Part shown: positions 1-62,987 of the stretch, one piece after another
Numbering within the stretch: position 1 is the stretch's first letter
Layout of the letters: the number at the start of each line of letters is the position of its first letter
Source: a virus
Direction: 5' to 3' (one strand)
Length of the DNA: 62,987 nucleotides
Virus record (IMG/VR): IMGVR_UViG_3300025671_000063
Location: 1 to 62,987 of that record
Notes under the pieces: generated by a model
What the model saw: the letters and a program-made list of their open reading frames with translations, nothing else
Told to the model about the DNA's origin: nothing
Database searches by the model: none
Program-made: the position numbers and the translations under genes

Positions 1-47
1 GTGAATGCATAGCTAGTAAGAATAAAAGTTTCAGTCTTCTTGTCCAT
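1..47 (-). CDS. Start of a minus-strand gene cut by the left edge
   Basis: An ATG read on the minus strand from position 47 opens a frame (MDKKTETFILTSYAF) that runs off the window. Only 15 residues are visible, so no function can be assigned. It lies in the same direction as the other small genes of the left block and would be the next gene of that block. The upstream stretch shows no Shine-Dalgarno sequence, which is normal for Bacteroidota. It could also be a chance open frame. Confidence 0.35.
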   Translation of the reverse strand, partial: MDKKTETFILTSYAF

Positions 48-200
48 ATGTTTGAAAGATCCCCAGCAGCCTCTCGTCAGAGGTGCCAGTTCCGCTCCTA
101 ACGGCTTTGTTGTTGCCCGAGTACGTGGTAGAGTTTCTTGTCTCTACTCTTCTCGTTATACGCTGTCGTTTGTTCGTCAACGGTGACAAAGGGCGAAGTG

Positions 201-244
201 AAGTATGAAGAGGAATCGAACCTCTTTGTTAACCATTCATACTT
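201..244 (-). other. Compact tRNA-like hairpin (acceptor-like stem plus T-arm)
   Basis: Read on the minus strand, an 8-bp stem (AAGTATGA at 244-237 with TCATACTT at 208-201) encloses an 11-nt segment containing TGGTTAA, as in D-loops, and a perfect T-arm: AGAGG, loop TTCGATT, CCTCT (225-209). Loop and closing pair match the tRNA T-loop consensus TTCRANN. There is no room for an anticodon arm, so it is not a complete tRNA. It may be a tRNA remnant, a tRNA mimic, or chance. A 62-codon GTG frame also crosses this stretch, but I do not consider that frame a gene. Confidence 0.45.
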
Positions 245-252
245 GAGTGTGC

Positions 253-333
253 TTACTTGGTTACGTGATATGCAAACAAGAAACACAAGGCCTTTAAAGT
301 GAAGTACATCACTCCTGCTATTGTTGGTGTCAT
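253..333 (-). CDS. Possible 26-aa membrane peptide
   Basis: A short minus-strand frame starts at the ATG whose CAT lies at 331-333 and ends at TAA (255-253). It encodes MTPTIAGVMYFTLKALCFLF followed by AYHVTK, a single hydrophobic segment with a basic end. It is included because its start lies inside the same 16-base sequence that overlaps the start of the 70-aa gene at 560, suggesting a shared expression signal. The function is unknown. A peptide this small could be fortuitous, so confidence is low. Confidence 0.35.
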   Translation of the reverse strand: MTPTIAGVMYFTLKALCFLFAYHVTK

Positions 334-345
334 GTGTAATACAAT
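330..345 (-). repeat. 16-bp direct repeat at a start codon, copy 1
   Basis: TCATGTGTAATACAAT occurs here and again at 557-572. On the minus strand it reads ATTGTATTACACATGA, so its ATG is the putative start of the 26-aa frame. The second copy has the same relation to the 70-aa gene. Identical sequence directly upstream of two starts suggests a duplicated promoter or translation signal. Confidence 0.6.
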
Positions 346-347
346 CA

Positions 348-560
348 TTAGTTACGTTCGAAAGTGAATACGATATTCTGAAGGATAGTAAGGTCCTTGT
401 CTGTCAAGCTTGTATGTTGAGACTGGTAGTCTAACCAATTCAAAGCTTCGTGCCTCGTTGCGAAGTTGTTGTCAATGAAGTTGGCTATCATCCATGAGCG
501 TGTGTCGTGGTCTTGCAAGTAAGCAAGATGTTTGATGATATGAAGAATGAAGTCCATCAT
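348..560 (-). CDS. Small conserved-looking hypothetical protein, 70 aa
   Basis: This minus-strand gene starts at 560 (a second ATG lies at 557) and encodes 70 residues. The composition looks genuinely protein-like: alternating hydrophobic and charged residues, probably helical (MDFILHIIKHLAYLQDHD at the N-terminus). I do not recognise a family. A terminator lies upstream (608-650), so it needs its own promoter, and the repeated ATTGTATTACAC element overlapping its start is the candidate. By position it belongs to the early, leftward block of the phage. No membrane segment or nucleotide-binding motif is visible. Confidence 0.6.
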   Translation of the reverse strand: MMDFILHIIKHLAYLQDHDTRSWMIANFIDNNFATRHEALNWLDYQSQHTSLTDKDLTILQNIVFTFERN

Positions 561-572
561 GTGTAATACAAT
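557..572 (-). repeat. 16-bp direct repeat at a start codon, copy 2
   Basis: This is an exact copy of 330-345. Read on the minus strand it precedes and includes the first ATG of the 70-aa gene. It lies just downstream of the minus-strand terminator, which fits a role as an independent promoter or leader. Confidence 0.6.
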
Positions 573-607
573 TGAATGTCAATGAATTGATAGCTAAGTG
601 GAAAGAG

Positions 608-650
608 ATAAAAAGTGTGGAGAGTGGCTATCACCTCACTCTCACACACT
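608..650 (-). terminator. Intrinsic terminator on the minus strand
   Basis: Read on the minus strand, AGTGTGTGAGAGTG (650-637) pairs with CACTCTCCACACT (626-614), giving 13 base pairs with one bulged T around a 10-nt loop. The stem runs directly into TTTTTAT. It lies 31 bases beyond the stop of the 54-aa gene and would end that transcript before the 70-aa gene. On the plus strand the stem is not followed by T residues, so it is directional. Confidence 0.75.
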
Positions 651-680
651 AGCCAATACCTCTTGCCCTCGGCAGACCGC

Positions 681-845
681 TTACGCGGCCGCCTCGTCCT
701 CTTGGGCTTTGAGGATGAGGTCGTACAGAGGTGTGCCCTTCCTGACGAAGCGTGGCTTAGGCACAGTGCCATCGGCATTCAGCTTGGTAGGTTCGGCGAC
801 AAGGTACTCCCCGGAAGGAGTAAGTTGGAAATCAGAAAAGTGCAT
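681..845 (-). CDS. Small hypothetical protein, 54 aa, first gene of the leftward block
   Basis: An ATG on the minus strand at 845 begins a 54-residue protein (MHFSDFQLTPSGEYLVAEPT at the start, acidic/alanine-rich at the end), stopping at TAA 683-681. The smooth amino-acid composition and the strong terminator about 30 bases downstream argue that it is real. It is the first leftward gene after the divergent control region. I recognise no family. The longer plus-strand frames crossing this interval are its shadows. Likely an early protein, by position only. Confidence 0.65.
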   Translation of the reverse strand: MHFSDFQLTPSGEYLVAEPTKLNADGTVPKPRFVRKGTPLYDLILKAQEDEAAA

Positions 846-947
846 AATGGTGGCGTGGGTTTGACGCCGTTAGATAGTAGGGGTCTTGTTTGGTGTAGGT
901 TCACGCTCTCAAAAATTTTATCCCAAAAATTTTTTTATCTTAGTAGT
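846..947. promoter_or_regulatory. Divergent control region between leftward and rightward blocks
   Basis: This gap separates the minus-strand block (start 845) from the plus-strand late block (start 948). It contains a small hairpin (GGCGT 852-856 with ACGCC 864-868, loop GGGTTTG) in the leader of the leftward gene. It also has two A/T tracts (AAAAATTTTAT and AAAAATTTTTTTAT, about 911-938). The rightward start is preceded by TATCTTAG (936-943), one base off the TAnnTTTG -7 element of Bacteroidota. No clear -33 TTTG box is correctly spaced, so promoter positions are inferred from context. Confidence 0.5.
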
Positions 948-1076
948 ATGAAAACCACAAGCACTTTTACTCCTAAAGACAAAGTCAATCGACCTGGAAT
1001 CCATGCTAAGACTAAGACGTCTAAAAACAAAAAGTCTAAGCTGTACAAGAAAGCGTACAGGGGTCAAGGCAGGTAG
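948..1076 (+). CDS. Short basic protein, 42 aa, conserved type in Bacteroidota phages
   Basis: An ATG at 948 gives 42 residues with many Lys, Arg and Ser. Key segments are PKDKVNRPGIHAKTKTSKNK in the middle and a YRGQGR C-terminus. I recall short proteins ending in an AKTKxSKxKxSK...YRGQG pattern beside structural genes in Bacteroidota phages, so this looks conserved though functionally unknown. The frame extends upstream without a stop, but that part overlaps the divergent promoter region and the opposite gene, so 948 is preferred. It may bind nucleic acid because of its charge; that is inference. Confidence 0.7.
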   Translation: MKTTSTFTPKDKVNRPGIHAKTKTSKNKKSKLYKKAYRGQGR

Positions 1077-1096
1077 GGTCACAACCTTAACCTGCA

Positions 1097-1405
1097 ATGA
1101 AACTTGATGACGACACAAACTTTGGTATTAATATTAAATGGCTAATTCAAATTGTTGGGGGAGTCGGGGGAGCTGTGTGGATATACTTCACAATAATGCA
1201 AGCTATCTCTAGCCTTGAGATAGAAACCCTGCGGCACAATCAAGAGATTGAATTGAATTCTGAGTTCAGAGTCAAGTGGCCAAGAGGAGAGATGGGCAGC
1301 CTCCCAGACGATGCTGAGCAGAACCTCAGGTTAAATCACCTAGAAAGAGATGTAGAACATCTACAAATTTTAGTTGATGAACTACGTCAGAAGAATTGCG
1401 ATTGA
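1097..1405 (+). CDS. Membrane-anchored coiled-coil protein, 102 aa (lysis accessory candidate)
   Basis: After a short polar N-terminus there is one hydrophobic segment at about residues 13-36 (IKWLIQIVGGVGGAVWIYFT). A Glu/Leu/His-rich helical region ending in a coiled coil follows (about 74-100). A single membrane helix plus coiled coil fits a small holin- or spanin-like accessory protein. The next coding gene is a cell-wall amidase, which supports a lysis role. I do not recognise a named family. The stop lies just before the promoter of the structured RNA. An unrelated scaffold role in the membrane cannot be excluded. Confidence 0.7.
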   Translation: MKLDDDTNFGINIKWLIQIVGGVGGAVWIYFTIMQAISSLEIETLRHNQEIELNSEFRVKWPRGEMGSLPDDAEQNLRLNHLERDVEHLQILVDELRQKNCD

Positions 1406-1406
1406 C

Positions 1407-1415
1407 TATATTTGC
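1407..1415 (+). promoter_or_regulatory. Promoter -7 element TATATTTGC before the structured RNA
   Basis: TATATTTGC fits the Bacteroidota -7 consensus TAnnTTTG. The same nine bases recur at 2099-2107 and 38923-38931, both just upstream of genes. Here no coding start follows until 1657, so transcription beginning near 1421 would produce a leader or independent RNA. No good -33 TTTG is seen at the usual distance. Confidence 0.6.
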
Positions 1416-1420
1416 ATCTA

Positions 1421-1650
1421 GAAACCTCAAAGGAGACCGGCCCTGAGGTAACCAGGAAGGGCCTAGACATCGGGTTTTAGTAGGGTACTACCATAGGTAT
1501 CTGAAAGTCGTCCCCGGTAGTTTCGAAAAGTGCGATGGTATAAAACTCGGGTGGGAACAAGGCTATAGGCTGAAAGAAATGCCCCCACGTAGGCTAAACA
1601 CGGCGAGCGGAAATCCATCGTTAGACACGAAAACTGAGGGGGAAAATTGT
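1421..1650 (+). ncRNA. Structured untranslated RNA with 5' pseudoknot upstream of the amidase
   Basis: This gap has high local structure. An H-type pseudoknot is formed by CCTCA (1425-1429) with TGAGG (1444-1448), and GGCCC (1439-1443) with GGGCC (1459-1463), with no base between the two stems. A hairpin GTAG/CTAC follows (1480-1491). Three nested helices then close a domain: CGATGG/CCATCG (1533-1538, 1615-1620), CTCG/CGAG (1546-1549, 1604-1607) and GTGGG/CCCAC (1551-1555, 1584-1588). A promoter-like TATATTTGC lies 10 bases before the pseudoknot. It could be a cis-acting leader of the amidase gene or a separate phage RNA. I match it to no named family. Confidence 0.6.
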
Positions 1651-1656
1651 ATAGTT

Positions 1657-2088
1657 ATGAGAGAAATTAACCGCATTATCATTCATTGCTCAGCTACCCC
1701 GGAGGGTAGACATGTAACTGCTGCTACTATTCGTGATTGGCATATGAGAAAAGGCTGGTCAGATATCGGGTATCATTATGTTATTGATATTGAGGGATGT
1801 ATAGAAGCTGGGAGACCGATAGACAAAATAGGGGCCCATACTAAAGGTCACAACAAAGACTCTATCGGGATATGTTACATTGGGGGAGTAGCCAAAGAAA
1901 AGAATGAGAAAGGTCAGTGGGTAGCTAAAGACACTATGACTGATCAGCAAGAGCATGCTATGCGTGAGCTCATCTACTCTCTGCGTATGGTGGCAGACAA
2001 GCAACTCTCAATACACGGACACAACGAATTCGCAAACAAGGCTTGCCCCTCCTTCAAAGTGTCTGAAAAATTCAAAGACATACTATAA
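1657..2088 (+). CDS. N-acetylmuramoyl-L-alanine amidase, T7-lysozyme type (endolysin)
   Basis: This peptidoglycan amidase of the Amidase_2/PGRP fold cleaves between the glycan and the peptide stem to lyse the host. From the ATG at 1657 it has 143 residues, close to T7 lysozyme. Zinc ligands are visible as H10 (IIIHCSATP), H122 (HGHNEF) and C130 (KACPSF), with the catalytic-type K128; the last three carry the same numbers as in T7 lysozyme. The GYHYVI motif (39-44) is also typical. An in-frame ATG at 1579 would add 26 residues inside the structured RNA, so the later start is chosen. There is no signal peptide, so export depends on a holin. Confidence 0.9.
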   Translation: MREINRIIIHCSATPEGRHVTAATIRDWHMRKGWSDIGYHYVIDIEGCIEAGRPIDKIGAHTKGHNKDSIGICYIGGVAKEKNEKGQWVAKDTMTDQQEHAMRELIYSLRMVADKQLSIHGHNEFANKACPSFKVSEKFKDIL

Positions 2089-2098
2089 GTATTTTCTT

Positions 2099-2107
2099 TA
2101 TATTTGC
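2099..2107 (+). promoter_or_regulatory. Promoter -7 element TATATTTGC before the GroES-like gene
   Basis: TATATTTGC lies 15 bases upstream of the ATG at 2123, identical to the elements at 1407 and 38923. The position implies a very short leader of roughly ten bases. No matching -33 TTTG is evident. Confidence 0.6.
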
Positions 2108-2122
2108 CATAAACCAAGCATT

Positions 2123-2392
2123 ATGGCATTTAACTTTCATCCTACCCGTGATTGGGTAGTGCTCCCAATACGAGAGCAAAAAGAAAAGAGCGGTATCCTC
2201 CTAGCCGGAGGTGCAGAACGTAGTCTGCGTAGCAATATCCTAGAGGTAGTAGCTGCTGGTCCTAGTTGTGAAAACATCAAGAAAGGGGACACAGTAATGG
2301 TACACCCCACAACCGAAGGTCTAGTGATCGAGGTTGATGGGGAAAACTACGTTATGGTCAATGAATTCCAAATCTGCGGTAAGTTTTATTGA
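2123..2392 (+). CDS. GroES-like co-chaperonin (Cpn10 fold)
   Basis: The 89-residue protein follows the GroES pattern: an N-terminal strand (HPTRDWVVLPI, where GroES has RPLHDRVIV), a mobile loop with a hydrophobic tripeptide (KSGILLAGG, ILL at 25-27), then LEVVAAGP, KKGDTVMVHP, and a C-terminal strand ending YVMVNEFQICGKF. Phage co-chaperonins such as T4 gp31 replace host GroES on GroEL so that the capsid protein folds. No GroEL is visible here, so a host chaperonin would be the partner. A start far upstream in the same frame overlaps the amidase and is rejected, because a promoter sits directly before this ATG. The stop overlaps the next start (TGATG). Confidence 0.85.
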   Translation: MAFNFHPTRDWVVLPIREQKEKSGILLAGGAERSLRSNILEVVAAGPSCENIKKGDTVMVHPTTEGLVIEVDGENYVMVNEFQICGKFY

Positions 2393-2637
2393 TGACTGGT
2401 ACCGTCACCATACCGCTGAAAGACTTCGACGAATTACGAGAAGCAAAATCCAAAGCAGACGAGTCTCAGGTAAAATTAACTCGTGCTGCAAAGGAGCTAG
2501 AAGTATTTCTATCCTTCCTTGTTACAAGAGAAAACCTGCAGGAATACGTAGACGAATTCAACAGACAGTCTCAAAGATCCACCATCTCCGTCATAGACGG
2601 GAGAGCAAAGATTGCATTCAATGACCCGAAGAATTAA
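2392..2637 (+). CDS. Small hypothetical protein with helical core, 81 aa
   Basis: It starts at the ATG overlapping the co-chaperonin stop (TGATG), indicating translational coupling. The N-terminus VTIPLKDFDELREAKSK resembles the short strand-turn-helix seen in many small phage proteins with coiled-coil middles. Residues 25-60 are Lys/Glu-rich and probably helical. No catalytic motif is seen. The 3' end overlaps the next gene by 17 bases. The function is unknown; it is probably cotranscribed with the co-chaperonin and DNA-binding genes. Confidence 0.65.
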   Translation: MTGTVTIPLKDFDELREAKSKADESQVKLTRAAKELEVFLSFLVTRENLQEYVDEFNRQSQRSTISVIDGRAKIAFNDPKN

Positions 2638-2935
2638 AATACAACCCAACACCACGTATCAGTTCCTACAAGTATTCAATGGGATACTTGAGCTAACAGA
2701 CAAAGAGCTAGAAGTACTCTCCTTGTTCATAGACAACAGCAGTACTGTAGACCTATGCTCCATAGACAACAAAAAGGTTGTAGCTGAGAAGCTGAACATA
2801 GATAACCCGAACACGCTCAATATCTATGTCAAACGGCTCAAAGACAAAGGAGCCATCACAAAGACCAAAGATGGGTATAAAACAAGTAAATTACTTGAGC
2901 GTAATAAACAAGTCATCATAGAAATCAATTCATAA
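2621..2935 (+). CDS. Winged-helix-like protein, probable DNA-binding regulator, 104 aa
   Basis: From the ATG at 2621 the protein has 104 residues. The segment LTDKELEVLSLFIDNSS, then VAEKLNIDNPNTLNIYVKRL and KDKGAITKTKDGYKTSKLL, matches the layout of a helix-turn-helix plus wing (MarR/GntR-like): recognition helix near the NIYVKRLKDKG stretch, followed by a beta wing. Such proteins in phages regulate transcription or initiate packaging or replication. The start overlaps the previous gene, and the stop shares one base with the next ATG. The call rests on pattern only, with no named family. Confidence 0.55.
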   Translation: MTRRIKIQPNTTYQFLQVFNGILELTDKELEVLSLFIDNSSTVDLCSIDNKKVVAEKLNIDNPNTLNIYVKRLKDKGAITKTKDGYKTSKLLERNKQVIIEINS

Positions 2936-3270
2936 TGCCTTCTATATACAAAATGGTGAAAGGCTTCGTCAAAGAAGCTGTAGAGTATGCCAAGCAAGGA
3001 GCCCCTCACGTAACTGCCAAGCAATACGAGGATAGACTCAAAGCATGTTATAGCTGTGAGCATCTCAAAAAGGATGTAGAAAGATGCGGTCTATGCGGGT
3101 GTTTGATAGAGCACAAAGCAAAGTGGGCTACGTCTAACTGTCCAGATGACCCCAAGAGATGGGAGAAGATTAAAGTGGGGTCAGGGGGAAAGAAAATAAA
3201 ACTCAATGGACGAAAGAATAATTCTACAGAAGCTGGCGACGAAGTACGATCTCCCGATACAGAAGATTGA
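2935..3270 (+). CDS. Zinc-ribbon protein of unknown function, 111 aa
   Basis: The cysteines are arranged as CYSC at 38-41 and CGLCGC at 51-56, with C69 in SNCPDDPKRW, the signature of a small zinc ribbon. I recall CxxC...CxxCGC...CPxxKW proteins as common accessory genes in Bacteroidota phages and glycosylation loci. Function there is not established; nucleic-acid or protein binding is plausible. The N-terminus is a basic amphipathic helix. Start and stop overlap both neighbours; the last 65 bases overlap the HU/IHF-like gene in another frame, an unusually long overlap. Confidence 0.65.
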   Translation: MPSIYKMVKGFVKEAVEYAKQGAPHVTAKQYEDRLKACYSCEHLKKDVERCGLCGCLIEHKAKWATSNCPDDPKRWEKIKVGSGGKKIKLNGRKNNSTEAGDEVRSPDTED

Positions 3271-3421
3271 GGAAGCAGTGTACTATCAATTCAAGTACGT
3301 ATCACAAATAATAAAGTCAGGGACATTCGAGTCAATACGACTCCCGTACCTCGGTAAATTCCATGTACTCCCCGGGAGACTTAAGCACTTGAATAATGCG
3401 AGAGCTAATAACTGTAAGTAA
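3206..3421 (+). CDS. Short HU/IHF-like DNA-binding protein, 71 aa
   Basis: Residues 12-50 follow the HU/IHF dimer-core pattern: helices (IQKIEEAVYYQFKYVSQII), then a strand and turn (ESIRLPYLGKFHVLPGRL) equivalent to the GFGxFxVxxR region. At 71 aa it is shorter than HU (about 90), and the DNA-gripping arm appears reduced. IHF-like subunits near the terminase genes are a recurrent feature of crAss-like phages. A role bending DNA for packaging or at promoters is likely but inferred. Its 5' end overlaps the zinc-ribbon gene by 65 bases and its 3' end overlaps the next gene by 26. Confidence 0.65.
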   Translation: MDERIILQKLATKYDLPIQKIEEAVYYQFKYVSQIIKSGTFESIRLPYLGKFHVLPGRLKHLNNARANNCK

Positions 3422-3893
3422 CAACGTAGTAGTACCCTCCCCGTACGCTATCACCATCAGTGAATTCAAGGTACTGAAGAGCAATGAGCTTGGGGCTGTA
3501 TACTTCTTTGCAGACCACAACTCCCCCTACGCTGTCTACGACGAAGACGAAAGGGAGGAGAAGATAGGGCAAGATCTAAAGATTAAGTTCACAGCTAAAG
3601 TGAGAGCGGGTATAGATAAATATAGGGAACTATCTGAGACTCACGCAGTTAAACTATTAAAAGCAGCCCGCATATCAGTTAACAAACTTGAGCACTACTT
3701 CAAAGGTATGGACCTTACACTGCTAGATGACCACGGTAAACCTGTATACTCAGCCAAAGACTTGATCATGAATCTAGAGAAGATGGGGAAAGTAGTACAG
3801 GGTCTAGAAGACCTCGAAGAGATAGTCAAGAAGCAACAATCTAAAGGCAACCCAAATCGTGGTGGGGTAGTAACTAACAAGTACTCACAGTAA
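3396..3893 (+). CDS. Probable small terminase subunit or packaging accessory, 165 aa
   Basis: It lies directly before the large terminase, whose ATG overlaps its stop. The N-terminal third contains FFADHNSPYAVYDEDEREEK, a motif I recall from proteins at this position in Bacteroidota phages. The rest is helical with coiled-coil propensity (about 60-150) and a polar tail. Small terminases recognise packaging sites and are usually helical oligomers of this size, so position and shape support the call. No clear helix-turn-helix is seen, so the identification remains tentative. Confidence 0.5.
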   Translation: MRELITVSNNVVVPSPYAITISEFKVLKSNELGAVYFFADHNSPYAVYDEDEREEKIGQDLKIKFTAKVRAGIDKYRELSETHAVKLLKAARISVNKLEHYFKGMDLTLLDDHGKPVYSAKDLIMNLEKMGKVVQGLEDLEEIVKKQQSKGNPNRGGVVTNKYSQ

Positions 3894-5845
3894 TGTTCAA
3901 GGACAGTCATAAATACTCCCCTGCAGCAGAAACATACTTAGAGAGAGGATTCTACACGGACTCCCTACCTGGGACTAAGGAGTATTATGACTATTGGGAT
4001 GAGCAGAAGCAACGCTGCTTGACTGGGTATCTGGACATTACAGGGTTCCATTACTTCTACTTAAACTTCTGCCCTATCGACAGAGTCATAGACGAGCTGC
4101 TCCCTGACGGGAGTAACATAGCAAGGAGAGACCGTACGTTCCCTGCATTCTATGATGGGGACTACGAGTACTTCCATGCAATAGATAGATGCCGGAAAGA
4201 AAACAAACATATGATAGTGCTCAAGGCACGTCGTAAAGGTTTCTCGTACAAGGCTGGGGCTATGCTAGCACGGAACTACTTCTTAATGCGTAACTCCAAG
4301 AACTACGTATTTGCTAGTCAAAAAGAATACCTCATCGGGGACGGGCTTCTGTCCAAGGCATGGGACTTCCTGTCCTTCATAGATGACAACACAGCTTGGA
4401 CACAGCCCAGACTAAGGGACAGAGAAATGCACAAGCAGTCAGGGTACAAGAAGAATGTAAACGGGGCAGACGTAGAGCTCGGGATGAAGTCACAGATCAT
4501 TGGGGTGTCCCTGAAGGACAACCCTGATAAGGTACGTGGTAAAGCAGGGGACCTCATCTTCTTCGAGGAAGCGGGATCATTTGGGGGATTGCTTAAAGCA
4601 TGGGAAGTAGCTATGCCTACTATGCGTCAGGGCTCCAAGACTCTTGGGACCATGATAGCATTCGGTACTGGGGGTGAGGAAGGGGTAGGGTTTGACGGTA
4701 TGGAAGAACTGTTTTATCACCCTGACTCCTACGACTGCATGGCATTTGATAACGAGTGGGACGCAGGTGCCATGGGAACCAAGTGTGGGTACTTCGTCCC
4801 TATATATCAAAACCTAGATGGATTTATAGACGATGACGGTAATTCGCAGATACAAGAAGCTAAAGAGCACGAAGAGATACAGCGTGAAAAGAAAAAGGGT
4901 GCCAATGACCCAAAGGCTCTTGACCAGTATACAGCAGAGCATCCGTTCACTCCGCAAGAAGCAACGCTGCAAGTAACAGCTAATCTCTTCGACGTCACCT
5001 CACTCAAAGAACAGTACAACAAAGTAAAAGCTCATGACTTGCACAAAGAGGGAACAGCCGGAGTACTGTATTACAACAAGGACAAGAAAATAGCATTTCG
5101 CCCATCTCAAGAAGTCACTCCAGTCCTTAAGTTCCCGCACAGGAAAGGAGATAAAACAGAAGGGGCTGTAGTCATGTACGAAGCACCGTACTCTACTAAA
5201 GAAGGGGAAGTCCCACACAATCTGTACTTTGTGTGCCATGACCCATACGCACAGGAAAAGTCTGGGTCTAACGAGTCACTTGGAGCTGCCTTTGTAATGA
5301 AGCGCCCAAACAACGTATCTAAACCTGATGACATAATTGTAGCTAGCTATGTCGGACGCCCGAAGACACAAGATGAGTACAACCGTAATCTATTTATGCT
5401 CGCGGAGTACTACAACGCCAAGATCGGATTCGAAAACGATCGTGGTGAGCTCATTGCTTACGCGAAGAGATATCGCAAACTTCATAAGTTACAGGAGGAG
5501 TTTGAGATGCTGGATAAGAAAGAACTCAAATCCAGGAACGTACGACGACAGTACGGAATGCATATGACCGAGCAACGTAAGAGGCAAGGTGAGCTATATA
5601 TAAGAGACTGGCTGATTACCCCTCGCCACACAGACGAGGACGGAAAGACAACACTTAACCTACACAGAATATACGATACTGCTCTTTTGCAGGAACTAAT
5701 TAAGTTCAATCATAAAGGAAACTTCGACCGTGTTATGGCACTAATGGTAGGGATGTACCATACCAGAGAGCTATATAATAAAGAGGTCGTGGAAATCCTT
5801 AAGGATGGGGCTGCAGATGAGTGGTTTGATCGTATATATCAATAA
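3893..5845 (+). CDS. terL: Terminase large subunit (ATPase and nuclease)
   Basis: The 650-residue motor packages DNA into proheads and cuts concatemers. The ATPase has a Walker A-type KARRKGFS starting at K111. Walker B is GDLIFFEEAGS, with acidic pair E225/E226. A coupling-like motif (GTMIAFGTGG) comes further on. The RNase H-like nuclease domain has FVCHDPYAQ with D450, and a later acidic segment IGFENDRGE near 510-520. Length and motif order are those of Bacteroidota-phage terminases. It begins the head module and is followed 11 bases later by the portal gene. The assignment is secure at family level. Confidence 0.93.
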   Translation: MFKDSHKYSPAAETYLERGFYTDSLPGTKEYYDYWDEQKQRCLTGYLDITGFHYFYLNFCPIDRVIDELLPDGSNIARRDRTFPAFYDGDYEYFHAIDRCRKENKHMIVLKARRKGFSYKAGAMLARNYFLMRNSKNYVFASQKEYLIGDGLLSKAWDFLSFIDDNTAWTQPRLRDREMHKQSGYKKNVNGADVELGMKSQIIGVSLKDNPDKVRGKAGDLIFFEEAGSFGGLLKAWEVAMPTMRQGSKTLGTMIAFGTGGEEGVGFDGMEELFYHPDSYDCMAFDNEWDAGAMGTKCGYFVPIYQNLDGFIDDDGNSQIQEAKEHEEIQREKKKGANDPKALDQYTAEHPFTPQEATLQVTANLFDVTSLKEQYNKVKAHDLHKEGTAGVLYYNKDKKIAFRPSQEVTPVLKFPHRKGDKTEGAVVMYEAPYSTKEGEVPHNLYFVCHDPYAQEKSGSNESLGAAFVMKRPNNVSKPDDIIVASYVGRPKTQDEYNRNLFMLAEYYNAKIGFENDRGELIAYAKRYRKLHKLQEEFEMLDKKELKSRNVRRQYGMHMTEQRKRQGELYIRDWLITPRHTDEDGKTTLNLHRIYDTALLQELIKFNHKGNFDRVMALMVGMYHTRELYNKEVVEILKDGAADEWFDRIYQ

Positions 5846-5850
5846 TTTTG
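5843..5850 (+). promoter_or_regulatory. TAATTTTG -7-like element before the portal gene
   Basis: TAATTTTG fits TAnnTTTG and ends six bases before the portal ATG. Initiation at the usual distance would give an almost leaderless transcript. It overlaps the terminase stop codon. Support is motif and position only. Confidence 0.4.
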
Positions 5851-5856
5851 TAAGAC

Positions 5857-8061
5857 ATGTATGGACAAGCGAACCTCCCTAAACAGCGTATTCCCAAGTC
5901 ACAGAAGACGAAAAAGTGGAGGGAAGAATGTGTGGAAGCTTACATAGACTTATCTAAGTTCGGAGTCAGTGAACGGAGATCATATCTAAAGTCACTGTAC
6001 GACTATTACAACGGAGTTATCGATGAACAAGACTACCGGTATGTGCTTAAGCCGTACGGTAAGACTAGGAATAACTTCCCATCTAAACTTAGGAACTACC
6101 CTATCATCAAGCCTATCATAGACTTGCTGCTCGGAGAAAAAGCAAAGCGACCTCTGAACTATACAGTAACTGTTACTAACTCTGATAGTACATCTATTAA
6201 AGAGCAGGAGAAGCACGCCATGCTTATGAATATGGCAAATGAGATGTTTGCTCAAAAGATGTCTCCGCAAGAACAGCAAGGGCAACAACAACAGTCCCCG
6301 AAGCAAATAATAGATGAGTTCGAAAGAACCTATGTAGATAGTCGCGCACTAAAAGGTCAAGCTGCTATCAATTACATAATGCAGAACCAAGAAGTTAAAG
6401 ACAAACTTCTAAATGGATTTTTTCACTACTTGGTTACTGGGGAAGTATACTCTCATAAAGGTGTAGTACGTAATGATCCATTCTTTGAGATACTTAATCC
6501 TCTAGACATAGACTACGATAAAGATCCAGATCTTGAATTTGTAGAAGATGGGGATTGGGCTATTGTACGTAAGTACGCGCATGCATCTACAGTCATAGAC
6601 ATCTTTGGGGAGTCCCTGACAGACGAGCAGATACTAGAGCTAGAGAACCCACAGCAGACATCAGCTGATTCTTATTTGCTGTACAGGGCAGAAGCTAACG
6701 GTAGTGATGAAAATATCTACCGCAACAGACTCGTAGAATGCATTACTGTATACTGGAAAAGCAGAAAAAGAATAGGATTCCTGTCCTATCCCGACCCTAT
6801 GACTGGGAGTATGGAAGAGATGGTAGTTCAGGAAGGCTACAAAATGCCTGCGAAGTATAGAGAAATAGGGGCTAAGATAAGATACGAGTGGGTCAATGAA
6901 GTATGGGAGGGCACACGTATAGATGGGAGATTCTATATAGACATAAACCCCATAGCTAATCAAAGGACATCCATGGACAATCCGTCCAAATGTAAGTTGC
7001 CTGTAAATGGGAGAAAATACTCAGACATAAACTCCGATAATATATCAGTAGTAAGTCTAGGTATCCCCTATCAGCTGAACTACAATATCTTCAAGTATCG
7101 TATGGAACTAGCTATAGCTCGCTCCAAAGATATCATAGCTCAGTTCGACATCAACATGATCCCCAAGAAGTGGGACATGGACAAGTTCATGTACTTCGTA
7201 GAAGGTACAGGTATTGCATGGGTTGACTACAACAAAGAAGGTATACAGCTATCTCCACAGCATCAGTCTGTGTTGGACATGTCTATTAAGACAATAGACC
7301 AATACCTGCAACTGCTCGAGTCCATACAATTAGAGTGGGAAAAGATATCTGGAGTCAACAGACAACGTCAAGGTGGTATAGGACCATATGAAGGAAAAGC
7401 TGTATCACAACAAGCTATTGTACAATCATCTCATATAACCGAAGATTTATTTAGAAAATATTCTAGGTTCGAGCAAAGAGAACTGCAAGGTCTACTTGAT
7501 TATTCTAAAGAAGCCTGGGTGAATGGTAAGAAAGGTATGTACGTCATGCCTGATACTACGATACAGATGTTTGACCTCTCATCGATGGAATTGATGGAGT
7601 CAGAGTTCGGAATCTTTGTGTCTGACTCTGGGAGAGATCAAGACAAGCTTGAACAAGCAAGAGCTATTGGACAATCAATGGTGCAGAACGGAGTACCAGC
7701 ATCTGCAGTGCTTGATATGTTTGATACTGAGAACTTTATCGGCCTTAAGGATAAGATTCGCAAAGCAGAGAAAGCTCAAGAAGAATTGCAACAAGCTCAG
7801 CAGCAAGCACAGCAAGAACAGCAGCAACAGCAAATGCAGATGGAGCAGCAGAAGATGCAGATGGAAGAGCTTAGCAAAGACAAAGACCGTCAGGTTGATA
7901 TTGAGGTAGCGCTTATAAATGCAGAAGCACGAGATCAAACTGACAAGTTGCAGATTGATATGGAGAAGATGATGCGAGACTTTGAAATAAAAGAAAAAGA
8001 ATTGCAACTAAAAGAAAAAGCGCTTTTCACTGAAGGTGATACTGAACCTAACGGGGTATGA
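5857..8061 (+). CDS. Portal protein
   Basis: The 734-aa protein directly follows the terminase. It shows a portal-like N-terminus (RSYLKSLYDYYNGVIDEQDY, then FPSKLRNYPIIKPIIDLLLG), a long helical stem region, and a C-terminal Gln/Glu-rich coiled coil (about 640-720) typical of portals in this phage group. Twelve subunits would form the DNA channel at the capsid vertex and dock the terminase and connector. Position between terminase and capsid genes and size near that of crAss-like portals are the main support. The poly-Gln run (about 645-670) comes from repeated CAG/CAA codons. Confidence 0.85.
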   Translation: MYGQANLPKQRIPKSQKTKKWREECVEAYIDLSKFGVSERRSYLKSLYDYYNGVIDEQDYRYVLKPYGKTRNNFPSKLRNYPIIKPIIDLLLGEKAKRPLNYTVTVTNSDSTSIKEQEKHAMLMNMANEMFAQKMSPQEQQGQQQQSPKQIIDEFERTYVDSRALKGQAAINYIMQNQEVKDKLLNGFFHYLVTGEVYSHKGVVRNDPFFEILNPLDIDYDKDPDLEFVEDGDWAIVRKYAHASTVIDIFGESLTDEQILELENPQQTSADSYLLYRAEANGSDENIYRNRLVECITVYWKSRKRIGFLSYPDPMTGSMEEMVVQEGYKMPAKYREIGAKIRYEWVNEVWEGTRIDGRFYIDINPIANQRTSMDNPSKCKLPVNGRKYSDINSDNISVVSLGIPYQLNYNIFKYRMELAIARSKDIIAQFDINMIPKKWDMDKFMYFVEGTGIAWVDYNKEGIQLSPQHQSVLDMSIKTIDQYLQLLESIQLEWEKISGVNRQRQGGIGPYEGKAVSQQAIVQSSHITEDLFRKYSRFEQRELQGLLDYSKEAWVNGKKGMYVMPDTTIQMFDLSSMELMESEFGIFVSDSGRDQDKLEQARAIGQSMVQNGVPASAVLDMFDTENFIGLKDKIRKAEKAQEELQQAQQQAQQEQQQQQMQMEQQKMQMEELSKDKDRQVDIEVALINAEARDQTDKLQIDMEKMMRDFEIKEKELQLKEKALFTEGDTEPNGV

Positions 8062-10103
8062 CAAACAAAGAGCGTAGAAATATTGTAAATGACGCAAAAA
8101 CTCGTGGATACACGGGTAGTTACGTAGATCTTTTTAAGGAAGCTGCATTAAATCCTACAGGAACACCAACTCCTGATAATGTAGCAGTAACTCCTCAAGA
8201 ACAAGAAGCAGGGCTGAGACCATACCACGATGCCGGGGATACGAACGCATCTATGGCATTCAAAGATGTGCCTCCTAATACCCCATTCAATACAGTCGGA
8301 ATGAAGAGGCCGATTGATATTAAAAAGTATGATAAGCAGGGACACCTCGTAAAATCATGGAACAGCGTTCCCCCCGGCATCCAAAATCTCGACACTGGTC
8401 CAAATGCAGGTACAATAATTGAGACTCCTGCACGTATGCAAGAGGGCGGTCCTGTAAAAAAACAAGTAGGTCCTAGGGTACCTAAACAAGATACCCCAGT
8501 AAGATCTACTGAGAGTAGGAACTTAGACAACGACTCTACTTACAATACTAAAGGGTGGTTAGCTGCAGGTGCTCCCGGAGGGATAGACCCGGGAGACGGA
8601 GAGTTTCATGGGGCGAGTGTAGACCCAAACACAGGAATGTGGCTTAAAAGCAAAAATCATTCTACAGCCTGGAAGGAACACTTAGGAGCACAGCTTAGCC
8701 CTGACCAGTTCTTCAAAGAAAATATGGCAGTTGTAAACCCAGAAGGATACTTCGGGAATAACCAGCTGCAGTATGTTCCTAGGAAAAAACAACAAGTAGG
8801 AGGGTACAACCCGGGTGAGTATATGAATGAGATGCAGCCCAAAGTATTCCCGAATCAAAAAAGGGATGCTAAATGGGTCAAGTATACTACAGATCACGAC
8901 TTTGCAGGGAGATTCCCAGGAGAAACAAGGAGCAACAGAGAGCTTGGGTTAGAAATATCTAATAGAAATACTGTTTCACTCGTCCCAAACCCAGATCTAC
9001 AATCTGCAATTGAAAGTAAAAAAGTAAAAGCTCAGTATGGATCTTTTGTTGCCGGCCAAAAGCGAGACGAGCTAAATAAAAAACTTGCCGGAATGAATGC
9101 TGAAGACCGGGAAGCATACATGCAGACTGAGGAATACGATAAGGAGTTTAGGCAAACATTGGGACAATCAGAAGCTATTCAGTACGTACCATTAGTAGAA
9201 GGTATAACATTTGGAGCAGCACTTGCTCCATTAGCAGGACCAGCTTTTGGTCGTGCTACTACTGCGATTAACGAAGCTGCTGGAAGTTTGTATACAGCTG
9301 CAGGTGATGCTGTTGGGGCACTTACTAATACAATAGGCAGTACACGCGCAGGACAAGCTATGGCAGCAGGTAGAGATGCTCTTGCATCAAGTAGATTGGG
9401 ACAAGCAGGACAAGCTATTTACAACTATGCCCAAGCGCCAGGTCAATATATTGCAAATTCCAGGCTTGGACAAGCTATGGGAACAGCGTACAATGCTCCG
9501 ATATCAGCACTAGGAGGTCAAAGTTTTAAAGGAGCAATTAAACCCTTTATGACTTGGTATGGTCTGACTCAAGGTGACGATGTTGTTAGAAAACTATCAG
9601 AAGGAGATATAACAGGAGCTGCAAGTTCTGCATCAAAAATGCCAGGTTTGGGGGGAGCCAAAAATGCTGTTACTCAAGCAATCAACACGGCAAAAACAAT
9701 AGGGTACTTAGATGATAGTGCTACTGCTGCTGTTAATATAGCTTCAGGAGAAGCAACTGTTGATGACGTTTTAGATTTAACAAAAAGCACTCCTGGTACA
9801 AGTGGAATTAGATTCGTAGGGAACACCGCAAAGAATGTAGTCGGGAATGATGCAGAGGAAGATGTATCTATAAACGTAGAACCTCAGTTAAAAGAAAAAG
9901 AACCTAGGGGCAGAAGTGAGCGGTATGATAGAATGGGAAATGTAGTTACTGAATTTGAGTTTCAGGAAACTAGCGAGGGAAGAAGAGCTCCTCAACGTGC
10001 TCAAAGAAGTTATGATCCTATGACTTTAGGAGGGTACAAAAAACGACCAGTGCGATATAATAATAATCGCTATAAAAAATACTTTAATAAAAGCAAGCCA
10101 TAA
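8058..10103 (+). CDS. Virion cargo/ejection-like protein, 681 aa
   Basis: It overlaps the portal stop by four bases (ATGA). The first 130 residues contain FKDVPPNTPFNTVGMKRPID and PPGIQNLDTGP, then ETPARMQEGG, a pattern I recall from structural proteins of many Bacteroidota phages. Residues about 375-560 are Ala/Gly-rich with three RxGQA-type repeats (TRAGQAMA, SRLGQAGQ, SRLGQAMG) and look membrane-active. The C-terminus is very basic. This composition suggests a protein packaged in the head or ejected with the DNA. No enzyme motif is seen. The structural assignment is likely; the exact role is unknown. Confidence 0.65.
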   Translation: MTNKERRNIVNDAKTRGYTGSYVDLFKEAALNPTGTPTPDNVAVTPQEQEAGLRPYHDAGDTNASMAFKDVPPNTPFNTVGMKRPIDIKKYDKQGHLVKSWNSVPPGIQNLDTGPNAGTIIETPARMQEGGPVKKQVGPRVPKQDTPVRSTESRNLDNDSTYNTKGWLAAGAPGGIDPGDGEFHGASVDPNTGMWLKSKNHSTAWKEHLGAQLSPDQFFKENMAVVNPEGYFGNNQLQYVPRKKQQVGGYNPGEYMNEMQPKVFPNQKRDAKWVKYTTDHDFAGRFPGETRSNRELGLEISNRNTVSLVPNPDLQSAIESKKVKAQYGSFVAGQKRDELNKKLAGMNAEDREAYMQTEEYDKEFRQTLGQSEAIQYVPLVEGITFGAALAPLAGPAFGRATTAINEAAGSLYTAAGDAVGALTNTIGSTRAGQAMAAGRDALASSRLGQAGQAIYNYAQAPGQYIANSRLGQAMGTAYNAPISALGGQSFKGAIKPFMTWYGLTQGDDVVRKLSEGDITGAASSASKMPGLGGAKNAVTQAINTAKTIGYLDDSATAAVNIASGEATVDDVLDLTKSTPGTSGIRFVGNTAKNVVGNDAEEDVSINVEPQLKEKEPRGRSERYDRMGNVVTEFEFQETSEGRRAPQRAQRSYDPMTLGGYKKRPVRYNNNRYKKYFNKSKP

Positions 10104-10112
10104 AACACTAAA

Positions 10113-10120
10113 TACCTTTG
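10113..10120 (+). promoter_or_regulatory. TACCTTTG -7 element before the scaffold-like gene
   Basis: TACCTTTG is a perfect TAnnTTTG and ends four bases before the ATG at 10125, so any transcript from it would be leaderless or nearly so. It is followed by TATAATG. A -33 box is not apparent. Confidence 0.45.
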
Positions 10121-10124
10121 TATA

Positions 10125-11219
10125 ATGACAGACCCAAACGACAAATTAGATTTCAACTCGATATCGTTCGATGACGTTATCGGTGACGGGGCACCGGGCC
10201 TTGACATAGTTGAAGAAACCTTGCCTCAAGAAGTTGAGGAAGAAGAACCTATTGACAACGAACTAGACGAGGATGCTAGGGGGTATGGGGACGAAGATGA
10301 TGATGATGATGATTATCACCGCCCAGAAGAAGAAACTTACGTAGAAGATGGATACGAAGATTCAGATCCCCCAATAGCACATCAAATTTCTGATATTCTA
10401 GGCTACGAACTTGAGAACGAGTACGACGATACAGTTGAAGGCCTGACAGAATATGTAAGAGATATTTCTCAAGAAGTTGCAGAGGAACAGCTAAATGAAC
10501 TGTTCGAGCAATTTCCAGAAGTTCAACGGCACTTAGACTATGTGCTTGCAGGAGGAGAGTCAGATCAATTCTTTGAAGCACATAATCCGCAGAACGATTT
10601 CTCAAATCTGCATATGTCTGAAAGAGATACCATGACTCAAAAGGCTGTACTGTCTCAGTACTTCCAGTACAAAGGTCATGACCAAGCTTTCATTCAAGAT
10701 ATGCTGGATGACTATGAAGACAGTGGTAAGCTCTTTGATAAAGCTAATCTTGCCAAAGAGTCTCTAGCACAAGTGCAGCAACAGCAACGTGAAGAGATGT
10801 TCGAACAACAACAACGACTCTTTGAACAGCAAGAAGCTGAAAGAGAGCAGTTTTGGGATGGGGTAGCAAATACACTTGAAGAAGGACGAGAGTTTGCAGG
10901 GATTAGAATTCCTGACAGAGATAAGTCTACATTCTTTGAGTATATCTCTGCACCTATAGATGACAGCGGTAGAACCCAACGAGACATAGACTATTCAGAA
11001 GCTGATATGGATATCAAGCTTGCAATAGACTACTTGATGTTTAGCGGGTTTAACCTAGAAGATATTATTTCTACAAAAGCTAAGACTGAAAGCGCACGCA
11101 ATTTGCGTGATCGTATTGTCTCTAACCAAGAGAGAGTACGTAATGCTAAAGGTCAAAGCAGAAGTAGACAAACAGCATTTGATCCAGACAATCTGGACAT
11201 AAACGCGCTTTTTCAATAA
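10125..11219 (+). CDS. Acidic scaffolding-like protein, 364 aa
   Basis: The protein is strongly acidic and helical, encoded immediately before the major capsid gene, the usual place of a scaffold. Residues about 35-75 are Asp/Glu-rich, with six consecutive Asp codons (a GAT repeat). A long helical middle follows, with a Gln/Glu-rich coiled coil near 215-245 (LAQVQQQQREEMFEQQQ) and a basic C-terminus that could contact the capsid protein. Scaffolds guide capsid assembly and then leave or remain as cargo. The call comes from charge and position; sequence homology was not tested. Confidence 0.6.
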   Translation: MTDPNDKLDFNSISFDDVIGDGAPGLDIVEETLPQEVEEEEPIDNELDEDARGYGDEDDDDDDYHRPEEETYVEDGYEDSDPPIAHQISDILGYELENEYDDTVEGLTEYVRDISQEVAEEQLNELFEQFPEVQRHLDYVLAGGESDQFFEAHNPQNDFSNLHMSERDTMTQKAVLSQYFQYKGHDQAFIQDMLDDYEDSGKLFDKANLAKESLAQVQQQQREEMFEQQQRLFEQQEAEREQFWDGVANTLEEGREFAGIRIPDRDKSTFFEYISAPIDDSGRTQRDIDYSEADMDIKLAIDYLMFSGFNLEDIISTKAKTESARNLRDRIVSNQERVRNAKGQSRSRQTAFDPDNLDINALFQ

Positions 11220-11247
11220 GCAACCTAACTTTTAAATATAGACAATC

Positions 11248-12738
11248 ATGGCTTTGATGCAAGTACTGAAAACGTACTATAACGATTCGCAGATGACCGA
11301 CACAAACTCGTTGGTTAATGCATTGATGGAGAAACCCGAAGAACTCTCCCCAATTATCACGCACTTGGCTGGACGTGAAGAGAAGAAGTTTCCGCTTTCT
11401 TTTCTGACCGAAGGGGTTGGAAACACACGCTCGATCAACCGTTGGGAGTACGAGTACCGTGTTAAAACTCATGAAGTCAACGTCCGCCCGGTCGTTAGTG
11501 TTAAACAAATAGCAGCTGGTGGCGATACCGCTATTGGTGCTAGTGGATCTACCTTCAAGGTAGTGTTCCCCGACAAGTGGTTCATCTTTCCTTACACGCT
11601 CGTCTCCCAATCTGGTGAGCTTGCGCGTATCATGAAAGACCCTGAGCCTGTTGGTGATGGATATGAGTACACCCTTCAGTTGGTTAAGCCCAATGCAGGT
11701 GGACTTAGTGCAGCTGCAGGTGGTGACCTTGCTACTGGTGCTCTCTGGGGTATGCTGTATGCTAACGTTGGAATCGACTTCTCAAGAGGTAACGCTTCCA
11801 ACTGGACAGCACCTGGCCTCGTCCGGTCTAAGATTGGAACGATTCGTAAGTCCTACCAGTTCTCTGGTAACGCAAAGGACTACGTTGCTGAGTTCAATCT
11901 CCCGACCAAAGAAGGTTCTTCCACCAAGTTGTGGATGGACTACGAGGAGTACCGCCACATGCTGAAGTTCAAGGAGGAGTGCGAGATGTACTACTGGTAC
12001 GGTCAGCGCACCCATGACGACAAAGGTCGTACGACGATGACTGACGAGAATGGTCAGCCTGTTGTTTCTGGTCCTGGTCTGCTTGAGCAAATCATCAACA
12101 AGGATACCTACTCCACCCTGACTCAGAAGAAGATGGAGGATGTTATTGGTGACTTGTTCTATGGTATGACTGATGCTACTGATAAGCAGGTTACTCTGTA
12201 TACCGGTATCGGTGGTGCACGTGAGTTCGATAAGGCTCTGCGTAACTACTATGCTGGTGGTGGTTTGAACCCTTCGGGCATTGCTGCTGATAGTGGTAAT
12301 AACGCTTACCTGCGCACGACTGAGTCCAAGTTCATTACTGGAAGCGGACGTAGCCTTGGTATTACTGGTTACTTCACCAGCTATGACCACATTGATGGTC
12401 ACACGGTAAACGTGGTGAAGTCTCCTCTGTTTGATCATGGTCCTGTTGCTCAAGCTTCTAAGAAGCACCCCGAAAGCGGTCTCCCGCTCGAAAGCTACAG
12501 AATGGTCTTTGTTGACCAGTCCAACTATGACGGAGAAAACAATCTCCAGATGATTAACAAGAAGGGTCGTGAGATGCTTCGTTGGGCTGTTGCAGGTTCC
12601 GTCGTCCCGAAAGGGTTCAAAGAGTCGGATACCCGCGCAAGCGATATAGACGGTGCTTCTGTGCACATGCTGAAGACGGCTGGTATCCTGCTCCGCAGAT
12701 TTGATACTTCGCTGGATTTGCAGTGCACTGCATCGTAA
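11248..12738 (+). CDS. Major capsid protein (HK97-type fold expected)
   Basis: The 496-aa protein begins with an N-terminal region containing FPLSFLTEGVGNTRSINR, which I recall as characteristic of Bacteroidota-phage major capsid proteins. Size and place after the scaffold-like gene agree. Codon choice differs from neighbours: many GGT, CGT, AAG, CTG and ATC codons and higher G+C, as expected for the most heavily translated gene. A strong hairpin follows the stop. The HK97 fold is inferred from the family, since all tailed phages share it. The long antisense frame over 11782-12666 is a by-product of this codon bias. Confidence 0.88.
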   Translation: MALMQVLKTYYNDSQMTDTNSLVNALMEKPEELSPIITHLAGREEKKFPLSFLTEGVGNTRSINRWEYEYRVKTHEVNVRPVVSVKQIAAGGDTAIGASGSTFKVVFPDKWFIFPYTLVSQSGELARIMKDPEPVGDGYEYTLQLVKPNAGGLSAAAGGDLATGALWGMLYANVGIDFSRGNASNWTAPGLVRSKIGTIRKSYQFSGNAKDYVAEFNLPTKEGSSTKLWMDYEEYRHMLKFKEECEMYYWYGQRTHDDKGRTTMTDENGQPVVSGPGLLEQIINKDTYSTLTQKKMEDVIGDLFYGMTDATDKQVTLYTGIGGAREFDKALRNYYAGGGLNPSGIAADSGNNAYLRTTESKFITGSGRSLGITGYFTSYDHIDGHTVNVVKSPLFDHGPVAQASKKHPESGLPLESYRMVFVDQSNYDGENNLQMINKKGREMLRWAVAGSVVPKGFKESDTRASDIDGASVHMLKTAGILLRRFDTSLDLQCTAS

Positions 12739-12751
12739 TTTGGTGTTTGGT

Positions 12752-12795
12752 TTGCATGAAGGGGGGACTGCGAAGGTGGTCCCCCTGAAATGCGA
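12752..12795 (+). terminator. Long hairpin after the major capsid gene
   Basis: TTGCAT (12752-12757) pairs with ATGCGA (12790-12795). A symmetrical GAA/GAA internal loop follows, and then GGGGGGAC (12761-12768) pairs with GTCCCCCT (12779-12786) around a 10-nt loop. It lies 14 bases beyond the stop. No T-run follows, so it may act as a transcript-stabilising or partial termination structure that lowers expression of downstream genes relative to the capsid protein. Confidence 0.65.
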
Positions 12796-12830
12796 CTCTA
12801 CATATAAGTTATTCTTAAACTAAAAAGAAC

Positions 12831-13634
12831 ATGAAAAAAGTGTACATCAGACGTAAGGAGCTTAACGGCTACCTTCCAAAGGAAATCCTCTCAACGGCGA
12901 GGATATCAATCGGTTCAATTTATGTGGGCAGACAACCCCTGAAAGGGTTTGAAGACGAAGAATCCAAAAAACACCTAAGACGGATTCTTGACGTTCCCCC
13001 AGATCATCCTAGCTGGCCAGCTCTTGAAAAAAATTACTGGTCATCTATGAGTCTAAAAGTTCCATTCGAAGGAGTAGAGCTTGATATAACTCTTGATGAT
13101 AATGGAGACGCTGTCAATCCTCAAGACTATGCTACATTCAGATGGTGCCAAAGGCACAGACAAGTAGCAACGTCTAAGGAAGAGATGGATAAAAGTAGTC
13201 ACAAAAAATTCTACATCTATGATCCACAAGAAGACTTGATTAAGTCCAACAACAAGATCAAGCTTAGCAAAGATGCTGATAAAGAGTTCATCAAAATCTC
13301 ATCCGACGCGGATAAGATGCGAAGAGTTCTTAGAGTATTGACTAAACAGAACACGGATAAAATGACTGACATGGAAATAGAGAATACTCTCTACGGACAA
13401 AAGAGCAGTAATCCAGGTTTGTTCCTAAAAGTATCTTTGGATAAGAACCTTGATGTTAGAGCTGAGATAGAGGAACTGATCGAGCGGGGAGTACTTCGCA
13501 AAATTGGGAACCAAATTATCCATGAAGATGAAACAATTGGGTCCGATATGACGGACACTATTGTGTACTTCAATAACAAAAAGAACTCAGGTGCTGTAAA
13601 CGCCATGAGAGCAAAACTTAAAACACTAGCATGA
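12831..13634 (+). CDS. Virion protein, connector-region candidate, 267 aa
   Basis: The N-terminus (VYIRRKELNGYLPKEILSTA) and the segment RQPLKGFEDEESKKHLRRIL, then DVPPDHPSWPALEKNYWSSM, resemble a protein conserved directly after the capsid gene in Bacteroidota podovirus-like genomes. The rest is mixed alpha/beta with a helical C-terminal third. It overlaps the following gene by four bases (ATGA), implying joint translation. A place in the head or the portal-adjacent ring is likely from position. No catalytic residues are recognisable. Confidence 0.6.
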   Translation: MKKVYIRRKELNGYLPKEILSTARISIGSIYVGRQPLKGFEDEESKKHLRRILDVPPDHPSWPALEKNYWSSMSLKVPFEGVELDITLDDNGDAVNPQDYATFRWCQRHRQVATSKEEMDKSSHKKFYIYDPQEDLIKSNNKIKLSKDADKEFIKISSDADKMRRVLRVLTKQNTDKMTDMEIENTLYGQKSSNPGLFLKVSLDKNLDVRAEIEELIERGVLRKIGNQIIHEDETIGSDMTDTIVYFNNKKNSGAVNAMRAKLKTLA

Positions 13635-14845
13635 CAGTAGAGGAGATGCACGTAGCAGTAAACTTGGGAGTGCAAAAAATTGCATCATTCCAAGCAGATA
13701 ACTTGTTGTCGGAAGAAATCGACTATGAGCTTAATACTGCTGTACGCAGACTTATCTCCCAACGCTACAACATGCTAGGCAACAAGTATCGGCGGGGGTT
13801 TGAACAGTCTCAGAAGAGACTCGACGACCTCCGCCATCTTGTTGAAGACTATACCACGCAGAACTCCAGCTATATGGGGATAGGGTATACGTCACGCACG
13901 AACGGGAATATTGATATCTACAGATACAAATTTCCTAATGACTATATGTTCTTGATTAATGTGTTGTCAGAAGTTACTTATGATTGTAGGAAAGATCCTG
14001 TACAGATAACTGAAGGATACACATACAAAGAATATTTGAAGATATCTCTTACAGTTCCTGCACCTGGGTACATGATACAAAGTATAGCAGTAGCTGATCA
14101 GGAGGGACTCCCTGAGACAGTAATATTTGGACAAGAAGGACTTAGCTATGATTACTTGATAGGTCCTTACTACAGTGGTAATATCAATCCTAGCTTGTCC
14201 AACAATGACAGCTTTACTGATAGATACTTCGATACTGTAGCTACTGACTCTCCCCCAGCTGATGGAAACGAGCTATATCTAGAGAGAGTGTTTCAGGTTG
14301 AGGGTCAAGGATTTAACCAGTTTGACGGAGGTGCTATGTCAAACAATGATCCAGATGTAGACGGTAACATTTACAACGGAGCTTACGCTATAGTAACCTG
14401 GGTAAATCCAAGCACGCTGGAAACTTTGGAGCAGGTAAATAATCTAGATCCAACAACAACAACTATCGAGACTAGAGTTGCTAACTATGGATTCCCAGCA
14501 CCACCTCAAATAAGGATCTCAAGAACTAACTGTAAGTTCTCTCAACAAGATGATATTTACGCAATTCTTGATGACCCATTTAATAGCACTTCTCCGTCAG
14601 GAATATTGTATACAGTTCAAGAAACTTTCTTAGATTTGTATACTAATAATACTTTTGTACCGAACTCGGTTCAAATTAAATACATACGTAAACCCGCAAC
14701 GATCTCTCGTAGGTTTGGTGTGGGATGCGAACTACCAGAACATACACATCATGAAGTTGTGGAAATGGCAGTGAAAAGCATCTTGGAAGGCTTCGAGTCT
14801 CCGAGATATCAAACGCAATCTAGGGAAGTCCTGGAGAGCGAGTAA
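13631..14845 (+). CDS. Head-tail connector/ring-like protein, 404 aa
   Basis: The N-terminal helical domain, EMHVAVNLGVQKIASFQADN then LLSEEIDYELNTAVRRLISQ and later FEQSQKRLDDLRHLVEDY, is a pattern I recall as widely conserved in connector-region proteins of crAss-like and related phages. Residues about 100-330 are beta-rich, with Asn/Asp/Gly loops. The C-terminus (KYIRKPATISRRFGVGCELP, then HHEVVEMAVKSILEGFESPR) returns to helices, typical of gateway/ring proteins. It probably forms a ring under the portal. It starts inside the previous gene's stop. Confidence 0.65.
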   Translation: MTVEEMHVAVNLGVQKIASFQADNLLSEEIDYELNTAVRRLISQRYNMLGNKYRRGFEQSQKRLDDLRHLVEDYTTQNSSYMGIGYTSRTNGNIDIYRYKFPNDYMFLINVLSEVTYDCRKDPVQITEGYTYKEYLKISLTVPAPGYMIQSIAVADQEGLPETVIFGQEGLSYDYLIGPYYSGNINPSLSNNDSFTDRYFDTVATDSPPADGNELYLERVFQVEGQGFNQFDGGAMSNNDPDVDGNIYNGAYAIVTWVNPSTLETLEQVNNLDPTTTTIETRVANYGFPAPPQIRISRTNCKFSQQDDIYAILDDPFNSTSPSGILYTVQETFLDLYTNNTFVPNSVQIKYIRKPATISRRFGVGCELPEHTHHEVVEMAVKSILEGFESPRYQTQSREVLESE

Positions 14846-14874
14846 TTTTTGTATAATAGTCTTAAAAATATATC

Positions 14875-15933
14875 ATGAGACAAGTTTTTTTCAAGACCGT
14901 GGACGCTTTGGAAGCTGCGGCAAGTACAGCAGGAGATGCTAGATTCAATGACCTGGAATCAGGTAAATTGGGTTTCTGGAACCTCGATGCTGCTACTGGA
15001 GGTGATTGGTTTGCTACTGCTTTGTTTCAAGCTGCAATTGACACTGATGCTGAAGCTGGCGACGACACTACAGGCTTGACCACTATTGCTAACCCAATTA
15101 TGTTGAAGAGAAGTCTTCAAGTTGTACAGGGTTTTACCAGTGGTAATCCTATTGCTACTCCGATCATCAACACAAGAGACGTAGTTCGTGTGACTGCTGA
15201 AGGTTATGTTGCTAGCACAAAGCATCAGCAAACAGTAACTTTTGCAGCTGGAGATGCTGGAGATGAAGTGCAGCTCAGATTTGTTGTACGCACTGCTCAC
15301 ACGGGATACCTCGACTATGTCAATGGCGAAACTGCGTTTTCCGATTTGACCGGAGAAGGTTATCACTTCCCACTGGGTGTGTTCAACACTACTAACCACA
15401 AGGTGATCAACTTCAGCTTTACTGCAACTAATAGTGGTTCTGACAATGGAGCTGCTGCTTGCGTAACTGCAATCGAAGGTAACGAAACGTTGAACGCAAT
15501 GTTCAATGTTGCTGTGGCTAACACCAATACGGTTACGTTTGATGCTCGCCACGCTGGTGTGATCTTCGATATCATTGCTGATAACCTTACTGGTAGCACT
15601 AGCCTTACTGTTACTCAGTCAGCTAATTGGACTCCAGGTGTTGGTAATGCTTGGCAAGCTCGTACAGATGAGTTGAAGTCTCGTGCTATGGCAGGACACT
15701 ACAACCGCATGTACTTCCCGATGGATTTCCAAAACTTCGTTACTGCTGCAGATACAGAGTACGACAGATACGAAATCACCTACAAAATTGATGGTGATCG
15801 TGCTGTTGTCAAAGGATCTCAGTATGGTACTGCTATTATCTACGAAGTTAATGGTCAGAACGACGTCGGCGTTGTCCTCAACGCAGGTACGGCTGATCCG
15901 GTTGCTACCAAAACAGAGTACGTATTTGCTTAA
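14875..15933 (+). CDS. Abundant beta-rich virion protein, 352 aa
   Basis: The protein is rich in Ala, Thr, Gly, Val and Asn, without membrane segments or enzyme motifs. Beta-strand repeats such as VTFAAGDAGDEVQLRFVVRT suggest an immunoglobulin- or jelly-roll-like structural protein. Codon use resembles the major capsid gene (GCT, GGT, ATC, GTT), it has its own upstream gap with TAATTTTTGTATAAT, and a GC-rich hairpin ends it. Together these indicate high expression, so a capsid decoration, second head component or major tail component is likely. I recognise no named family. Confidence 0.6.
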   Translation: MRQVFFKTVDALEAAASTAGDARFNDLESGKLGFWNLDAATGGDWFATALFQAAIDTDAEAGDDTTGLTTIANPIMLKRSLQVVQGFTSGNPIATPIINTRDVVRVTAEGYVASTKHQQTVTFAAGDAGDEVQLRFVVRTAHTGYLDYVNGETAFSDLTGEGYHFPLGVFNTTNHKVINFSFTATNSGSDNGAAACVTAIEGNETLNAMFNVAVANTNTVTFDARHAGVIFDIIADNLTGSTSLTVTQSANWTPGVGNAWQARTDELKSRAMAGHYNRMYFPMDFQNFVTAADTEYDRYEITYKIDGDRAVVKGSQYGTAIIYEVNGQNDVGVVLNAGTADPVATKTEYVFA

Positions 15934-15940
15934 TTAATAT

Positions 15941-15968
15941 GGGGGGCATCACACTAGTGGTGCTCCCC
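15941..15968 (+). terminator. GC-rich hairpin after the 352-aa virion gene
   Basis: GGGGGGCATC (15941-15950) pairs with GGTGCTCCCC (15959-15968) over ten pairs including two G-U pairs, with loop ACACTAGT. TATATTTCT follows, which is T-rich but not a full T-run and is also close to a -7 element. It could terminate one transcript and start the next. Confidence 0.65.
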
Positions 15969-15984
15969 TATATTTCTATCAATC

Positions 15985-16446
15985 ATGGGTCTTAAGCATC
16001 TAGCAGCAAATACTAAGTTGAAGGTAACCAGCAAAGGAGTTCAACCAAACTCCACTTTTGTTATTACCGTAAATAATCTTAGCTCTGGAAAACAATTTGT
16101 TTCTAGATCTAAAAGCAGATCCAGTACGTTTATCTCAACAGTTACTGCAGACACTAGAGGTGTAAATAAAGTAACTGTTACTGATAAAAATCAAACGATA
16201 GTTAAAAGCTACGTTACTGTAGGTAGCGCTGAAATAGATTGCTGCATTGCCAAGCTGGTTCATGACGCAATCAATTGCACATGCAAGTGTAATAAGTGCA
16301 AAGAAGATCTTGAAAGAGCACAAACTATTAGGCTTTTGCTTCAAGCTGCAAAGTATGAAGCTACACTTGGACTGACTGATAGTGTTCAGGACAAGTACAA
16401 CAAAGCAAAAGAGTTGTGCACTGAAGTATGCGCTTGTGGCTGCTAA
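15985..16446 (+). CDS. Ig-like plus cysteine-helix virion protein, 153 aa
   Basis: Residues 1-75 form a small beta domain. Residues 78-153 are helical with cysteines in pairs: DCCIAKLVHDAINCTCKCNK near 80-100 and LCTEVCACGC at the end. I recall such a Cys-patterned helical hairpin (C-C ... CxCxxC ... LCxxCxC) in small virion proteins adjacent to fibres in Bacteroidota phages. Cysteine pairs may form disulphides or bind metal. It lies between the terminator-like hairpin and the giant adhesin, with a start at 15985 downstream of TATATTTC. Role in fibre attachment is inferred. Confidence 0.6.
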   Translation: MGLKHLAANTKLKVTSKGVQPNSTFVITVNNLSSGKQFVSRSKSRSSTFISTVTADTRGVNKVTVTDKNQTIVKSYVTVGSAEIDCCIAKLVHDAINCTCKCNKCKEDLERAQTIRLLLQAAKYEATLGLTDSVQDKYNKAKELCTEVCACGC

Positions 16447-16456
16447 CAAGTGACAT

Positions 16457-19400
16457 ATGAAAGGCAAACATTCTAACAATAAGCTGGTATTTGTATACCA
16501 AGACAAGACTGAAAGAGCAGCTGCAAGTAATCCATCACTGAATGCAGCTGAAAGCGGATCTTGTGTAATTAGAGTTGTACAAAATTGCATAGACCCTGCA
16601 AACAATATTCAGACGCATCACGACTACGTTAGCAGCGGTGCGACACAGCTTGCCCAAATAGGAATAGATTCACTGGTAAGTGCTAGTGTGTCAGGGATAA
16701 TAAGAACTAGTCAAACAGGAGCTAGTTCATTTGAGTCTACGTCTGATATAGTACAATCTATTAGTCACTTCCAAATAGGAGGGGCTAAAGTGATAGATAT
16801 AGTCATATCGCAAACCTTGCAGAGTATTATCAATACTCAGTCAAATCTGTACAAGGCAGTAGTAGAACTCAACTTTATTTCTGGGGATGTAGAAGATGTG
16901 GTGCTTAACCTTAAGCCTGCCGATGGCTGTGCTTTAATCATAAGTCCAGATCAATTAACCATACACGGACCTATCTCTGTCACGGCCGGCAATGAAGATC
17001 CTGATCTTCCACCTGGTATGACAGGCAGTAGAGTAGCCTACTCGTTTTCAAAGATTTACAGAAGACTAAACGAAAGGTCAAACGCTTCGACTAGTACAAA
17101 CAATACTACAAGAAAGCAATATGGTATAGGCTACAAAGGGCATGCAACTTTTACGATGCCTTGGGGAGGTATTTTTGATGATCTATCGTCAAAGACTTTG
17201 TTCGGTACATTTCCAGCTGGAAATCAAAGCTGGCTTTCTGAGAGCGGATACGCTACTGCAAAAACTACTTATGTAAATTGGTTTACAGGTATTAATGATG
17301 TAACTAATGTTAGATTCCCTAACCCTGATATTTTTCAGATAGGAAATGGCCAAGGGCAATCACCACCAGCATTAGCACTCAGCACCCAAGGAGTTAATTT
17401 CAGTAACTTCTTCGGATCAAAAATAATTGTAGACAGAACAACCAGCGATAGCTCAACTCTAGCGTTTTTGGTAAAGCCGGAGGGAAAACTGTCTTTTGGT
17501 AAACAGTTTGGGTGGTTTTCTACGTTTGTAAGCGGAGACATAGTGTCCCCGACAGGGCAAGTGATGGTATCTGAGAATAGTGAGAACTATGGTGTACCTC
17601 CTATATTCAGAGAAAGCTTTCAAGCTCCTAATAATGGCACTGGTGTAGATAGACCTGGACATTTTTGGTGTGCGTTCTCTGACACTATTCCTGCAGCTGA
17701 TGGAACAGCAATAGCTAATGATTTTGGTCTTACATCTCTTAGCACAACTTTCGGACCAAATCCACAGAATCAAAGTACAGACCCAACAGAGTCTAGGTAC
17801 AGCAAATTATTCTACGGAGGGAGCAACACAGATTGGCATCTTCCAGGACATACAAATGTGAGTACAGGCAGCGTAGTAAACACTAATTTTAGTACTGCTT
17901 ATATAAACTCATATCTAGCTGACTACGCGCCTGAGACTATAAGACCTTACTATGCACTAATAGTTGTAGAAGATACAAAGCTTTCAGGTACAGCATTAAA
18001 TAGTAAAATAAGACTAGGATCTCTAGACCAAATAACTAGTAATTATGGGGCAAGCTTTTTCTACCCAGGAAGTGCTGGAACAAGCAGTGACCCATATGTA
18101 CCTGTGTTCAAAGGCATTGCTAGAATATGCACAGTAACAAGATATACTTTAACAAGTGACACAACTCTTGGGCTAAGCTTGTCTAATAGCCTCAGGTTGG
18201 GAGGACTGGATGATAATTCTCTAGCAGATGTACATGGAATATATGCATCGCTTGTTCCGCATACAAATCTGAATATCAACGAAAGTCCAACTCAAGGCTT
18301 GGGACCTGATGACGAATTGTTTTACAGCCTCTTGTTTGCAGGTCACACTTATCCAAGACAGTTAACTGGGTCTCTGCAGGATACTATGTGTGGACATATG
18401 CCGCAGGTAAATGCTGCTGCTTTTCAAACCTGGAGGCTAGGTCTTGACTGTTTGCGTACCGATGGAGCAAACATACTAGTAGGACAAGGAGAAATTCAAG
18501 TTAGTGCACAGGACATAGTAGTACTTAATAGTGGAATAGTTCCAGACCCGTACAACGGTTTTAGTCCAAGTGATCAAGATAGCACTGACTCAAGAGGTAG
18601 GGCAATATCAAGGAACCATCCAGTAGGATGGGCAGGAAACAAGGACCAACAGGTAATAACTCCATCCTATGAGCACTTCATAAACTCACAGTTTGGAGTA
18701 CGTCCGTACCCAATTACATCTCGGTCATACCATACTGACTTGGGAGAAGATGCAACATCTCCTGTACCTCCGTACCCGTATGCCCCAACTATGTTCCTGA
18801 CTCAAACTTTGGGTAAACCTGGATATGCAAATTTTGTAGGACCAGAGTCAGGGACTACTGGCTATTTCCACCCCCAAGTAAGCGACAGTAATGATGGTGA
18901 AACATTTTTAACTAGCGCTGGGCAGCAGGGAATAGTAATACCCACATCAGCTAACACTGGGTTTAATGAGTCATTTTTCACAGGAACTGACCAATGTTTT
19001 ACTGGTCAAGCAAGCACTGTGACTTTAACTGGAGTATCAGGATCTCTCTCGAGTGCTATAGGTACAGGAGAGCTAAAAATCAGATACGAGTTTTTCTATA
19101 CAAACAACTGTAGCGGAGAATTTGAAACTGATGCAGGATCAAAGATAGTTCTAGAAAACAGCGACACTCTAGCTAATAGAATAACTAAGGTTAGGCAGAT
19201 ATTCCCACATATAGAATATCGACCACTAGCTATGGACAATGCGCTCAATGAAAGCCCATTGGCATACAAACTGATTGTAGAAGACAACAATGATGTCGAT
19301 AATATATTTATTGACAGTATAGGGTCAAACTCATATAGGCTAGTTGTAGAGATAACAGCAGACTCCGATGACGTAGCATTTTTGGAGGGCGCTGACGTAA

Positions 19401-22400
19401 ACTTCCCTTATGGAGATATATGGCCAGATACTCCCTACCCATCAGCACCTTCTACTGATAGTGAAGAGCTGCCTGACTTCTCTAAAAGATATATATCTGT
19501 AGAAGGAAACGTAGACTACAGCAGGTTTAAAGGGAGCTTTATAACCATAGCTAGTGCAAGTAACTGGAATACGTTCCCAGGCAACACATCAATTATTCAA
19601 AGTACGAATGCTGATCTCACAAGATTTGCTTACCATACTCCGTTTATTACATATGGTAATCTTGTAGATCCTCCTGATGGAGTATTCGATATCCCGGGAT
19701 GTACGGATGAGAATGCTATCAACTATGATTCTACTGCAACAGTAGATAACGGTACATGTCTGGAGTGTAATAGTGTAGCAGAAGCTCAGGGATGGGACAT
19801 AGCTAATATAGGATTGAACAACGGCACTACCGGTATGCGCTTGGGTGTATACGAAGGACCTAGTGCTGTAAACTCTTACTTGTGCGGACTAACGGGTGAT
19901 GCACAAACATCGCTAGAGACATATTTCAATGTGCAAGGTCAGGCTTATGGTCAGCTTTATAATTCTACCGGAGCACAATATGGTGGTGCAGTAGTTTGCA
20001 ACAATGACTTTGCAGATAACACAGGCGTAGCTAATCTATCCATACGAGGAGTAAACCAAGGCTCTACAGCCTTTACAAACTTACTCAACTGGATGGCTAC
20101 AACGTACAATGAAACGTACACAGCTTGGAAGCTACACATCAGGCCTCTTACAGACCAGCTTGCAAATATCATTGATCTAGAGCAGTCATACAGCGAGTCT
20201 AATCCACCGCCTACACAGCTTATCCCAGGTGCTTTTAACTACGTAACTCCTGATTACACAGCTACTGCTACCGGAGGAACTATCACAGAACCTACTTGGG
20301 ATGAGATTGTAACTATTGCAGCTACTCAAAATTGGTTCAGAGCAGGCAGAGTTTATCTGATAGAACTTGAGCTTGATCCACAAGAGCTTCCTGCAGAATG
20401 CACGCTGTTAAACTCTAACTACAATAGAGTTCTTGGATTGATGTGGACCACGTTCTGTTCATGTGCAGATATAACTAATGATTACTTCAGCTTGGCAATG
20501 TCAGGCTTCCAGTATCCATGGCAGCAGAACATTGCATATCCTATACTTCCATATCAACCTGCTTCAAACTGTCCAGATATAGTCCCGTCCAACAATTTGT
20601 TGGGAGACGGAGCTTATCCAAACAGCATATGCTTCACTCAAGACGAAGCTACAACTAACTGTGATCAGTACTGGTTGTGGTGTATTGCACAGACTACTAC
20701 AGTATGTGACAATGGAAACCTTGACAATACAATTGACATAGGTACTACTACCTATTTTAATTACGTATCTGGAAGCATAACAGTTAGCATTGAAGGGGTG
20801 TATGATCCTGCAAGCAATGGATTTATATTTAGCCCAGACATAGAGTATACGGTAGTTGTTACAGGTCCCCAAGGATACTTACAGACTCAGACTCAATCTG
20901 ACAATGTCACACCTAACATACCTCAGTTTACAAATGAGTTCTTAGGAACTATATATCCTGGGACATACACAGTAACTGTCACGTTTACAAGTCCTTACGT
21001 AAGTTACTTTAGCGGAGATGCTCCTTGCGAGTTTGTGGACACAGTATACATCCCATCTCCAGATGAGCAGGGGTGTGATACTTTGGTTGGGGGATGTACC
21101 GATCCCACTGCGGACACCTTTGATCCTAATGCTACGTTCGATGACGGAAGCTGCGAGAACACTGACCCTTGCCAAGAAACGCTTAACAATGCAGCGTTTA
21201 CTACAACTATTACGTCAGTAAACTCTACGTCAAATTGTGTTACAAACACCACCGTAGTAGAAGGGGTATCCTTTGAAGGTCAAGTTATCACTCCAAATAA
21301 CAATGGTCAGGTAACTGTAAATATATCGTACAATTCTGCAGGGACTGAAGGAGTTAACATAAATACGTTTGCAGTTCTACTTGTTGCTCAAAACAGCTCT
21401 GTACCAGGAGTAACCAATATACTTGATTCAATAGCTACTATGTTTACTAACCTTCCCACTAGTGAAGAGTTAGGTACATCTATAGCTGGGGTAGGATATT
21501 GGTCTCCTTTGAATAATACTGCTACAGGAAGTTCATTTACAGAAGTATTTACTGGTATTCCTCCCGGGTTCTACTACGTAATAGTGGCAGCTAACCCTAC
21601 ACCTGAATCTCTTACAAACTGCGGAGGATTAGCATTCTCACAGCTGTCTACATATTTGGATACTGTAACTGTAGGTTTGGATGCACCGCTAGACGAATGT
21701 CTTGAGCCGTGTGTAGGACCAAATTGTGAGGAATACACACTTGGGTGTACCGACCCGGAAGCAGATAATTACAATCCTGATGCTACCTACGATGATGGGA
21801 CTTGTGAAGTAATATTGACTCATTGCGAGCAGAATCCAACTGACGAAGAGTGTTACGATTGTACAGATTTGTTGGAGGGAGCAGGGGCACGATTTGCTCT
21901 AGGAAGTCTTTCAGAGCCTCCTTGTGATGATTTTGCGGGAGGTGATGGTGAGTGCACAGATCCTAATGCTTGCAACTACAACCCTGACGCACCTCTAGAC
22001 GCAAGCAACAACTTGGTATGTGAATACTGTGGATGCGTTGGTTCTATTGACCCTGACTGTGATGGAAGTGATACAGAATGCGATCCAGCTACAGACCCCA
22101 ATTGTCAAGAACAAGAGCCTGAATGTCCTGATCCTAGCAACCCAAACTGTGATCCGACTGTTTATGATCCTTGCCCTGTTGGTGATTGCGGACCTCCCGT
22201 TGACCCATGCATCATACTTGGTAACTGCACTGAAGATGGAGGTGGAGGAGATGATGAAGACGATCCGTTCGTGGATGTTGTCAATCCTGTGGAGATTACA
22301 TGCGCAGTAGACATTGAATCCGCAGATGGAAGTCCTCTAAACTTCAGCGCTGTTCAACAGCAGGCTTTCCAATGTATGTCTGAGGAAGGTAAGAAGCTTC

Positions 22401-22996
22401 TGTTCAGAATGAAGTCTGGAGCTTACTACGATGATACTGACATACTGAAGCTGTCTCTAATTGCCTACCTGTTTGCAGGAGGACTTAACAACTCAGAGCT
22501 CCCATGTCTGTTTAACTGTAACTACGAATCAGCTGATAAGAGCAAGGCATTTGACTGCTCAATCCAATGGGTAGCAAGTGGAGCAAAGTACTACAACTCT
22601 ACAGACACATACTCAAAAGGTGAGACTATAATGTACTTCCACCAGAAAGGAGGAAAGGTAACTAGGAGTTACTATACAGCTACTAGGGAGATGACACCTC
22701 TGGACATACACCCAAGATTCCCTAACTCAGGATGGGCTAGATGTCAAGATGTAAAACTCAGAACTGCAGACAGAAACAACATTGCCACTGGTAATGAGGA
22801 ATACCTACAAGTATTCTGGGAGTTTATGACAAGATTCTGCAACGAGTGCCAGGTATCTACAATGCCTCCTAGTGCAGAAAACGTAAACAACGTGGATCCT
22901 AAAGTTCTCAAGAACTACATAGATCCTAAAACAAACAATAACACTTCCAGCGGATCCGGTATACTTGGAGAAGATGGAGAAGAACTAATATTCTAA
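16457..22996 (+). CDS. Giant cysteine-containing tail adhesin, 2179 aa
   Basis: This is probably a receptor-binding or appendage protein. The N-terminal 170 residues (FVYQDKTERAAASNPS at the start) may anchor it to the virion. A large Thr/Ser/Asn/Gly-rich beta region follows. Four Cys-bracketed GCTDxxAxNYxxxAxxDxGxC repeats sit at about 1081-1101, 1546-1566, 1763-1783 and 1833-1855. The segment between copies 2 and 3 is Ig-like. About 1880-1945 is Pro/Cys/Asp-rich, and a compact C-terminal domain (about 1950-2179) carries several Cys. The repeats are typical of secreted marine Bacteroidota proteins and suggest host-derived adhesion modules. There is no signal peptide, as expected for a virion protein. 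It is translationally coupled to the next gene (TAATG). Confidence 0.7.
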   Translation: MKGKHSNNKLVFVYQDKTERAAASNPSLNAAESGSCVIRVVQNCIDPANNIQTHHDYVSSGATQLAQIGIDSLVSASVSGIIRTSQTGASSFESTSDIVQSISHFQIGGAKVIDIVISQTLQSIINTQSNLYKAVVELNFISGDVEDVVLNLKPADGCALIISPDQLTIHGPISVTAGNEDPDLPPGMTGSRVAYSFSKIYRRLNERSNASTSTNNTTRKQYGIGYKGHATFTMPWGGIFDDLSSKTLFGTFPAGNQSWLSESGYATAKTTYVNWFTGINDVTNVRFPNPDIFQIGNGQGQSPPALALSTQGVNFSNFFGSKIIVDRTTSDSSTLAFLVKPEGKLSFGKQFGWFSTFVSGDIVSPTGQVMVSENSENYGVPPIFRESFQAPNNGTGVDRPGHFWCAFSDTIPAADGTAIANDFGLTSLSTTFGPNPQNQSTDPTESRYSKLFYGGSNTDWHLPGHTNVSTGSVVNTNFSTAYINSYLADYAPETIRPYYALIVVEDTKLSGTALNSKIRLGSLDQITSNYGASFFYPGSAGTSSDPYVPVFKGIARICTVTRYTLTSDTTLGLSLSNSLRLGGLDDNSLADVHGIYASLVPHTNLNINESPTQGLGPDDELFYSLLFAGHTYPRQLTGSLQDTMCGHMPQVNAAAFQTWRLGLDCLRTDGANILVGQGEIQVSAQDIVVLNSGIVPDPYNGFSPSDQDSTDSRGRAISRNHPVGWAGNKDQQVITPSYEHFINSQFGVRPYPITSRSYHTDLGEDATSPVPPYPYAPTMFLTQTLGKPGYANFVGPESGTTGYFHPQVSDSNDGETFLTSAGQQGIVIPTSANTGFNESFFTGTDQCFTGQASTVTLTGVSGSLSSAIGTGELKIRYEFFYTNNCSGEFETDAGSKIVLENSDTLANRITKVRQIFPHIEYRPLAMDNALNESPLAYKLIVEDNNDVDNIFIDSIGSNSYRLVVEITADSDDVAFLEGADVNFPYGDIWPDTPYPSAPSTDSEELPDFSKRYISVEGNVDYSRFKGSFITIASASNWNTFPGNTSIIQSTNADLTRFAYHTPFITYGNLVDPPDGVFDIPGCTDENAINYDSTATVDNGTCLECNSVAEAQGWDIANIGLNNGTTGMRLGVYEGPSAVNSYLCGLTGDAQTSLETYFNVQGQAYGQLYNSTGAQYGGAVVCNNDFADNTGVANLSIRGVNQGSTAFTNLLNWMATTYNETYTAWKLHIRPLTDQLANIIDLEQSYSESNPPPTQLIPGAFNYVTPDYTATATGGTITEPTWDEIVTIAATQNWFRAGRVYLIELELDPQELPAECTLLNSNYNRVLGLMWTTFCSCADITNDYFSLAMSGFQYPWQQNIAYPILPYQPASNCPDIVPSNNLLGDGAYPNSICFTQDEATTNCDQYWLWCIAQTTTVCDNGNLDNTIDIGTTTYFNYVSGSITVSIEGVYDPASNGFIFSPDIEYTVVVTGPQGYLQTQTQSDNVTPNIPQFTNEFLGTIYPGTYTVTVTFTSPYVSYFSGDAPCEFVDTVYIPSPDEQGCDTLVGGCTDPTADTFDPNATFDDGSCENTDPCQETLNNAAFTTTITSVNSTSNCVTNTTVVEGVSFEGQVITPNNNGQVTVNISYNSAGTEGVNINTFAVLLVAQNSSVPGVTNILDSIATMFTNLPTSEELGTSIAGVGYWSPLNNTATGSSFTEVFTGIPPGFYYVIVAANPTPESLTNCGGLAFSQLSTYLDTVTVGLDAPLDECLEPCVGPNCEEYTLGCTDPEADNYNPDATYDDGTCEVILTHCEQNPTDEECYDCTDLLEGAGARFALGSLSEPPCDDFAGGDGECTDPNACNYNPDAPLDASNNLVCEYCGCVGSIDPDCDGSDTECDPATDPNCQEQEPECPDPSNPNCDPTVYDPCPVGDCGPPVDPCIILGNCTEDGGGGDDEDDPFVDVVNPVEITCAVDIESADGSPLNFSAVQQQAFQCMSEEGKKLLFRMKSGAYYDDTDILKLSLIAYLFAGGLNNSELPCLFNCNYESADKSKAFDCSIQWVASGAKYYNSTDTYSKGETIMYFHQKGGKVTRSYYTATREMTPLDIHPRFPNSGWARCQDVKLRTADRNNIATGNEEYLQVFWEFMTRFCNECQVSTMPPSAENVNNVDPKVLKNYIDPKTNNNTSSGSGILGEDGEELIF
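19697..19759 (+). repeat. GCTD repeat, copy 1
   Basis: Residues 1081-1101 of the adhesin read GCTDENAINYDSTATVDNG then TC. Two cysteines bracket an Asp/Asn-rich loop, which may bind calcium. The same 21-residue pattern occurs three more times downstream. Confidence 0.8.
21092..22021 (+). repeat. Cluster of three GCTD repeats in the adhesin
   Basis: Copies start at 21092 (GCTDPTADTFDPNATFDDGS then C), 21743 (GCTDPEADNYNPDATYDDGT then C) and about 21947 (ECTDPNACNYNPDAPLDA, with a small insertion before the closing Cys). They are separated by an Ig-like segment and a Cys-rich linker. The pattern is known from surface proteins of marine Bacteroidota. Confidence 0.8.
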
Positions 22997-24534
22997 TGTC
23001 CAAGAGAATCAGCCAACTTAGAACAGCTAATAAAGCAGCTAACACAAGTCGTGAATACTTGTTGCTTAGTAATATAGATTCTAGTACCTCAAGTAAAATT
23101 GCACTTAATGACGTGCTTCCTACACTGCAAAGTGGTAAGGCAACTGGGGGTGTTACTCAAGGCACTGCAGGTACCACAATCCAAGATTTGTTTGTAGGAG
23201 GAGGTGTAGGCAGTACTGCAGGTAACACAGATAAGTCAGTCCTTATATTCAAGGGGCTTGGAGTATCTGATACTACAGGTACTCTTAAAATCAGAAATGA
23301 TAAGAGTACTGCAGATTCTACAAAGCAGAACTTGATGCTTGTGTTTGATCCCTCTAACATAGATTTGAATGCAGCAAGCAATACAAACTCTAAGTTTCTG
23401 TCAGAATTTGGAGGACCTAATCAACTTGATCTTGCAGATACTACGCACTACACTAACCAACTTGCTGTTGCTGGTGGTGGTACGGGAGCTTCTACGTTTA
23501 CAGATGGTGCCCTACTTGTTGGTAACGGAACTAGTGCTGTAGAAACTATAGGAACTATGGCTGCAGGTGCTCTTGTTGTTGGAACTGCAGCTGGAACAAA
23601 TCCTGGAGTTCTTACGTCATCAGGCAGTAATGGGCAAGTACTGACTGTAAATACTTCTGCTAGTAACGGTTTGGAATGGGCAACTCCAGTATTCAAGTCA
23701 ACATCCTTTTCTGCTACTCTTGATACTAACGGAAATGATATAAAGCTTGGAAATGGTGTGCTTAGAGGATCAACTGCAGGAGACAACGGCATCACCCTGA
23801 ATACTGCTACAGACTATGTATTTATAGGAGGAGCAAGCAAATACTACGATTCTTTCCTAAATGTAGGCGGTGATATAACACTGGGCATACAAGATGGAAC
23901 AGCAGCCACGAACATAACTGCTAGAGATTGTAGTTCAGGAACAAGTCCGCAGCTTACTATAAAAGCGTCTAGCAGTACAGCAGCAGCAGCTGGTGGAGCT
24001 ATAAGAGTACAGGCAGGTGCTGGACATACCAATGGATCTGGGGGTAATACCACGATTGCTGGAGGCAGAAAGTCAGGATCTGGTACTGAAGGAAGTGTGT
24101 TTTTAGAAACAGCAGGTACGACTAGACTTACTATAGATGAAAGCGGGCACAGCACATTTGCTGATCAAGTAGTTCTGGAGTCTAGTAGAGGTATGCTTAC
24201 TAGCGATTCAGGAGCTATAACGCAGGGTACTAGTCTTACTACAGCGGTATCAATAAACAAGTTTGCAGGGGTTATTACTTTGCACGCTACCGCAATTAGT
24301 GCAGCTGCTGAACATGAGTTTACTGTAACAAACTCCCTGGTAAGCACTACGTCTATGATTATGTTGACTGTTCAATCTGCAGCAGCATCTACAGAAAACG
24401 ATGGTGCTACTCTCTGTGCTAACATATCTGATGTAGCTGCAGGGTCTTTCAAGATTAGATTAACCAACCCAGGATCACAAGCTACAAGTACTTCCAATAA
24501 AATACACTTCTTGATTATAGGAGTAAATTCGTAA
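22996..24534 (+). CDS. Tail fibre protein, 512 aa
   Basis: The N-terminus (MSKRISQLRTANKAANTSRE, then YLLLSNIDSS) resembles fibre attachment domains in which short strands lead into repeats. Residues about 150-230 contain GGTGASTFTDGALLVGNGTS and GTAAGTNPGVLTSSGSNGQV, a glycine/threonine pattern common in trimeric phage fibres. The remainder is a beta-helix-like Gly/Ser/Thr-rich shaft and a compact C-terminal domain. No autoprotease or lyase motif is seen. It is coupled to the adhesin stop, so they probably form part of the same appendage. Confidence 0.7.
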   Translation: MSKRISQLRTANKAANTSREYLLLSNIDSSTSSKIALNDVLPTLQSGKATGGVTQGTAGTTIQDLFVGGGVGSTAGNTDKSVLIFKGLGVSDTTGTLKIRNDKSTADSTKQNLMLVFDPSNIDLNAASNTNSKFLSEFGGPNQLDLADTTHYTNQLAVAGGGTGASTFTDGALLVGNGTSAVETIGTMAAGALVVGTAAGTNPGVLTSSGSNGQVLTVNTSASNGLEWATPVFKSTSFSATLDTNGNDIKLGNGVLRGSTAGDNGITLNTATDYVFIGGASKYYDSFLNVGGDITLGIQDGTAATNITARDCSSGTSPQLTIKASSSTAAAAGGAIRVQAGAGHTNGSGGNTTIAGGRKSGSGTEGSVFLETAGTTRLTIDESGHSTFADQVVLESSRGMLTSDSGAITQGTSLTTAVSINKFAGVITLHATAISAAAEHEFTVTNSLVSTTSMIMLTVQSAAASTENDGATLCANISDVAAGSFKIRLTNPGSQATSTSNKIHFLIIGVNS

Positions 24535-24563
24535 CTTAGCAAAAACCATCAAACCTATATACC

Positions 24564-24968
24564 ATGGAAAAGTTTAACGCAACTAACCGAGAGCTTCTGA
24601 ACCTTTACAAAGGACTTGAAGCAGTAAAATCTATCAAAGGAGCACGCTTTGCTGTTCTTGTTGGGAAGAATATTAAAGAACTCCGTAACATACTGGATCC
24701 GCTTGAACAGGCTGCTGTTCCTAGCATGGAGTTTCAGGAGCTGTCGGTAGAGATGCAAAAACTTATTGAGGCTGAAAATCAAGAAGCTATAGAAAATCTG
24801 GAGAAGGAAAACACTGAACTTATTGATCAGCGTAAGAGACAGCTTGCAGATGTAGAGGAGCTTCTAGATAATAAAATTGAGGTGTTTCTGCACCCCATCA
24901 GAGAAGACCAACTCCCTGATGAAATAACAGGGGAGCAAGTAGAAAAGCTCCTACAAATAATTGCCTAA
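24564..24968 (+). CDS. Small helical protein, DUF1617-like, 134 aa (copy A)
   Basis: The protein is helical: NRELLNLYKGLEAVKSIKGA, then FAVLVGKNIKELRNILDPLE, a Lys/Glu-rich middle, and an end with IEVFLHPIREDQLPDEITGE then VEKLLQII. This layout is that of small DUF1617-type phage proteins encoded beside tail genes. A shorter relative lies at 34849-35232, also just before a fibre- or virion-type gene. A chaperone or assembly role for tail or fibre proteins is possible but not established. The upstream gap of 29 bases has no clear promoter. Confidence 0.6.
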   Translation: MEKFNATNRELLNLYKGLEAVKSIKGARFAVLVGKNIKELRNILDPLEQAAVPSMEFQELSVEMQKLIEAENQEAIENLEKENTELIDQRKRQLADVEELLDNKIEVFLHPIREDQLPDEITGEQVEKLLQIIA

Positions 24969-25393
24969 TGGGTACCATCAACACAAGAATATCTATTCGC
25001 TCAAGCAATACTTTTAGAAACAGTATATCTCAACGTCACGACAGAACATTCAATGTAGAATCTCAGATTGACTCAGCCACAAGGCTGATTAAAGCTACTA
25101 CATCTGGTTCTCCGTATACTCTGTTTGACGGGGCAGATTTTTATGACTCTGCTGAAACTGGGGCAGGTGCCAATCAGGTGTATGTGTTTATACGTAACAC
25201 ATCTACTACTGGGGGCAAGACTCTCACCATACAGTTCAACAAGAACGGTGTGAGAGATGACGCCTTGCTTTTGAATGCTGGTGAGTTTGCAATGTTTCCA
25301 TGGAAATGCGACGCAGCTACTGATGACATTGAAGTATTCTCCAATGACGCCGCAGGAGTTAGAATCGAATACATTGCCTCCCCAATGCGATGA
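24968..25393 (+). CDS. Beta-rich virion-type protein, 141 aa
   Basis: The stop of copy A overlaps this ATG (TAATG). The protein is mostly strands with Thr, Ser, Asn and Asp; examples are NQVYVFIRNTSTTGGKTLTI and NAGEFAMFPWKCDAATDDIE. The pattern NxxxxGKTLTIxFN...LxxGEFxxFPW fits a small head or tail decoration protein with a jelly-roll-like fold, found in several marine phages as I recall. The exact location is unknown. It overlaps the holin gene by four bases. Confidence 0.55.
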   Translation: MGTINTRISIRSSNTFRNSISQRHDRTFNVESQIDSATRLIKATTSGSPYTLFDGADFYDSAETGAGANQVYVFIRNTSTTGGKTLTIQFNKNGVRDDALLLNAGEFAMFPWKCDAATDDIEVFSNDAAGVRIEYIASPMR

Positions 25394-25824
25394 GCGACAA
25401 GAAGAAACTACGCGATACCAAGGTTGGAGAGTGGCTAAAAGAAAAGGCCCCATCTGTCCTCGAAGTGGTCGGAGATGTACTCCCGGACCGCGGCGTATTG
25501 GGCGTAGTTAAAAATCTTGTAGATAAAGACCCAACGCTCGATAGTGAAAGCTTTCAAGCAGTTATGGACGCAGAAATTAAAGCTCAAGAGAATGTCACAC
25601 GACGATGGGAAGCGGACGCGAAATCAGACGTTAAGCTTGCTAAGCTTATACGCCCTATTATGCTTGTTCTGCTATGTGTTTTCTTTATGGTGATGATGAT
25701 TTGGGAAGGTATTGATCCCAACTTCAAACCACCTAGCAGCTATATCAGCTTACTAGAGATACTAATGCTCACTGTATTCGGAGCATACTTTGCAGGCCGC
25801 ACCGTAGAAAAAGTAAAGAAATGA
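25390..25824 (+). CDS. Holin of the 3-TM type (GTA/Phage_holin_3 family)
   Basis: The family signature of 3-TM phage holins is visible. A soluble N-terminal part with AEIKAQENVTRRWEADAKSD is followed by KLIRPIMLVLLCVFFMVMMI (first hydrophobic segment, about 93-114) and LEILMLTVFGAYFAGRTVEK (last segment, about 122-140). These proteins open the membrane so that the endolysin reaches the wall. The endolysin gene is 23 kb away at 1657, so the lysis functions are split. It is translationally coupled to both neighbours (ATGA overlaps). Confidence 0.75.
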   Translation: MSDKKKLRDTKVGEWLKEKAPSVLEVVGDVLPDRGVLGVVKNLVDKDPTLDSESFQAVMDAEIKAQENVTRRWEADAKSDVKLAKLIRPIMLVLLCVFFMVMMIWEGIDPNFKPPSSYISLLEILMLTVFGAYFAGRTVEKVKK

Positions 25825-26063
25825 AAGATCCAAAGACACTTATCACTTCAGCTGCAGGACTTCTCGTTGTAGGTATAGGCACTTGGCTTATAGCTACTAC
25901 TGCTGACAGCACCGTAGAAATGGCTACGGCAGAGAAAGACATTGAATCCATAATCATCAAGCTTGACGAAATTGAGGAAGATGTAGAAAAGCTGCAGTCA
26001 CAGGTCAGAGAGCTCAAAGCTAGTGCACATACGCACGATAAACGGGGAAATGTAGTAGAATGA
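25821..26063 (+). CDS. Single-TM coiled-coil protein, spanin-like, 80 aa
   Basis: A hydrophobic segment at about residues 8-26 (ITSAAGLLVVGIGTWLIATT) is followed by a Glu/Lys-rich coiled coil (about 38-65) and a polar His-containing end. An N-terminal anchor plus coiled coil directly after a holin is the layout of an i-spanin (Rz-like) that helps disrupt the outer membrane. No lipoprotein partner is visible in an overlapping frame, so it could act alone or be a holin regulator. Function is inferred from architecture and position. Confidence 0.6.
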   Translation: MKDPKTLITSAAGLLVVGIGTWLIATTADSTVEMATAEKDIESIIIKLDEIEEDVEKLQSQVRELKASAHTHDKRGNVVE

Positions 26064-27187
26064 CAATTGAAGATATAAAGGACTTCATCGGGGAGAGGCC
26101 TGGTTATCTGAAGAAGAGTGCGCAAGTACTTGCAGAAAGACTTGACGCACCGATAGAAGACTGTGAAACAGCACTATACGAAGCTAGAACGCTAGCTCGT
26201 GGGAACTCAAATGAGAGCGATAACGTTATCACTGAGTTCCAAGAGTACCTTGACAAGAATGGAATCAAAACTTCAGACGTAGCTAGCGTAAAGTTTTGGC
26301 AGACAGTATCAGGTAAGCAGAGGTTCTCTGTAGTTACAAAGAGCGAATCTGTTAGTGTGCAAGATGTAAAGCAAGAGATAGAACGCTTTGCATCTAAGTA
26401 TAGCCCTGAGGTACCACTCATAGAGCGTGAGCCTAAGCTCAAGCCTATTGCATATGAGATATCTCTACCTGATTTGCACTATGGTAAAGAGCATAGTCAA
26501 TCTATAGATGAGGTTGAGGCTCAGTATATAGGTGTAGTGCATGAGCTGGTACGCAAAGCTGATGGTCTAGAGATAGACAAGTTCATACTTCCTATTGGGA
26601 ATGACGGTATGAACTCTGAAGGGATGAGGAGAACTACCACAAAAGGAACACCTGTTGAGGAATCAGCAAGTTGGAAAGATACATTCCGTGGTTACTGGCT
26701 GCTTATGGTCAAAGCGATTGACTACTTGAAGCAGATAGCACCTGTGGATGTAATTGTGGTTTCTGGGAATCATGACTTCGAGCGTATGTTCTACGCAGGA
26801 GATGTGCTCTCAGGGTGGTATAGGTATGACCAAAATGTTCAAGTAGACAATAGCTATGAGAGCCGTAAGTACTACCAGTACGGAAAGAATATGCTGATGT
26901 TTACGCATGGAGATAAAGAAAAAGCTGCTGACATGCCACTGATCATGGCGACGGAACAACCGGAGATGTTTGCACGTACTACTCACAGAGAGGTACACTG
27001 CGGCCATCTTCATAAAGAGATGGTAAATGAGTACAGAGGTATTAAGGTCAGGTTCATACCATCTATTTGTCCTAACGATGACTGGCACAAGCAGATGGGG
27101 TATGAAGCTAAACGAGCAGGACAAGCATATATATGGAATAAGCAAACTGGACTTGAAGGATATCTACAGGCAAATGTTAGACTTTGA
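26060..27187 (+). CDS. Calcineurin-like metallophosphoesterase, 375 aa
   Basis: The five metal-binding blocks are present in order: LPDLHYG (D138, H140), IGNDGMNSE (N181/D182 in place of GDxxD), SGNHDF (N237, H238), FTHGD (H283) and CGHLHKE (H316, H318). The first 110 residues form a separate helical domain (IEDIKDFIGERPGYLKKSAQ, then LAERLDAP) that looks like a DNA-binding helix-turn-helix. The substrate is unknown: nucleic acid, nucleotides or a protein phosphate. Similar enzymes are frequent in Bacteroidota phages. Its place inside the lysis and tail region is unusual. The last 14 bases overlap the next gene. Confidence 0.85.
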   Translation: MTIEDIKDFIGERPGYLKKSAQVLAERLDAPIEDCETALYEARTLARGNSNESDNVITEFQEYLDKNGIKTSDVASVKFWQTVSGKQRFSVVTKSESVSVQDVKQEIERFASKYSPEVPLIEREPKLKPIAYEISLPDLHYGKEHSQSIDEVEAQYIGVVHELVRKADGLEIDKFILPIGNDGMNSEGMRRTTTKGTPVEESASWKDTFRGYWLLMVKAIDYLKQIAPVDVIVVSGNHDFERMFYAGDVLSGWYRYDQNVQVDNSYESRKYYQYGKNMLMFTHGDKEKAADMPLIMATEQPEMFARTTHREVHCGHLHKEMVNEYRGIKVRFIPSICPNDDWHKQMGYEAKRAGQAYIWNKQTGLEGYLQANVRL

Positions 27188-27464
27188 CGACACAGAAGAC
27201 GAAGATCTCGTAACCTCTCTAGAAGAGGAAATAGAGATATTGGATGAAGCATATCGAAATGCTTACAAGGTGATTACTGGGGCTATGTCCATCCAGCAAC
27301 TCCTTGATGATGCAGATGATATGATATTTCTTCCATTCGATCCCGGTGTGCCTGAGACTTTCATGTTGATTGCAGATGATATGATACAATACTTCGAAGA
27401 TGCAGAAGAGTACGAGAAGTGCTCTGAGATCATGAAGATCAAAGATAAGTTAGATGACGCTTGA
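27174..27464 (+). CDS. Acidic helical protein, 96 aa, unknown
   Basis: It starts at the ATG at 27174 inside the phosphoesterase end. It is very acidic and helical. It contains a duplicated phrase: DDADDMIFLPFDP near 44-56 and IADDMIQYFEDAEEYEKCSE near 63-82. Such small acidic proteins next to ring-protein genes may be assembly factors. I recognise no family. A start further upstream in the same frame would lie wholly within the phosphoesterase and is rejected. It overlaps the next gene by 11 bases. Confidence 0.6.
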   Translation: MLDFDDTEDEDLVTSLEEEIEILDEAYRNAYKVITGAMSIQQLLDDADDMIFLPFDPGVPETFMLIADDMIQYFEDAEEYEKCSEIMKIKDKLDDA

Positions 27465-28140
27465 TGAAATAGCATACAATCTACTCAACCTGGTACGTGG
27501 AGGACGTTCCAGCAATGATGAACATATATCTCTAGATCAGATAAAGTTCAACATCAAGCATTACCGTGCGATGTTTATTCGCAGGGACTATGCTCGTAAT
27601 GGGTATGTATCTAAAACTCTAGAACAAGACCTTGGATGTCTAAAGCTTAAGCAAATAGATGCATCCAAGTGCTGCGACCTCCCTCCCACCTGTGTAGTAT
27701 ACAGGACAGTAGATAAGCTTCCCAAGACTATTAGATTTAATTTTAGGGATGCACTTACTTTTATAGGTAAACCTGATGGAACAGGTAGTATCCCAAGAGT
27801 AGAGCCTTATGAGGTAGAGTACTTGGAGTTCGAAAAATACACAAAAGGTCAGACTAGATATTACGTTATTGATGAGTATATTTACGTCTATAGACCGAAG
27901 GGTTTAGAAGCTATAAATGTTAGGGGAGTATTCGAGGACCCTGAAGAGGTATATAACTTTAATACCTGTAATGATGGTCCTTGTTATGATCCCCAATCTC
28001 CGTACCCGTTACCAGCGGATATGGTAGCTCAAATTAACCAAGGTATCATGGCTGGAGAACTTAGAATGTTGGCAGGCTCTTTCCCTGATACTGAGAATGA
28101 TAAACAGCAGGATAAGATTCCGCTTCAACAAGGACAATAA
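27454..28140 (+). CDS. Ring/connector-like virion protein, 228 aa
   Basis: The N-terminus TLDEIAYNLLNLVRGGRSSN, then HISLDQIKFNIKHYRAMFIR, is a pattern I recall from connector proteins conserved in crAss-like phages. The middle is beta (PKTIRFNFRDALTFIGKPDG) and the end helical (PLPADMVAQINQGIMAGELR). It should sit between portal and tail hub in the virion. It is separated from the other connector genes by the fibre block, which is an arrangement to note. The next ATG overlaps the stop (TAATGG). Confidence 0.65.
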   Translation: MTLDEIAYNLLNLVRGGRSSNDEHISLDQIKFNIKHYRAMFIRRDYARNGYVSKTLEQDLGCLKLKQIDASKCCDLPPTCVVYRTVDKLPKTIRFNFRDALTFIGKPDGTGSIPRVEPYEVEYLEFEKYTKGQTRYYVIDEYIYVYRPKGLEAINVRGVFEDPEEVYNFNTCNDGPCYDPQSPYPLPADMVAQINQGIMAGELRMLAGSFPDTENDKQQDKIPLQQGQ

Positions 28141-28415
28141 TGGCAAGTAAAAGATTCAATACACCCCAAGATCAAACAGCTGCTGTAATGAGAGAGCAGG
28201 TTGGGGGATGCGGCGCTCAGGTAATAGGAGCAAGTTCAAATATAAACGGTGACTTTGTAGCATTTACTCTTATAGCAGGAGATGATGTTAGTACGACTGG
28301 TAGTCCAGCTATGACAAGTTTGGATATACCTCCGGGAGTTACTGTGTTTGGGGCTATGACCAACATAACCACAGGAGCTGGAACAACTGTTATTGCATAT
28401 TCTTCCTGTAAGTAA
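28140..28415 (+). CDS. Small virion-type protein, 91 aa
   Basis: It starts in the stop of the ring-like gene. After a polar N-terminus it is beta-rich, with GDFVAFTLIAGDDVSTTGSP and PPGVTVFGAMTNITTGAGTT. The pattern resembles small decoration or fibre-adaptor proteins in which PPGxxxxGxxTxI marks a surface loop. It ends with a Cys-Lys. No specific family is recognised. Coupling at both ends suggests stoichiometric production with its neighbours. Confidence 0.5.
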   Translation: MASKRFNTPQDQTAAVMREQVGGCGAQVIGASSNINGDFVAFTLIAGDDVSTTGSPAMTSLDIPPGVTVFGAMTNITTGAGTTVIAYSSCK

Positions 28416-28810
28416 TGTCTTCAAAGTATCACATCCGAAAAGATGGTAAGAAGGTGCGTAAAGGCCTTTGGTACAACATCAATAAGAAGAAAAAAGCTGG
28501 TACATCTAGACCTGGAAAAGGAACTGTGTCTGATGAAGCTATAAAAAGATCACAAGCCAAGTCAGGAGCTTGGACTCGTAAAGAAGGAAAGAATCCTAGC
28601 GGAGGTCTAAATGAGAAAGGTCGTAAGTCTTATGAGCGTGAGAATCCTGGATCAGACCTTAAAGCACCACAACCTCAAGGAGGAAAGCGAAGAGATTCCT
28701 TCTGTGCACGCATGTGCGGAATGAAAAGAAGCCGAACCGGAGCTGAAGGAAAAAGAGACCCTAATTCAAGAATTAACAAAGCTCTTAGAGCCTGGAAATG
28801 TAATTGCTAA
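28415..28810 (+). CDS. Basic conserved protein with KNPSGGLNEKGRKSY core, 131 aa
   Basis: The protein is strongly basic. The segment KNPSGGLNEKGRKSYERENP, then LKAPQPQGGKRRDSFCARMC and a C-terminal LRAWKCNC, belongs to a family I recall in many marine phages (pelagiphages, cyanophages, Bacteroidota phages), usually encoded among tail or lysis genes and of unknown function. Conserved cysteines (near 97, 101 and at the end) may bind metal or each other. Overlapping stops and starts link it to both neighbours. Identity at family level is fairly sure; function is not. Confidence 0.7.
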   Translation: MSSKYHIRKDGKKVRKGLWYNINKKKKAGTSRPGKGTVSDEAIKRSQAKSGAWTRKEGKNPSGGLNEKGRKSYERENPGSDLKAPQPQGGKRRDSFCARMCGMKRSRTGAEGKRDPNSRINKALRAWKCNC

Positions 28811-29022
28811 TGCCTGACTATTTATCTCACTTTGAGTTTTTGATGATTGCTGGAGCACTTGTAGGAGTTTGGATCAAGCATCAAAATGATTACGCATCCC
28901 TTAAGAGTCGTGTTAAAACTCTTGAGTTGCGTAACGATAAAATAGATACTGTTCTTAATCAGCTTGCTGAAGATATGGCTGAAATAAAATTATTGCTTGC
29001 TCGCAATCAAATGGATAGATGA
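28810..29022 (+). CDS. Single-TM coiled-coil protein, 70 aa
   Basis: The ATG at 28810 overlaps the preceding stop (TAATG). One hydrophobic stretch (about 7-22, HFEFLMIAGALVGVWI) is followed by a coiled coil (about 30-66). Its architecture parallels the proteins at 1097 and 25821, so this phage has three short anchor-plus-coiled-coil proteins. A lysis or ejection role is possible. A TTG start two codons earlier is less likely. It overlaps the next fibre gene by four bases. Confidence 0.55.
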   Translation: MPDYLSHFEFLMIAGALVGVWIKHQNDYASLKSRVKTLELRNDKIDTVLNQLAEDMAEIKLLLARNQMDR

Positions 29023-30917
29023 ATTCGTTTGTATTTACAAATAGCGATACCAATTCTTTTAATGTGGGGGTAGAGTCTTTCTCCCACTCAAATTACTATG
29101 CCCCAGGAGTTATAAGCCTATTCTTTAAGATAGAGAAGAAAGGTGGGGGAGGTACTACAGAAGTACGACTAAATACTGCAGTAGGAGACGAAGTTGCTGC
29201 AATGAATGATATCAGTAGAAGAATGTTTTCTCGCGACAAAGGCAGGGAAATGGTCTACAGAGATACAGGAATAATAAGAGAAGTAAGAAATTATAGAGGT
29301 CTAAGACTCGTCAGTGTAGGATCTGAGTATGACTCCCCATTCGTGACAGGCGTAGATTCTATAACTGATACTGATCCTACACCAGCAACTGTTGCTGCGG
29401 GCGTACCATTAGAAGGTAAACCTGGGCAAATAATAGTAAAGTCGTCAAACACTGACTACGACACTACTTGGAGATTCCTAAGTTCTACAGTAACAGGAGA
29501 TCAACTTGTTGCAGCACTAGAAGCAATAACAGCAGGAGATCCTGTATATATACATAGTGCAGATGCAGACTACATATATGTAAAGATTGCAGATGCAGAT
29601 GATGCTACAGCAATGCCTTGTGTGGGAGTAGCTAACTCAACTGTTTCTTACGGAGACAGTGTAGATATTACTACTCACGGACTTCTAGACGTAGAGATAT
29701 TTGGGTATACCAGTGTAAGCGTTGGGGACATCCTGTATGTAAGTGATGCAGGTGATCTTACAACAACAAGACCTACATCTAGCACAGCTAAAGTGCAAAA
29801 TGTAGGTGTTGTAACTCAGGTAAACTCAGCTGGAACTACCATAGAACAGATAATGGTTCATCTGCAAGGGCATGAAGAAATGGTCCCGAATCTTGCAGAT
29901 GGAGCTATATTCCTTGGAGGAGTGGCAAATCAGATATCCCCATACACATTCCCCCTGTCAGACGGTACTGCTAACCAAGTACTTACCACAGATGGATCAG
30001 GAAGTCTAAGTTTTACAAATGTCAGCGGTGGCGGTGGCGGTGGGGGAGGAACTATAGACTCTAATCTGTCAGTTACTAATAGTATAGGAGATGCTGTAGT
30101 AGGAACTACTTATAGTTCAGGTACAGACCTTGAAGATATAATTAGAGATATACTTGCTCCGTTCACTGAACCTACAATAGTATCTACAGTACCATCTAGC
30201 AGCAATACAAACCTTATAGAGGGTAACAACATTATATTCCCAACGGGGCAAACAAGTACGATAGACAGTTACACTGTAACTGTGACAGACTTTGGAAACC
30301 TTGAAGACGGAGTATCAATTGTAAATACCAGTGTTCAACCAAGCGGAGAAGACATAGAAGTTAATGCTTCCTATGTCTGGACTGGAAATTCAGCTACATT
30401 CTCTAGTCTTAGTTATAGTCCTACTGTACAAACTTCCCATGGAGCAGCTGCGACTGTAACATTTACTTTGTCTTACTTAAGTAACAATGGTGCGGGAAGT
30501 GCAGTTAATTTGACAAGCACAGCATCAATAATATTTAGAGACGAGTTCTATGTTGTAGCAAGCTCAACAGGGAACACAGTAACTGTTAGTGGTTTGCTAG
30601 GGGATTCAGTTGTGCATAACAGTTTAGGATTAGCTAACGTAGCATCTCAGACACACGACTTCGATTGCAGTTCAGACACTGTTAATAATTCTAACTTCAC
30701 ATATTTGATTATTCCTGCTATCTTTACTATACAAGAAATAGCAGCAAGTGTATCAGGAAGAGGAGTAGCAGACTATACTGACAGTTTTGAACTACTTGGT
30801 AGTAGTTACAGCTATACTGCAGGAAGTGCTTCTAGGACATATAAAATATACAAAAGCAGGCAAACAGGTGCATTTGACAGCGACGTAAGCCTACATCTAA
30901 CAATCTCAAAACCATAA
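29019..30917 (+). CDS. Tail fibre/appendage protein, 632 aa
   Basis: The protein is beta-rich with an N-terminal region of about 110 residues containing helices (VAAMNDISRRMFSRDKGREM). The fibre segment follows (GKPGQIIVKSSNTDYDTTWR; PLSDGTANQVLTTDGSGSLS). A glycine run (GGGGGGGG near 342-349) acts as a flexible hinge. The C-terminal half looks like Ig-like domains with Thr/Ser/Asn-rich strands. The hinge separates a virion-binding part from a distal host-binding part. No enzymatic motif is seen. It is three bases from the next fibre gene. Confidence 0.65.
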   Translation: MNSFVFTNSDTNSFNVGVESFSHSNYYAPGVISLFFKIEKKGGGGTTEVRLNTAVGDEVAAMNDISRRMFSRDKGREMVYRDTGIIREVRNYRGLRLVSVGSEYDSPFVTGVDSITDTDPTPATVAAGVPLEGKPGQIIVKSSNTDYDTTWRFLSSTVTGDQLVAALEAITAGDPVYIHSADADYIYVKIADADDATAMPCVGVANSTVSYGDSVDITTHGLLDVEIFGYTSVSVGDILYVSDAGDLTTTRPTSSTAKVQNVGVVTQVNSAGTTIEQIMVHLQGHEEMVPNLADGAIFLGGVANQISPYTFPLSDGTANQVLTTDGSGSLSFTNVSGGGGGGGGTIDSNLSVTNSIGDAVVGTTYSSGTDLEDIIRDILAPFTEPTIVSTVPSSSNTNLIEGNNIIFPTGQTSTIDSYTVTVTDFGNLEDGVSIVNTSVQPSGEDIEVNASYVWTGNSATFSSLSYSPTVQTSHGAAATVTFTLSYLSNNGAGSAVNLTSTASIIFRDEFYVVASSTGNTVTVSGLLGDSVVHNSLGLANVASQTHDFDCSSDTVNNSNFTYLIIPAIFTIQEIAASVSGRGVADYTDSFELLGSSYSYTAGSASRTYKIYKSRQTGAFDSDVSLHLTISKP

Positions 30918-30920
30918 GAC

Positions 30921-32618
30921 ATGGCAATTAAATTCGGAGATACTCTAGAGAATCAAAACTCAGCGTATCCTATTGTTGATGCCTCAGGCAACAACCTAAA
31001 AGGTGTTATTTTTAGTACAGGCCTACCGGCAGCTGGCGACTTCCCTAACAAACGAGCTAATGGTGCTATTCTGATTGATACTACTAATGACAAAGTCTAT
31101 GTGTATCAAAACTCTGATTTAGAAAATTTGGCATGGTCAACAGCTTCAAACTGGGAGCAGATCGGAAAAGCAAGTGATGTATTTCAAACAAGTGATATTA
31201 ATTACTCTATCGGCAGCAACACCTTCGGCACGCTGACTGGTAGTGGTACCATTACCGCATCTTCTGCAACACCCAAGACTGCTTTGCAAATTATAAATGA
31301 AGTGCTGGTTTCTTACCAGGAACCCACCGGAGGCTTTGCAGGCACTGAGGGCAGCGTTGCTTATGATACTACCACTCAAACTAAAAATCATACTGTAACA
31401 TTCAATGTGACAAACTTGAATCAATCAGTTGTAGACGGCAATAACTACGCTATTAGTGAAATTAAGCTATGGAGACGCCTAGGTTCTAACGCTTACTCAG
31501 AAGTAGCTAATGCTACATCTTCAGTAAATGATTTTAATACTGGAACATTTAGTGATTTAAATACAGCTGGAACTCCGACAGCAGAGACTTTCACATTTAA
31601 TGACTCTTTTTCAGTACTATCTGGTAGTGCTGATTTCAACTACAAAGTTGAAATATACCCGTTAGACGGAAATGGGTCTGCAGCAACTACTGTCACAATA
31701 ACTGGTACAGATGCTCAAAACGCTAGTGGTTATGTCAACTGCGCTGCTTATAATGCTCCACAACTTACTTCAGACTCGTTTACTCGAGAAGATACCTCGT
31801 CTCACTTTGTAGCAGGATCATCTGGTAACCAAGGAACGGAAACAGCCGTTCGCAGGGAAAAGGGAAATGTAGCTACAAAGCTGAACTTTAAGGTCCAGAA
31901 CGATAGCTCCTTAGTGCCTATTACAAGCTTTGTTGTTAAGCGCAGCATTGATGGGGCAGCTGGGGTTGCTATTTATAGTGAAACTGGTTTATCAATTACA
32001 GGGACCTCATCTGAATATAAAATCTTTGACTCTATCTCAACTACTACAGGAAACATTACTGGGTTGAACGATGTTCCAACAGGCTATACTGTAGTGACTT
32101 CAGCATTTCCAAGTGCAGATACAGATTGTGATACAGTTACGTACACAGTAGAGATTACAGATGATGAGACAACCACTACTGATTCGCTTGCTACTGGTGA
32201 GATTAACTTTGAGTTCCCCGGTTTGATTGGGTATGGAACTACAGACTGCGACGGATTTGATTCAACCGATAACTCTACTATGACCACCTTGCTGCATGCT
32301 ATTAGAGACAATTCAGGGAATCGAGCGCAGTACGAAATCATCAGCACTGCTGATAACCTTTCCGGAGTAGACGCAGATTTTGGAGTTGTGGCATTGTCTA
32401 CAACCGCCAGTCAATTTGTATACATCGGCCACCCTGCCGCTTTAGATACAATTGATACAATTAATGACCCTGGAGGTACACCATCTTATGGCGCTTTTGG
32501 AAGTGCCCCAAGATCTACCACGGTACCATTTACAACTCATTACGGAGTAGCAGGAACTTATGAGTTTTATGCTTCTAACTCAGCTGGATCGTTTAGTGGT
32601 AATTATACTATTAACTAA
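30921..32618 (+). CDS. Tail fibre protein with shared N-terminal anchor, 565 aa
   Basis: The N-terminus IKFGDTLENQNSAYPIVDAS matches, position by position, that of the gene at 35213 (IKLADVIENQNTDYPVLDSS) and more loosely that of 32634. This points to a common virion docking site for exchangeable fibres. It is followed by DVFQTSDINYSIGSNTFGTL and several Ig-like beta segments, ending in a compact domain. The composition is Thr/Ser/Asn-rich. The shared anchor with different distal parts suggests alternative receptors or a mixed appendage. Confidence 0.7.
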   Translation: MAIKFGDTLENQNSAYPIVDASGNNLKGVIFSTGLPAAGDFPNKRANGAILIDTTNDKVYVYQNSDLENLAWSTASNWEQIGKASDVFQTSDINYSIGSNTFGTLTGSGTITASSATPKTALQIINEVLVSYQEPTGGFAGTEGSVAYDTTTQTKNHTVTFNVTNLNQSVVDGNNYAISEIKLWRRLGSNAYSEVANATSSVNDFNTGTFSDLNTAGTPTAETFTFNDSFSVLSGSADFNYKVEIYPLDGNGSAATTVTITGTDAQNASGYVNCAAYNAPQLTSDSFTREDTSSHFVAGSSGNQGTETAVRREKGNVATKLNFKVQNDSSLVPITSFVVKRSIDGAAGVAIYSETGLSITGTSSEYKIFDSISTTTGNITGLNDVPTGYTVVTSAFPSADTDCDTVTYTVEITDDETTTTDSLATGEINFEFPGLIGYGTTDCDGFDSTDNSTMTTLLHAIRDNSGNRAQYEIISTADNLSGVDADFGVVALSTTASQFVYIGHPAALDTIDTINDPGGTPSYGAFGSAPRSTTVPFTTHYGVAGTYEFYASNSAGSFSGNYTIN

Positions 32619-32633
32619 TAATACCTAGAAACT

Positions 32634-34820
32634 ATGCCAATTGGATTTGCAGATCTACTACAAACAAACTCTCAGTATGTTAACGGCCTGAACAAAGGCA
32701 TCGTCAGTACAGATGATAGCTTTGGAGGTATTCGTAGTAAAATTGATGACTGGACAGATCTTCATCTGTCTACTAAAACTAACGACAACAACGTTACCTA
32801 TTACACGTTCCAAGACGATGGAACGAATGCTGCCCCCGGCCAGTTCAAAGAGTACTCTACCATGTTCTATGTCGCTGATGGACGAGCTTTGGTGGAAGAT
32901 TCAAGTGCAGGTGCTAATTTTATTAGGCTTGATGGTAGTGGTAACTTTGTTTCAAGTGGTGGTACAAAGTATGTAGTACCTTCAAGCGGTAGCGCAGAAC
33001 CTGAGTTTTGGGTTTTAGATGATGCCACACAAACTGGAGGTTCCGGCATTGGAACAGATAAGCTTCCTAAGTTTACTATTACTGGTACACAAGGTAGTGA
33101 TAGTTCTACAGCTATTCCAGCCGGTTACCAAAAACTGCGAGTACTAGCAAATGCAGCATCATCTGATGGAGCTGTTTCTCTTAGTGCTACTCTCGACTCT
33201 AACTTGCTGTCAAACACAGCAGGCGAGTTGGGTCTGGACACCCAGAACGCTAATATCGTTTTTGCTGGTCCTAGTAGTGGTGGTGCTGCGGCCCCATCTT
33301 TCCGTTCTTTAGTTTCAGCTGATATTCCTAACAACGCAGCGAATACTACTGGTACTGCTGCTGGGCTGACAAACGCGGGTACCATTACGTTTACAGGAGA
33401 TGTAATCGGAGGCACTACTCCAACATATACGAGCGGTGGTAACCTAAGTATTGCGATGACTATCCAGCCCAGTTCTGTGGGTCTGGGAGATTTGGTAGAC
33501 ATTGCAGATGAGCGCTTGCTTGGTAGAGTTGATAACGCGACTAGCTCAGTTGCTGAGTTGACTGCGACGCAAGTGCGGACGATGCTTAACGTAGCAGACG
33601 GAGCAAACAATTATGCTCACCCAACATTTGACGGTGACGATATTGATGTAGATACAGGAGCATTAACTGGTGCTGAAGTAGTATCGGATATTGATATTAA
33701 CATTACAACAGATACTAATGGTCACGTAACTGACGCAAATGGTACTATTGCTACTAGAACCCTCACCCTTAGTGACTTAGGGTATACAGGTGCTAGTGAC
33801 GCTAATAATTATGTACACCCTGACCACACTGGTGATGTAACGTCTAGTGCAGATGGTGCTACTACAATTGCGGATGAAGCAGTCACTTTGGCTAAAATGG
33901 CTCATATAGCTACTGCTAGCTTTTTGGGTAGAAATTCAGCTGGCACTAATGATGTAGAGGTTCTAAACATGACCACCGCTAAATCCATGTTGTCTGTAGA
34001 CGACTTGGTTACTTTGAGCGGTGTCAGTGACGGAGCTATAAATCTAGGGGCATTTACTGCTAGCACTGTGCTTAGCAGTAGTACACTTACAATAAAAGGT
34101 GCACTGCAAGCTCTTGCTGATCAAGTAGACAGCAACTCAAGTAACAGTGGTACTACTAACCTTAGTGTTGGTACTAGCAATGCTACTTCGCTTATACTGA
34201 GCTCTAGCACCCAAGATAACAGTGGTGTAACTATCCCTGTGCACGCTGAGAACATAGCAGGTATCATAACTGATGCTTCTCAGACTATTTATGGTGATAA
34301 GACGTTTAACGACAACGTAACGATCACTGGAAGTCTTACAGTTACAGATAGCACCAGCTACGTAAATATACAGGAAGAGAATGTCTATATCAAAGACGCT
34401 CTCATTACTCTTGGTATTACTGATGCAGATGGGGATGGTACTGGTACAGTTGCAACTAGTGACGTAGGTATTGAGGCTTACGGTCAAGGTGTTTCTTCTA
34501 CTTCTCCTACTCTTGTCTATGATATCTCTGCAGATTACTGGGCTATTGACAATAAGGATCATGCTAGTAGTGCTCTTACTAGAATTGCTAGAACATACAA
34601 GGAGCAGTACACTATCGCAGCAGGTGACGTAACTGCTGGTTATTTTGAGATAACACATAACTTAAACCACGAGGACATCATAGTTCAGGTCAGAGACAAC
34701 GCTACAGATCAAGGACTTGTGATATTCAAGTATCAGACAATGAATGCTCAAACAGTTCGCATTGCAATCGGGAACGGAGTTACAGCAACCACCGTATTCA
34801 ATGTAGTTATTGTAGGTTAA
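32634..34820 (+). CDS. Tail fibre protein, 728 aa
   Basis: The N-terminal residues IGFADLLQTNSQYVNGLNKG are related to the anchor of the neighbouring fibres. The shaft includes repeats seen in collagen-like or phage-fibre trimers, such as NNAANTTGTAAGLTNAGTIT, NYAHPTFDGDDIDVDTGALT and NYVHPDHTGDVTSSADGATT. The C-terminus (YKEQYTIAAGDVTAGYFEIT, NHEDIIVQVRDNATDQGLVI) is a beta-sandwich tip found in many marine phage fibres. DADGDGTG near 600 may bind calcium. It is probably the major long fibre. Confidence 0.7.
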   Translation: MPIGFADLLQTNSQYVNGLNKGIVSTDDSFGGIRSKIDDWTDLHLSTKTNDNNVTYYTFQDDGTNAAPGQFKEYSTMFYVADGRALVEDSSAGANFIRLDGSGNFVSSGGTKYVVPSSGSAEPEFWVLDDATQTGGSGIGTDKLPKFTITGTQGSDSSTAIPAGYQKLRVLANAASSDGAVSLSATLDSNLLSNTAGELGLDTQNANIVFAGPSSGGAAAPSFRSLVSADIPNNAANTTGTAAGLTNAGTITFTGDVIGGTTPTYTSGGNLSIAMTIQPSSVGLGDLVDIADERLLGRVDNATSSVAELTATQVRTMLNVADGANNYAHPTFDGDDIDVDTGALTGAEVVSDIDINITTDTNGHVTDANGTIATRTLTLSDLGYTGASDANNYVHPDHTGDVTSSADGATTIADEAVTLAKMAHIATASFLGRNSAGTNDVEVLNMTTAKSMLSVDDLVTLSGVSDGAINLGAFTASTVLSSSTLTIKGALQALADQVDSNSSNSGTTNLSVGTSNATSLILSSSTQDNSGVTIPVHAENIAGIITDASQTIYGDKTFNDNVTITGSLTVTDSTSYVNIQEENVYIKDALITLGITDADGDGTGTVATSDVGIEAYGQGVSSTSPTLVYDISADYWAIDNKDHASSALTRIARTYKEQYTIAAGDVTAGYFEITHNLNHEDIIVQVRDNATDQGLVIFKYQTMNAQTVRIAIGNGVTATTVFNVVIVG

Positions 34821-34848
34821 TGTATCTTGCAAACCAAACCCAAACATC

Positions 34849-35232
34849 ATGTTACTCAAAGAATGTATCAACGTGTACAAAGCATTTCAACAGATCAGTC
34901 AGAACACACTGCCTCTGAAGACGAGTTGGAACATTGCTCAAAATCTTTCTAAGCTGCAGCCTCTTGTAGAGTCATTCGAAGAACATCGGAAGTCCTATAT
35001 AGACCAGCTAAGAGAAAAAGCTACACTTGACAGCAAAGGAGAACCTGAGGTAAGTGACGAAGCTGCTGCTTTGTTCGAGTCACAGGTTAAAGAACTTCTT
35101 GAAGAAGACCAGAAGGTTAGACTCAAGAAAGTTGAGCTCATCGACGACGGACAGTTGTCCATTGCACCGAACATTCTGATGGCAGCTATGGACTATCTAA
35201 CCCTAAAGAGCGATGGCAATCAAACTAGCTGA
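34849..35232 (+). CDS. Small helical protein, DUF1617-like, 127 aa (copy B)
   Basis: The helical layout with a central charged region and a terminal LKKVELIDDGQLSIAPNILM parallels copy A at 24564, indicating an ancient duplication or a repeated need for this factor beside tail genes. Residues 1-45 (LKECINVYKAFQQISQNTLP) fit the first helices of that family. It overlaps the next fibre gene by 20 bases, so the two are cotranslated. A fibre-assembly role is suggested by position, not proven. Confidence 0.6.
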   Translation: MLLKECINVYKAFQQISQNTLPLKTSWNIAQNLSKLQPLVESFEEHRKSYIDQLREKATLDSKGEPEVSDEAAALFESQVKELLEEDQKVRLKKVELIDDGQLSIAPNILMAAMDYLTLKSDGNQTS

Positions 35233-36766
35233 TGTAATAGAGAATCAAAATACCGACTATCCTGTCCTGGATAGCTCTATTGACGCTACGTCTGGAGGCG
35301 GTATTAGAGGTTTTGGAATATTTAGAAATATTACAGGGCGCAACGGAGTACCAGAAAATAAAAGGTGCTATGGTTATGTTGCTGTAGTTTTATATGCAAC
35401 TAGCAACGGAGAGGTTTCGCCAACGCATTCTAACATCGACCTTAATAATAGCCCGACCAGTTCTCAATTAGAGTACGATGTAAATAATGATGGGACGTAT
35501 TCTCCAGCAGACACGACGATAATTGCTGGTAGAGAAAACCAAATCATAACCCCCTTATCATGGTTTGGGTTTAATACTTCCACTAGAGTATACGTATACA
35601 AGACCTATCCCCATGGATTAGATGTGAATAGTGACGGCGCGGGTGCGGTACTCACTTCCTCAGGTGGAAATACTGTCAATGTGAGCGTTACAGATGAGGA
35701 TCCTACGGCTGCAATTTCAAACATAGATTGGACAAATGCTGCTAATTGGACAGAGATTGGATTGGCAGGCAATTCATACACAAGAGTAGATATCGACGAT
35801 CTCATCAGCGACGCAAATAACTATCGGCTAACAGTAAATAATATATCGAGCAATAACCTTACTGCATTAAGCGTCAATGACCTAATGGGCTGGATACTTC
35901 AGTCAATGATTGAGGCAGTAACAGCAGCAGGTTTAGGAACAGTGACTACGTATACAAATCCAGATACTGGACTTGTAGGCGATTTTAATGGTGATGGACT
36001 GGTAGGATCGGCAGATTTGATAATCTTCCTCCAGAATTTTGGTAGTACTATTCAAAGCGATGCTGCGCAGTTTGACGATTCTTCATATGTAATAAGTGGG
36101 TCAAGTCTAATGGATGCTAATGCCGTGAGCTATTTGATTCAGCAGGCATTGGGTGGAGATGCTTGGTCAGGCGCTCCTAATGCTTCTGAGCTGCAAAATG
36201 GGGGTACTGATTACCAATCAGGCTTTTTCTTCTCAGCAGCTCAAGGCTCTCCATTAGTGGGTGCCTGGGATGTTTTTGAGAGTATTGGTAGTACGCCTTC
36301 TAACAGAAGTTTTTTTGGTTTTGAACAATCCACAGATGCAAACGCCCCGTCTTTTCAAGATGCCGCCGCAAAAATCCGACTTACTGAATGTGCTGTTGTA
36401 GGATGGGGCAGATTTATAGCCGATTCACATAACATAGGCATAGTATTTAGAATTCGCTTGAAGAATTCATCAGGTACAGTATTGCAAACCAAGTATCATC
36501 ACTGGTCACATCAGTTTTTAAATACTACATCTGTAGCTGGATCTACAGCAGACGCATTTTCTGTCATGCCGGGCAATGGACCATTAATGTTAGTAGATTT
36601 TAGTGACCAATCTAGTTTTGGGGCTACAGATCCCGGAGTAGCTCCCAACCAAGTTCCGGATGTTACTAGGATAGAGATAGAGTTCGACTACTATGTCCCA
36701 GATCCTTTTGGTGGGGTCTTTTATAGTCTTAGCCTTGCGCCAACAGTTACTTGTTCTAATCTGTGA
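35213..36766 (+). CDS. Tail fibre with anchor motif and dockerin-like calcium loops, 517 aa
   Basis: The anchor IKLADVIENQNTDYPVLDSS is shared with 30921. Two Asp/Asn loops of dockerin/EF-hand type are present: DVNNDGTYSPAD (89-100) and DFNGDGLVGSADLIIFLQNF (257-276). The second is followed by a helix as in type I dockerins. The distal 200 residues are a beta-sandwich (LNTTSVAGSTADAFSVMPGN; DVTRIEIEFDYYVPDPFGGV). The loops probably bind calcium to rigidify the fibre; cohesin-type docking is a further possibility. The stop overlaps the next ATG (TGATG). Confidence 0.68.
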   Translation: MAIKLADVIENQNTDYPVLDSSIDATSGGGIRGFGIFRNITGRNGVPENKRCYGYVAVVLYATSNGEVSPTHSNIDLNNSPTSSQLEYDVNNDGTYSPADTTIIAGRENQIITPLSWFGFNTSTRVYVYKTYPHGLDVNSDGAGAVLTSSGGNTVNVSVTDEDPTAAISNIDWTNAANWTEIGLAGNSYTRVDIDDLISDANNYRLTVNNISSNNLTALSVNDLMGWILQSMIEAVTAAGLGTVTTYTNPDTGLVGDFNGDGLVGSADLIIFLQNFGSTIQSDAAQFDDSSYVISGSSLMDANAVSYLIQQALGGDAWSGAPNASELQNGGTDYQSGFFFSAAQGSPLVGAWDVFESIGSTPSNRSFFGFEQSTDANAPSFQDAAAKIRLTECAVVGWGRFIADSHNIGIVFRIRLKNSSGTVLQTKYHHWSHQFLNTTSVAGSTADAFSVMPGNGPLMLVDFSDQSSFGATDPGVAPNQVPDVTRIEIEFDYYVPDPFGGVFYSLSLAPTVTCSNL

Positions 36767-37953
36767 TGGATAGTATTAAAGTATATATTAAGAATGGTCT
36801 TGTGCTAATTAAGCCAAGCGCTGGGAATCCATTCGTCTATGAAGCGGGGGATATCCTGACTGCGTCAAATAATAGCACTCTGGCTGCCGGAGTAGATATT
36901 ACGGACGACACAACGTCAAAAGTATTCCTTTCAGGAATAGACTATCGCCGAATATTCGATGAGTCAGGGACTGTATTAGCTGCAAGTCGAAGTGCAACAG
37001 TAACTGCACTAAATACTATTTTTCAGCAAAGGGTATTAGATGACTTTATAGTAAAAGATGAAACTTCTGAGCTTACCGGTACTACAAAAATCCGACACAA
37101 AGAGGGCACAGGAGGAGCAGACCGAGATGAAGGTGGTACACTAGAGCTAGATTTACACAGTGCATCTATTGGACTGTACGGCAGCTACCTAAAGATTACT
37201 GAAGACGATCTGAATAATACATCCGGTAAGAACTCTGCATATGGTAGGTTGCAGGTGTATCTTGAAAATACAGGTACACCAATTGAGGTGCTGGACATGC
37301 AGATGACAAATCTGGTATCTGCCCCAATAGTAGACTTAAACACCAGCTCCTTAGATGTGTCTGGAGATGTTACATTCTCTACTGTATCAGGTACTGTAAC
37401 CTTTAGTGGTGATACTAGCGGTATAGCTTATGGGGATATTACAGGTACACCTACTATACCTACTAATGTATCAGACCTGACCAATGACTCTGGGTTTATT
37501 ACGTCAGCCAATGAGCTAGATGGAATTTATTTGGAGGTGTTTACTCGCTCCTCTTCGTACGGAAGTGGCTCATACGAAGGACAAATAGTGAAGTATGGAA
37601 ATAACACGAACCTGAGTGCAGGCAAGGCGTATGTACTTTCAAATGACGGTGGAAGCCCAATAGCAAACGCTACGTGGATTGAAGCAGATGCTGATTTGGA
37701 AGCGTCAACGAAGGGTTTGTTTGGAATAGCTCTTGGATCTAGCGCGACTAGTGATGGCCTTTTGGTCAGGGGTATACGTGGTCAAAACACAAGTGCAAAC
37801 CCTGGAGACTTAATGTATATAAGTACAAGCTCTGGCCTTATAACTAGTGCAATACCACAAACACAAGGAGATTTCGTAAGGGTTATCGGTTACGCTTTGT
37901 CTTCTACCCTGTTGTACGTAGATCCTTCACCAGACTATATCGAGCTTGCGTAA
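36766..37953 (+). CDS. Fibre-associated protein, 395 aa
   Basis: It starts at the ATG overlapping the previous stop. The N-terminal domain (IKVYIKNGLVLIKPSAGNPF) is beta-rich. The middle holds GTPTIPTNVSDLTNDSGFIT, a phrase common in phage fibre shafts. The C-terminal half (about 260-395; SYGSGSYEGQIVKYGNNTNL, GLLVRGIRGQNTSANPGDLM) resembles a small compact fibre head domain also present near residues 170-290 of the 29019 fibre. It is likely a short fibre or baseplate-like adaptor. No catalytic motif is seen. Confidence 0.62.
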   Translation: MDSIKVYIKNGLVLIKPSAGNPFVYEAGDILTASNNSTLAAGVDITDDTTSKVFLSGIDYRRIFDESGTVLAASRSATVTALNTIFQQRVLDDFIVKDETSELTGTTKIRHKEGTGGADRDEGGTLELDLHSASIGLYGSYLKITEDDLNNTSGKNSAYGRLQVYLENTGTPIEVLDMQMTNLVSAPIVDLNTSSLDVSGDVTFSTVSGTVTFSGDTSGIAYGDITGTPTIPTNVSDLTNDSGFITSANELDGIYLEVFTRSSSYGSGSYEGQIVKYGNNTNLSAGKAYVLSNDGGSPIANATWIEADADLEASTKGLFGIALGSSATSDGLLVRGIRGQNTSANPGDLMYISTSSGLITSAIPQTQGDFVRVIGYALSSTLLYVDPSPDYIELA

Positions 37954-38183
37954 TGTCATTCATTCGAGCAACATACAATTCTGGTACAGTTCAATCTCAA
38001 GATACCTCTACTGAACTAGCTACAAATCAAGATAAATATTGGGCAACTGAAGAAGGAGTTTCAGATACCATAGGAGTATGGGATGATGTAAATAGAAGAT
38101 TTATACCGGACGGCTGGTATGATGAAACTACAGGGTGGTTATGGCCCGTAGATTTGCAATGGGATTATGATAAAACTCAATAA
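37953..38183 (+). CDS. Small Trp/Asp-rich protein, 76 aa
   Basis: The start overlaps the previous stop (TAATG). The C-terminal part is dense in Trp, Asp and Tyr (WATEEGVSDTIGVWDDVNRR; FIPDGWYDETTGWLWPVDLQ), suggesting a small carbohydrate-binding or fibre-cap protein. No known family is recognised. It is separated by nine bases from the next gene. Aromatic-rich short proteins at fibre operon ends are often tips, but this is only suggestive. Confidence 0.5.
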   Translation: MSFIRATYNSGTVQSQDTSTELATNQDKYWATEEGVSDTIGVWDDVNRRFIPDGWYDETTGWLWPVDLQWDYDKTQ

Positions 38184-38192
38184 TACCTACCT

Positions 38193-38915
38193 ATGGCTGA
38201 CACAGGAATAATAGGACCTTTAGCAAACGCCGCAGTAGGCACAGGACTTGGCGATGGAATCAATTATGGAGCTTGGTCGTTCCCTCTAAGATTACATAGA
38301 ACTGCGACAAATGCTAATGCTGCGGTTGTAACAACAGCTAATAAAGGCACTCGTTGGTACAATTGCTTTGATAACAACCAAATTCCTGCAGGCGCAACTA
38401 TTACTGGAGTAGAGATTGTAGCAACAACAGATTTTGATGGGTCAGGTAATTCAAACATAGGTACCTTCGGTTCAACAGGAGCAACAGAAAGCATCACATT
38501 AAGAGCTTATCTTTATAACGGATCTAGCTATTCATCAGCACTAACATATGATGGATCTACCCGCGCAGGTATTACATATTCTGACAGTAATACGACAGCT
38601 ACATTTTTAGGAGCTAATAGACGATACTTGGGTCTATCCACTTTAGGAACCCTGTTTGGGGGATCAAGTGATTTATCAGGTTTAACCTGGGATCCTGCAA
38701 ACCAAGCTAGTTTTGGGTTTGCTTTTACTAGCACAGCAATAGTAAACACCCCAGTAGCTGGAGCTATTAGAGGTATTGGACTAAGAATAACTTACACTGA
38801 AGGTAGCTCAGGCCCAGCAGATGTAGCCGAAATTAATGGGGTTGCTGCAGCAGACATAGATAAGTTTAGCGGGGTAACCTTTAGTGACATAAGTAAAATC
38901 AATTCTATATCTTAA
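38193..38915 (+). CDS. Fibre-tip protein with INGV-type repeats, 240 aa
   Basis: A beta-sandwich-like domain (residues 1-200) contains IPAGATITGVEIVATTDFDG and a conserved-looking RGIGLRITYTEG strand. The last 30 residues hold short repeats of about ten residues (EINGVAAADIDKFSGVTFSD, then ISKINSIS) like the I-x-K-I-N-G-V repeats at ends of many phage appendage proteins. It is the last gene before a promoter, closing the fibre block. A receptor-binding tip or adaptor is likely; no specific family is named. Confidence 0.55.
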   Translation: MADTGIIGPLANAAVGTGLGDGINYGAWSFPLRLHRTATNANAAVVTTANKGTRWYNCFDNNQIPAGATITGVEIVATTDFDGSGNSNIGTFGSTGATESITLRAYLYNGSSYSSALTYDGSTRAGITYSDSNTTATFLGANRRYLGLSTLGTLFGGSSDLSGLTWDPANQASFGFAFTSTAIVNTPVAGAIRGIGLRITYTEGSSGPADVAEINGVAAADIDKFSGVTFSDISKINSIS

Positions 38916-38922
38916 TGTTTAT

Positions 38923-38931
38923 TATATTTGC
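38923..38931 (+). promoter_or_regulatory. Promoter -7 element TATATTTGC before the basic protein and tail hub operon
   Basis: This is the third exact copy of TATATTTGC in the window, 33 bases upstream of the ATG at 38965 and just after the last fibre stop. It probably drives the block from 38965 onward. A spaced -33 TTTG box is not obvious. Confidence 0.6.
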
Positions 38932-38964
38932 AATAGCAAAGCCTCTCCATAAATCCTAACAATA

Positions 38965-40632
38965 ATGAAAAATAAATATCAAAAAGGAGGAATGCCTTCT
39001 AAAAGTAAACCCGCTGCTCTTAGATCAGGGTTTAAAACTCGTCCGAAAGGACTGAAACCTAGTACTGGTAAAACTAAGCCTGCAGTAAAACCTTCAGATA
39101 TGAAAAAGAGAAAGAAAGATCTTTCTTCTATCGGCATTGAAGAGTCCAAAGAATTGAAGTTTGGGGGGCCTATTGGTGTAAAAGCAAAGAAAGGAAGAGT
39201 TAAACGTGGTAACGGCGGCGAGGACGAGCTGAGACCTGGAGATCCTGGGTATATGGTTGAGGCTTCTAAAAGAGCAGCACAATCTGAGGGACCAATAGGA
39301 GAAGCTATTAGAAGCGCCGAAGCTGCTAAAAGAGGAGCACAAAACGCTGAGAAGAAAAGGATAGCTGATGAAGCTGCTGCAAGAAGAGGTCCTAGCAGAG
39401 AAGAAAAGCAGAACACTCGTCAAGGCGCAGGTGATGGGAAAGCTACAGGTTCTACTATGGATAGAATAGGAGCAATGGGCCGAGGAGAAACTTCACCCAA
39501 ACCTGAAGATGTTGGAGCTACTAGAGCGGGATCAAGCAAGGCTACTCAAGACGCTAGAGCAAAGGGAGTTGCAGGACAGGCAGCTGATGATGCTAAGAGA
39601 CGAGCTGCTGCTGAACCTAAGAAGGGAACGTATGAGTACGCTAAGAAGCAAAATTCTAACATTGATGCTTTGATCAAGCGTAGAAAAGGTTTGACTAAGG
39701 GCACTCCTGAGTATAACAAGATTCAAAACCAAATTAATACAGCATATGGTAAAGGATCTACTACTAGGAATACCACTCCTACTGCATCACTTGCAAGAAG
39801 AGATGTAAAATCTGTAGATAGTAAGCAGCCAGAACAGAAACTGCAAATTTCTAAGCCTTCGACTTCGACTTCATCGACGTCGAAAACTCCTAGCGGTTCT
39901 GTATCTGAAAAAGCAGCTGCTAAAGTTTCTAAGATTAAGGATCGTAGAGCTAAAGCAGCAGCTAGGCAGGAGAACAGAGCGGATAACAAGAATGACAGAT
40001 CTGCTAATAGATCTTTCAGGAAAAACGAAAGGCAAGGTTCTCGTGACGACAATAAGCAGAGGAGAATGGATAACCGTGAGGATCGTCAGGACAGAAGAGA
40101 TAGTAGGAAAGATCAACGGAAAATTGATAGGTCGGCTATAAAGCAAGCTCGCAAAGCTCAAATGGGAGGACCTCGTAAAAAAGCTATAGCTGGTGCAATG
40201 GTTGCTGGAGGTGGTCAAGCTCTTAAAGGAGTTGGTAGCTTGGTTAATGCTATTGCAGGTAAAGAAACTAAGTTCGGAAACATAGCTAATTCTGTTGGAG
40301 AAGTTGCTGGTGGTATTGGTTCTATGATGGGACCTGGTGGTGCTGCAGTGAACAAAGTAGGCGGAGCATTGAACAACGCAGTCGCACCCGGTGCTCCTGA
40401 GGTTCAGGTTGGTGCAAATGCAGGTGCTAATGCAGGTGCTAATCCACAGAATCCTGACATGCCTACTCAGCGCTATGGTGGCATAAAGAAGAAGAAGGGT
40501 AAGAAGGGTATGATGAAGTACAAAACAGGAGGTGCTAAGCCTGACTATCTTGATATGGACAAGGACGGTAATAAGACTGAGTCTATGAGGTCTGCTCTTA
40601 AAGACCGTCGTAGACGTGGTGGTCGCAGATAA
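38965..40632 (+). CDS. Very basic, low-complexity virion cargo-like protein, 555 aa
   Basis: Lys, Arg, Ala, Gly and Ser dominate. The N-terminal half is Lys-rich (KYQKGGMPSKSKPAALRSGF). The middle has a Ser/Thr linker (SKPSTSTSSTSKTPSGS) and an Arg/Asp-rich helical region (about 325-390, NRADNKNDRSANRSFRKNER). Residues 400-480 are Gly/Ala-rich and hydrophobic enough to touch membranes. Repeats GANAGANAGAN follow, then PDYLDMDKDGNKTE, a calcium-loop-like end motif. Such charge suits packaging with DNA. I recognise the end motif from other phage proteins but no domain family. Confidence 0.6.
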   Translation: MKNKYQKGGMPSKSKPAALRSGFKTRPKGLKPSTGKTKPAVKPSDMKKRKKDLSSIGIEESKELKFGGPIGVKAKKGRVKRGNGGEDELRPGDPGYMVEASKRAAQSEGPIGEAIRSAEAAKRGAQNAEKKRIADEAAARRGPSREEKQNTRQGAGDGKATGSTMDRIGAMGRGETSPKPEDVGATRAGSSKATQDARAKGVAGQAADDAKRRAAAEPKKGTYEYAKKQNSNIDALIKRRKGLTKGTPEYNKIQNQINTAYGKGSTTRNTTPTASLARRDVKSVDSKQPEQKLQISKPSTSTSSTSKTPSGSVSEKAAAKVSKIKDRRAKAAARQENRADNKNDRSANRSFRKNERQGSRDDNKQRRMDNREDRQDRRDSRKDQRKIDRSAIKQARKAQMGGPRKKAIAGAMVAGGGQALKGVGSLVNAIAGKETKFGNIANSVGEVAGGIGSMMGPGGAAVNKVGGALNNAVAPGAPEVQVGANAGANAGANPQNPDMPTQRYGGIKKKKGKKGMMKYKTGGAKPDYLDMDKDGNKTESMRSALKDRRRRGGRR

Positions 40633-41114
40633 TGCTAACCATTAAGGATATACACAAAGACTATGTGAAGCATGTTGAAGACCCCATAGAGACTCGCTTG
40701 TTTAAGCAGATCTGTGAGGAATTCAACATGCTAATAGTCGATAGTATTCTTGATGGTGCAGAATTCAGTATGGGTAGTAACTTGTCTACCTTATCTATAC
40801 GTAGGATAGAACGCAATCCCAGCAAGCCTACAATAGACTGGTGGGAGAGTAACAAGTACAAGCAAGAGCTTCTAGCTGAAGGCAAGGAGCTCTTTGATGT
40901 ATCTACAGGTCAAGGTGAAAAGTGGTTCATATACTACACTGATCCTTGGTATTGTAAGTACCATTGGCAGAAATCTAGATGTAAGATTTCTAACAAGAGT
41001 GCATATCGGTTTACCCCAACCAGAGGAATAAAGGGGAACAAAGAGAAGCTAACCAAACTACTCAGAGACGATGACCTGGCATATCTAAGATTCAGAAAGC
41101 ATGGCAGTATATAA
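40632..41114 (+). CDS. Tail-connector-type virion protein, 160 aa
   Basis: The arrangement IHKDYVKHVEDPIETRLFKQ, then ICEEFNMLIVDSILDGAEFS, a charged middle, and YTDPWYCKYHWQKSRCKISN then YRFTPTRGIKGNKEKLTKLL is one I recall as a conserved small gene before the ring and tail hub genes in crAss-like and related Bacteroidota phages. It is probably structural and close to the tail. Start and stop overlap its neighbours (TAATG; 14 bases with the next gene). No enzymatic residues are evident. Confidence 0.68.
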   Translation: MLTIKDIHKDYVKHVEDPIETRLFKQICEEFNMLIVDSILDGAEFSMGSNLSTLSIRRIERNPSKPTIDWWESNKYKQELLAEGKELFDVSTGQGEKWFIYYTDPWYCKYHWQKSRCKISNKSAYRFTPTRGIKGNKEKLTKLLRDDDLAYLRFRKHGSI

Positions 41115-42093
41115 GACCATATCAAGCAAAATGATAGTGCGCAAAGTAATGCGCGATTTGAATCCTCATAGTCAAAATGGGGATTGGTTACATGATGCCA
41201 TAGAATGGATCGGAGAAGCTCTAGAACATATAGGGAGTAGTACTCAGCTTATTACAAAAGTATGTACGGTTCAGATCAAAAATCATAAGGCCGCACTACC
41301 TGCTGACTTGTATTACCCGCAGCAGGTGTCAACAAGCGGTCATCCTGATGCTGAAACTATATATGAAGAGCTAGAAGGTCTCTCCGAAAAGATAGCTGAT
41401 CTAAAAAGAACCTATGTGGATGCCAAAGAAGATATGGCTAGCCACTTAATAAAGACACGAAGTGGTGCTGTCATATCTAATCTTGATGAGAAACTGCTAG
41501 ATAAGTACAACTCAATATCTAAAAGCAGTGATTATGCTCTTAGAGATTTGTCATCAAGAGTTGTGGTGCTTGAAAACACTTTGATGGGTGGAGATCATGG
41601 TGAACACCTTATTCCTCTGAAGTATTGTACTACTACTTTCCCTGAGTCAGAACCTTGTCCGGATTGTCATCATGATAGTCACGTAGAGTGTTACTTTATT
41701 GAAAGTGACTACATTAAAACGTCATTTGCATCAGGCACTGTATGCATAAGTTACAAAGCATTTCCTACAGACCCTGATTGCTACCCCTTGGTGCCAGACG
41801 ATATCAGCTTCAAAGAAGCTATGTTTTGGTACATATACAAGAAGATGCTACTTGGGGGTACGGTTGATGTAAATAAGAACGGGATACAGTATGATTTTGC
41901 TGATCAGAAGTGGAAGTACTACTGCACACAAGCACGCAATGCTGCAGTGTTCCCAGACATCGACAGAATGGAAAGCTTTATGAATCAGTGGGTTAGACTT
42001 ATCCCCAACATCAACAGACACGACCATGTGTTTGATGAGCTTGGGGACAGGGAAGACATATATAGAGGACGTTACAATACCTATGGTAGATGA
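41101..42093 (+). CDS. Ring/connector protein, 330 aa
   Basis: The N-terminus (YKTISSKMIVRKVMRDLNPH; WLHDAIEWIGEALEHIGSST) is a motif I recall as strongly conserved in proteins between connector and hub of Bacteroidota podovirus-like phages. A helical segment (about 85-155) is inserted in the middle. The later part (FKEAMFWYIYKKMLLGGTVD) returns to the common core. It would form one of the rings between portal and tail hub. A four-base overlap (ATGA) couples it to the tail hub gene. Confidence 0.7.
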   Translation: MAVYKTISSKMIVRKVMRDLNPHSQNGDWLHDAIEWIGEALEHIGSSTQLITKVCTVQIKNHKAALPADLYYPQQVSTSGHPDAETIYEELEGLSEKIADLKRTYVDAKEDMASHLIKTRSGAVISNLDEKLLDKYNSISKSSDYALRDLSSRVVVLENTLMGGDHGEHLIPLKYCTTTFPESEPCPDCHHDSHVECYFIESDYIKTSFASGTVCISYKAFPTDPDCYPLVPDDISFKEAMFWYIYKKMLLGGTVDVNKNGIQYDFADQKWKYYCTQARNAAVFPDIDRMESFMNQWVRLIPNINRHDHVFDELGDREDIYRGRYNTYGR

Positions 42094-45000
42094 AGAAGCT
42101 AGGGAAAGGTATGTTCAAGGATACCGCTCGGGTAGATCAGCCCGAGGGTACAATGCGTGATGCACTAAACGCTAACCTGAACATAAAGAAAGGAAGTATC
42201 AGCAATGAGTGGGGTACTTATGAATACCCTAATAATGCTGGGTTTAGAGTACTAGGTAGAACTGTACTTGACGATGATGTCATTGTCATGTTTGGGCAGG
42301 CAGTAAATGTCGTAGATAATGAGACAGTATACACTGATCAAATACGTACTCTGAATACTAGAAATCAAGAGGTACTAGTTCTGTACGAGAACGATCTGTT
42401 GAACTTTCAGCAAACTCATCCTATAGTAGCTACTAATAGAAAGAACCAAGCAGGAGATTATATAGTATACTTCACCGACGGATATAAGGAAGAGGCAGAG
42501 CTTTACACGGCTTTTGAATATGTTAACACATATAATCCTCCTAGAGTAATAAATGTAACTAGACAGAGGGCATTTAGACTGCGCGGTGGACTTGTTGATC
42601 AGCTGTACAACAACACTAACTCTTTCTACAAATTAAACCTAATACCTAGGATAGGTACTCACTCTTCGTTTGATTCAGCAAGAGTTCTGAGCGGAGGTAA
42701 CTTGTACGCAGCTGCATATTATTTAGCTCTTGCGTATACAGATAGAGACGGGGTAGAAACTAATTACTTCGTACTTTCCAATCCAGTATATATAGTCCCA
42801 AACTCTGAGAATATTACTCCGACTAATAGTTTTATTGGGGCAGAGGGTGGTACTAAATGTAACAAGACTATTCAGTGGGTAGTAGATACACCTATTGATA
42901 TAGACTACGAGCTGCTTCAGCCTGCAGTTATAAAGTTGCAGAAGACTGCAATGACAGCTGAAAAGCTTAAGCCTGTTGCAATGAACAAAGGATACGAAAC
43001 AATAGTGACGTATTCAGGAAACGAAGACTCTCAATCAATTGCTGTTGAAGACATCATAGTAGATGATGTAAACTACATTACTGCGGACACTATAAGTCAA
43101 CTGGACAATAGGTTGTATTTAGGTAATGTCTCAAGTAACAAAGACATTGGTTTTCAGCCTTTTGCACAAAACATACAGCTTGAAGCTGTAGTAGAAGAAG
43201 CAGAAGCATTCAGCCCTAGGCTTTACGACACGTTTGCTTTGAACCAAGGTTATGCTGCACTTATACAAGAGTGGCATGCTGATGTGCCACAGCAATTCAA
43301 AAATGAGTACCAAGATCTGCAGACAGGCAATATTTCATATGCTCCTACAGGAAACATAAACTATCAATACCAAGAGCTCCTAAACAATCTTCTGTTAGAT
43401 CCTCTTGGTAATACTCGGAAAGGGTATAGAGATCCTAATTTCTACTTCCAAAGAAAATCTTTTAGAAGAGGTGAGGTATATGCTTTCTACATATCATTCA
43501 TACTAAATGATGGTACTGAAACATATGCTTACCACATTCCCGGGAGAGAGCCTAGATGCATTCCTGTACCAGCGACACAGCAGACTACTTATGAGTATGC
43601 TCAGTATAGGAAGGTAACATTCTCTTTTGATGACTACGATTTTAGTTTTGGGGGAAGTGGAGTAGCAAGTCAGCATGAACTTGTGTTTTTGTATGTACCA
43701 CCACTTGGTCAAGGAAATTCGCCTGTAGGATACCCAAACGCAGGATACTACAGACCCGCTGGCTGGACTAATGATGCAACACTGGTAAATCAGTTTAATG
43801 CTAACTCACTACCTGAAACTATATCTGTAACTGGAGCTACGTACATATCTCTAACTCTGAATTCTGCAGATGACTTCGGTGCTTCGTATAATCAAACTAC
43901 CGTCTTCAATGCAATGGAAGCATGGTTGTTATCAAACGGACCTACCCTTGGAGCTACAGAAGGATGGGACGAAATAGTTGGGGAAGAAATAAGTTCACAA
44001 ACTCCTGCAATACTGGAGACAGAGGTTAGTATCAGTATTCTTTCAGATGATGATGTATGTGAAAACGATGCTCTTTCAAAGAACCCAGCTGCTACTAAAC
44101 TAGCATTTGGATTTCTCCCAACTGAAGCACTAGAACAATATGATGATATAAGATTGTTCAATGTTCTTGATACCGGAAACAAGATAGATCCTGAGCTATC
44201 TGGTAATATGGGGTACTGGGCTAATGAGAATGAGTTCTACCCTAGTACTAGAGACTTCACATTTGGGGATGTAACTACAGAAGGAGTTGCAGTCCTAGAC
44301 GATGCGCAAGGTATTTATGGTGAAAGAGTTAGGCATCACAGAATGCCTGGTAACCTTAGTGATGAGTTCTCATACATAGAGAGGTCGTCAGAACACCCTG
44401 TAAATAACAGTAATGGGAACACTCATGGCTGGTTTGAAGAGCTAGGTTACAGGCCTCTAGAAGGGGACAGACTTCGCACGATTCGTGGCATTGGGGGCGA
44501 CGGGACTATGGCGCTGGATGAAAATGTGCGCCTGTTGGGTGTGAGACTCAACAATCTTAAAATACCTAGAGGGATTCTAGAGCAAATCCAAGGGTATAAG
44601 ATATACTATGCTAAGAGAGATGAGAAAGACAAGACTATACTTGGACAGAGTATAGCAGTGCCTGGGCATCCTAGAGCAGCTAGTGTAAATAAGCAAAGCT
44701 TAGAAGAAGCTGTAACTGGTCCTTTTACTAAAGCCTTCTATATGTATGGGGGACTAGACCATACAGATAATACTACTGTAGAGACTTACGGTAAGTGGAA
44801 GAGCACAATTGAAGGCGAACGCAGGTATTACTCCCACCCAGTATTCAAGTTTCACGATCTGCATCAGCTGCGCAAAAGATCTGATATGTCTGCTGCTACC
44901 CACATACAATGTCAGTATGGAGTAATATTTAGAATGTACTCCGGAGGGCCTGGAGTATTTGTACCTCCATGTGCTCCTGATAAAGTTTGGGACGCAGTTA

Positions 45001-48000
45001 TTGATTTTGATGAGAGTGAACTCTCAACCTCTTTTAATGATGGAGTCCCAGATTACATCATAAGGAATAGTGATAACAACTTAGATCCTTGGGATGCACA
45101 CTCTACTACTTTCCCTTCTTTAGGATGGGTCAGTCCTGAGATGCAGAACACAGTAGACTTCTACTGGCACGATCCTAAAAATCAGTTGGGTAAAAAAAGC
45201 ATCGATAAAAAGATGTTTGGGGAAACTCGCATACTTGACATAAGTGATGTCCAGGAAGGAGTAATAAACTATGGGTTTATTGGAGACGATGATGGCGAGA
45301 TAGTAGGTCAAGGTGTTGATGGAGGCGCTAACGACAATACTGGAGTTAGTATTGCAAAACGTGCTAGAAAATACAGACGCGGAGAAGATTTGTCACAGCC
45401 TGCAAATGGTGATTTTGAGGGTAAAGCAGAGCAATTCCTAGCTATTAAAGCTAAGGAGGCTAGAGTGCGTGCTTGGTACACTTCGGCTATGATAGGAACT
45501 GCATACATATCACCTAGCATAGCTTTATCCTCCCCAACTGTAGTCAAGGGTGGAAGCTATAAAGCAGTAAGTGCTTTTCTAGATGGGGATTACTTAGTTA
45601 CATCAGGCGCTTCTGCACTTAATAGGTTTTACCAAGAAGGTAATTTTGATGATAACCAGCTTACTCTTATGCTGGATCCGAACAGCAAGATACTGCTGCA
45701 CGGGCGTGAGAATCATGAGACTAGTGACAGCACCTCATTTAAAGGAGCACAGATTCTATACAACTTAGCAGGTGAAACTGCTCATGCGTTTGGGTTGGTA
45801 AGCGGCCTTCCCGCTCTTAGAGGACATGCTCCTTTTGATAACCTTACTCAGGTTGGGTCTAATGGAGACCGAGCAGGTCTTGTAAGGTGGGGAGAAGCTC
45901 TCAATTGGTTGTACCCTGATGCTTTTAAAGACACAGTTCCATATGAATACCAGCTCTATGGGTTTAATACAGGATCTCAATTCCACTACCTAGCTAATGC
46001 TTCTGGGCAGGACGGAGAGATGTATGCCCCAAGAAATTATCAAGGTCTCAGGTATAGAATGTCTCCTACAAACCACATTATGGGACTGCCTATGGCGTGG
46101 CTTCTTAACGTGTGTGCTATACGTAGAAACGTCTTCTCTCCGTTTGATCAGCAGAACCTAGTATGGACTGGTTACTTTAACAGAATAAGAAACGCAAACC
46201 TTACTACTGGAGAAGCAGATGATGGATACTACACAAGAAATTACTACGAGGGAGCACAGTCTAGAGAGATCTTTGGGGGAGATACTTACATAACTAAAAC
46301 TAGCTTCCGCTCTACTTCTCAAAGCTATGGGCATAGCTATTGGAGAGCCAACAGGTGGTATGGAGATCCTGTGGGAGCAAGTGAAGAGTACACGCAGGGA
46401 GGTGTAGTTATAGAAAATGCATCTAACCTTATAAACATAGCGTTTAATACTACAGATTTCTTTGGGCGTAGAAGATTTCAATCTGACTTACCGGCAAACC
46501 TAGACCCTCTATCTGCTGGTTTGTACATAGCGGATAGATTTGGAACTACTCAAGGAGCCCCAATATGGAATGCTACCCCAGACTATCTTCAGATAGGAGT
46601 AAATTCAGGTGCTGCTGATAGTAGGTATGACATGGCTCAAAAGTTTGTCAACGTTGTAGCAGATAGCCACAACTGGGTAAAGGGCAATGTCAATCCTGTA
46701 TCTACTGTATTCTCTTTCTATGTAGAGTCTGATGACTTGCTAGAGTGGAGGCACGTAGATGATGTAGAGCGCGGAGAAAAGACTAAAGTGTTTGACTATC
46801 ATACAGGACATTCTGTAATATTCAATCCTCCCTACGACGACTTCACCAAACCTGATAAGATACTTTACGAGGATCACCTATCTGCACTGCAGAACGTAAA
46901 GGTAACCTCACCTTTGAATGTATTCGGAGAGCTATCTAAGGTTCAGACATTCCCTAACAGAGTAGTACGTTCTGATGTAGACTCAGGCAGTATTTCTGAT
47001 GGGTATAGGAAGTTTAGAGCGCTGGAATACAAAGACATACCTACTCATAGAGGTCAGATTAAAAATCTATTTGATCTGAACGGGAACCTGTACATACATA
47101 CAGAGCGCTCGTTGTTTGTGACAAAGGGTAAAGAGGAACTTCAACTGGATGCTGTCACTGCATTCATAGGTAGCGGTAACATCTTTGTGCAAGATCCTGA
47201 TGAAGCTATGCAAGCTGATGCAGGCTATGCTGGTACTGCTTCTAGACATGCACACATAACTACTGTGTATGGACACTTTTACGTCAACTACAGAGACAGA
47301 AAAGTGTACAGCGTGAGTGGGCAAGGTGTGGCAGACATAACTAGTGGTATGGAAACATGGTTGAGGGACAACATGCCATTTGCTCTAGAGCAGTTCGGAA
47401 TAAACCTAGACAGTGAAAATGCTAGGGAGAATGGCTTCTTTGTGGATGCTACAACTGGGGTCAACGTACCGATAGGATTTACCCTTGGGTATGACCCACT
47501 GTTTAAGCGCATACTTATTACAAAGCATGAGCCCATACCTACACAGCAGTTTTTCGAAGACTTCTACGCAGGTAACATAGTAGTTATCAATGACATACCA
47601 GAGCTTATATCTGGATGTGCAGACTTAGATGTCATACAAACTAATGCTAGAGTACCCATCCCAGAGCAGGTAAACTTTAAAGCTAACAACCCAGTTTATT
47701 GCGGACCTATATGGTTTGGTAACCCTGTATACTTTACACAAAGCTCTTGGACCATTTCATACTACCCTGAACTTAAAGTGTGGGGCAGTAGACACAGCTA
47801 TGCACCTAACCTGTACACGAATACCTCAGAGTACTTGGTAAGCTTTGCGGGTGATCGTAGCTGGGAGCACACTAACAAGAACAACCCTGGTAGATTCTAC
47901 GGAGAGCTATACAACTTCGAAGTAGAGTTCATAGACAATACAGCTGCTGCAGAAGCTAAGCTGTTCTCGAATATGTTCTACTGGGCTGAGTCCTTCCTTC

Positions 48001-48446
48001 CTGATCAAAACAGTATCTCTGAGCAATTCAGAGTATCTAATCCTGTGTTTGATGAGTTCTATGCATACAATAGCACTCAGATTACAGGTCTACCTATAAC
48101 AATCAACTACTTGAATAATGCTAGGTTGGTAGATAGGATATGGTATGTCAACGAGATACGAGATCTTTCAATCCAACAACAACTTACTGAGGGTGAGCTT
48201 ATTACTGGAACAGAGAATGTTGCAGGAAATATAACAACAGAAGTTACTGTGCACCCTCAAGCTACAACTATGTTCACTGAAGAGGGTGTAGTAAATAACA
48301 ACTATGTAAATCTCAATAAAGAATGGTTTAATCGCAGAAAGATGATTGACCACTATCTAGGAGTGAGACTTATAAAAGATAATACTAACAGAAATTTAGT
48401 ACATTTGTATGCAGTTGGTACTAAGTTCCGTAAATCATTCAGATAA
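42090..48446 (+). CDS. Tail hub/stabilisation protein, 2118 aa
   Basis: The opening motif MKKLGKGMFKDTARVDQPEG, then MRDALNANLNIKKGSISNEW, matches what I recall of the large stabilisation/tail proteins of crAss-like phages, where GKGxxxDxxxxxQPxGTxRxxxN begins the protein. The rest is a very long mixed alpha/beta tail barrel with many Tyr/Asn-rich strands. The final 60 residues (NNNYVNLNKEWFNRRKMIDH, DNTNRNLVHLYAVGTKFRKS) form a typical closing beta segment. It probably builds the short tail tube or muzzle. Its length is near the upper end of the family as I know it. Confidence 0.75.
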   Translation: MKKLGKGMFKDTARVDQPEGTMRDALNANLNIKKGSISNEWGTYEYPNNAGFRVLGRTVLDDDVIVMFGQAVNVVDNETVYTDQIRTLNTRNQEVLVLYENDLLNFQQTHPIVATNRKNQAGDYIVYFTDGYKEEAELYTAFEYVNTYNPPRVINVTRQRAFRLRGGLVDQLYNNTNSFYKLNLIPRIGTHSSFDSARVLSGGNLYAAAYYLALAYTDRDGVETNYFVLSNPVYIVPNSENITPTNSFIGAEGGTKCNKTIQWVVDTPIDIDYELLQPAVIKLQKTAMTAEKLKPVAMNKGYETIVTYSGNEDSQSIAVEDIIVDDVNYITADTISQLDNRLYLGNVSSNKDIGFQPFAQNIQLEAVVEEAEAFSPRLYDTFALNQGYAALIQEWHADVPQQFKNEYQDLQTGNISYAPTGNINYQYQELLNNLLLDPLGNTRKGYRDPNFYFQRKSFRRGEVYAFYISFILNDGTETYAYHIPGREPRCIPVPATQQTTYEYAQYRKVTFSFDDYDFSFGGSGVASQHELVFLYVPPLGQGNSPVGYPNAGYYRPAGWTNDATLVNQFNANSLPETISVTGATYISLTLNSADDFGASYNQTTVFNAMEAWLLSNGPTLGATEGWDEIVGEEISSQTPAILETEVSISILSDDDVCENDALSKNPAATKLAFGFLPTEALEQYDDIRLFNVLDTGNKIDPELSGNMGYWANENEFYPSTRDFTFGDVTTEGVAVLDDAQGIYGERVRHHRMPGNLSDEFSYIERSSEHPVNNSNGNTHGWFEELGYRPLEGDRLRTIRGIGGDGTMALDENVRLLGVRLNNLKIPRGILEQIQGYKIYYAKRDEKDKTILGQSIAVPGHPRAASVNKQSLEEAVTGPFTKAFYMYGGLDHTDNTTVETYGKWKSTIEGERRYYSHPVFKFHDLHQLRKRSDMSAATHIQCQYGVIFRMYSGGPGVFVPPCAPDKVWDAVIDFDESELSTSFNDGVPDYIIRNSDNNLDPWDAHSTTFPSLGWVSPEMQNTVDFYWHDPKNQLGKKSIDKKMFGETRILDISDVQEGVINYGFIGDDDGEIVGQGVDGGANDNTGVSIAKRARKYRRGEDLSQPANGDFEGKAEQFLAIKAKEARVRAWYTSAMIGTAYISPSIALSSPTVVKGGSYKAVSAFLDGDYLVTSGASALNRFYQEGNFDDNQLTLMLDPNSKILLHGRENHETSDSTSFKGAQILYNLAGETAHAFGLVSGLPALRGHAPFDNLTQVGSNGDRAGLVRWGEALNWLYPDAFKDTVPYEYQLYGFNTGSQFHYLANASGQDGEMYAPRNYQGLRYRMSPTNHIMGLPMAWLLNVCAIRRNVFSPFDQQNLVWTGYFNRIRNANLTTGEADDGYYTRNYYEGAQSREIFGGDTYITKTSFRSTSQSYGHSYWRANRWYGDPVGASEEYTQGGVVIENASNLINIAFNTTDFFGRRRFQSDLPANLDPLSAGLYIADRFGTTQGAPIWNATPDYLQIGVNSGAADSRYDMAQKFVNVVADSHNWVKGNVNPVSTVFSFYVESDDLLEWRHVDDVERGEKTKVFDYHTGHSVIFNPPYDDFTKPDKILYEDHLSALQNVKVTSPLNVFGELSKVQTFPNRVVRSDVDSGSISDGYRKFRALEYKDIPTHRGQIKNLFDLNGNLYIHTERSLFVTKGKEELQLDAVTAFIGSGNIFVQDPDEAMQADAGYAGTASRHAHITTVYGHFYVNYRDRKVYSVSGQGVADITSGMETWLRDNMPFALEQFGINLDSENARENGFFVDATTGVNVPIGFTLGYDPLFKRILITKHEPIPTQQFFEDFYAGNIVVINDIPELISGCADLDVIQTNARVPIPEQVNFKANNPVYCGPIWFGNPVYFTQSSWTISYYPELKVWGSRHSYAPNLYTNTSEYLVSFAGDRSWEHTNKNNPGRFYGELYNFEVEFIDNTAAAEAKLFSNMFYWAESFLPDQNSISEQFRVSNPVFDEFYAYNSTQITGLPITINYLNNARLVDRIWYVNEIRDLSIQQQLTEGELITGTENVAGNITTEVTVHPQATTMFTEEGVVNNNYVNLNKEWFNRRKMIDHYLGVRLIKDNTNRNLVHLYAVGTKFRKSFR

Positions 48447-50485
48447 TGGCAAACAGAAAGCAAGGATATTTGGACAAAGCTAAGCGCCAAATGAAAAAGA
48501 AAGGAACTGTCGGCGCATTCACAGAATACTGCGGTGGTAAAGTTACAGATAAGTGTATAGAACGTGCACTAAATAGTAACGACGATACTTTACGCAAGCG
48601 TGCACAATTTGCTAAGAACGTTAGAGCAAAAGACGGGGGAGCAAAACCTCTGCCTGGGGGTATTATGCAGCCCATAGGGTACGGTGCATTCAAGTTCCAT
48701 GGCAACAAGCATGATGAAGCAGGTATGGGTTCTGACAGCGGTATCATACTTGAAGAGGGTGGTAAGAAGAAGCCAGGCCTTGAAGTAGAAGATGGTGAGC
48801 TGCAAGTAGATGTTAATACCAAAGATGGTAAGAAGGAATACATAGTGTCGGATTACATCAAAAATCCTGCTACTGGTAACACACTTGCCGAAGATCTAGA
48901 AAAGGAACTAGCAAAAGCTAAGAACAACCAAGAAGCAGCTAAGATTACTGCACGCTACGTAAGACTGAATGAAAAGCTTCGCGGAGAAGAAGGGGAACCT
49001 GAATCAGTAGAGAAGCCCAGAGAAAAAGCACAACTGGGTAAGAGACGCAAGCAAAAGAAACAGTACGAGCAGGACATGGCAGACTACGAAGAAAGCTTGT
49101 CTGAATTTGAGGAAAAGCAATCTGCTTATGAAGATGAAAAGAAAGCTGTTGAAGAAAGAAACAAGAAGATACGAGAGGAGAATAAAAAAGCTAAAGAGGA
49201 CTACGAGGCTAAAGAAGCTAAGAGGAAGGAGATTATAGAGAGGAACGAGAAGCTTAGGAGTGAGCGTGGAGCTGCTGGAGCAATTCAAGAAACAGATCCT
49301 AATACGGGAGAGCGTATATACGGTGAGACTGTGGTTAACAGCGGTAACCGGGCAGATAAAATGAGGGACTGGTATAACAGGATGACTGAAGAGCAAGGTT
49401 CGCTGCCAGAAGACGTAGATAGATTTGACTTCTCAGAATATATGACTGATGGAGAGTTTGATCCTTCTAAATTTGATACTACAGAAGCTAAGGACTCTTT
49501 TAGAAGTTGGTACAATGAGCTAGACGATGACCTGGTTACAGGTAAAATAGCGTCTGACAATCAGGGTAGAGACCTGATATTCGGTGATCAATGGTATAGC
49601 AGGCATCTATTGGAAAGACCTGGTGCTCCAGAAGCAGAGCCAGAGTACAAGCCGGAGGAGGATTTGGAGGCTCCTACATTTGAAGGTGAAAGACCCGATA
49701 AGCCAGCAGATCTACCTAATCAGTTTAGGCCTCGAATGCCGGGAACCATGTTACAAATGGCTGGTCCTATAGCTGCTTTACAGTCTATGCAAGCTGCGAA
49801 TCTTATGAAGCCGGAGTATGCTAGGGAAGTACGTATGGGTCGTACAAACTTAGATCCAGAACGTGCAGCAGCAGCTCAACAATCTCAAGGAGCAGCAGCT
49901 GGTATAACATCTTCTATGTCTGGTCCCGGAGCACTAGCTATGCAGCAAAAGAATTTGGCTGCAGGTCAACAAGCTCAACGTAATATTAATGACCAGGAAA
50001 GCAGAGCCAACTTACAAATAGCCAACACGGAAAAAGGTATCAATGCAGGTATTAGACAACAGAATGCTTCTAATGCTATGAAGGCTAGTGAATACAATGC
50101 TTCTGCTAAAACTAGAACAGCGGAACAGAATAGAGCAGTAAAGCTAGCTGCTATCAATCAGATGGGTAAGATTGGTACACAGACAGTTAAGGATTACAAC
50201 CAGCAGTATGCTAACTTTGGGAGTGACATGATGCAATATGGTCCTGTTGCAGCAGACTACTATGCTAATGTGTACAAAGGCAATACTCCCTTTAATATGG
50301 GTGCTAGAGATATAAATGTATCTGGAGCCGGAGCGGAAGAGCAGGTTGCTGATATTATGCAGAATCAGCAAGCATCTGAAATATTACCTGACTCAAACGA
50401 CACCAATGAAGGTGGTAGGAAAGGCAGGTATGTGAAAAAGCCTGGGAAGATTCGTCGTAAGACTACAAGAAAGAGAAGAAGATGA
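48446..50485 (+). CDS. Virion cargo-like protein, Lys/Glu-rich, 679 aa
   Basis: The N-terminal domain contains KGTVGAFTEYCGGKVTDKCI, then ALNSNDDTLRKRAQFAKNVR, and LEVEDGELQVDVNTKDGKKE followed by YIVSDYIKNPATGNTLAEDL. I recall this pair as a conserved module of structural proteins in many Bacteroidota phages. A long highly charged coiled coil follows (about 195-280, KRRKQKKQYEQDMADYEESL). A Pro-rich segment, a Gln/Ala-rich helical region and a very basic C-terminus complete it. It probably travels inside the head or tail. The ATGA overlap with the next gene suggests equal synthesis. Confidence 0.68.
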   Translation: MANRKQGYLDKAKRQMKKKGTVGAFTEYCGGKVTDKCIERALNSNDDTLRKRAQFAKNVRAKDGGAKPLPGGIMQPIGYGAFKFHGNKHDEAGMGSDSGIILEEGGKKKPGLEVEDGELQVDVNTKDGKKEYIVSDYIKNPATGNTLAEDLEKELAKAKNNQEAAKITARYVRLNEKLRGEEGEPESVEKPREKAQLGKRRKQKKQYEQDMADYEESLSEFEEKQSAYEDEKKAVEERNKKIREENKKAKEDYEAKEAKRKEIIERNEKLRSERGAAGAIQETDPNTGERIYGETVVNSGNRADKMRDWYNRMTEEQGSLPEDVDRFDFSEYMTDGEFDPSKFDTTEAKDSFRSWYNELDDDLVTGKIASDNQGRDLIFGDQWYSRHLLERPGAPEAEPEYKPEEDLEAPTFEGERPDKPADLPNQFRPRMPGTMLQMAGPIAALQSMQAANLMKPEYAREVRMGRTNLDPERAAAAQQSQGAAAGITSSMSGPGALAMQQKNLAAGQQAQRNINDQESRANLQIANTEKGINAGIRQQNASNAMKASEYNASAKTRTAEQNRAVKLAAINQMGKIGTQTVKDYNQQYANFGSDMMQYGPVAADYYANVYKGNTPFNMGARDINVSGAGAEEQVADIMQNQQASEILPDSNDTNEGGRKGRYVKKPGKIRRKTTRKRRR

Positions 50486-52659
50486 GAAGAAAAAGAGCAC
50501 AATTTGGTCAGGTCGTAAGTGGGTACGTAGATCCTACTCCAGAAGGTCTTGATAAAGCGTATGATAGACATATGGATAACCTCCTTATGAATGCAGCTAT
50601 TAGAACAGAAGCTAACCAATTGAATTCTGCTCCTTTTGAAGGAGACAGAGAAGCTCGTAGGCAGCTCTTGGATAATACTGACAGAGCTCTTACTTCAATA
50701 ACAGACAGTGCATCTTCTAATTATGGTAACCTGTCTAATATGACAGCTGCTGTCACTAGAGCTTCTGCTGAGTATCAAAAAGGTTCTCAACCTATAAAGC
50801 AGAACTTAGAAAACTATACTGCTTATAAGAGCGAGCTAGATGAGCTGCTAAAAAACAAGAGGATAGACGCAGAAGACTACGAAGGTAGTTTAGATCTATC
50901 TACGCTCGGATACAATGGATTCTCCTACGACGAAGCAGGTAACGCAATCAATATGTTTGAGGGTGTAAAAGCTTGGCAAATACCTGACATACAAAATCGT
51001 ATCCGCCAGGCTTTGCAAGGGCTTAAGCCTGACTCTGTAATAACGTCGAATACTATACTTGGAGGTGAACAAGATGGTATGGTTACACTTAAGACTGCCT
51101 CAGGCACTACACAAGTAAGTGAAGAGAAAGTAAGAGCAGCTCTTCAGGGAGTCATGAACGATCCTGAGGTTCTTGGATACTACGGAAGGAAAGGAGAAAT
51201 TAAAGCGGCTCGTATGGATGAGCCAAACCTTAGACAGGAAATTGCTAGGATGATGGATGATGAGTCTAAGTCTTCCAATCCTGATCCGGAGAAAGTTGGT
51301 AGACTTTCTCAAGCTTTAGAGGCAGGAAATATAGAGGAGATGCGGCAAATTGTTTCAGATGACATTAGAGACAATATACTTGGGACAATAACTGATGGAG
51401 CAGTAGAAGGAAACTCCTTCAGACAAACATCAAACACCACAGACAGATCTTATGATGAGTTGTGGATGACAAACTACAAGCAGAAACTTGCAGATGAGTC
51501 TTGGAAAATGCGTCAAGATTATGAAGCTGCACAAGCTGCAAAAACTGCAAAGACAACTGAGCCTGTAACGCCTAGTCAGCCCGGATTTGTAATCACAGAG
51601 GATGGAATAGTATATAGAAGAAGAGGAGGTGAATATGCTGGAGAGCTGCATAATGAAATAACTGCAGTTGAGGCAGAGCTTGAAGAGCTTCTTACTCTGT
51701 ACGAAAATCCTCAGAATCAATTATCAGCTGAGGGAAGGGAATCTCTGGAGAGGCAAATAGAAGATAAAGCTACAGAAGCCAGGATGTTAAACATTACATT
51801 CCAAGATTTGTACAAGGACACACCACAAAATTTGCTAGACAATGATTCAGAGTGGGAAGCATTGCAGGAAGATGAACCATTTTCGTTTACTGGAGTAGGT
51901 GCTGCGGGTGGAGTTGGGATTTTACAGACATTGCGCCGTCAAAACAAACAAAAACGGGAAAAAAGAGACTTCTTGATGCAAGAAGAATATGCATCACCTG
52001 TGGGTGAAAGCACTGTCATATCAACTACATACGTAGATCCTATGAGCCTTGGTTTGACTAAAGCGCAAGCTGATCAAATGGATGCTTTCTTTGAGGCAGG
52101 TATCAAGCCTACTCAAATGGTTTTAGATCCTGTTACAGGCCAAACTATAACATATAAAGAATGGAAGGCCGGCAAAGATGCAAATGGTGATCGTAGACCT
52201 CAAGACCTTGTAGTTAAAGATGTTGCAGTATCTTACTCTGCACCTATAGGAGGTCAACCTACAGTAAGACTTTCTATGGCAAATAAAGATGGTCAAAGTG
52301 CATCACTTCTTGTTCCTGTAGGAAAAGGAAGTTACTTCGACATCCCTGGACTAAGCCAGTATTATGATAATCCAGGAGCTAAACTGGTAAGCGAGTTGCT
52401 TACTTATAAGCATGAGGGTCTTACAGACATAGATATGAACGATGGTCTAAAATGGGTGGGAGAATTCACAACAAATCCCAGCGATCCAGCTGCTCCAAAA
52501 GTTCAGCAAGGCGGCTATATAACTGCTGATCTTACTACATCAGAAGGAGGGACTATAAGCATATACAACGCGCAAGGAGAACTTATTAATACTGTAGGCT
52601 TGCTTGATCCTAGATTACAGACCTTTGCAAAACTCTACAACATAAAACTTACTATATAA
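50482..52659 (+). CDS. Virion cargo-like protein, helical, 725 aa
   Basis: After a basic start (RRKRAQFGQVVSGYVDPTPE) the protein is mostly helical. Its region around 190-230 (SGTTQVSEEKVRAALQGVMN, DPEVLGYYGRKGEIKAARMD) is like cargo proteins I recall between hub and RNA-polymerase genes in crAss-like phages. Near 540-570 is DPVTGQTITYKEWKAGKDAN, a DPxTG phrase that also occurs in the giant gene. Beta structure dominates the last 120 residues. It is expected to be ejected or packaged with the giant protein. The stop shares a base with the next ATG. Confidence 0.65.
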   Translation: MRRKRAQFGQVVSGYVDPTPEGLDKAYDRHMDNLLMNAAIRTEANQLNSAPFEGDREARRQLLDNTDRALTSITDSASSNYGNLSNMTAAVTRASAEYQKGSQPIKQNLENYTAYKSELDELLKNKRIDAEDYEGSLDLSTLGYNGFSYDEAGNAINMFEGVKAWQIPDIQNRIRQALQGLKPDSVITSNTILGGEQDGMVTLKTASGTTQVSEEKVRAALQGVMNDPEVLGYYGRKGEIKAARMDEPNLRQEIARMMDDESKSSNPDPEKVGRLSQALEAGNIEEMRQIVSDDIRDNILGTITDGAVEGNSFRQTSNTTDRSYDELWMTNYKQKLADESWKMRQDYEAAQAAKTAKTTEPVTPSQPGFVITEDGIVYRRRGGEYAGELHNEITAVEAELEELLTLYENPQNQLSAEGRESLERQIEDKATEARMLNITFQDLYKDTPQNLLDNDSEWEALQEDEPFSFTGVGAAGGVGILQTLRRQNKQKREKRDFLMQEEYASPVGESTVISTTYVDPMSLGLTKAQADQMDAFFEAGIKPTQMVLDPVTGQTITYKEWKAGKDANGDRRPQDLVVKDVAVSYSAPIGGQPTVRLSMANKDGQSASLLVPVGKGSYFDIPGLSQYYDNPGAKLVSELLTYKHEGLTDIDMNDGLKWVGEFTTNPSDPAAPKVQQGGYITADLTTSEGGTISIYNAQGELINTVGLLDPRLQTFAKLYNIKLTI

Positions 52660-55600
52660 TGTCTGAAAAGGTTATAGATCCTTTCACAGGGCTAGAGGTT
52701 GTCAAGTCTGGTGTTGTAGACCCTTTCACAGGGCTTAGCTATGACACTGCACCTGTTAAAGATGATACTCCTATCATGCCATCATCTACTGAGATGTTTC
52801 TTGATGGGGATCCAAATAGTTATCTAAGCTATGGTGTGCCTGTTCTTCCTGGGTTAGACATTGATGAGATGCGTGCTCAGCGTCAGTCTCGTGCAGAGAA
52901 GTGGGGCAGAGGATTGATGAAAGCTGGTGTTACTACCGCAATGGCTTTTACTGAAAACACTCTTGGAGCGCTCAACGGTATAGGTGAAGCTATTTATTAC
53001 AGGGACTGGACAAAGCTTGCAGACAATACTACAGGTAGAGCAGTAGACAGCGTTAACGCTTGGATGCAAGACAACTTTAGAAACTATTACACCAAAGAAG
53101 AACAGGAAGCGATAGGACTTGAGAATCTTGGATACGCAAACTTCTGGGGAGATAAAGCTGCTAACGGTCTTGGGTATGCTGTAGCTAGTGTAGCAAGTCT
53201 ATATGCTACTGGTGGAGTAGGAATAGTTACTAGAGGATTAGGATTGGCTGCAAAAGGAGCTAAGGCTGCTGTAGGTGCTGCAGCTGCTACAAAGGCCGGG
53301 AGTAGAGCAGCTGGTATTTATAGAGCTTCTAAAGCTATTGCTACTGCTGAAAAGCTGTACAAAACTGCTTCAAGTTCAGCTAAAGTTAGGAGGGGTATAA
53401 GTGCTGCTAAGCAAGCTGAGGTAGGTATAAGTATGTCTCATGCAGAAGCTGCAGTAGAAGCCAGAGAAGCACTGAAGCACGCAGAAGAAACAATGCTAGA
53501 TCAGATAGCTGCGGAGAAAGGAGTTGACCGTATGCAGCTGAGTCAGAGCGATAGAGAAAGAGCTAGAGAAGAAGCCAGCAAGATTGGTAATGCTGTGTAT
53601 GCTTCTAACATGGCGGTACTTGCACCTACAAATCTTGCCATGTTTGGGGGGCTGTTTAAATCTAAATTCAAAGCATCAAGATCTAGTCTTAGTGGCTTTA
53701 CTAAAGATGCAAAGTCTAAGCAGTGGTTGGACATGTGGTCTGCTGACAATGCAAAAGCTTGGCAAAGAACTGCTTCTAGGTATTTGCAGAATCCTGCAAA
53801 AGACGCAGTTACTGAGGCTTTTCAGGAAGGAACCCAATTTGCAATTGGACAGGCTGCGGGCGCCGCTGCAGAAGGTGAAGGCTATAGCAGTGTTCTTGAT
53901 TGGTTAGGTGCTATAGGTGAGGGAGGTAACGAGATACTCAAAGGAGATAAAGAAGGTATCGAATCCGTTCTGCTTGGTGCTATTATCGGGGGATTCATGG
54001 GTGGTGTTCAATCCGGGATATCTCGTTATGGAAAAACAGAGGAAGATGCTCAGCGTAAAAAAGTACTGGATAGACTCAACAGCCCTACCCTATATAAGGT
54101 TGTGGATAACGCTGAGTTTGCTAAGAACCAGGAGACTATTCTAAAAAAGATGCAAGACTCATTGGAGTCTGGGGATCACAAAGGTTACAGAGATGCTCAG
54201 CTAGAGCTGATCCAAGAGAACGTTCTTTTCCATGAACGCAATGGTAGCATAGACATGTTCATGGAAAGAATAGATGATGCTAAGTATATGGAGAAAGAGG
54301 AGTTTGCAAAGGCTTTTGGGCTTCCTGAGAACTCTGACTTTGACCATAAACAGATAGTTTCTGATCTAACGCAGGACGTTAAAAACCTAGTCCAGATAAA
54401 AAGAGAGCTTGATGCTATTGCTCCAGGTCAAGAAACAACTGGTCTTCCTAGGCTACTTACATCTAAGGATGTACTTGAAGAGGAAAAGGACAGACTAACT
54501 GAAGAGTACCATATGAAAGACTTCCTTGTCAGGAATAAGAGCAGATTGCTTGATGCTGACGGAAGGATATCTAAGATGCGTGCTGAGCTTATGGATCTGT
54601 TCAATCCTTTGAGCAAGGAAGAAAGAGCAGTTGCAGAGAGAACTATTAAGAGGCTTACGTACAACTCTAGTAAAATTCGTAGACTCCAGAAGAAAGAAAG
54701 GGAGCAAGGACTTTCCGAGGGGGAGAAGGAACAGCTAGCTTCTTTGCTTGCAGAAGTAGACCGTAATGAAGCTGCACTAGAGGCGGAAGAAGTAACCGAT
54801 GATCAATTAGGAGCAGACAAGCAGAGCTATAAAGAAAGGCTTATAAAGCCCAAGGAAGAGAGGGAGGATAAAGTAGAGCCGCTTTCTCCTGAACTTAGAG
54901 AAGCTCTTAATAATATAACTAAGAGTATATCAGATCCTTCTGACAGGCTAAAGGCAGAAGAACTAGCTAGGGATATATCTAGACTGGCAGGAGACAGAAC
55001 GCAAGCAGCGTATGCACTGAACGAACTTCTTAGCAATCCGGAAAGAAGAGCGGGTTACATAAGAAGGCAGATGAAAACTAAAGAAGAGGCTGCTCAGAAG
55101 GAAATTGATAAGTACGCTGATAATTCTATTGCTAGCACTACAACTTCTGCAGAGCTCTACGATCTTGGGATACTAGCTAAAGATAAAGGCGTATCTCCTG
55201 CTGCTCGAAAGAAGCTAAACGACGAGTACAAGAGGAGGCAAGAAAACGAAGAGGTTGTAGCTGTAAGACTAAACCTTGAAGACCTACCTGTTCTTAAGAA
55301 GAAAAAACAAGAACTTGAGGCTAAGAAAGAGAAGGAGGAACTTACACCTGAAGAGAAAATAGAACTATTTGTACTAGATACTATAATACCTAGTAGAGAA
55401 GCTCTAGGAGAGCAAGGTATAGAAGGCAATAGAAGTAGGCAGAAAAAGGCTCAGGAAGCAGCTAGGAAGAAAGCGGAGGAGGAAGCAGCGGCAAGGGCTG
55501 CTGCGGATGCAAAAAAAGAAGCAGACAAAGCCAATCAAACTAACGACTCTTCTACAAACAACACTACTAATCCAGATAATGATGGGTCAAGAAATCCTAG

Positions 55601-58600
55601 ATCCCCATCACCATTTCAAAGTGAACTGTACATCGTAAATGGTGAGTTCCAACTTAAAGACATAACCACTGATAAGAACGGTAATACCATAAGACGTAAA
55701 GCGGTTGTCTTTAAAAATGGTGAGCCAGTACCGGGTACTGATGTTGATCCTGCACATCCAAGAACGATAGATAGAGGCTTCTTAAAGACAGAGGAGGGGT
55801 ACAAGGAAGTCATGGAAAAGGGCGTGGAGTTTGAACACGTTCGCAGCACTAAGGACAATAAGAACCTAGAGTATATATATGTAAAGCTTGCGGGCACAAA
55901 TACATACTTGGGCTTCCTTCCCAATCCTATGAGCCAAGGTTCTAAAACTAGTAACCTGCTTATGGAACTTATTGCTGGTAATAAGGTAACAGCTAAAGTA
56001 AACACCATAGAGTATGCTGGAAAAGGCAACTTCCTTGCTGAGACTAATGATCAAGGAGAGCCTGTCTTTAAGCCTGTCTCTGAGGTACTAGGTGAAGACG
56101 TTCCTCCTAGTTTTGTAGGGTTAGGTATTGTACAAAAAGACAATATCACTGTAATAGCTCAGAACAAGTCTGATCAGGAAATAAACGAAGCTCAGGAGAA
56201 TCTCAATTTGAGAAGAGATTCAATGGAACTTACTGCAGGACAAGTTGTTATGGTAGTAAAGCTCCCTAACGGAGATTACACTGCTCTTACTACTAGTACT
56301 AAAACTCTAGGTGAAGAGGGCTACGGAAGACTTGTAGATATAATTGCCAAGAAAGGTGAGGGCAATACCGTGTCTGAGATTAAGGCTCTTCTTGGTATAC
56401 CTAATAACTGGATACAAGGTAAGACTTCATTCTTTGTAACACAGCTTAAGAACTCAGGAAAAGTAATATTCAATTTTGAGCATAAAGGTGCAATCATAGG
56501 CATGTCTTATGATGAAGTATCTGGTATGCTTGAAAGTGGGGCACCTAAGTTTTTCAGCTATGGTAAGATGGTTGAAGAAACAACTGATGAGGGTGATGTT
56601 GTAACTGTATTTGAGAGAGAAAAGCCTAAGAAGGAAGGGGGCAATGCGTCAACTGCTGAATATCAGAGACTTAAGGAGGGGATGCTAGAGTCTTTCAAAG
56701 CTGCTGCTATGAACTCAAGAGTTCAGGTTAGCAAAAAGGCACTGCAAGAACTAGAGGGGGCGTATACAGATCCTGTAACAGGAAAGACTTATGCTTCCTA
56801 CCAAGAATTTGCTATTAAGGAACTGCTTACTACAAGTAATAGGTTTCACAAAGGGCTTCCAACGTACGACCACAGAGTTTCTATGTCTGTTAATGTGCAG
56901 GAAGGAGCTAATACTTCGGAGACTACCGGTAGCAGCGGCAGGGTAAAACCCGAAAACACCGAAGGTAAAAAGAAGAATACCACTAAGAAAAGAAAAGGTG
57001 GAGCTGGAACAAAGCACAACTTCGGAGAGCCTACCAACACAGAACCTACTAGTAACGAAACAAAATTTAATCCTAGTAATGCTGTAGCTCTGACTCCTGA
57101 AGAGGAAGCAGAACTTATGGCTTCTATAACAGGTGAGGGGACTACTGCAGAACCACCAAGCAAAGATGACACCAGTGGTGCCGACCGGCAAACTCGAGAT
57201 CATCGGCTACGGCAAGAGCGTGAGGCAGTGTTACAGCAAAGTGACACTATTCCGGAGGGTGATTACATCAAGGGTAAGACAGGAGAGAAGACCAAGGATG
57301 TACTCACGCGCTATGTCAGAGGTTATCTGGAAGAGGTACTTACACTAGACATCAAAACAGCTAGTTATGATGCTATGTCGAAGAATTTAGTTTTGACTTT
57401 GCAGCCGGGGGACACAGAACTGGAAGTGCGCGTGCCCATGCATGGTATGGTCTTGGGCGGTTCCGTAATATTAGACGTTGACACCAAGCAGGTAATCAAT
57501 GCATATTTTGATGCAATTGAAAAGGCTGGAGGAGCCGACGTTGCTGGTATAGTAAGTGAAGAAGAAGCTCGGCAACTAGAGGAGGGCATAAAGAATGCTT
57601 ATGAACTTCTAAATGAAGCAATAGAAGTTGCAGACTATGAGGGTATCAAGTATCAAAAAGAATATATAGAAGCTGCCAAGGCTAAATGGCAAAAGCTTTT
57701 TAATACTCCTTATGATGAGTATGTCAAGTCTAACACAAGTAGACAAAGTTTAGCTGGAGAGACTGACGCAGCGTTTGCAGCTGAGGAAGCCGGAATGGGT
57801 GCCGTTGAAGATGCCTTCGTAGATGGATTCCAGCCAGATGAAGAAGCTGGTGTACCTTTTGTATGGGAAGGAAATGAGTTTAGAATCTTTACTGCAGACG
57901 AGATTGAAATTGTATCAGCTACTAAAGAGTTTGTAGCAGATCAAGGCAAGCTCGGTGTGGATATATACAATGGTCGTAGCTTCTCTTTTGCATCGTCATT
58001 TAAAACCTTTCCTCAAGGTCTTAAAGACGAGATAAAGAGAATAGGAGACCAGAACGCAAGCGATGTTAGCGATGTTCCTTTTAGTCTTAAGGATTCTACT
58101 ACAGGAGAAGTAAGTATTGACACTTTCTTCTTTGTAAGCGGGCTACACCCAAATGGGGAAGTTGGGTACGCCGTTGCCAACTATGATTCATCAAAATTAA
58201 GTGAAGACAATCGTAGGTTCCTAGCACAATATTTGACTACTGAGACGAATATACCTGATGGTAAGAATATGGCGGTTAAGCAACTAAGGGAAAATATGCA
58301 CGCCGTATACATAGCAAATGAAATTCCATTTGCAGAGTTGATGAAAGCCCCTAATGGAGGCGTAAGGACTGGTAGAGGTGGAAGAATGGGTGTAACATTC
58401 CTTATGAAATCCAGTCCTACACCGGAGACATTAGATGCTTTAAAGAAAAGAGCTGATCTTCTGTTTACCAGGTCTATAGAAAACATAAACAACAAACAAT
58501 ACGTCGAAGACCTTCGTATTAAGGTAAACGGAAAAATACAGGTAGGACCTCCTAGCTATAGCCTTAAGTCTCCAAGTACTCCTAAGAGGGGTAAAATGGA

Positions 58601-61600
58601 ACAAACTCAAGCTGTGTCATGGCTCAGAGCGAGGTTTGGTAAAGACTCAGTGAGTATTTACACCAACATGAAAAAGGTTGGTAGCGCTGTTGTCCATGGA
58701 TATATGGAGAATGCAGCTGTTCACTTGTGGTCTAATGCTGAAGTAGGTACTGAGTACCATGAAGGATATCACTTGTTCTTTAGAACATTGCTTAACGATA
58801 AGCAGAGAGAAGCCATATACCTGGACGCACTTGCAGAGTTTGGTGAACCTACAGCTGAAGATATAGAAAAAGCTAAAAGAGGCCAACTTAATATTACCAA
58901 CAAGGAGGCGCGTCTGCTTGCCTTGGAGGAGAAAATGGCTGACGCTTTCCGTGACTATGTTTTGTCTCAGAAAGCCCCTAAGAGTTTTGGGCAAAGACTG
59001 GTTAAGTTCTTCAAAGATCTGTATGCATACATAAAAGCATTTGCAGGTAAGCCTGTTGCTATGAGGCAAGCGTTTAGGCTTATAGAGTCTAACCGCATAC
59101 CGGCATCTTATAGTAGAACTGCACAGGCGTTTTCACCGGGAGCTGCGTTCATGATGAAGCAGTATGCTGCTGACCCTCAAACTTTTAGAGAGCTTAGAGA
59201 TATAGCTATATACAAAGCTCTAAATGAAGTCAGTGCAAGTGGGGCAAACATGCAAGACTTGCTAGGTAGCCCTGAGACAGCAAATGTCAAGGGTGGAGAT
59301 TCTACTATACGTAACTGGTTCTTGAGATCTGCTTTTCATAAAGACAGCCCGGATATTATGACGGGTGGTAGAACTAGAGAACCAATTTCAGATAGGGAGT
59401 TCGGAGCATTGCAGAGAGCATATGATGATCCTCAGCAGTTCCAAGCTGTACTCAGTGACTATAATATTAAACTGGGTGCTCCAGAGTTTACCCATGATGG
59501 GGAAGTTATGCCTTCACAGATGATTGGGGAAGAAGCTGCAGATAATGCACAGCTTTTCCTAGAGGTCTATGAGCATTGGCATGACAAACGCGGAGAGCTC
59601 GGAGGTGTCAATGTAAGAGGATTCCGTACAGACATAAGAGATCGTCTTCGTGATTACGGTTTCAAAATTTATGACTCCGAACAAGCTAGAGAAAGAGGAG
59701 AAGTAAATGACAAGGAAGAAGGAGCTGACAGAAACTACTCTGTGTCTTACGCTCAAACTGACCCAGCCGCTGCTCTTGGGGATAAGGCTAGGAGAGTACT
59801 GTCCAGAATACCTGTGAAATCAACATCTGAATCTTACTTCGGGTTTGAAACTTATATGCCTATAGAGGACATATATCATGAGATACAAACTGCTGTAGTT
59901 GGAAGTGAAAGCTATGTAGATATGATGGAGAAGCTCAAGAGCAGATCTTCCAATATCAGTAGCCTTACTGCAGTTTATGACTTTATCCAAAATCTGTCTA
60001 CTCCGGAGAAAGCCCTTCTGTATAGTGTATTTTCACAAGCTATGACACCGTACAAAATGATTGTCGTAGAGAGCAGCTCATCCTCACAGCCTGGTAAACC
60101 TAGGAAAGTAGTCAAGATTATAGACAGTAGTTCTAAGAGTATTGAGAGATATTTTACTGCTAAGTGGGCAGAACAAGCTACTTCTGTGGCAGGAATATAT
60201 AAGGTGAGCGTTAGTGAGGACGGAGACATTCTAGATATACAAGCAAACCAAGCAAGGTTGGGTAAAGCTCTTAAGCACTACAAGAATATTGTAGACTTAA
60301 AAGGTACCGGAGATAGATCCTATGAGGAGCTGGCTGACATGTTGTTAGCTCTTGGAATTAATATAGCAAAGGACCGAGAAACTGCTGCTAGGAGAGTTAA
60401 AGAAGCCTTGCAGATGGAAGGCATATCGGTAAGCAACTTCATCAAAAGGCCAAACACAAACCTCAAGGATATTATGGAGAACCCCAACAAGCTAGGTAAG
60501 CTGGGGAAAGCCAACTATCCTAACATATTCCAGACGGAGAGTACCACTATGGCTACTATATCCAAGGTTATAATGTCTAAGTTCGAAGCTCCTGTGGCAG
60601 CATCGTTCTTTAACGGCCTTGGTAATTTGATATTCCCAATCAATCTTAAGAACGATATGAACATCACGTCTGAGATGGTAAAAGACGTGAGCAGTGAAGG
60701 CCTTCAGGCTATCATGGAAGGTGAAGAAGGTAGCAAAGGAACCGTTGGAAGTTACATAAGAGGTAAAGATCGTCAGGGTAATGAGGTAGTTTACAACAGC
60801 TTGGCGCATATGATGATATCTACTAAAGCTGGTAAGGAAAGCTTTGAGATAGTAGACATAGACTCTAAGCGTGAGGGAGATGAGAGAGCTGTAGAATATG
60901 ACAACTTTGACTATAACGAGGGTCTTTCAGTAGACCTTATAATGTTTGGGTCTAGCAAAGACAAGAAGTATATAGCTATTGATACTCAGGGAGATAGAAG
61001 CAAGTTGTCTTATATGGCCATAGACAACATTCTTAATTCTAGTGTACGATCAAGCACTGGTTTCCAAGTCTTAGGTGATAACCCTTTAGAAGCTGCTATT
61101 GAAAGGACTTATTTGCTTGATCTGCACAGAATACGAGTAGCAGAGAAAACTATAGAAAGTACGCCTGACAAAGACCTCATAGCAGGTTACCATGATGGTA
61201 GATACAAAGCTCTGCAATTTGGGGGAGAGTATAGAGATACAACTAACATAGCACATGATGCTTACCTCCATATGGAGATGGGCAAGCCTATGACAAAAGA
61301 ACTTAAAAAAGCTGTCAAAGAATATGTAGCTGAGGTAGTTAATAGGATGGAAACCACCTACTTAGAGGAGATACTTAAAGAAGTTGGGGGAGAAGAGAGG
61401 CTAAGGCTTCTGGTTGCTAACAGTGTACAGCCAGGTAATGGTTATGTTGTAGGTAAGGAAATAGAATTTGTCAAGGACTACATAAAGATGAATGTAGTTG
61501 GACGAGTTATTAGTAGAGAGCTTCTGCGGAATGGTGTGCACTTTACAAGTGGTGGCGCTAACTACAATAAACGTTCGCATTTGTCTGGTACCCCTGGTAG

Positions 61601-62987
61601 ACAGTTCTTCACTTTGAGCATGAATATGGATGGTACAGACTATGGTATGCTAGATGAGTTCCGAGAGATAACTATAGCAGATAATATATCCAACATGGAG
61701 GAGGAAAATCCGGAAGCTTACAAGAGACTGCGCGACGCAATAGCAGCGCAAAGCACTGAGGAAGCTGCAGATATATTCATGCAGGGTTATAAAAAGTCTA
61801 ACGGTACCGACGCTCAGGGTATGATAACTATTCATTTCCACAGGCGTTTGGGACAGGGTCTTGGTTTGTGGACTGCAGTAGATGAGCAGGTATACAAAGA
61901 GTACATGTCTAAACCCAAGGGGCAAAGAATTTGGGACGGGGAGAGATCACCTATCAGACCTTGGAAAACCTCTTATGACTTTAGAGTTCTCGAAGAGTTT
62001 GGAGGATACAATCACCTTATGGCTGTATCTCATAAGAACTCTTACGTTGTAATGACAGATGAGCTAGTTGAGGGTGTACCTCAGATGAAAAAGCTCAATG
62101 ATTGGATGGAATCCAATAACGTACATGTTGCTAACAGTGTGGAAGCTAAGAAGCTGGGATCGTTCAGAGCGGTCACTGCTGCTAATCTGGAAGAAGCTAG
62201 AATACAAACTTTGCCTTCAAGGGGGTTGAAAGTTCCTCAGATTCTACCAGAAAAGAATACGCAGAAAACCACCTTTGGTAGACAGCCCCGTAAAAATATG
62301 ATTGCTAACATCAATCCTACGGAGACTTACTACCTGCGAGATTCCAACAAGCTTGTAACAGGTAGAGAGCTTATTGATATCTACCAGAAAGCTGTTGTTG
62401 CTAAGCTCAACCAAGGGCATGACAAGGTTGTACAAGACTTGGGGTACGATGAGGTGATGAATGCTACTACTGAAGCTGAGCAAGTAGCAGCACTTAATAA
62501 AATGATACCCAAGCTTAGAGAGCTTCTTACTGAGATAGGTGTTGAAAAAGATCTGCCTCAGAATATAATGGATGCTCTGGATGTAGTGGCTGATGAGAAT
62601 GGGGTCGTTACAACTTTGTTGCCAGCGTCTTTCCCCAGCATACAGCTTAAGCTTGACTCAATAGTTATGAACCTGTTCCGTAAGAACGCCTATCTGATGA
62701 AGATGACAGGTGTGGAAATGGTTCAGTTTGGTGAGTACGGAGGACATGAAAAAGATGGGACTCTGAAGTTCTATGATATAGATAATTCCTCAGGTACAGA
62801 CGTTGTAGTAGGAGCGGAAGTAGACATACGATATGATGTTCTTCAGGACCTAGGAATAGATCCAGAAGATCCTAACGTTGATATTGATGCAGCTCTTAAT
62901 AGACTACTTGGCTATCGTGTTCCTCAGCAAGGTAAGTCTTCTACTCTTATGATGAGGGTTAGGAAGATATTACCTAAGTCTCACCCA
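52659..62987 (+). CDS. Giant virion protein, partial; probable crAss-type packaged RNA polymerase with metalloprotease-like domain
   Basis: The frame is open for 3443 codons to the edge. Parts seen: two VxDPFTGL repeats (5-27); Ala/Gly-rich, possibly membrane-active segments (about 165-215 and 395-460); a long charged coiled-coil region (to about 960); a Ser/Asn-rich linker (about 960-990); beta-rich domains (about 990-1410); a basic linker (about 1415-1460); a zincin-like domain with HEGYH (2034-2038) and possible third ligand in LEEKMADAF (E2090/E2091); then long alpha/beta regions. The last 26 residues begin GYRVPQQGKSS (3418-3428). In related giant phage polymerases, as I recall, a YRxPxQGxxS segment stands shortly before the catalytic DFDxD loop, which would lie just outside the window. 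Such enzymes are packaged and transcribe early genes after ejection. Confidence 0.72.
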   Translation, partial: MSEKVIDPFTGLEVVKSGVVDPFTGLSYDTAPVKDDTPIMPSSTEMFLDGDPNSYLSYGVPVLPGLDIDEMRAQRQSRAEKWGRGLMKAGVTTAMAFTENTLGALNGIGEAIYYRDWTKLADNTTGRAVDSVNAWMQDNFRNYYTKEEQEAIGLENLGYANFWGDKAANGLGYAVASVASLYATGGVGIVTRGLGLAAKGAKAAVGAAAATKAGSRAAGIYRASKAIATAEKLYKTASSSAKVRRGISAAKQAEVGISMSHAEAAVEAREALKHAEETMLDQIAAEKGVDRMQLSQSDRERAREEASKIGNAVYASNMAVLAPTNLAMFGGLFKSKFKASRSSLSGFTKDAKSKQWLDMWSADNAKAWQRTASRYLQNPAKDAVTEAFQEGTQFAIGQAAGAAAEGEGYSSVLDWLGAIGEGGNEILKGDKEGIESVLLGAIIGGFMGGVQSGISRYGKTEEDAQRKKVLDRLNSPTLYKVVDNAEFAKNQETILKKMQDSLESGDHKGYRDAQLELIQENVLFHERNGSIDMFMERIDDAKYMEKEEFAKAFGLPENSDFDHKQIVSDLTQDVKNLVQIKRELDAIAPGQETTGLPRLLTSKDVLEEEKDRLTEEYHMKDFLVRNKSRLLDADGRISKMRAELMDLFNPLSKEERAVAERTIKRLTYNSSKIRRLQKKEREQGLSEGEKEQLASLLAEVDRNEAALEAEEVTDDQLGADKQSYKERLIKPKEEREDKVEPLSPELREALNNITKSISDPSDRLKAEELARDISRLAGDRTQAAYALNELLSNPERRAGYIRRQMKTKEEAAQKEIDKYADNSIASTTTSAELYDLGILAKDKGVSPAARKKLNDEYKRRQENEEVVAVRLNLEDLPVLKKKKQELEAKKEKEELTPEEKIELFVLDTIIPSREALGEQGIEGNRSRQKKAQEAARKKAEEEAAARAAADAKKEADKANQTNDSSTNNTTNPDNDGSRNPRSPSPFQSELYIVNGEFQLKDITTDKNGNTIRRKAVVFKNGEPVPGTDVDPAHPRTIDRGFLKTEEGYKEVMEKGVEFEHVRSTKDNKNLEYIYVKLAGTNTYLGFLPNPMSQGSKTSNLLMELIAGNKVTAKVNTIEYAGKGNFLAETNDQGEPVFKPVSEVLGEDVPPSFVGLGIVQKDNITVIAQNKSDQEINEAQENLNLRRDSMELTAGQVVMVVKLPNGDYTALTTSTKTLGEEGYGRLVDIIAKKGEGNTVSEIKALLGIPNNWIQGKTSFFVTQLKNSGKVIFNFEHKGAIIGMSYDEVSGMLESGAPKFFSYGKMVEETTDEGDVVTVFEREKPKKEGGNASTAEYQRLKEGMLESFKAAAMNSRVQVSKKALQELEGAYTDPVTGKTYASYQEFAIKELLTTSNRFHKGLPTYDHRVSMSVNVQEGANTSETTGSSGRVKPENTEGKKKNTTKKRKGGAGTKHNFGEPTNTEPTSNETKFNPSNAVALTPEEEAELMASITGEGTTAEPPSKDDTSGADRQTRDHRLRQEREAVLQQSDTIPEGDYIKGKTGEKTKDVLTRYVRGYLEEVLTLDIKTASYDAMSKNLVLTLQPGDTELEVRVPMHGMVLGGSVILDVDTKQVINAYFDAIEKAGGADVAGIVSEEEARQLEEGIKNAYELLNEAIEVADYEGIKYQKEYIEAAKAKWQKLFNTPYDEYVKSNTSRQSLAGETDAAFAAEEAGMGAVEDAFVDGFQPDEEAGVPFVWEGNEFRIFTADEIEIVSATKEFVADQGKLGVDIYNGRSFSFASSFKTFPQGLKDEIKRIGDQNASDVSDVPFSLKDSTTGEVSIDTFFFVSGLHPNGEVGYAVANYDSSKLSEDNRRFLAQYLTTETNIPDGKNMAVKQLRENMHAVYIANEIPFAELMKAPNGGVRTGRGGRMGVTFLMKSSPTPETLDALKKRADLLFTRSIENINNKQYVEDLRIKVNGKIQVGPPSYSLKSPSTPKRGKMEQTQAVSWLRARFGKDSVSIYTNMKKVGSAVVHGYMENAAVHLWSNAEVGTEYHEGYHLFFRTLLNDKQREAIYLDALAEFGEPTAEDIEKAKRGQLNITNKEARLLALEEKMADAFRDYVLSQKAPKSFGQRLVKFFKDLYAYIKAFAGKPVAMRQAFRLIESNRIPASYSRTAQAFSPGAAFMMKQYAADPQTFRELRDIAIYKALNEVSASGANMQDLLGSPETANVKGGDSTIRNWFLRSAFHKDSPDIMTGGRTREPISDREFGALQRAYDDPQQFQAVLSDYNIKLGAPEFTHDGEVMPSQMIGEEAADNAQLFLEVYEHWHDKRGELGGVNVRGFRTDIRDRLRDYGFKIYDSEQARERGEVNDKEEGADRNYSVSYAQTDPAAALGDKARRVLSRIPVKSTSESYFGFETYMPIEDIYHEIQTAVVGSESYVDMMEKLKSRSSNISSLTAVYDFIQNLSTPEKALLYSVFSQAMTPYKMIVVESSSSSQPGKPRKVVKIIDSSSKSIERYFTAKWAEQATSVAGIYKVSVSEDGDILDIQANQARLGKALKHYKNIVDLKGTGDRSYEELADMLLALGINIAKDRETAARRVKEALQMEGISVSNFIKRPNTNLKDIMENPNKLGKLGKANYPNIFQTESTTMATISKVIMSKFEAPVAASFFNGLGNLIFPINLKNDMNITSEMVKDVSSEGLQAIMEGEEGSKGTVGSYIRGKDRQGNEVVYNSLAHMMISTKAGKESFEIVDIDSKREGDERAVEYDNFDYNEGLSVDLIMFGSSKDKKYIAIDTQGDRSKLSYMAIDNILNSSVRSSTGFQVLGDNPLEAAIERTYLLDLHRIRVAEKTIESTPDKDLIAGYHDGRYKALQFGGEYRDTTNIAHDAYLHMEMGKPMTKELKKAVKEYVAEVVNRMETTYLEEILKEVGGEERLRLLVANSVQPGNGYVVGKEIEFVKDYIKMNVVGRVISRELLRNGVHFTSGGANYNKRSHLSGTPGRQFFTLSMNMDGTDYGMLDEFREITIADNISNMEEENPEAYKRLRDAIAAQSTEEAADIFMQGYKKSNGTDAQGMITIHFHRRLGQGLGLWTAVDEQVYKEYMSKPKGQRIWDGERSPIRPWKTSYDFRVLEEFGGYNHLMAVSHKNSYVVMTDELVEGVPQMKKLNDWMESNNVHVANSVEAKKLGSFRAVTAANLEEARIQTLPSRGLKVPQILPEKNTQKTTFGRQPRKNMIANINPTETYYLRDSNKLVTGRELIDIYQKAVVAKLNQGHDKVVQDLGYDEVMNATTEAEQVAALNKMIPKLRELLTEIGVEKDLPQNIMDALDVVADENGVVTTLLPASFPSIQLKLDSIVMNLFRKNAYLMKMTGVEMVQFGEYGGHEKDGTLKFYDIDNSSGTDVVVGAEVDIRYDVLQDLGIDPEDPNVDIDAALNRLLGYRVPQQGKSSTLMMRVRKILPKSHP
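58758..58772 (+). other. HEGYH zinc-binding motif inside the giant gene
   Basis: CAT GAA GGA TAT CAC encodes HExxH at residues 2034-2038, preceded by TEY and followed by LFFRTLL. Fifty-two residues later comes LEEKMADAFRDYV, giving a plausible gluzincin-type third ligand. The combination is recurrent in large polyvalent phage proteins. Confidence 0.7.

Follow-up and report, generated by a model that had tools for sequence, protein, structure and literature searches.

The identity of the RNA polymerase of crAss-like phages and its large size are already known, and transcription proteins of the group reach about 6,000 residues according to a review (PMC10136315). In phage phi14:2 the transcription block is encoded by three adjacent genes, here called A, B and C (1,797, 2,180 and 1,421 aa). 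B is the virion polymerase (PDB 6vr4; KC821624 gp077, 2,180 aa), and gp076-078 are annotated as structural by MS/MS in the database record. For crAss001, mass spectrometry has identified gp47, gp49 and gp50 as virion components, and the cargo proteins of this phage have been proposed to pass through the tail partly unfolded (PMC10172136).

Some relatives fuse two of the three genes. In Suoliviridae, A and B are joined (cr1_1, 4,551 aa; cr52_1, 4,464 aa; cr130_1, 5,801 aa) with a zincin-type domain between them, and C is separate (2,007 aa in cr1_1; 2,074 aa in cr130_1). In Intestiviridae, B and C are joined (LMMB, 4,070 aa; crAss002, 4,245 aa), and the LMMB protein is annotated as 'RNAP catalytic subunit/RNAP subunit fusion protein'. 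Thermus phage P23-45 also has a two-barrel virion polymerase inside a protein of about 5,000 residues, the 5,002-aa gp96, where it forms the N-terminal portion of the tail tape measure (PMC10770324).

The locus described here lies in the window, by which we mean the whole stretch of 62,987 nucleotides that was analysed (IMG/VR record IMGVR_UViG_3300025671_000063). What phi14:2 encodes in three genes is a single open reading frame (ORF) in the window phage, an uncultivated crAss-like phage that very probably makes its transcription block as one polypeptide, A-B-C, whose working, packaging and activity we infer from its relatives. A zincin-type domain stands between A and B, as in the Suoliviridae fusions, and B is joined to C, as in the Intestiviridae fusions; the latter differ in their separate A, in a B-C protein that has no HExxH motif and in belonging to a different polymerase clade. 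Whereas the P23-45 polymerase is N-terminal, that of the window phage lies mid-chain, between A and C.

Genome and open reading frame

The terminase large subunit (TerL), portal and major capsid proteins are of Crassvirales type (phrog_6681, phrog_6547 and phrog_11589), and on these three sequences we assign the genome to Crassvirales. The best among the matches listed are all crAss-like, with identities of 43% for TerL (cr52_1), 32% for the portal (cr1_1) and 29% for the major capsid protein. A DNA repair exonuclease gene (26060-27187; phrog_704, E 4.1e-57) lies amid the structural genes, and a 2,179-aa protein (16457-22996) has no PHROGs match at E 0.1. The 679-aa gene at 48446-50485 contains a 41-residue stretch resembling the 'tail lysozyme' of bajarodcaudo virus 1 (E 1.9e-9) and is otherwise without Pfam or PHROGs matches at E 0.01.

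The giant ORF starts at the ATG at position 52659 on the plus strand and continues without a stop codon to the last base of the window, 62987. This makes 3,443 codons, the uninterrupted frame that the initial annotation had described, with the C-terminal end GYRVPQQGKSSTLMMRVRKILPKSHP. The five alternative frames hold between 96 and 414 stops over the same interval, so chance is no explanation for the open frame. Directly upstream, a 725-aa gene (50482..52659, plus strand) ends on position 52659, the base with which the giant ORF opens. Its match to Pfam T7_gp14 is weak (E 0.0066) and below the Pfam cut-off; the product is possibly an ejection or cargo protein and only a candidate member of the system.

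A search of viral contigs with the last 495 residues of the window ORF retrieved IMGVR_UViG_3300034418_006037 (89,217 bp; hereafter L003). It has 11,488 bases in common with the window, of which 7 differ, and the 3,443 residues encoded by both are identical. There the ORF is complete (L003:1160-17707). Beyond the window edge it continues with AAVKVPPGVTTMMGSDFDVDK and reaches its stop codon after 5,515 aa, corresponding to about 616 kDa. The initial annotation, having recognised a YRxPxQG-type segment, expected a DxDxD motif a few dozen residues further on and proposed to extend the contig in search of DFDxD. The extension found it: DFDVD begins 16 residues beyond the edge (residue 3459; L003:11534-11548), in a frame that stays open, and 41 residues downstream of the glycine of GYRVP. 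The GYRVPQQ segment itself (residues 3418-3424) is encoded at 62910..62930 on the plus strand, inside the window. In 19 of the 20 listed proteins with both motifs the spacing from GYRxP to DxDxD is exactly 41, the exception being cr116_1, whose polymerase ORF is interrupted.

At the ends of L003, no exact repeats of 11 to 300 bases were found. Immediately beyond the giant ORF, the opposite strand carries genes (L003:18033-21484, minus, and the stretch L032:21196-23898, minus) for a uracil-DNA glycosylase, a product without assignment, a 5'-3' exonuclease, and proteins resembling rIIB and rIIA.

Polymerase and flanking parts

Part B, of which the window holds the N-terminal portion (59379..62987, plus strand; residues ~2240 to 3443), extends to about residue 4010 in L003, both borders being approximate. 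The L003 residues around DFDVD match the phi14:2 virion polymerase 6vr4 in a sequence search (E 9.8e-18), and a profile built on eight rows, the window lineage plus seven relatives from IMG/VR, reaches E 6.7e-70 against it across chain residues 861-1752. The two polymerases can be aligned across about 890 chain residues and share DFD[VI]D with GYR[VI]P 41 residues earlier, which bears out the earlier proposal of a crAss-like polymerase of the phi14:2 type. Identity of part B to the named relatives is about 21-25%. Pfam and PHROGs searches of the window protein gave no polymerase match, phrog_32390 in part A being the only hit, and a PDB search with the window portion alone returned nothing meaningful (best E 2.7).

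The AlphaFold model of the polymerase core, built from a shallow alignment, is poor (mean pLDDT 52.6, pTM 0.29). 6vr4 is its sole fold match at E<=0.001 (E 2.1e-11; next 0.25), but with a TM-score of 0.20. Because of the quality of this model, the assignment of double-psi barrels rests on homology. Taken at that level, the sequence evidence supports part B as a predicted single-chain two-barrel DNA-dependent RNA polymerase.

Part A (52659..59378, plus strand; residues 1 to ~2240, end approximate) is a relative of crAss001 gp47 and of the A protein of cr128_1, a putative RNAP-associated cargo protein. A phmmer search with the 3,443-residue protein gave E 5.9e-17 for crAss001 gp47 and E 5.4e-28 for cr128_1 A, with matches at residues 50-582 and 1967-2125, and the phrog_32390 match has E 3.1e-27. 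PDDEXK domains are reported in large transcription proteins (PMC7886860). Part A of a 5,346-aa relative (L004:5852-6901) contains a PD-(D/E)XK nuclease-like domain (PF12705, E 4.6e-4; 20.6 bits, just under the Pfam cut-off of 22) that aligns to crAss001 gp47 and DAC15; the window protein diverges at this region (residues 1501-2000, 17-23% identity).

Part C, the second putative RNAP-associated protein, runs from about residue 4010, an approximate border, to the end of the 5,515-aa ORF. It matches crAss001 gp49 (E 1.6e-26, BLAST) and the C protein of cr128_1 (E 2.8e-29), and also cr1_1 C (E 1.7e-24) and gp076 of the phi14:2 record (E 5.2e-15). The earlier suggestion of several fused domains holds in the sense that B is fused to two other members of the crAss transcription block, A and C. 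That the protein is also unusually long is only partly right. DxDxD lies similarly deep in the A-B fusions, at residues 3,331-3,520 in the three records measured (cr10_1, 3,331; cr1_1, 3,445; cr52_1, 3,520), and the 5,801-aa A-B protein of cr130_1 rules out a record length.

Zincin-type domains

HExxH motifs at residues 2034 and 4250 flank part B. The first belongs to zincin-type domain 1 (residues 1953-2230; 58515..59348, plus strand), near the A/B join, with HEGYH at 2034-2038 and EE at 2090-2091. The second, HEFGH, belongs to zincin-type domain 2, in part C near the B/C join. The downstream EE of domain 1 is kept in 13/13 aligned proteins, and HEFxH with the downstream KE of domain 2 is invariant in 7/7, in alignments that took in only proteins carrying HExxH. 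Both domains have the HExxH and downstream conserved Glu by which gluzincin-type metallopeptidases are recognised. Domain 1 bears the name zincin protease in two database records (LMMB and cr110_1, as A fused to zincin protease), and a Pfam peptidase search with the zincin-type domains gave no match. The model of domain 2 (pLDDT 61) has no fold match at E<=0.001, the jannalysin 4jix scoring a probability of 0.44 and E 3.7; a second structural alignment covered mostly the helical tail of the model (rows spanning 212-271). The lack of a Pfam peptidase match and of a significant fold match weighs against a zincin fold.

The two zincin-type domains are related to each other, as judged by profile comparison. 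Their hhalign score is 53.1, and 38.9 with HExxH and five residues on either side masked, compared with at most 17.2 in 19 windows off the domain from the same sequences and at most 23.7 in 59 shuffles. With the profile of domain 1, the HExxH regions of phi14:2 gp076 (49.0 vs 16.5 shuffled) and of cr1_1 C (52.6 vs 16.7) are recovered as well, which means that C proteins outside this clade can also have a zincin-type domain. By sequence identity, few stretches of the chain are better conserved than the two domains in the three lineages with an A-B-C ORF: identity to the two other lineages is 67/62% at residues 2001-2100 and 63/58% at 4201-4300, compared with 60/52% around the active site (3401-3500).

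In Intestiviridae and crAss001, where A has a gene to itself, zincin 1 likewise lies at the end of A. Part A of phi14:2, DAC15 and cr116_1 has no domain-1 HExxH...E, and the zincin-1 profile found no match in these three phages, in bajarodcaudo virus 1 or in L042, an IMG/VR relative with split genes; in this respect phi14:2 A is unlike A of the window phage. Among the separate C proteins of named phages, HExxH is present in phi14:2 and cr1_1 and absent from crAss001, cr128_1, DAC15 and cr52_1. In named Intestiviridae, five fused B-C proteins were compared and none has it (0/5). Zincin 2 starts C in L041/L042, where C is a separate gene; in L042:1-12538, A seems to end without zincin 1, and HEFGH stands at residue 231 in the 1,496-residue frame of the separate C. 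The domains thus do not depend on fusion: genes for A or C alone can encode them, and some fusions do without the second.

The two domains could serve to trim the transcription machine or to act on it in some other way. It is a little less likely than not that their purpose is a different one, acting on proteins of the envelope or of the host at injection or standing as non-catalytic scaffolds, with the chain working uncut. Their occurrence in separate A and C proteins fits such a use, and the partly unfolded tail passage proposed for crAss001 cargo (PMC10172136) is compatible with an uncut chain; against it, any target is hypothetical, and in the fused forms both domains lie near the joins.

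We consider it unlikely that the 616-kDa chain is a self-processing polyprotein, cut into A, B and C by the domains near the A/B and B/C joins. The cutting would take place in the head or after ejection and would leave end products equal to those of split-gene phages. One HExxH on each side of the polymerase, zincin windows more conserved than the active-site window, a downstream Glu kept in both domains among HExxH carriers (13/13 and 7/7) and the mutual relatedness of the domains (hhalign 53.1) would all suit a pair of processing enzymes. However, the cutting and any cleavage site are hypothetical, zincin 1 ends a separate A and zincin 2 starts a separate C in the phages named above, HExxH is absent from all five B-C fusions of named Intestiviridae, five split-gene relatives have no zincin-1 match, and the model of zincin 2 resembles no known fold significantly. 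We give similarly little credence to the wider idea of a polyprotein strategy in a tailed DNA phage, with related zincin proteases at the two joins freeing the polymerase from carrier A and partner C at packaging or ejection, in a picture where each of three polymerase clades joined the three genes in a way of its own.

Fusion states across phages

We inspected 19 named records and compared IMG/VR contigs alongside. A, B and C are separate in phi14:2, crAss001, cr128_1, DAC15, cr116_1 and bajarodcaudo virus 1 (B being interrupted in the last two), and in Dulem virus 41, which was scored from gene order, size and its C and zincin-1 matches. B and C are fused, with A separate, in LMMB, crAss002, cr110_1, cr3_1, cr8_1 and cr271_1. 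A and B are fused, with C separate, in cr52_1, cr1_1, cr118_1, cr130_1 and cr10_1, the C of cr10_1 lying beyond the end of the record. None of the 19 records has A-B-C within one ORF (0/19, counting Dulem virus 42, which has a fragmented annotation and is unscorable).

Complete A-B-C ORFs were found in five IMG/VR contigs of three lineages, with 5,515 aa (L002, L003), 5,346 aa (L004) and 5,555 aa (L028, L031), and 42-57% identity in B between lineages. B and C are fused in L005/L029 and L030/L037, contigs that end before or inside A. Three related contigs (L042, L043 and L044) have split genes, which in L042 are 11-12 bases apart.

When 20 polymerase cores are placed in a tree, the A-B-C rows come together as a single group (support 100/99) inside an IMG/VR clade, the other branch of which has split genes. 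All eight IMG/VR rows make up a group (100/100) that excludes the 12 named rows, in a tree that is based on one gene and few rows. The rows with fused B-C and those with fused A-B form two further groups, and the Suoliviridae fusions accordingly fall in a different clade from the window phage. Phi14:2 is a long row away from other Steigviridae; cr116_1, with its interrupted motif, and cr130_1 are absent from the tree. If the split state is ancestral, these sequences suggest that the same A, B and C genes were joined repeatedly and separately in each clade.

That the giant frame is an artefact of assembly or sequencing, with separate genes joined through a lost stop or a chimera, is extremely improbable and was rejected: small changes could join genes as close together as those of L042, but the complete ORF recurs in five contigs of three divergent lineages, and these rows are a single well-supported group in the tree. 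Shine-Dalgarno-like internal starts occur near the A/B join in 3/3 lineages, with none common to all three and one, at about +132 from HExxH, common to two; near the B/C join there is one, in the window lineage only. As the start of the giant ORF itself has no Shine-Dalgarno-like signal in 2/3 lineages, the internal starts are uninformative.

Among the 19 records and the searchable papers, the A-B-C fusion and the relatedness of the flanking zincin-type domains seem to be new here. No literature joining crAssphage, zincin and RNA polymerase was found among the papers searched.

Discussion

We have directly observed the ORF, its DxDxD motif, the homology of A, B and C to known proteins and their fusion in three lineages. 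By analogy with relatives whose block proteins are found in virions, the likeliest reading of the A-B-C product is a transcription machine of the virion, made as one chain and injected with the DNA. The giant chain would be made late and packed as cargo in the capsid, near the portal. It would then be threaded out via the tail, partly unfolded, ahead of or together with the DNA, and part B would transcribe the early genes inside the host.

The A-B-C lineage offers a clean test case for whether or not the HExxH domains are processing proteases. Its single ORF ties the three block proteins together end to end in a ratio of 1:1:1, which supports the idea that the proteins of the block act as one unit.
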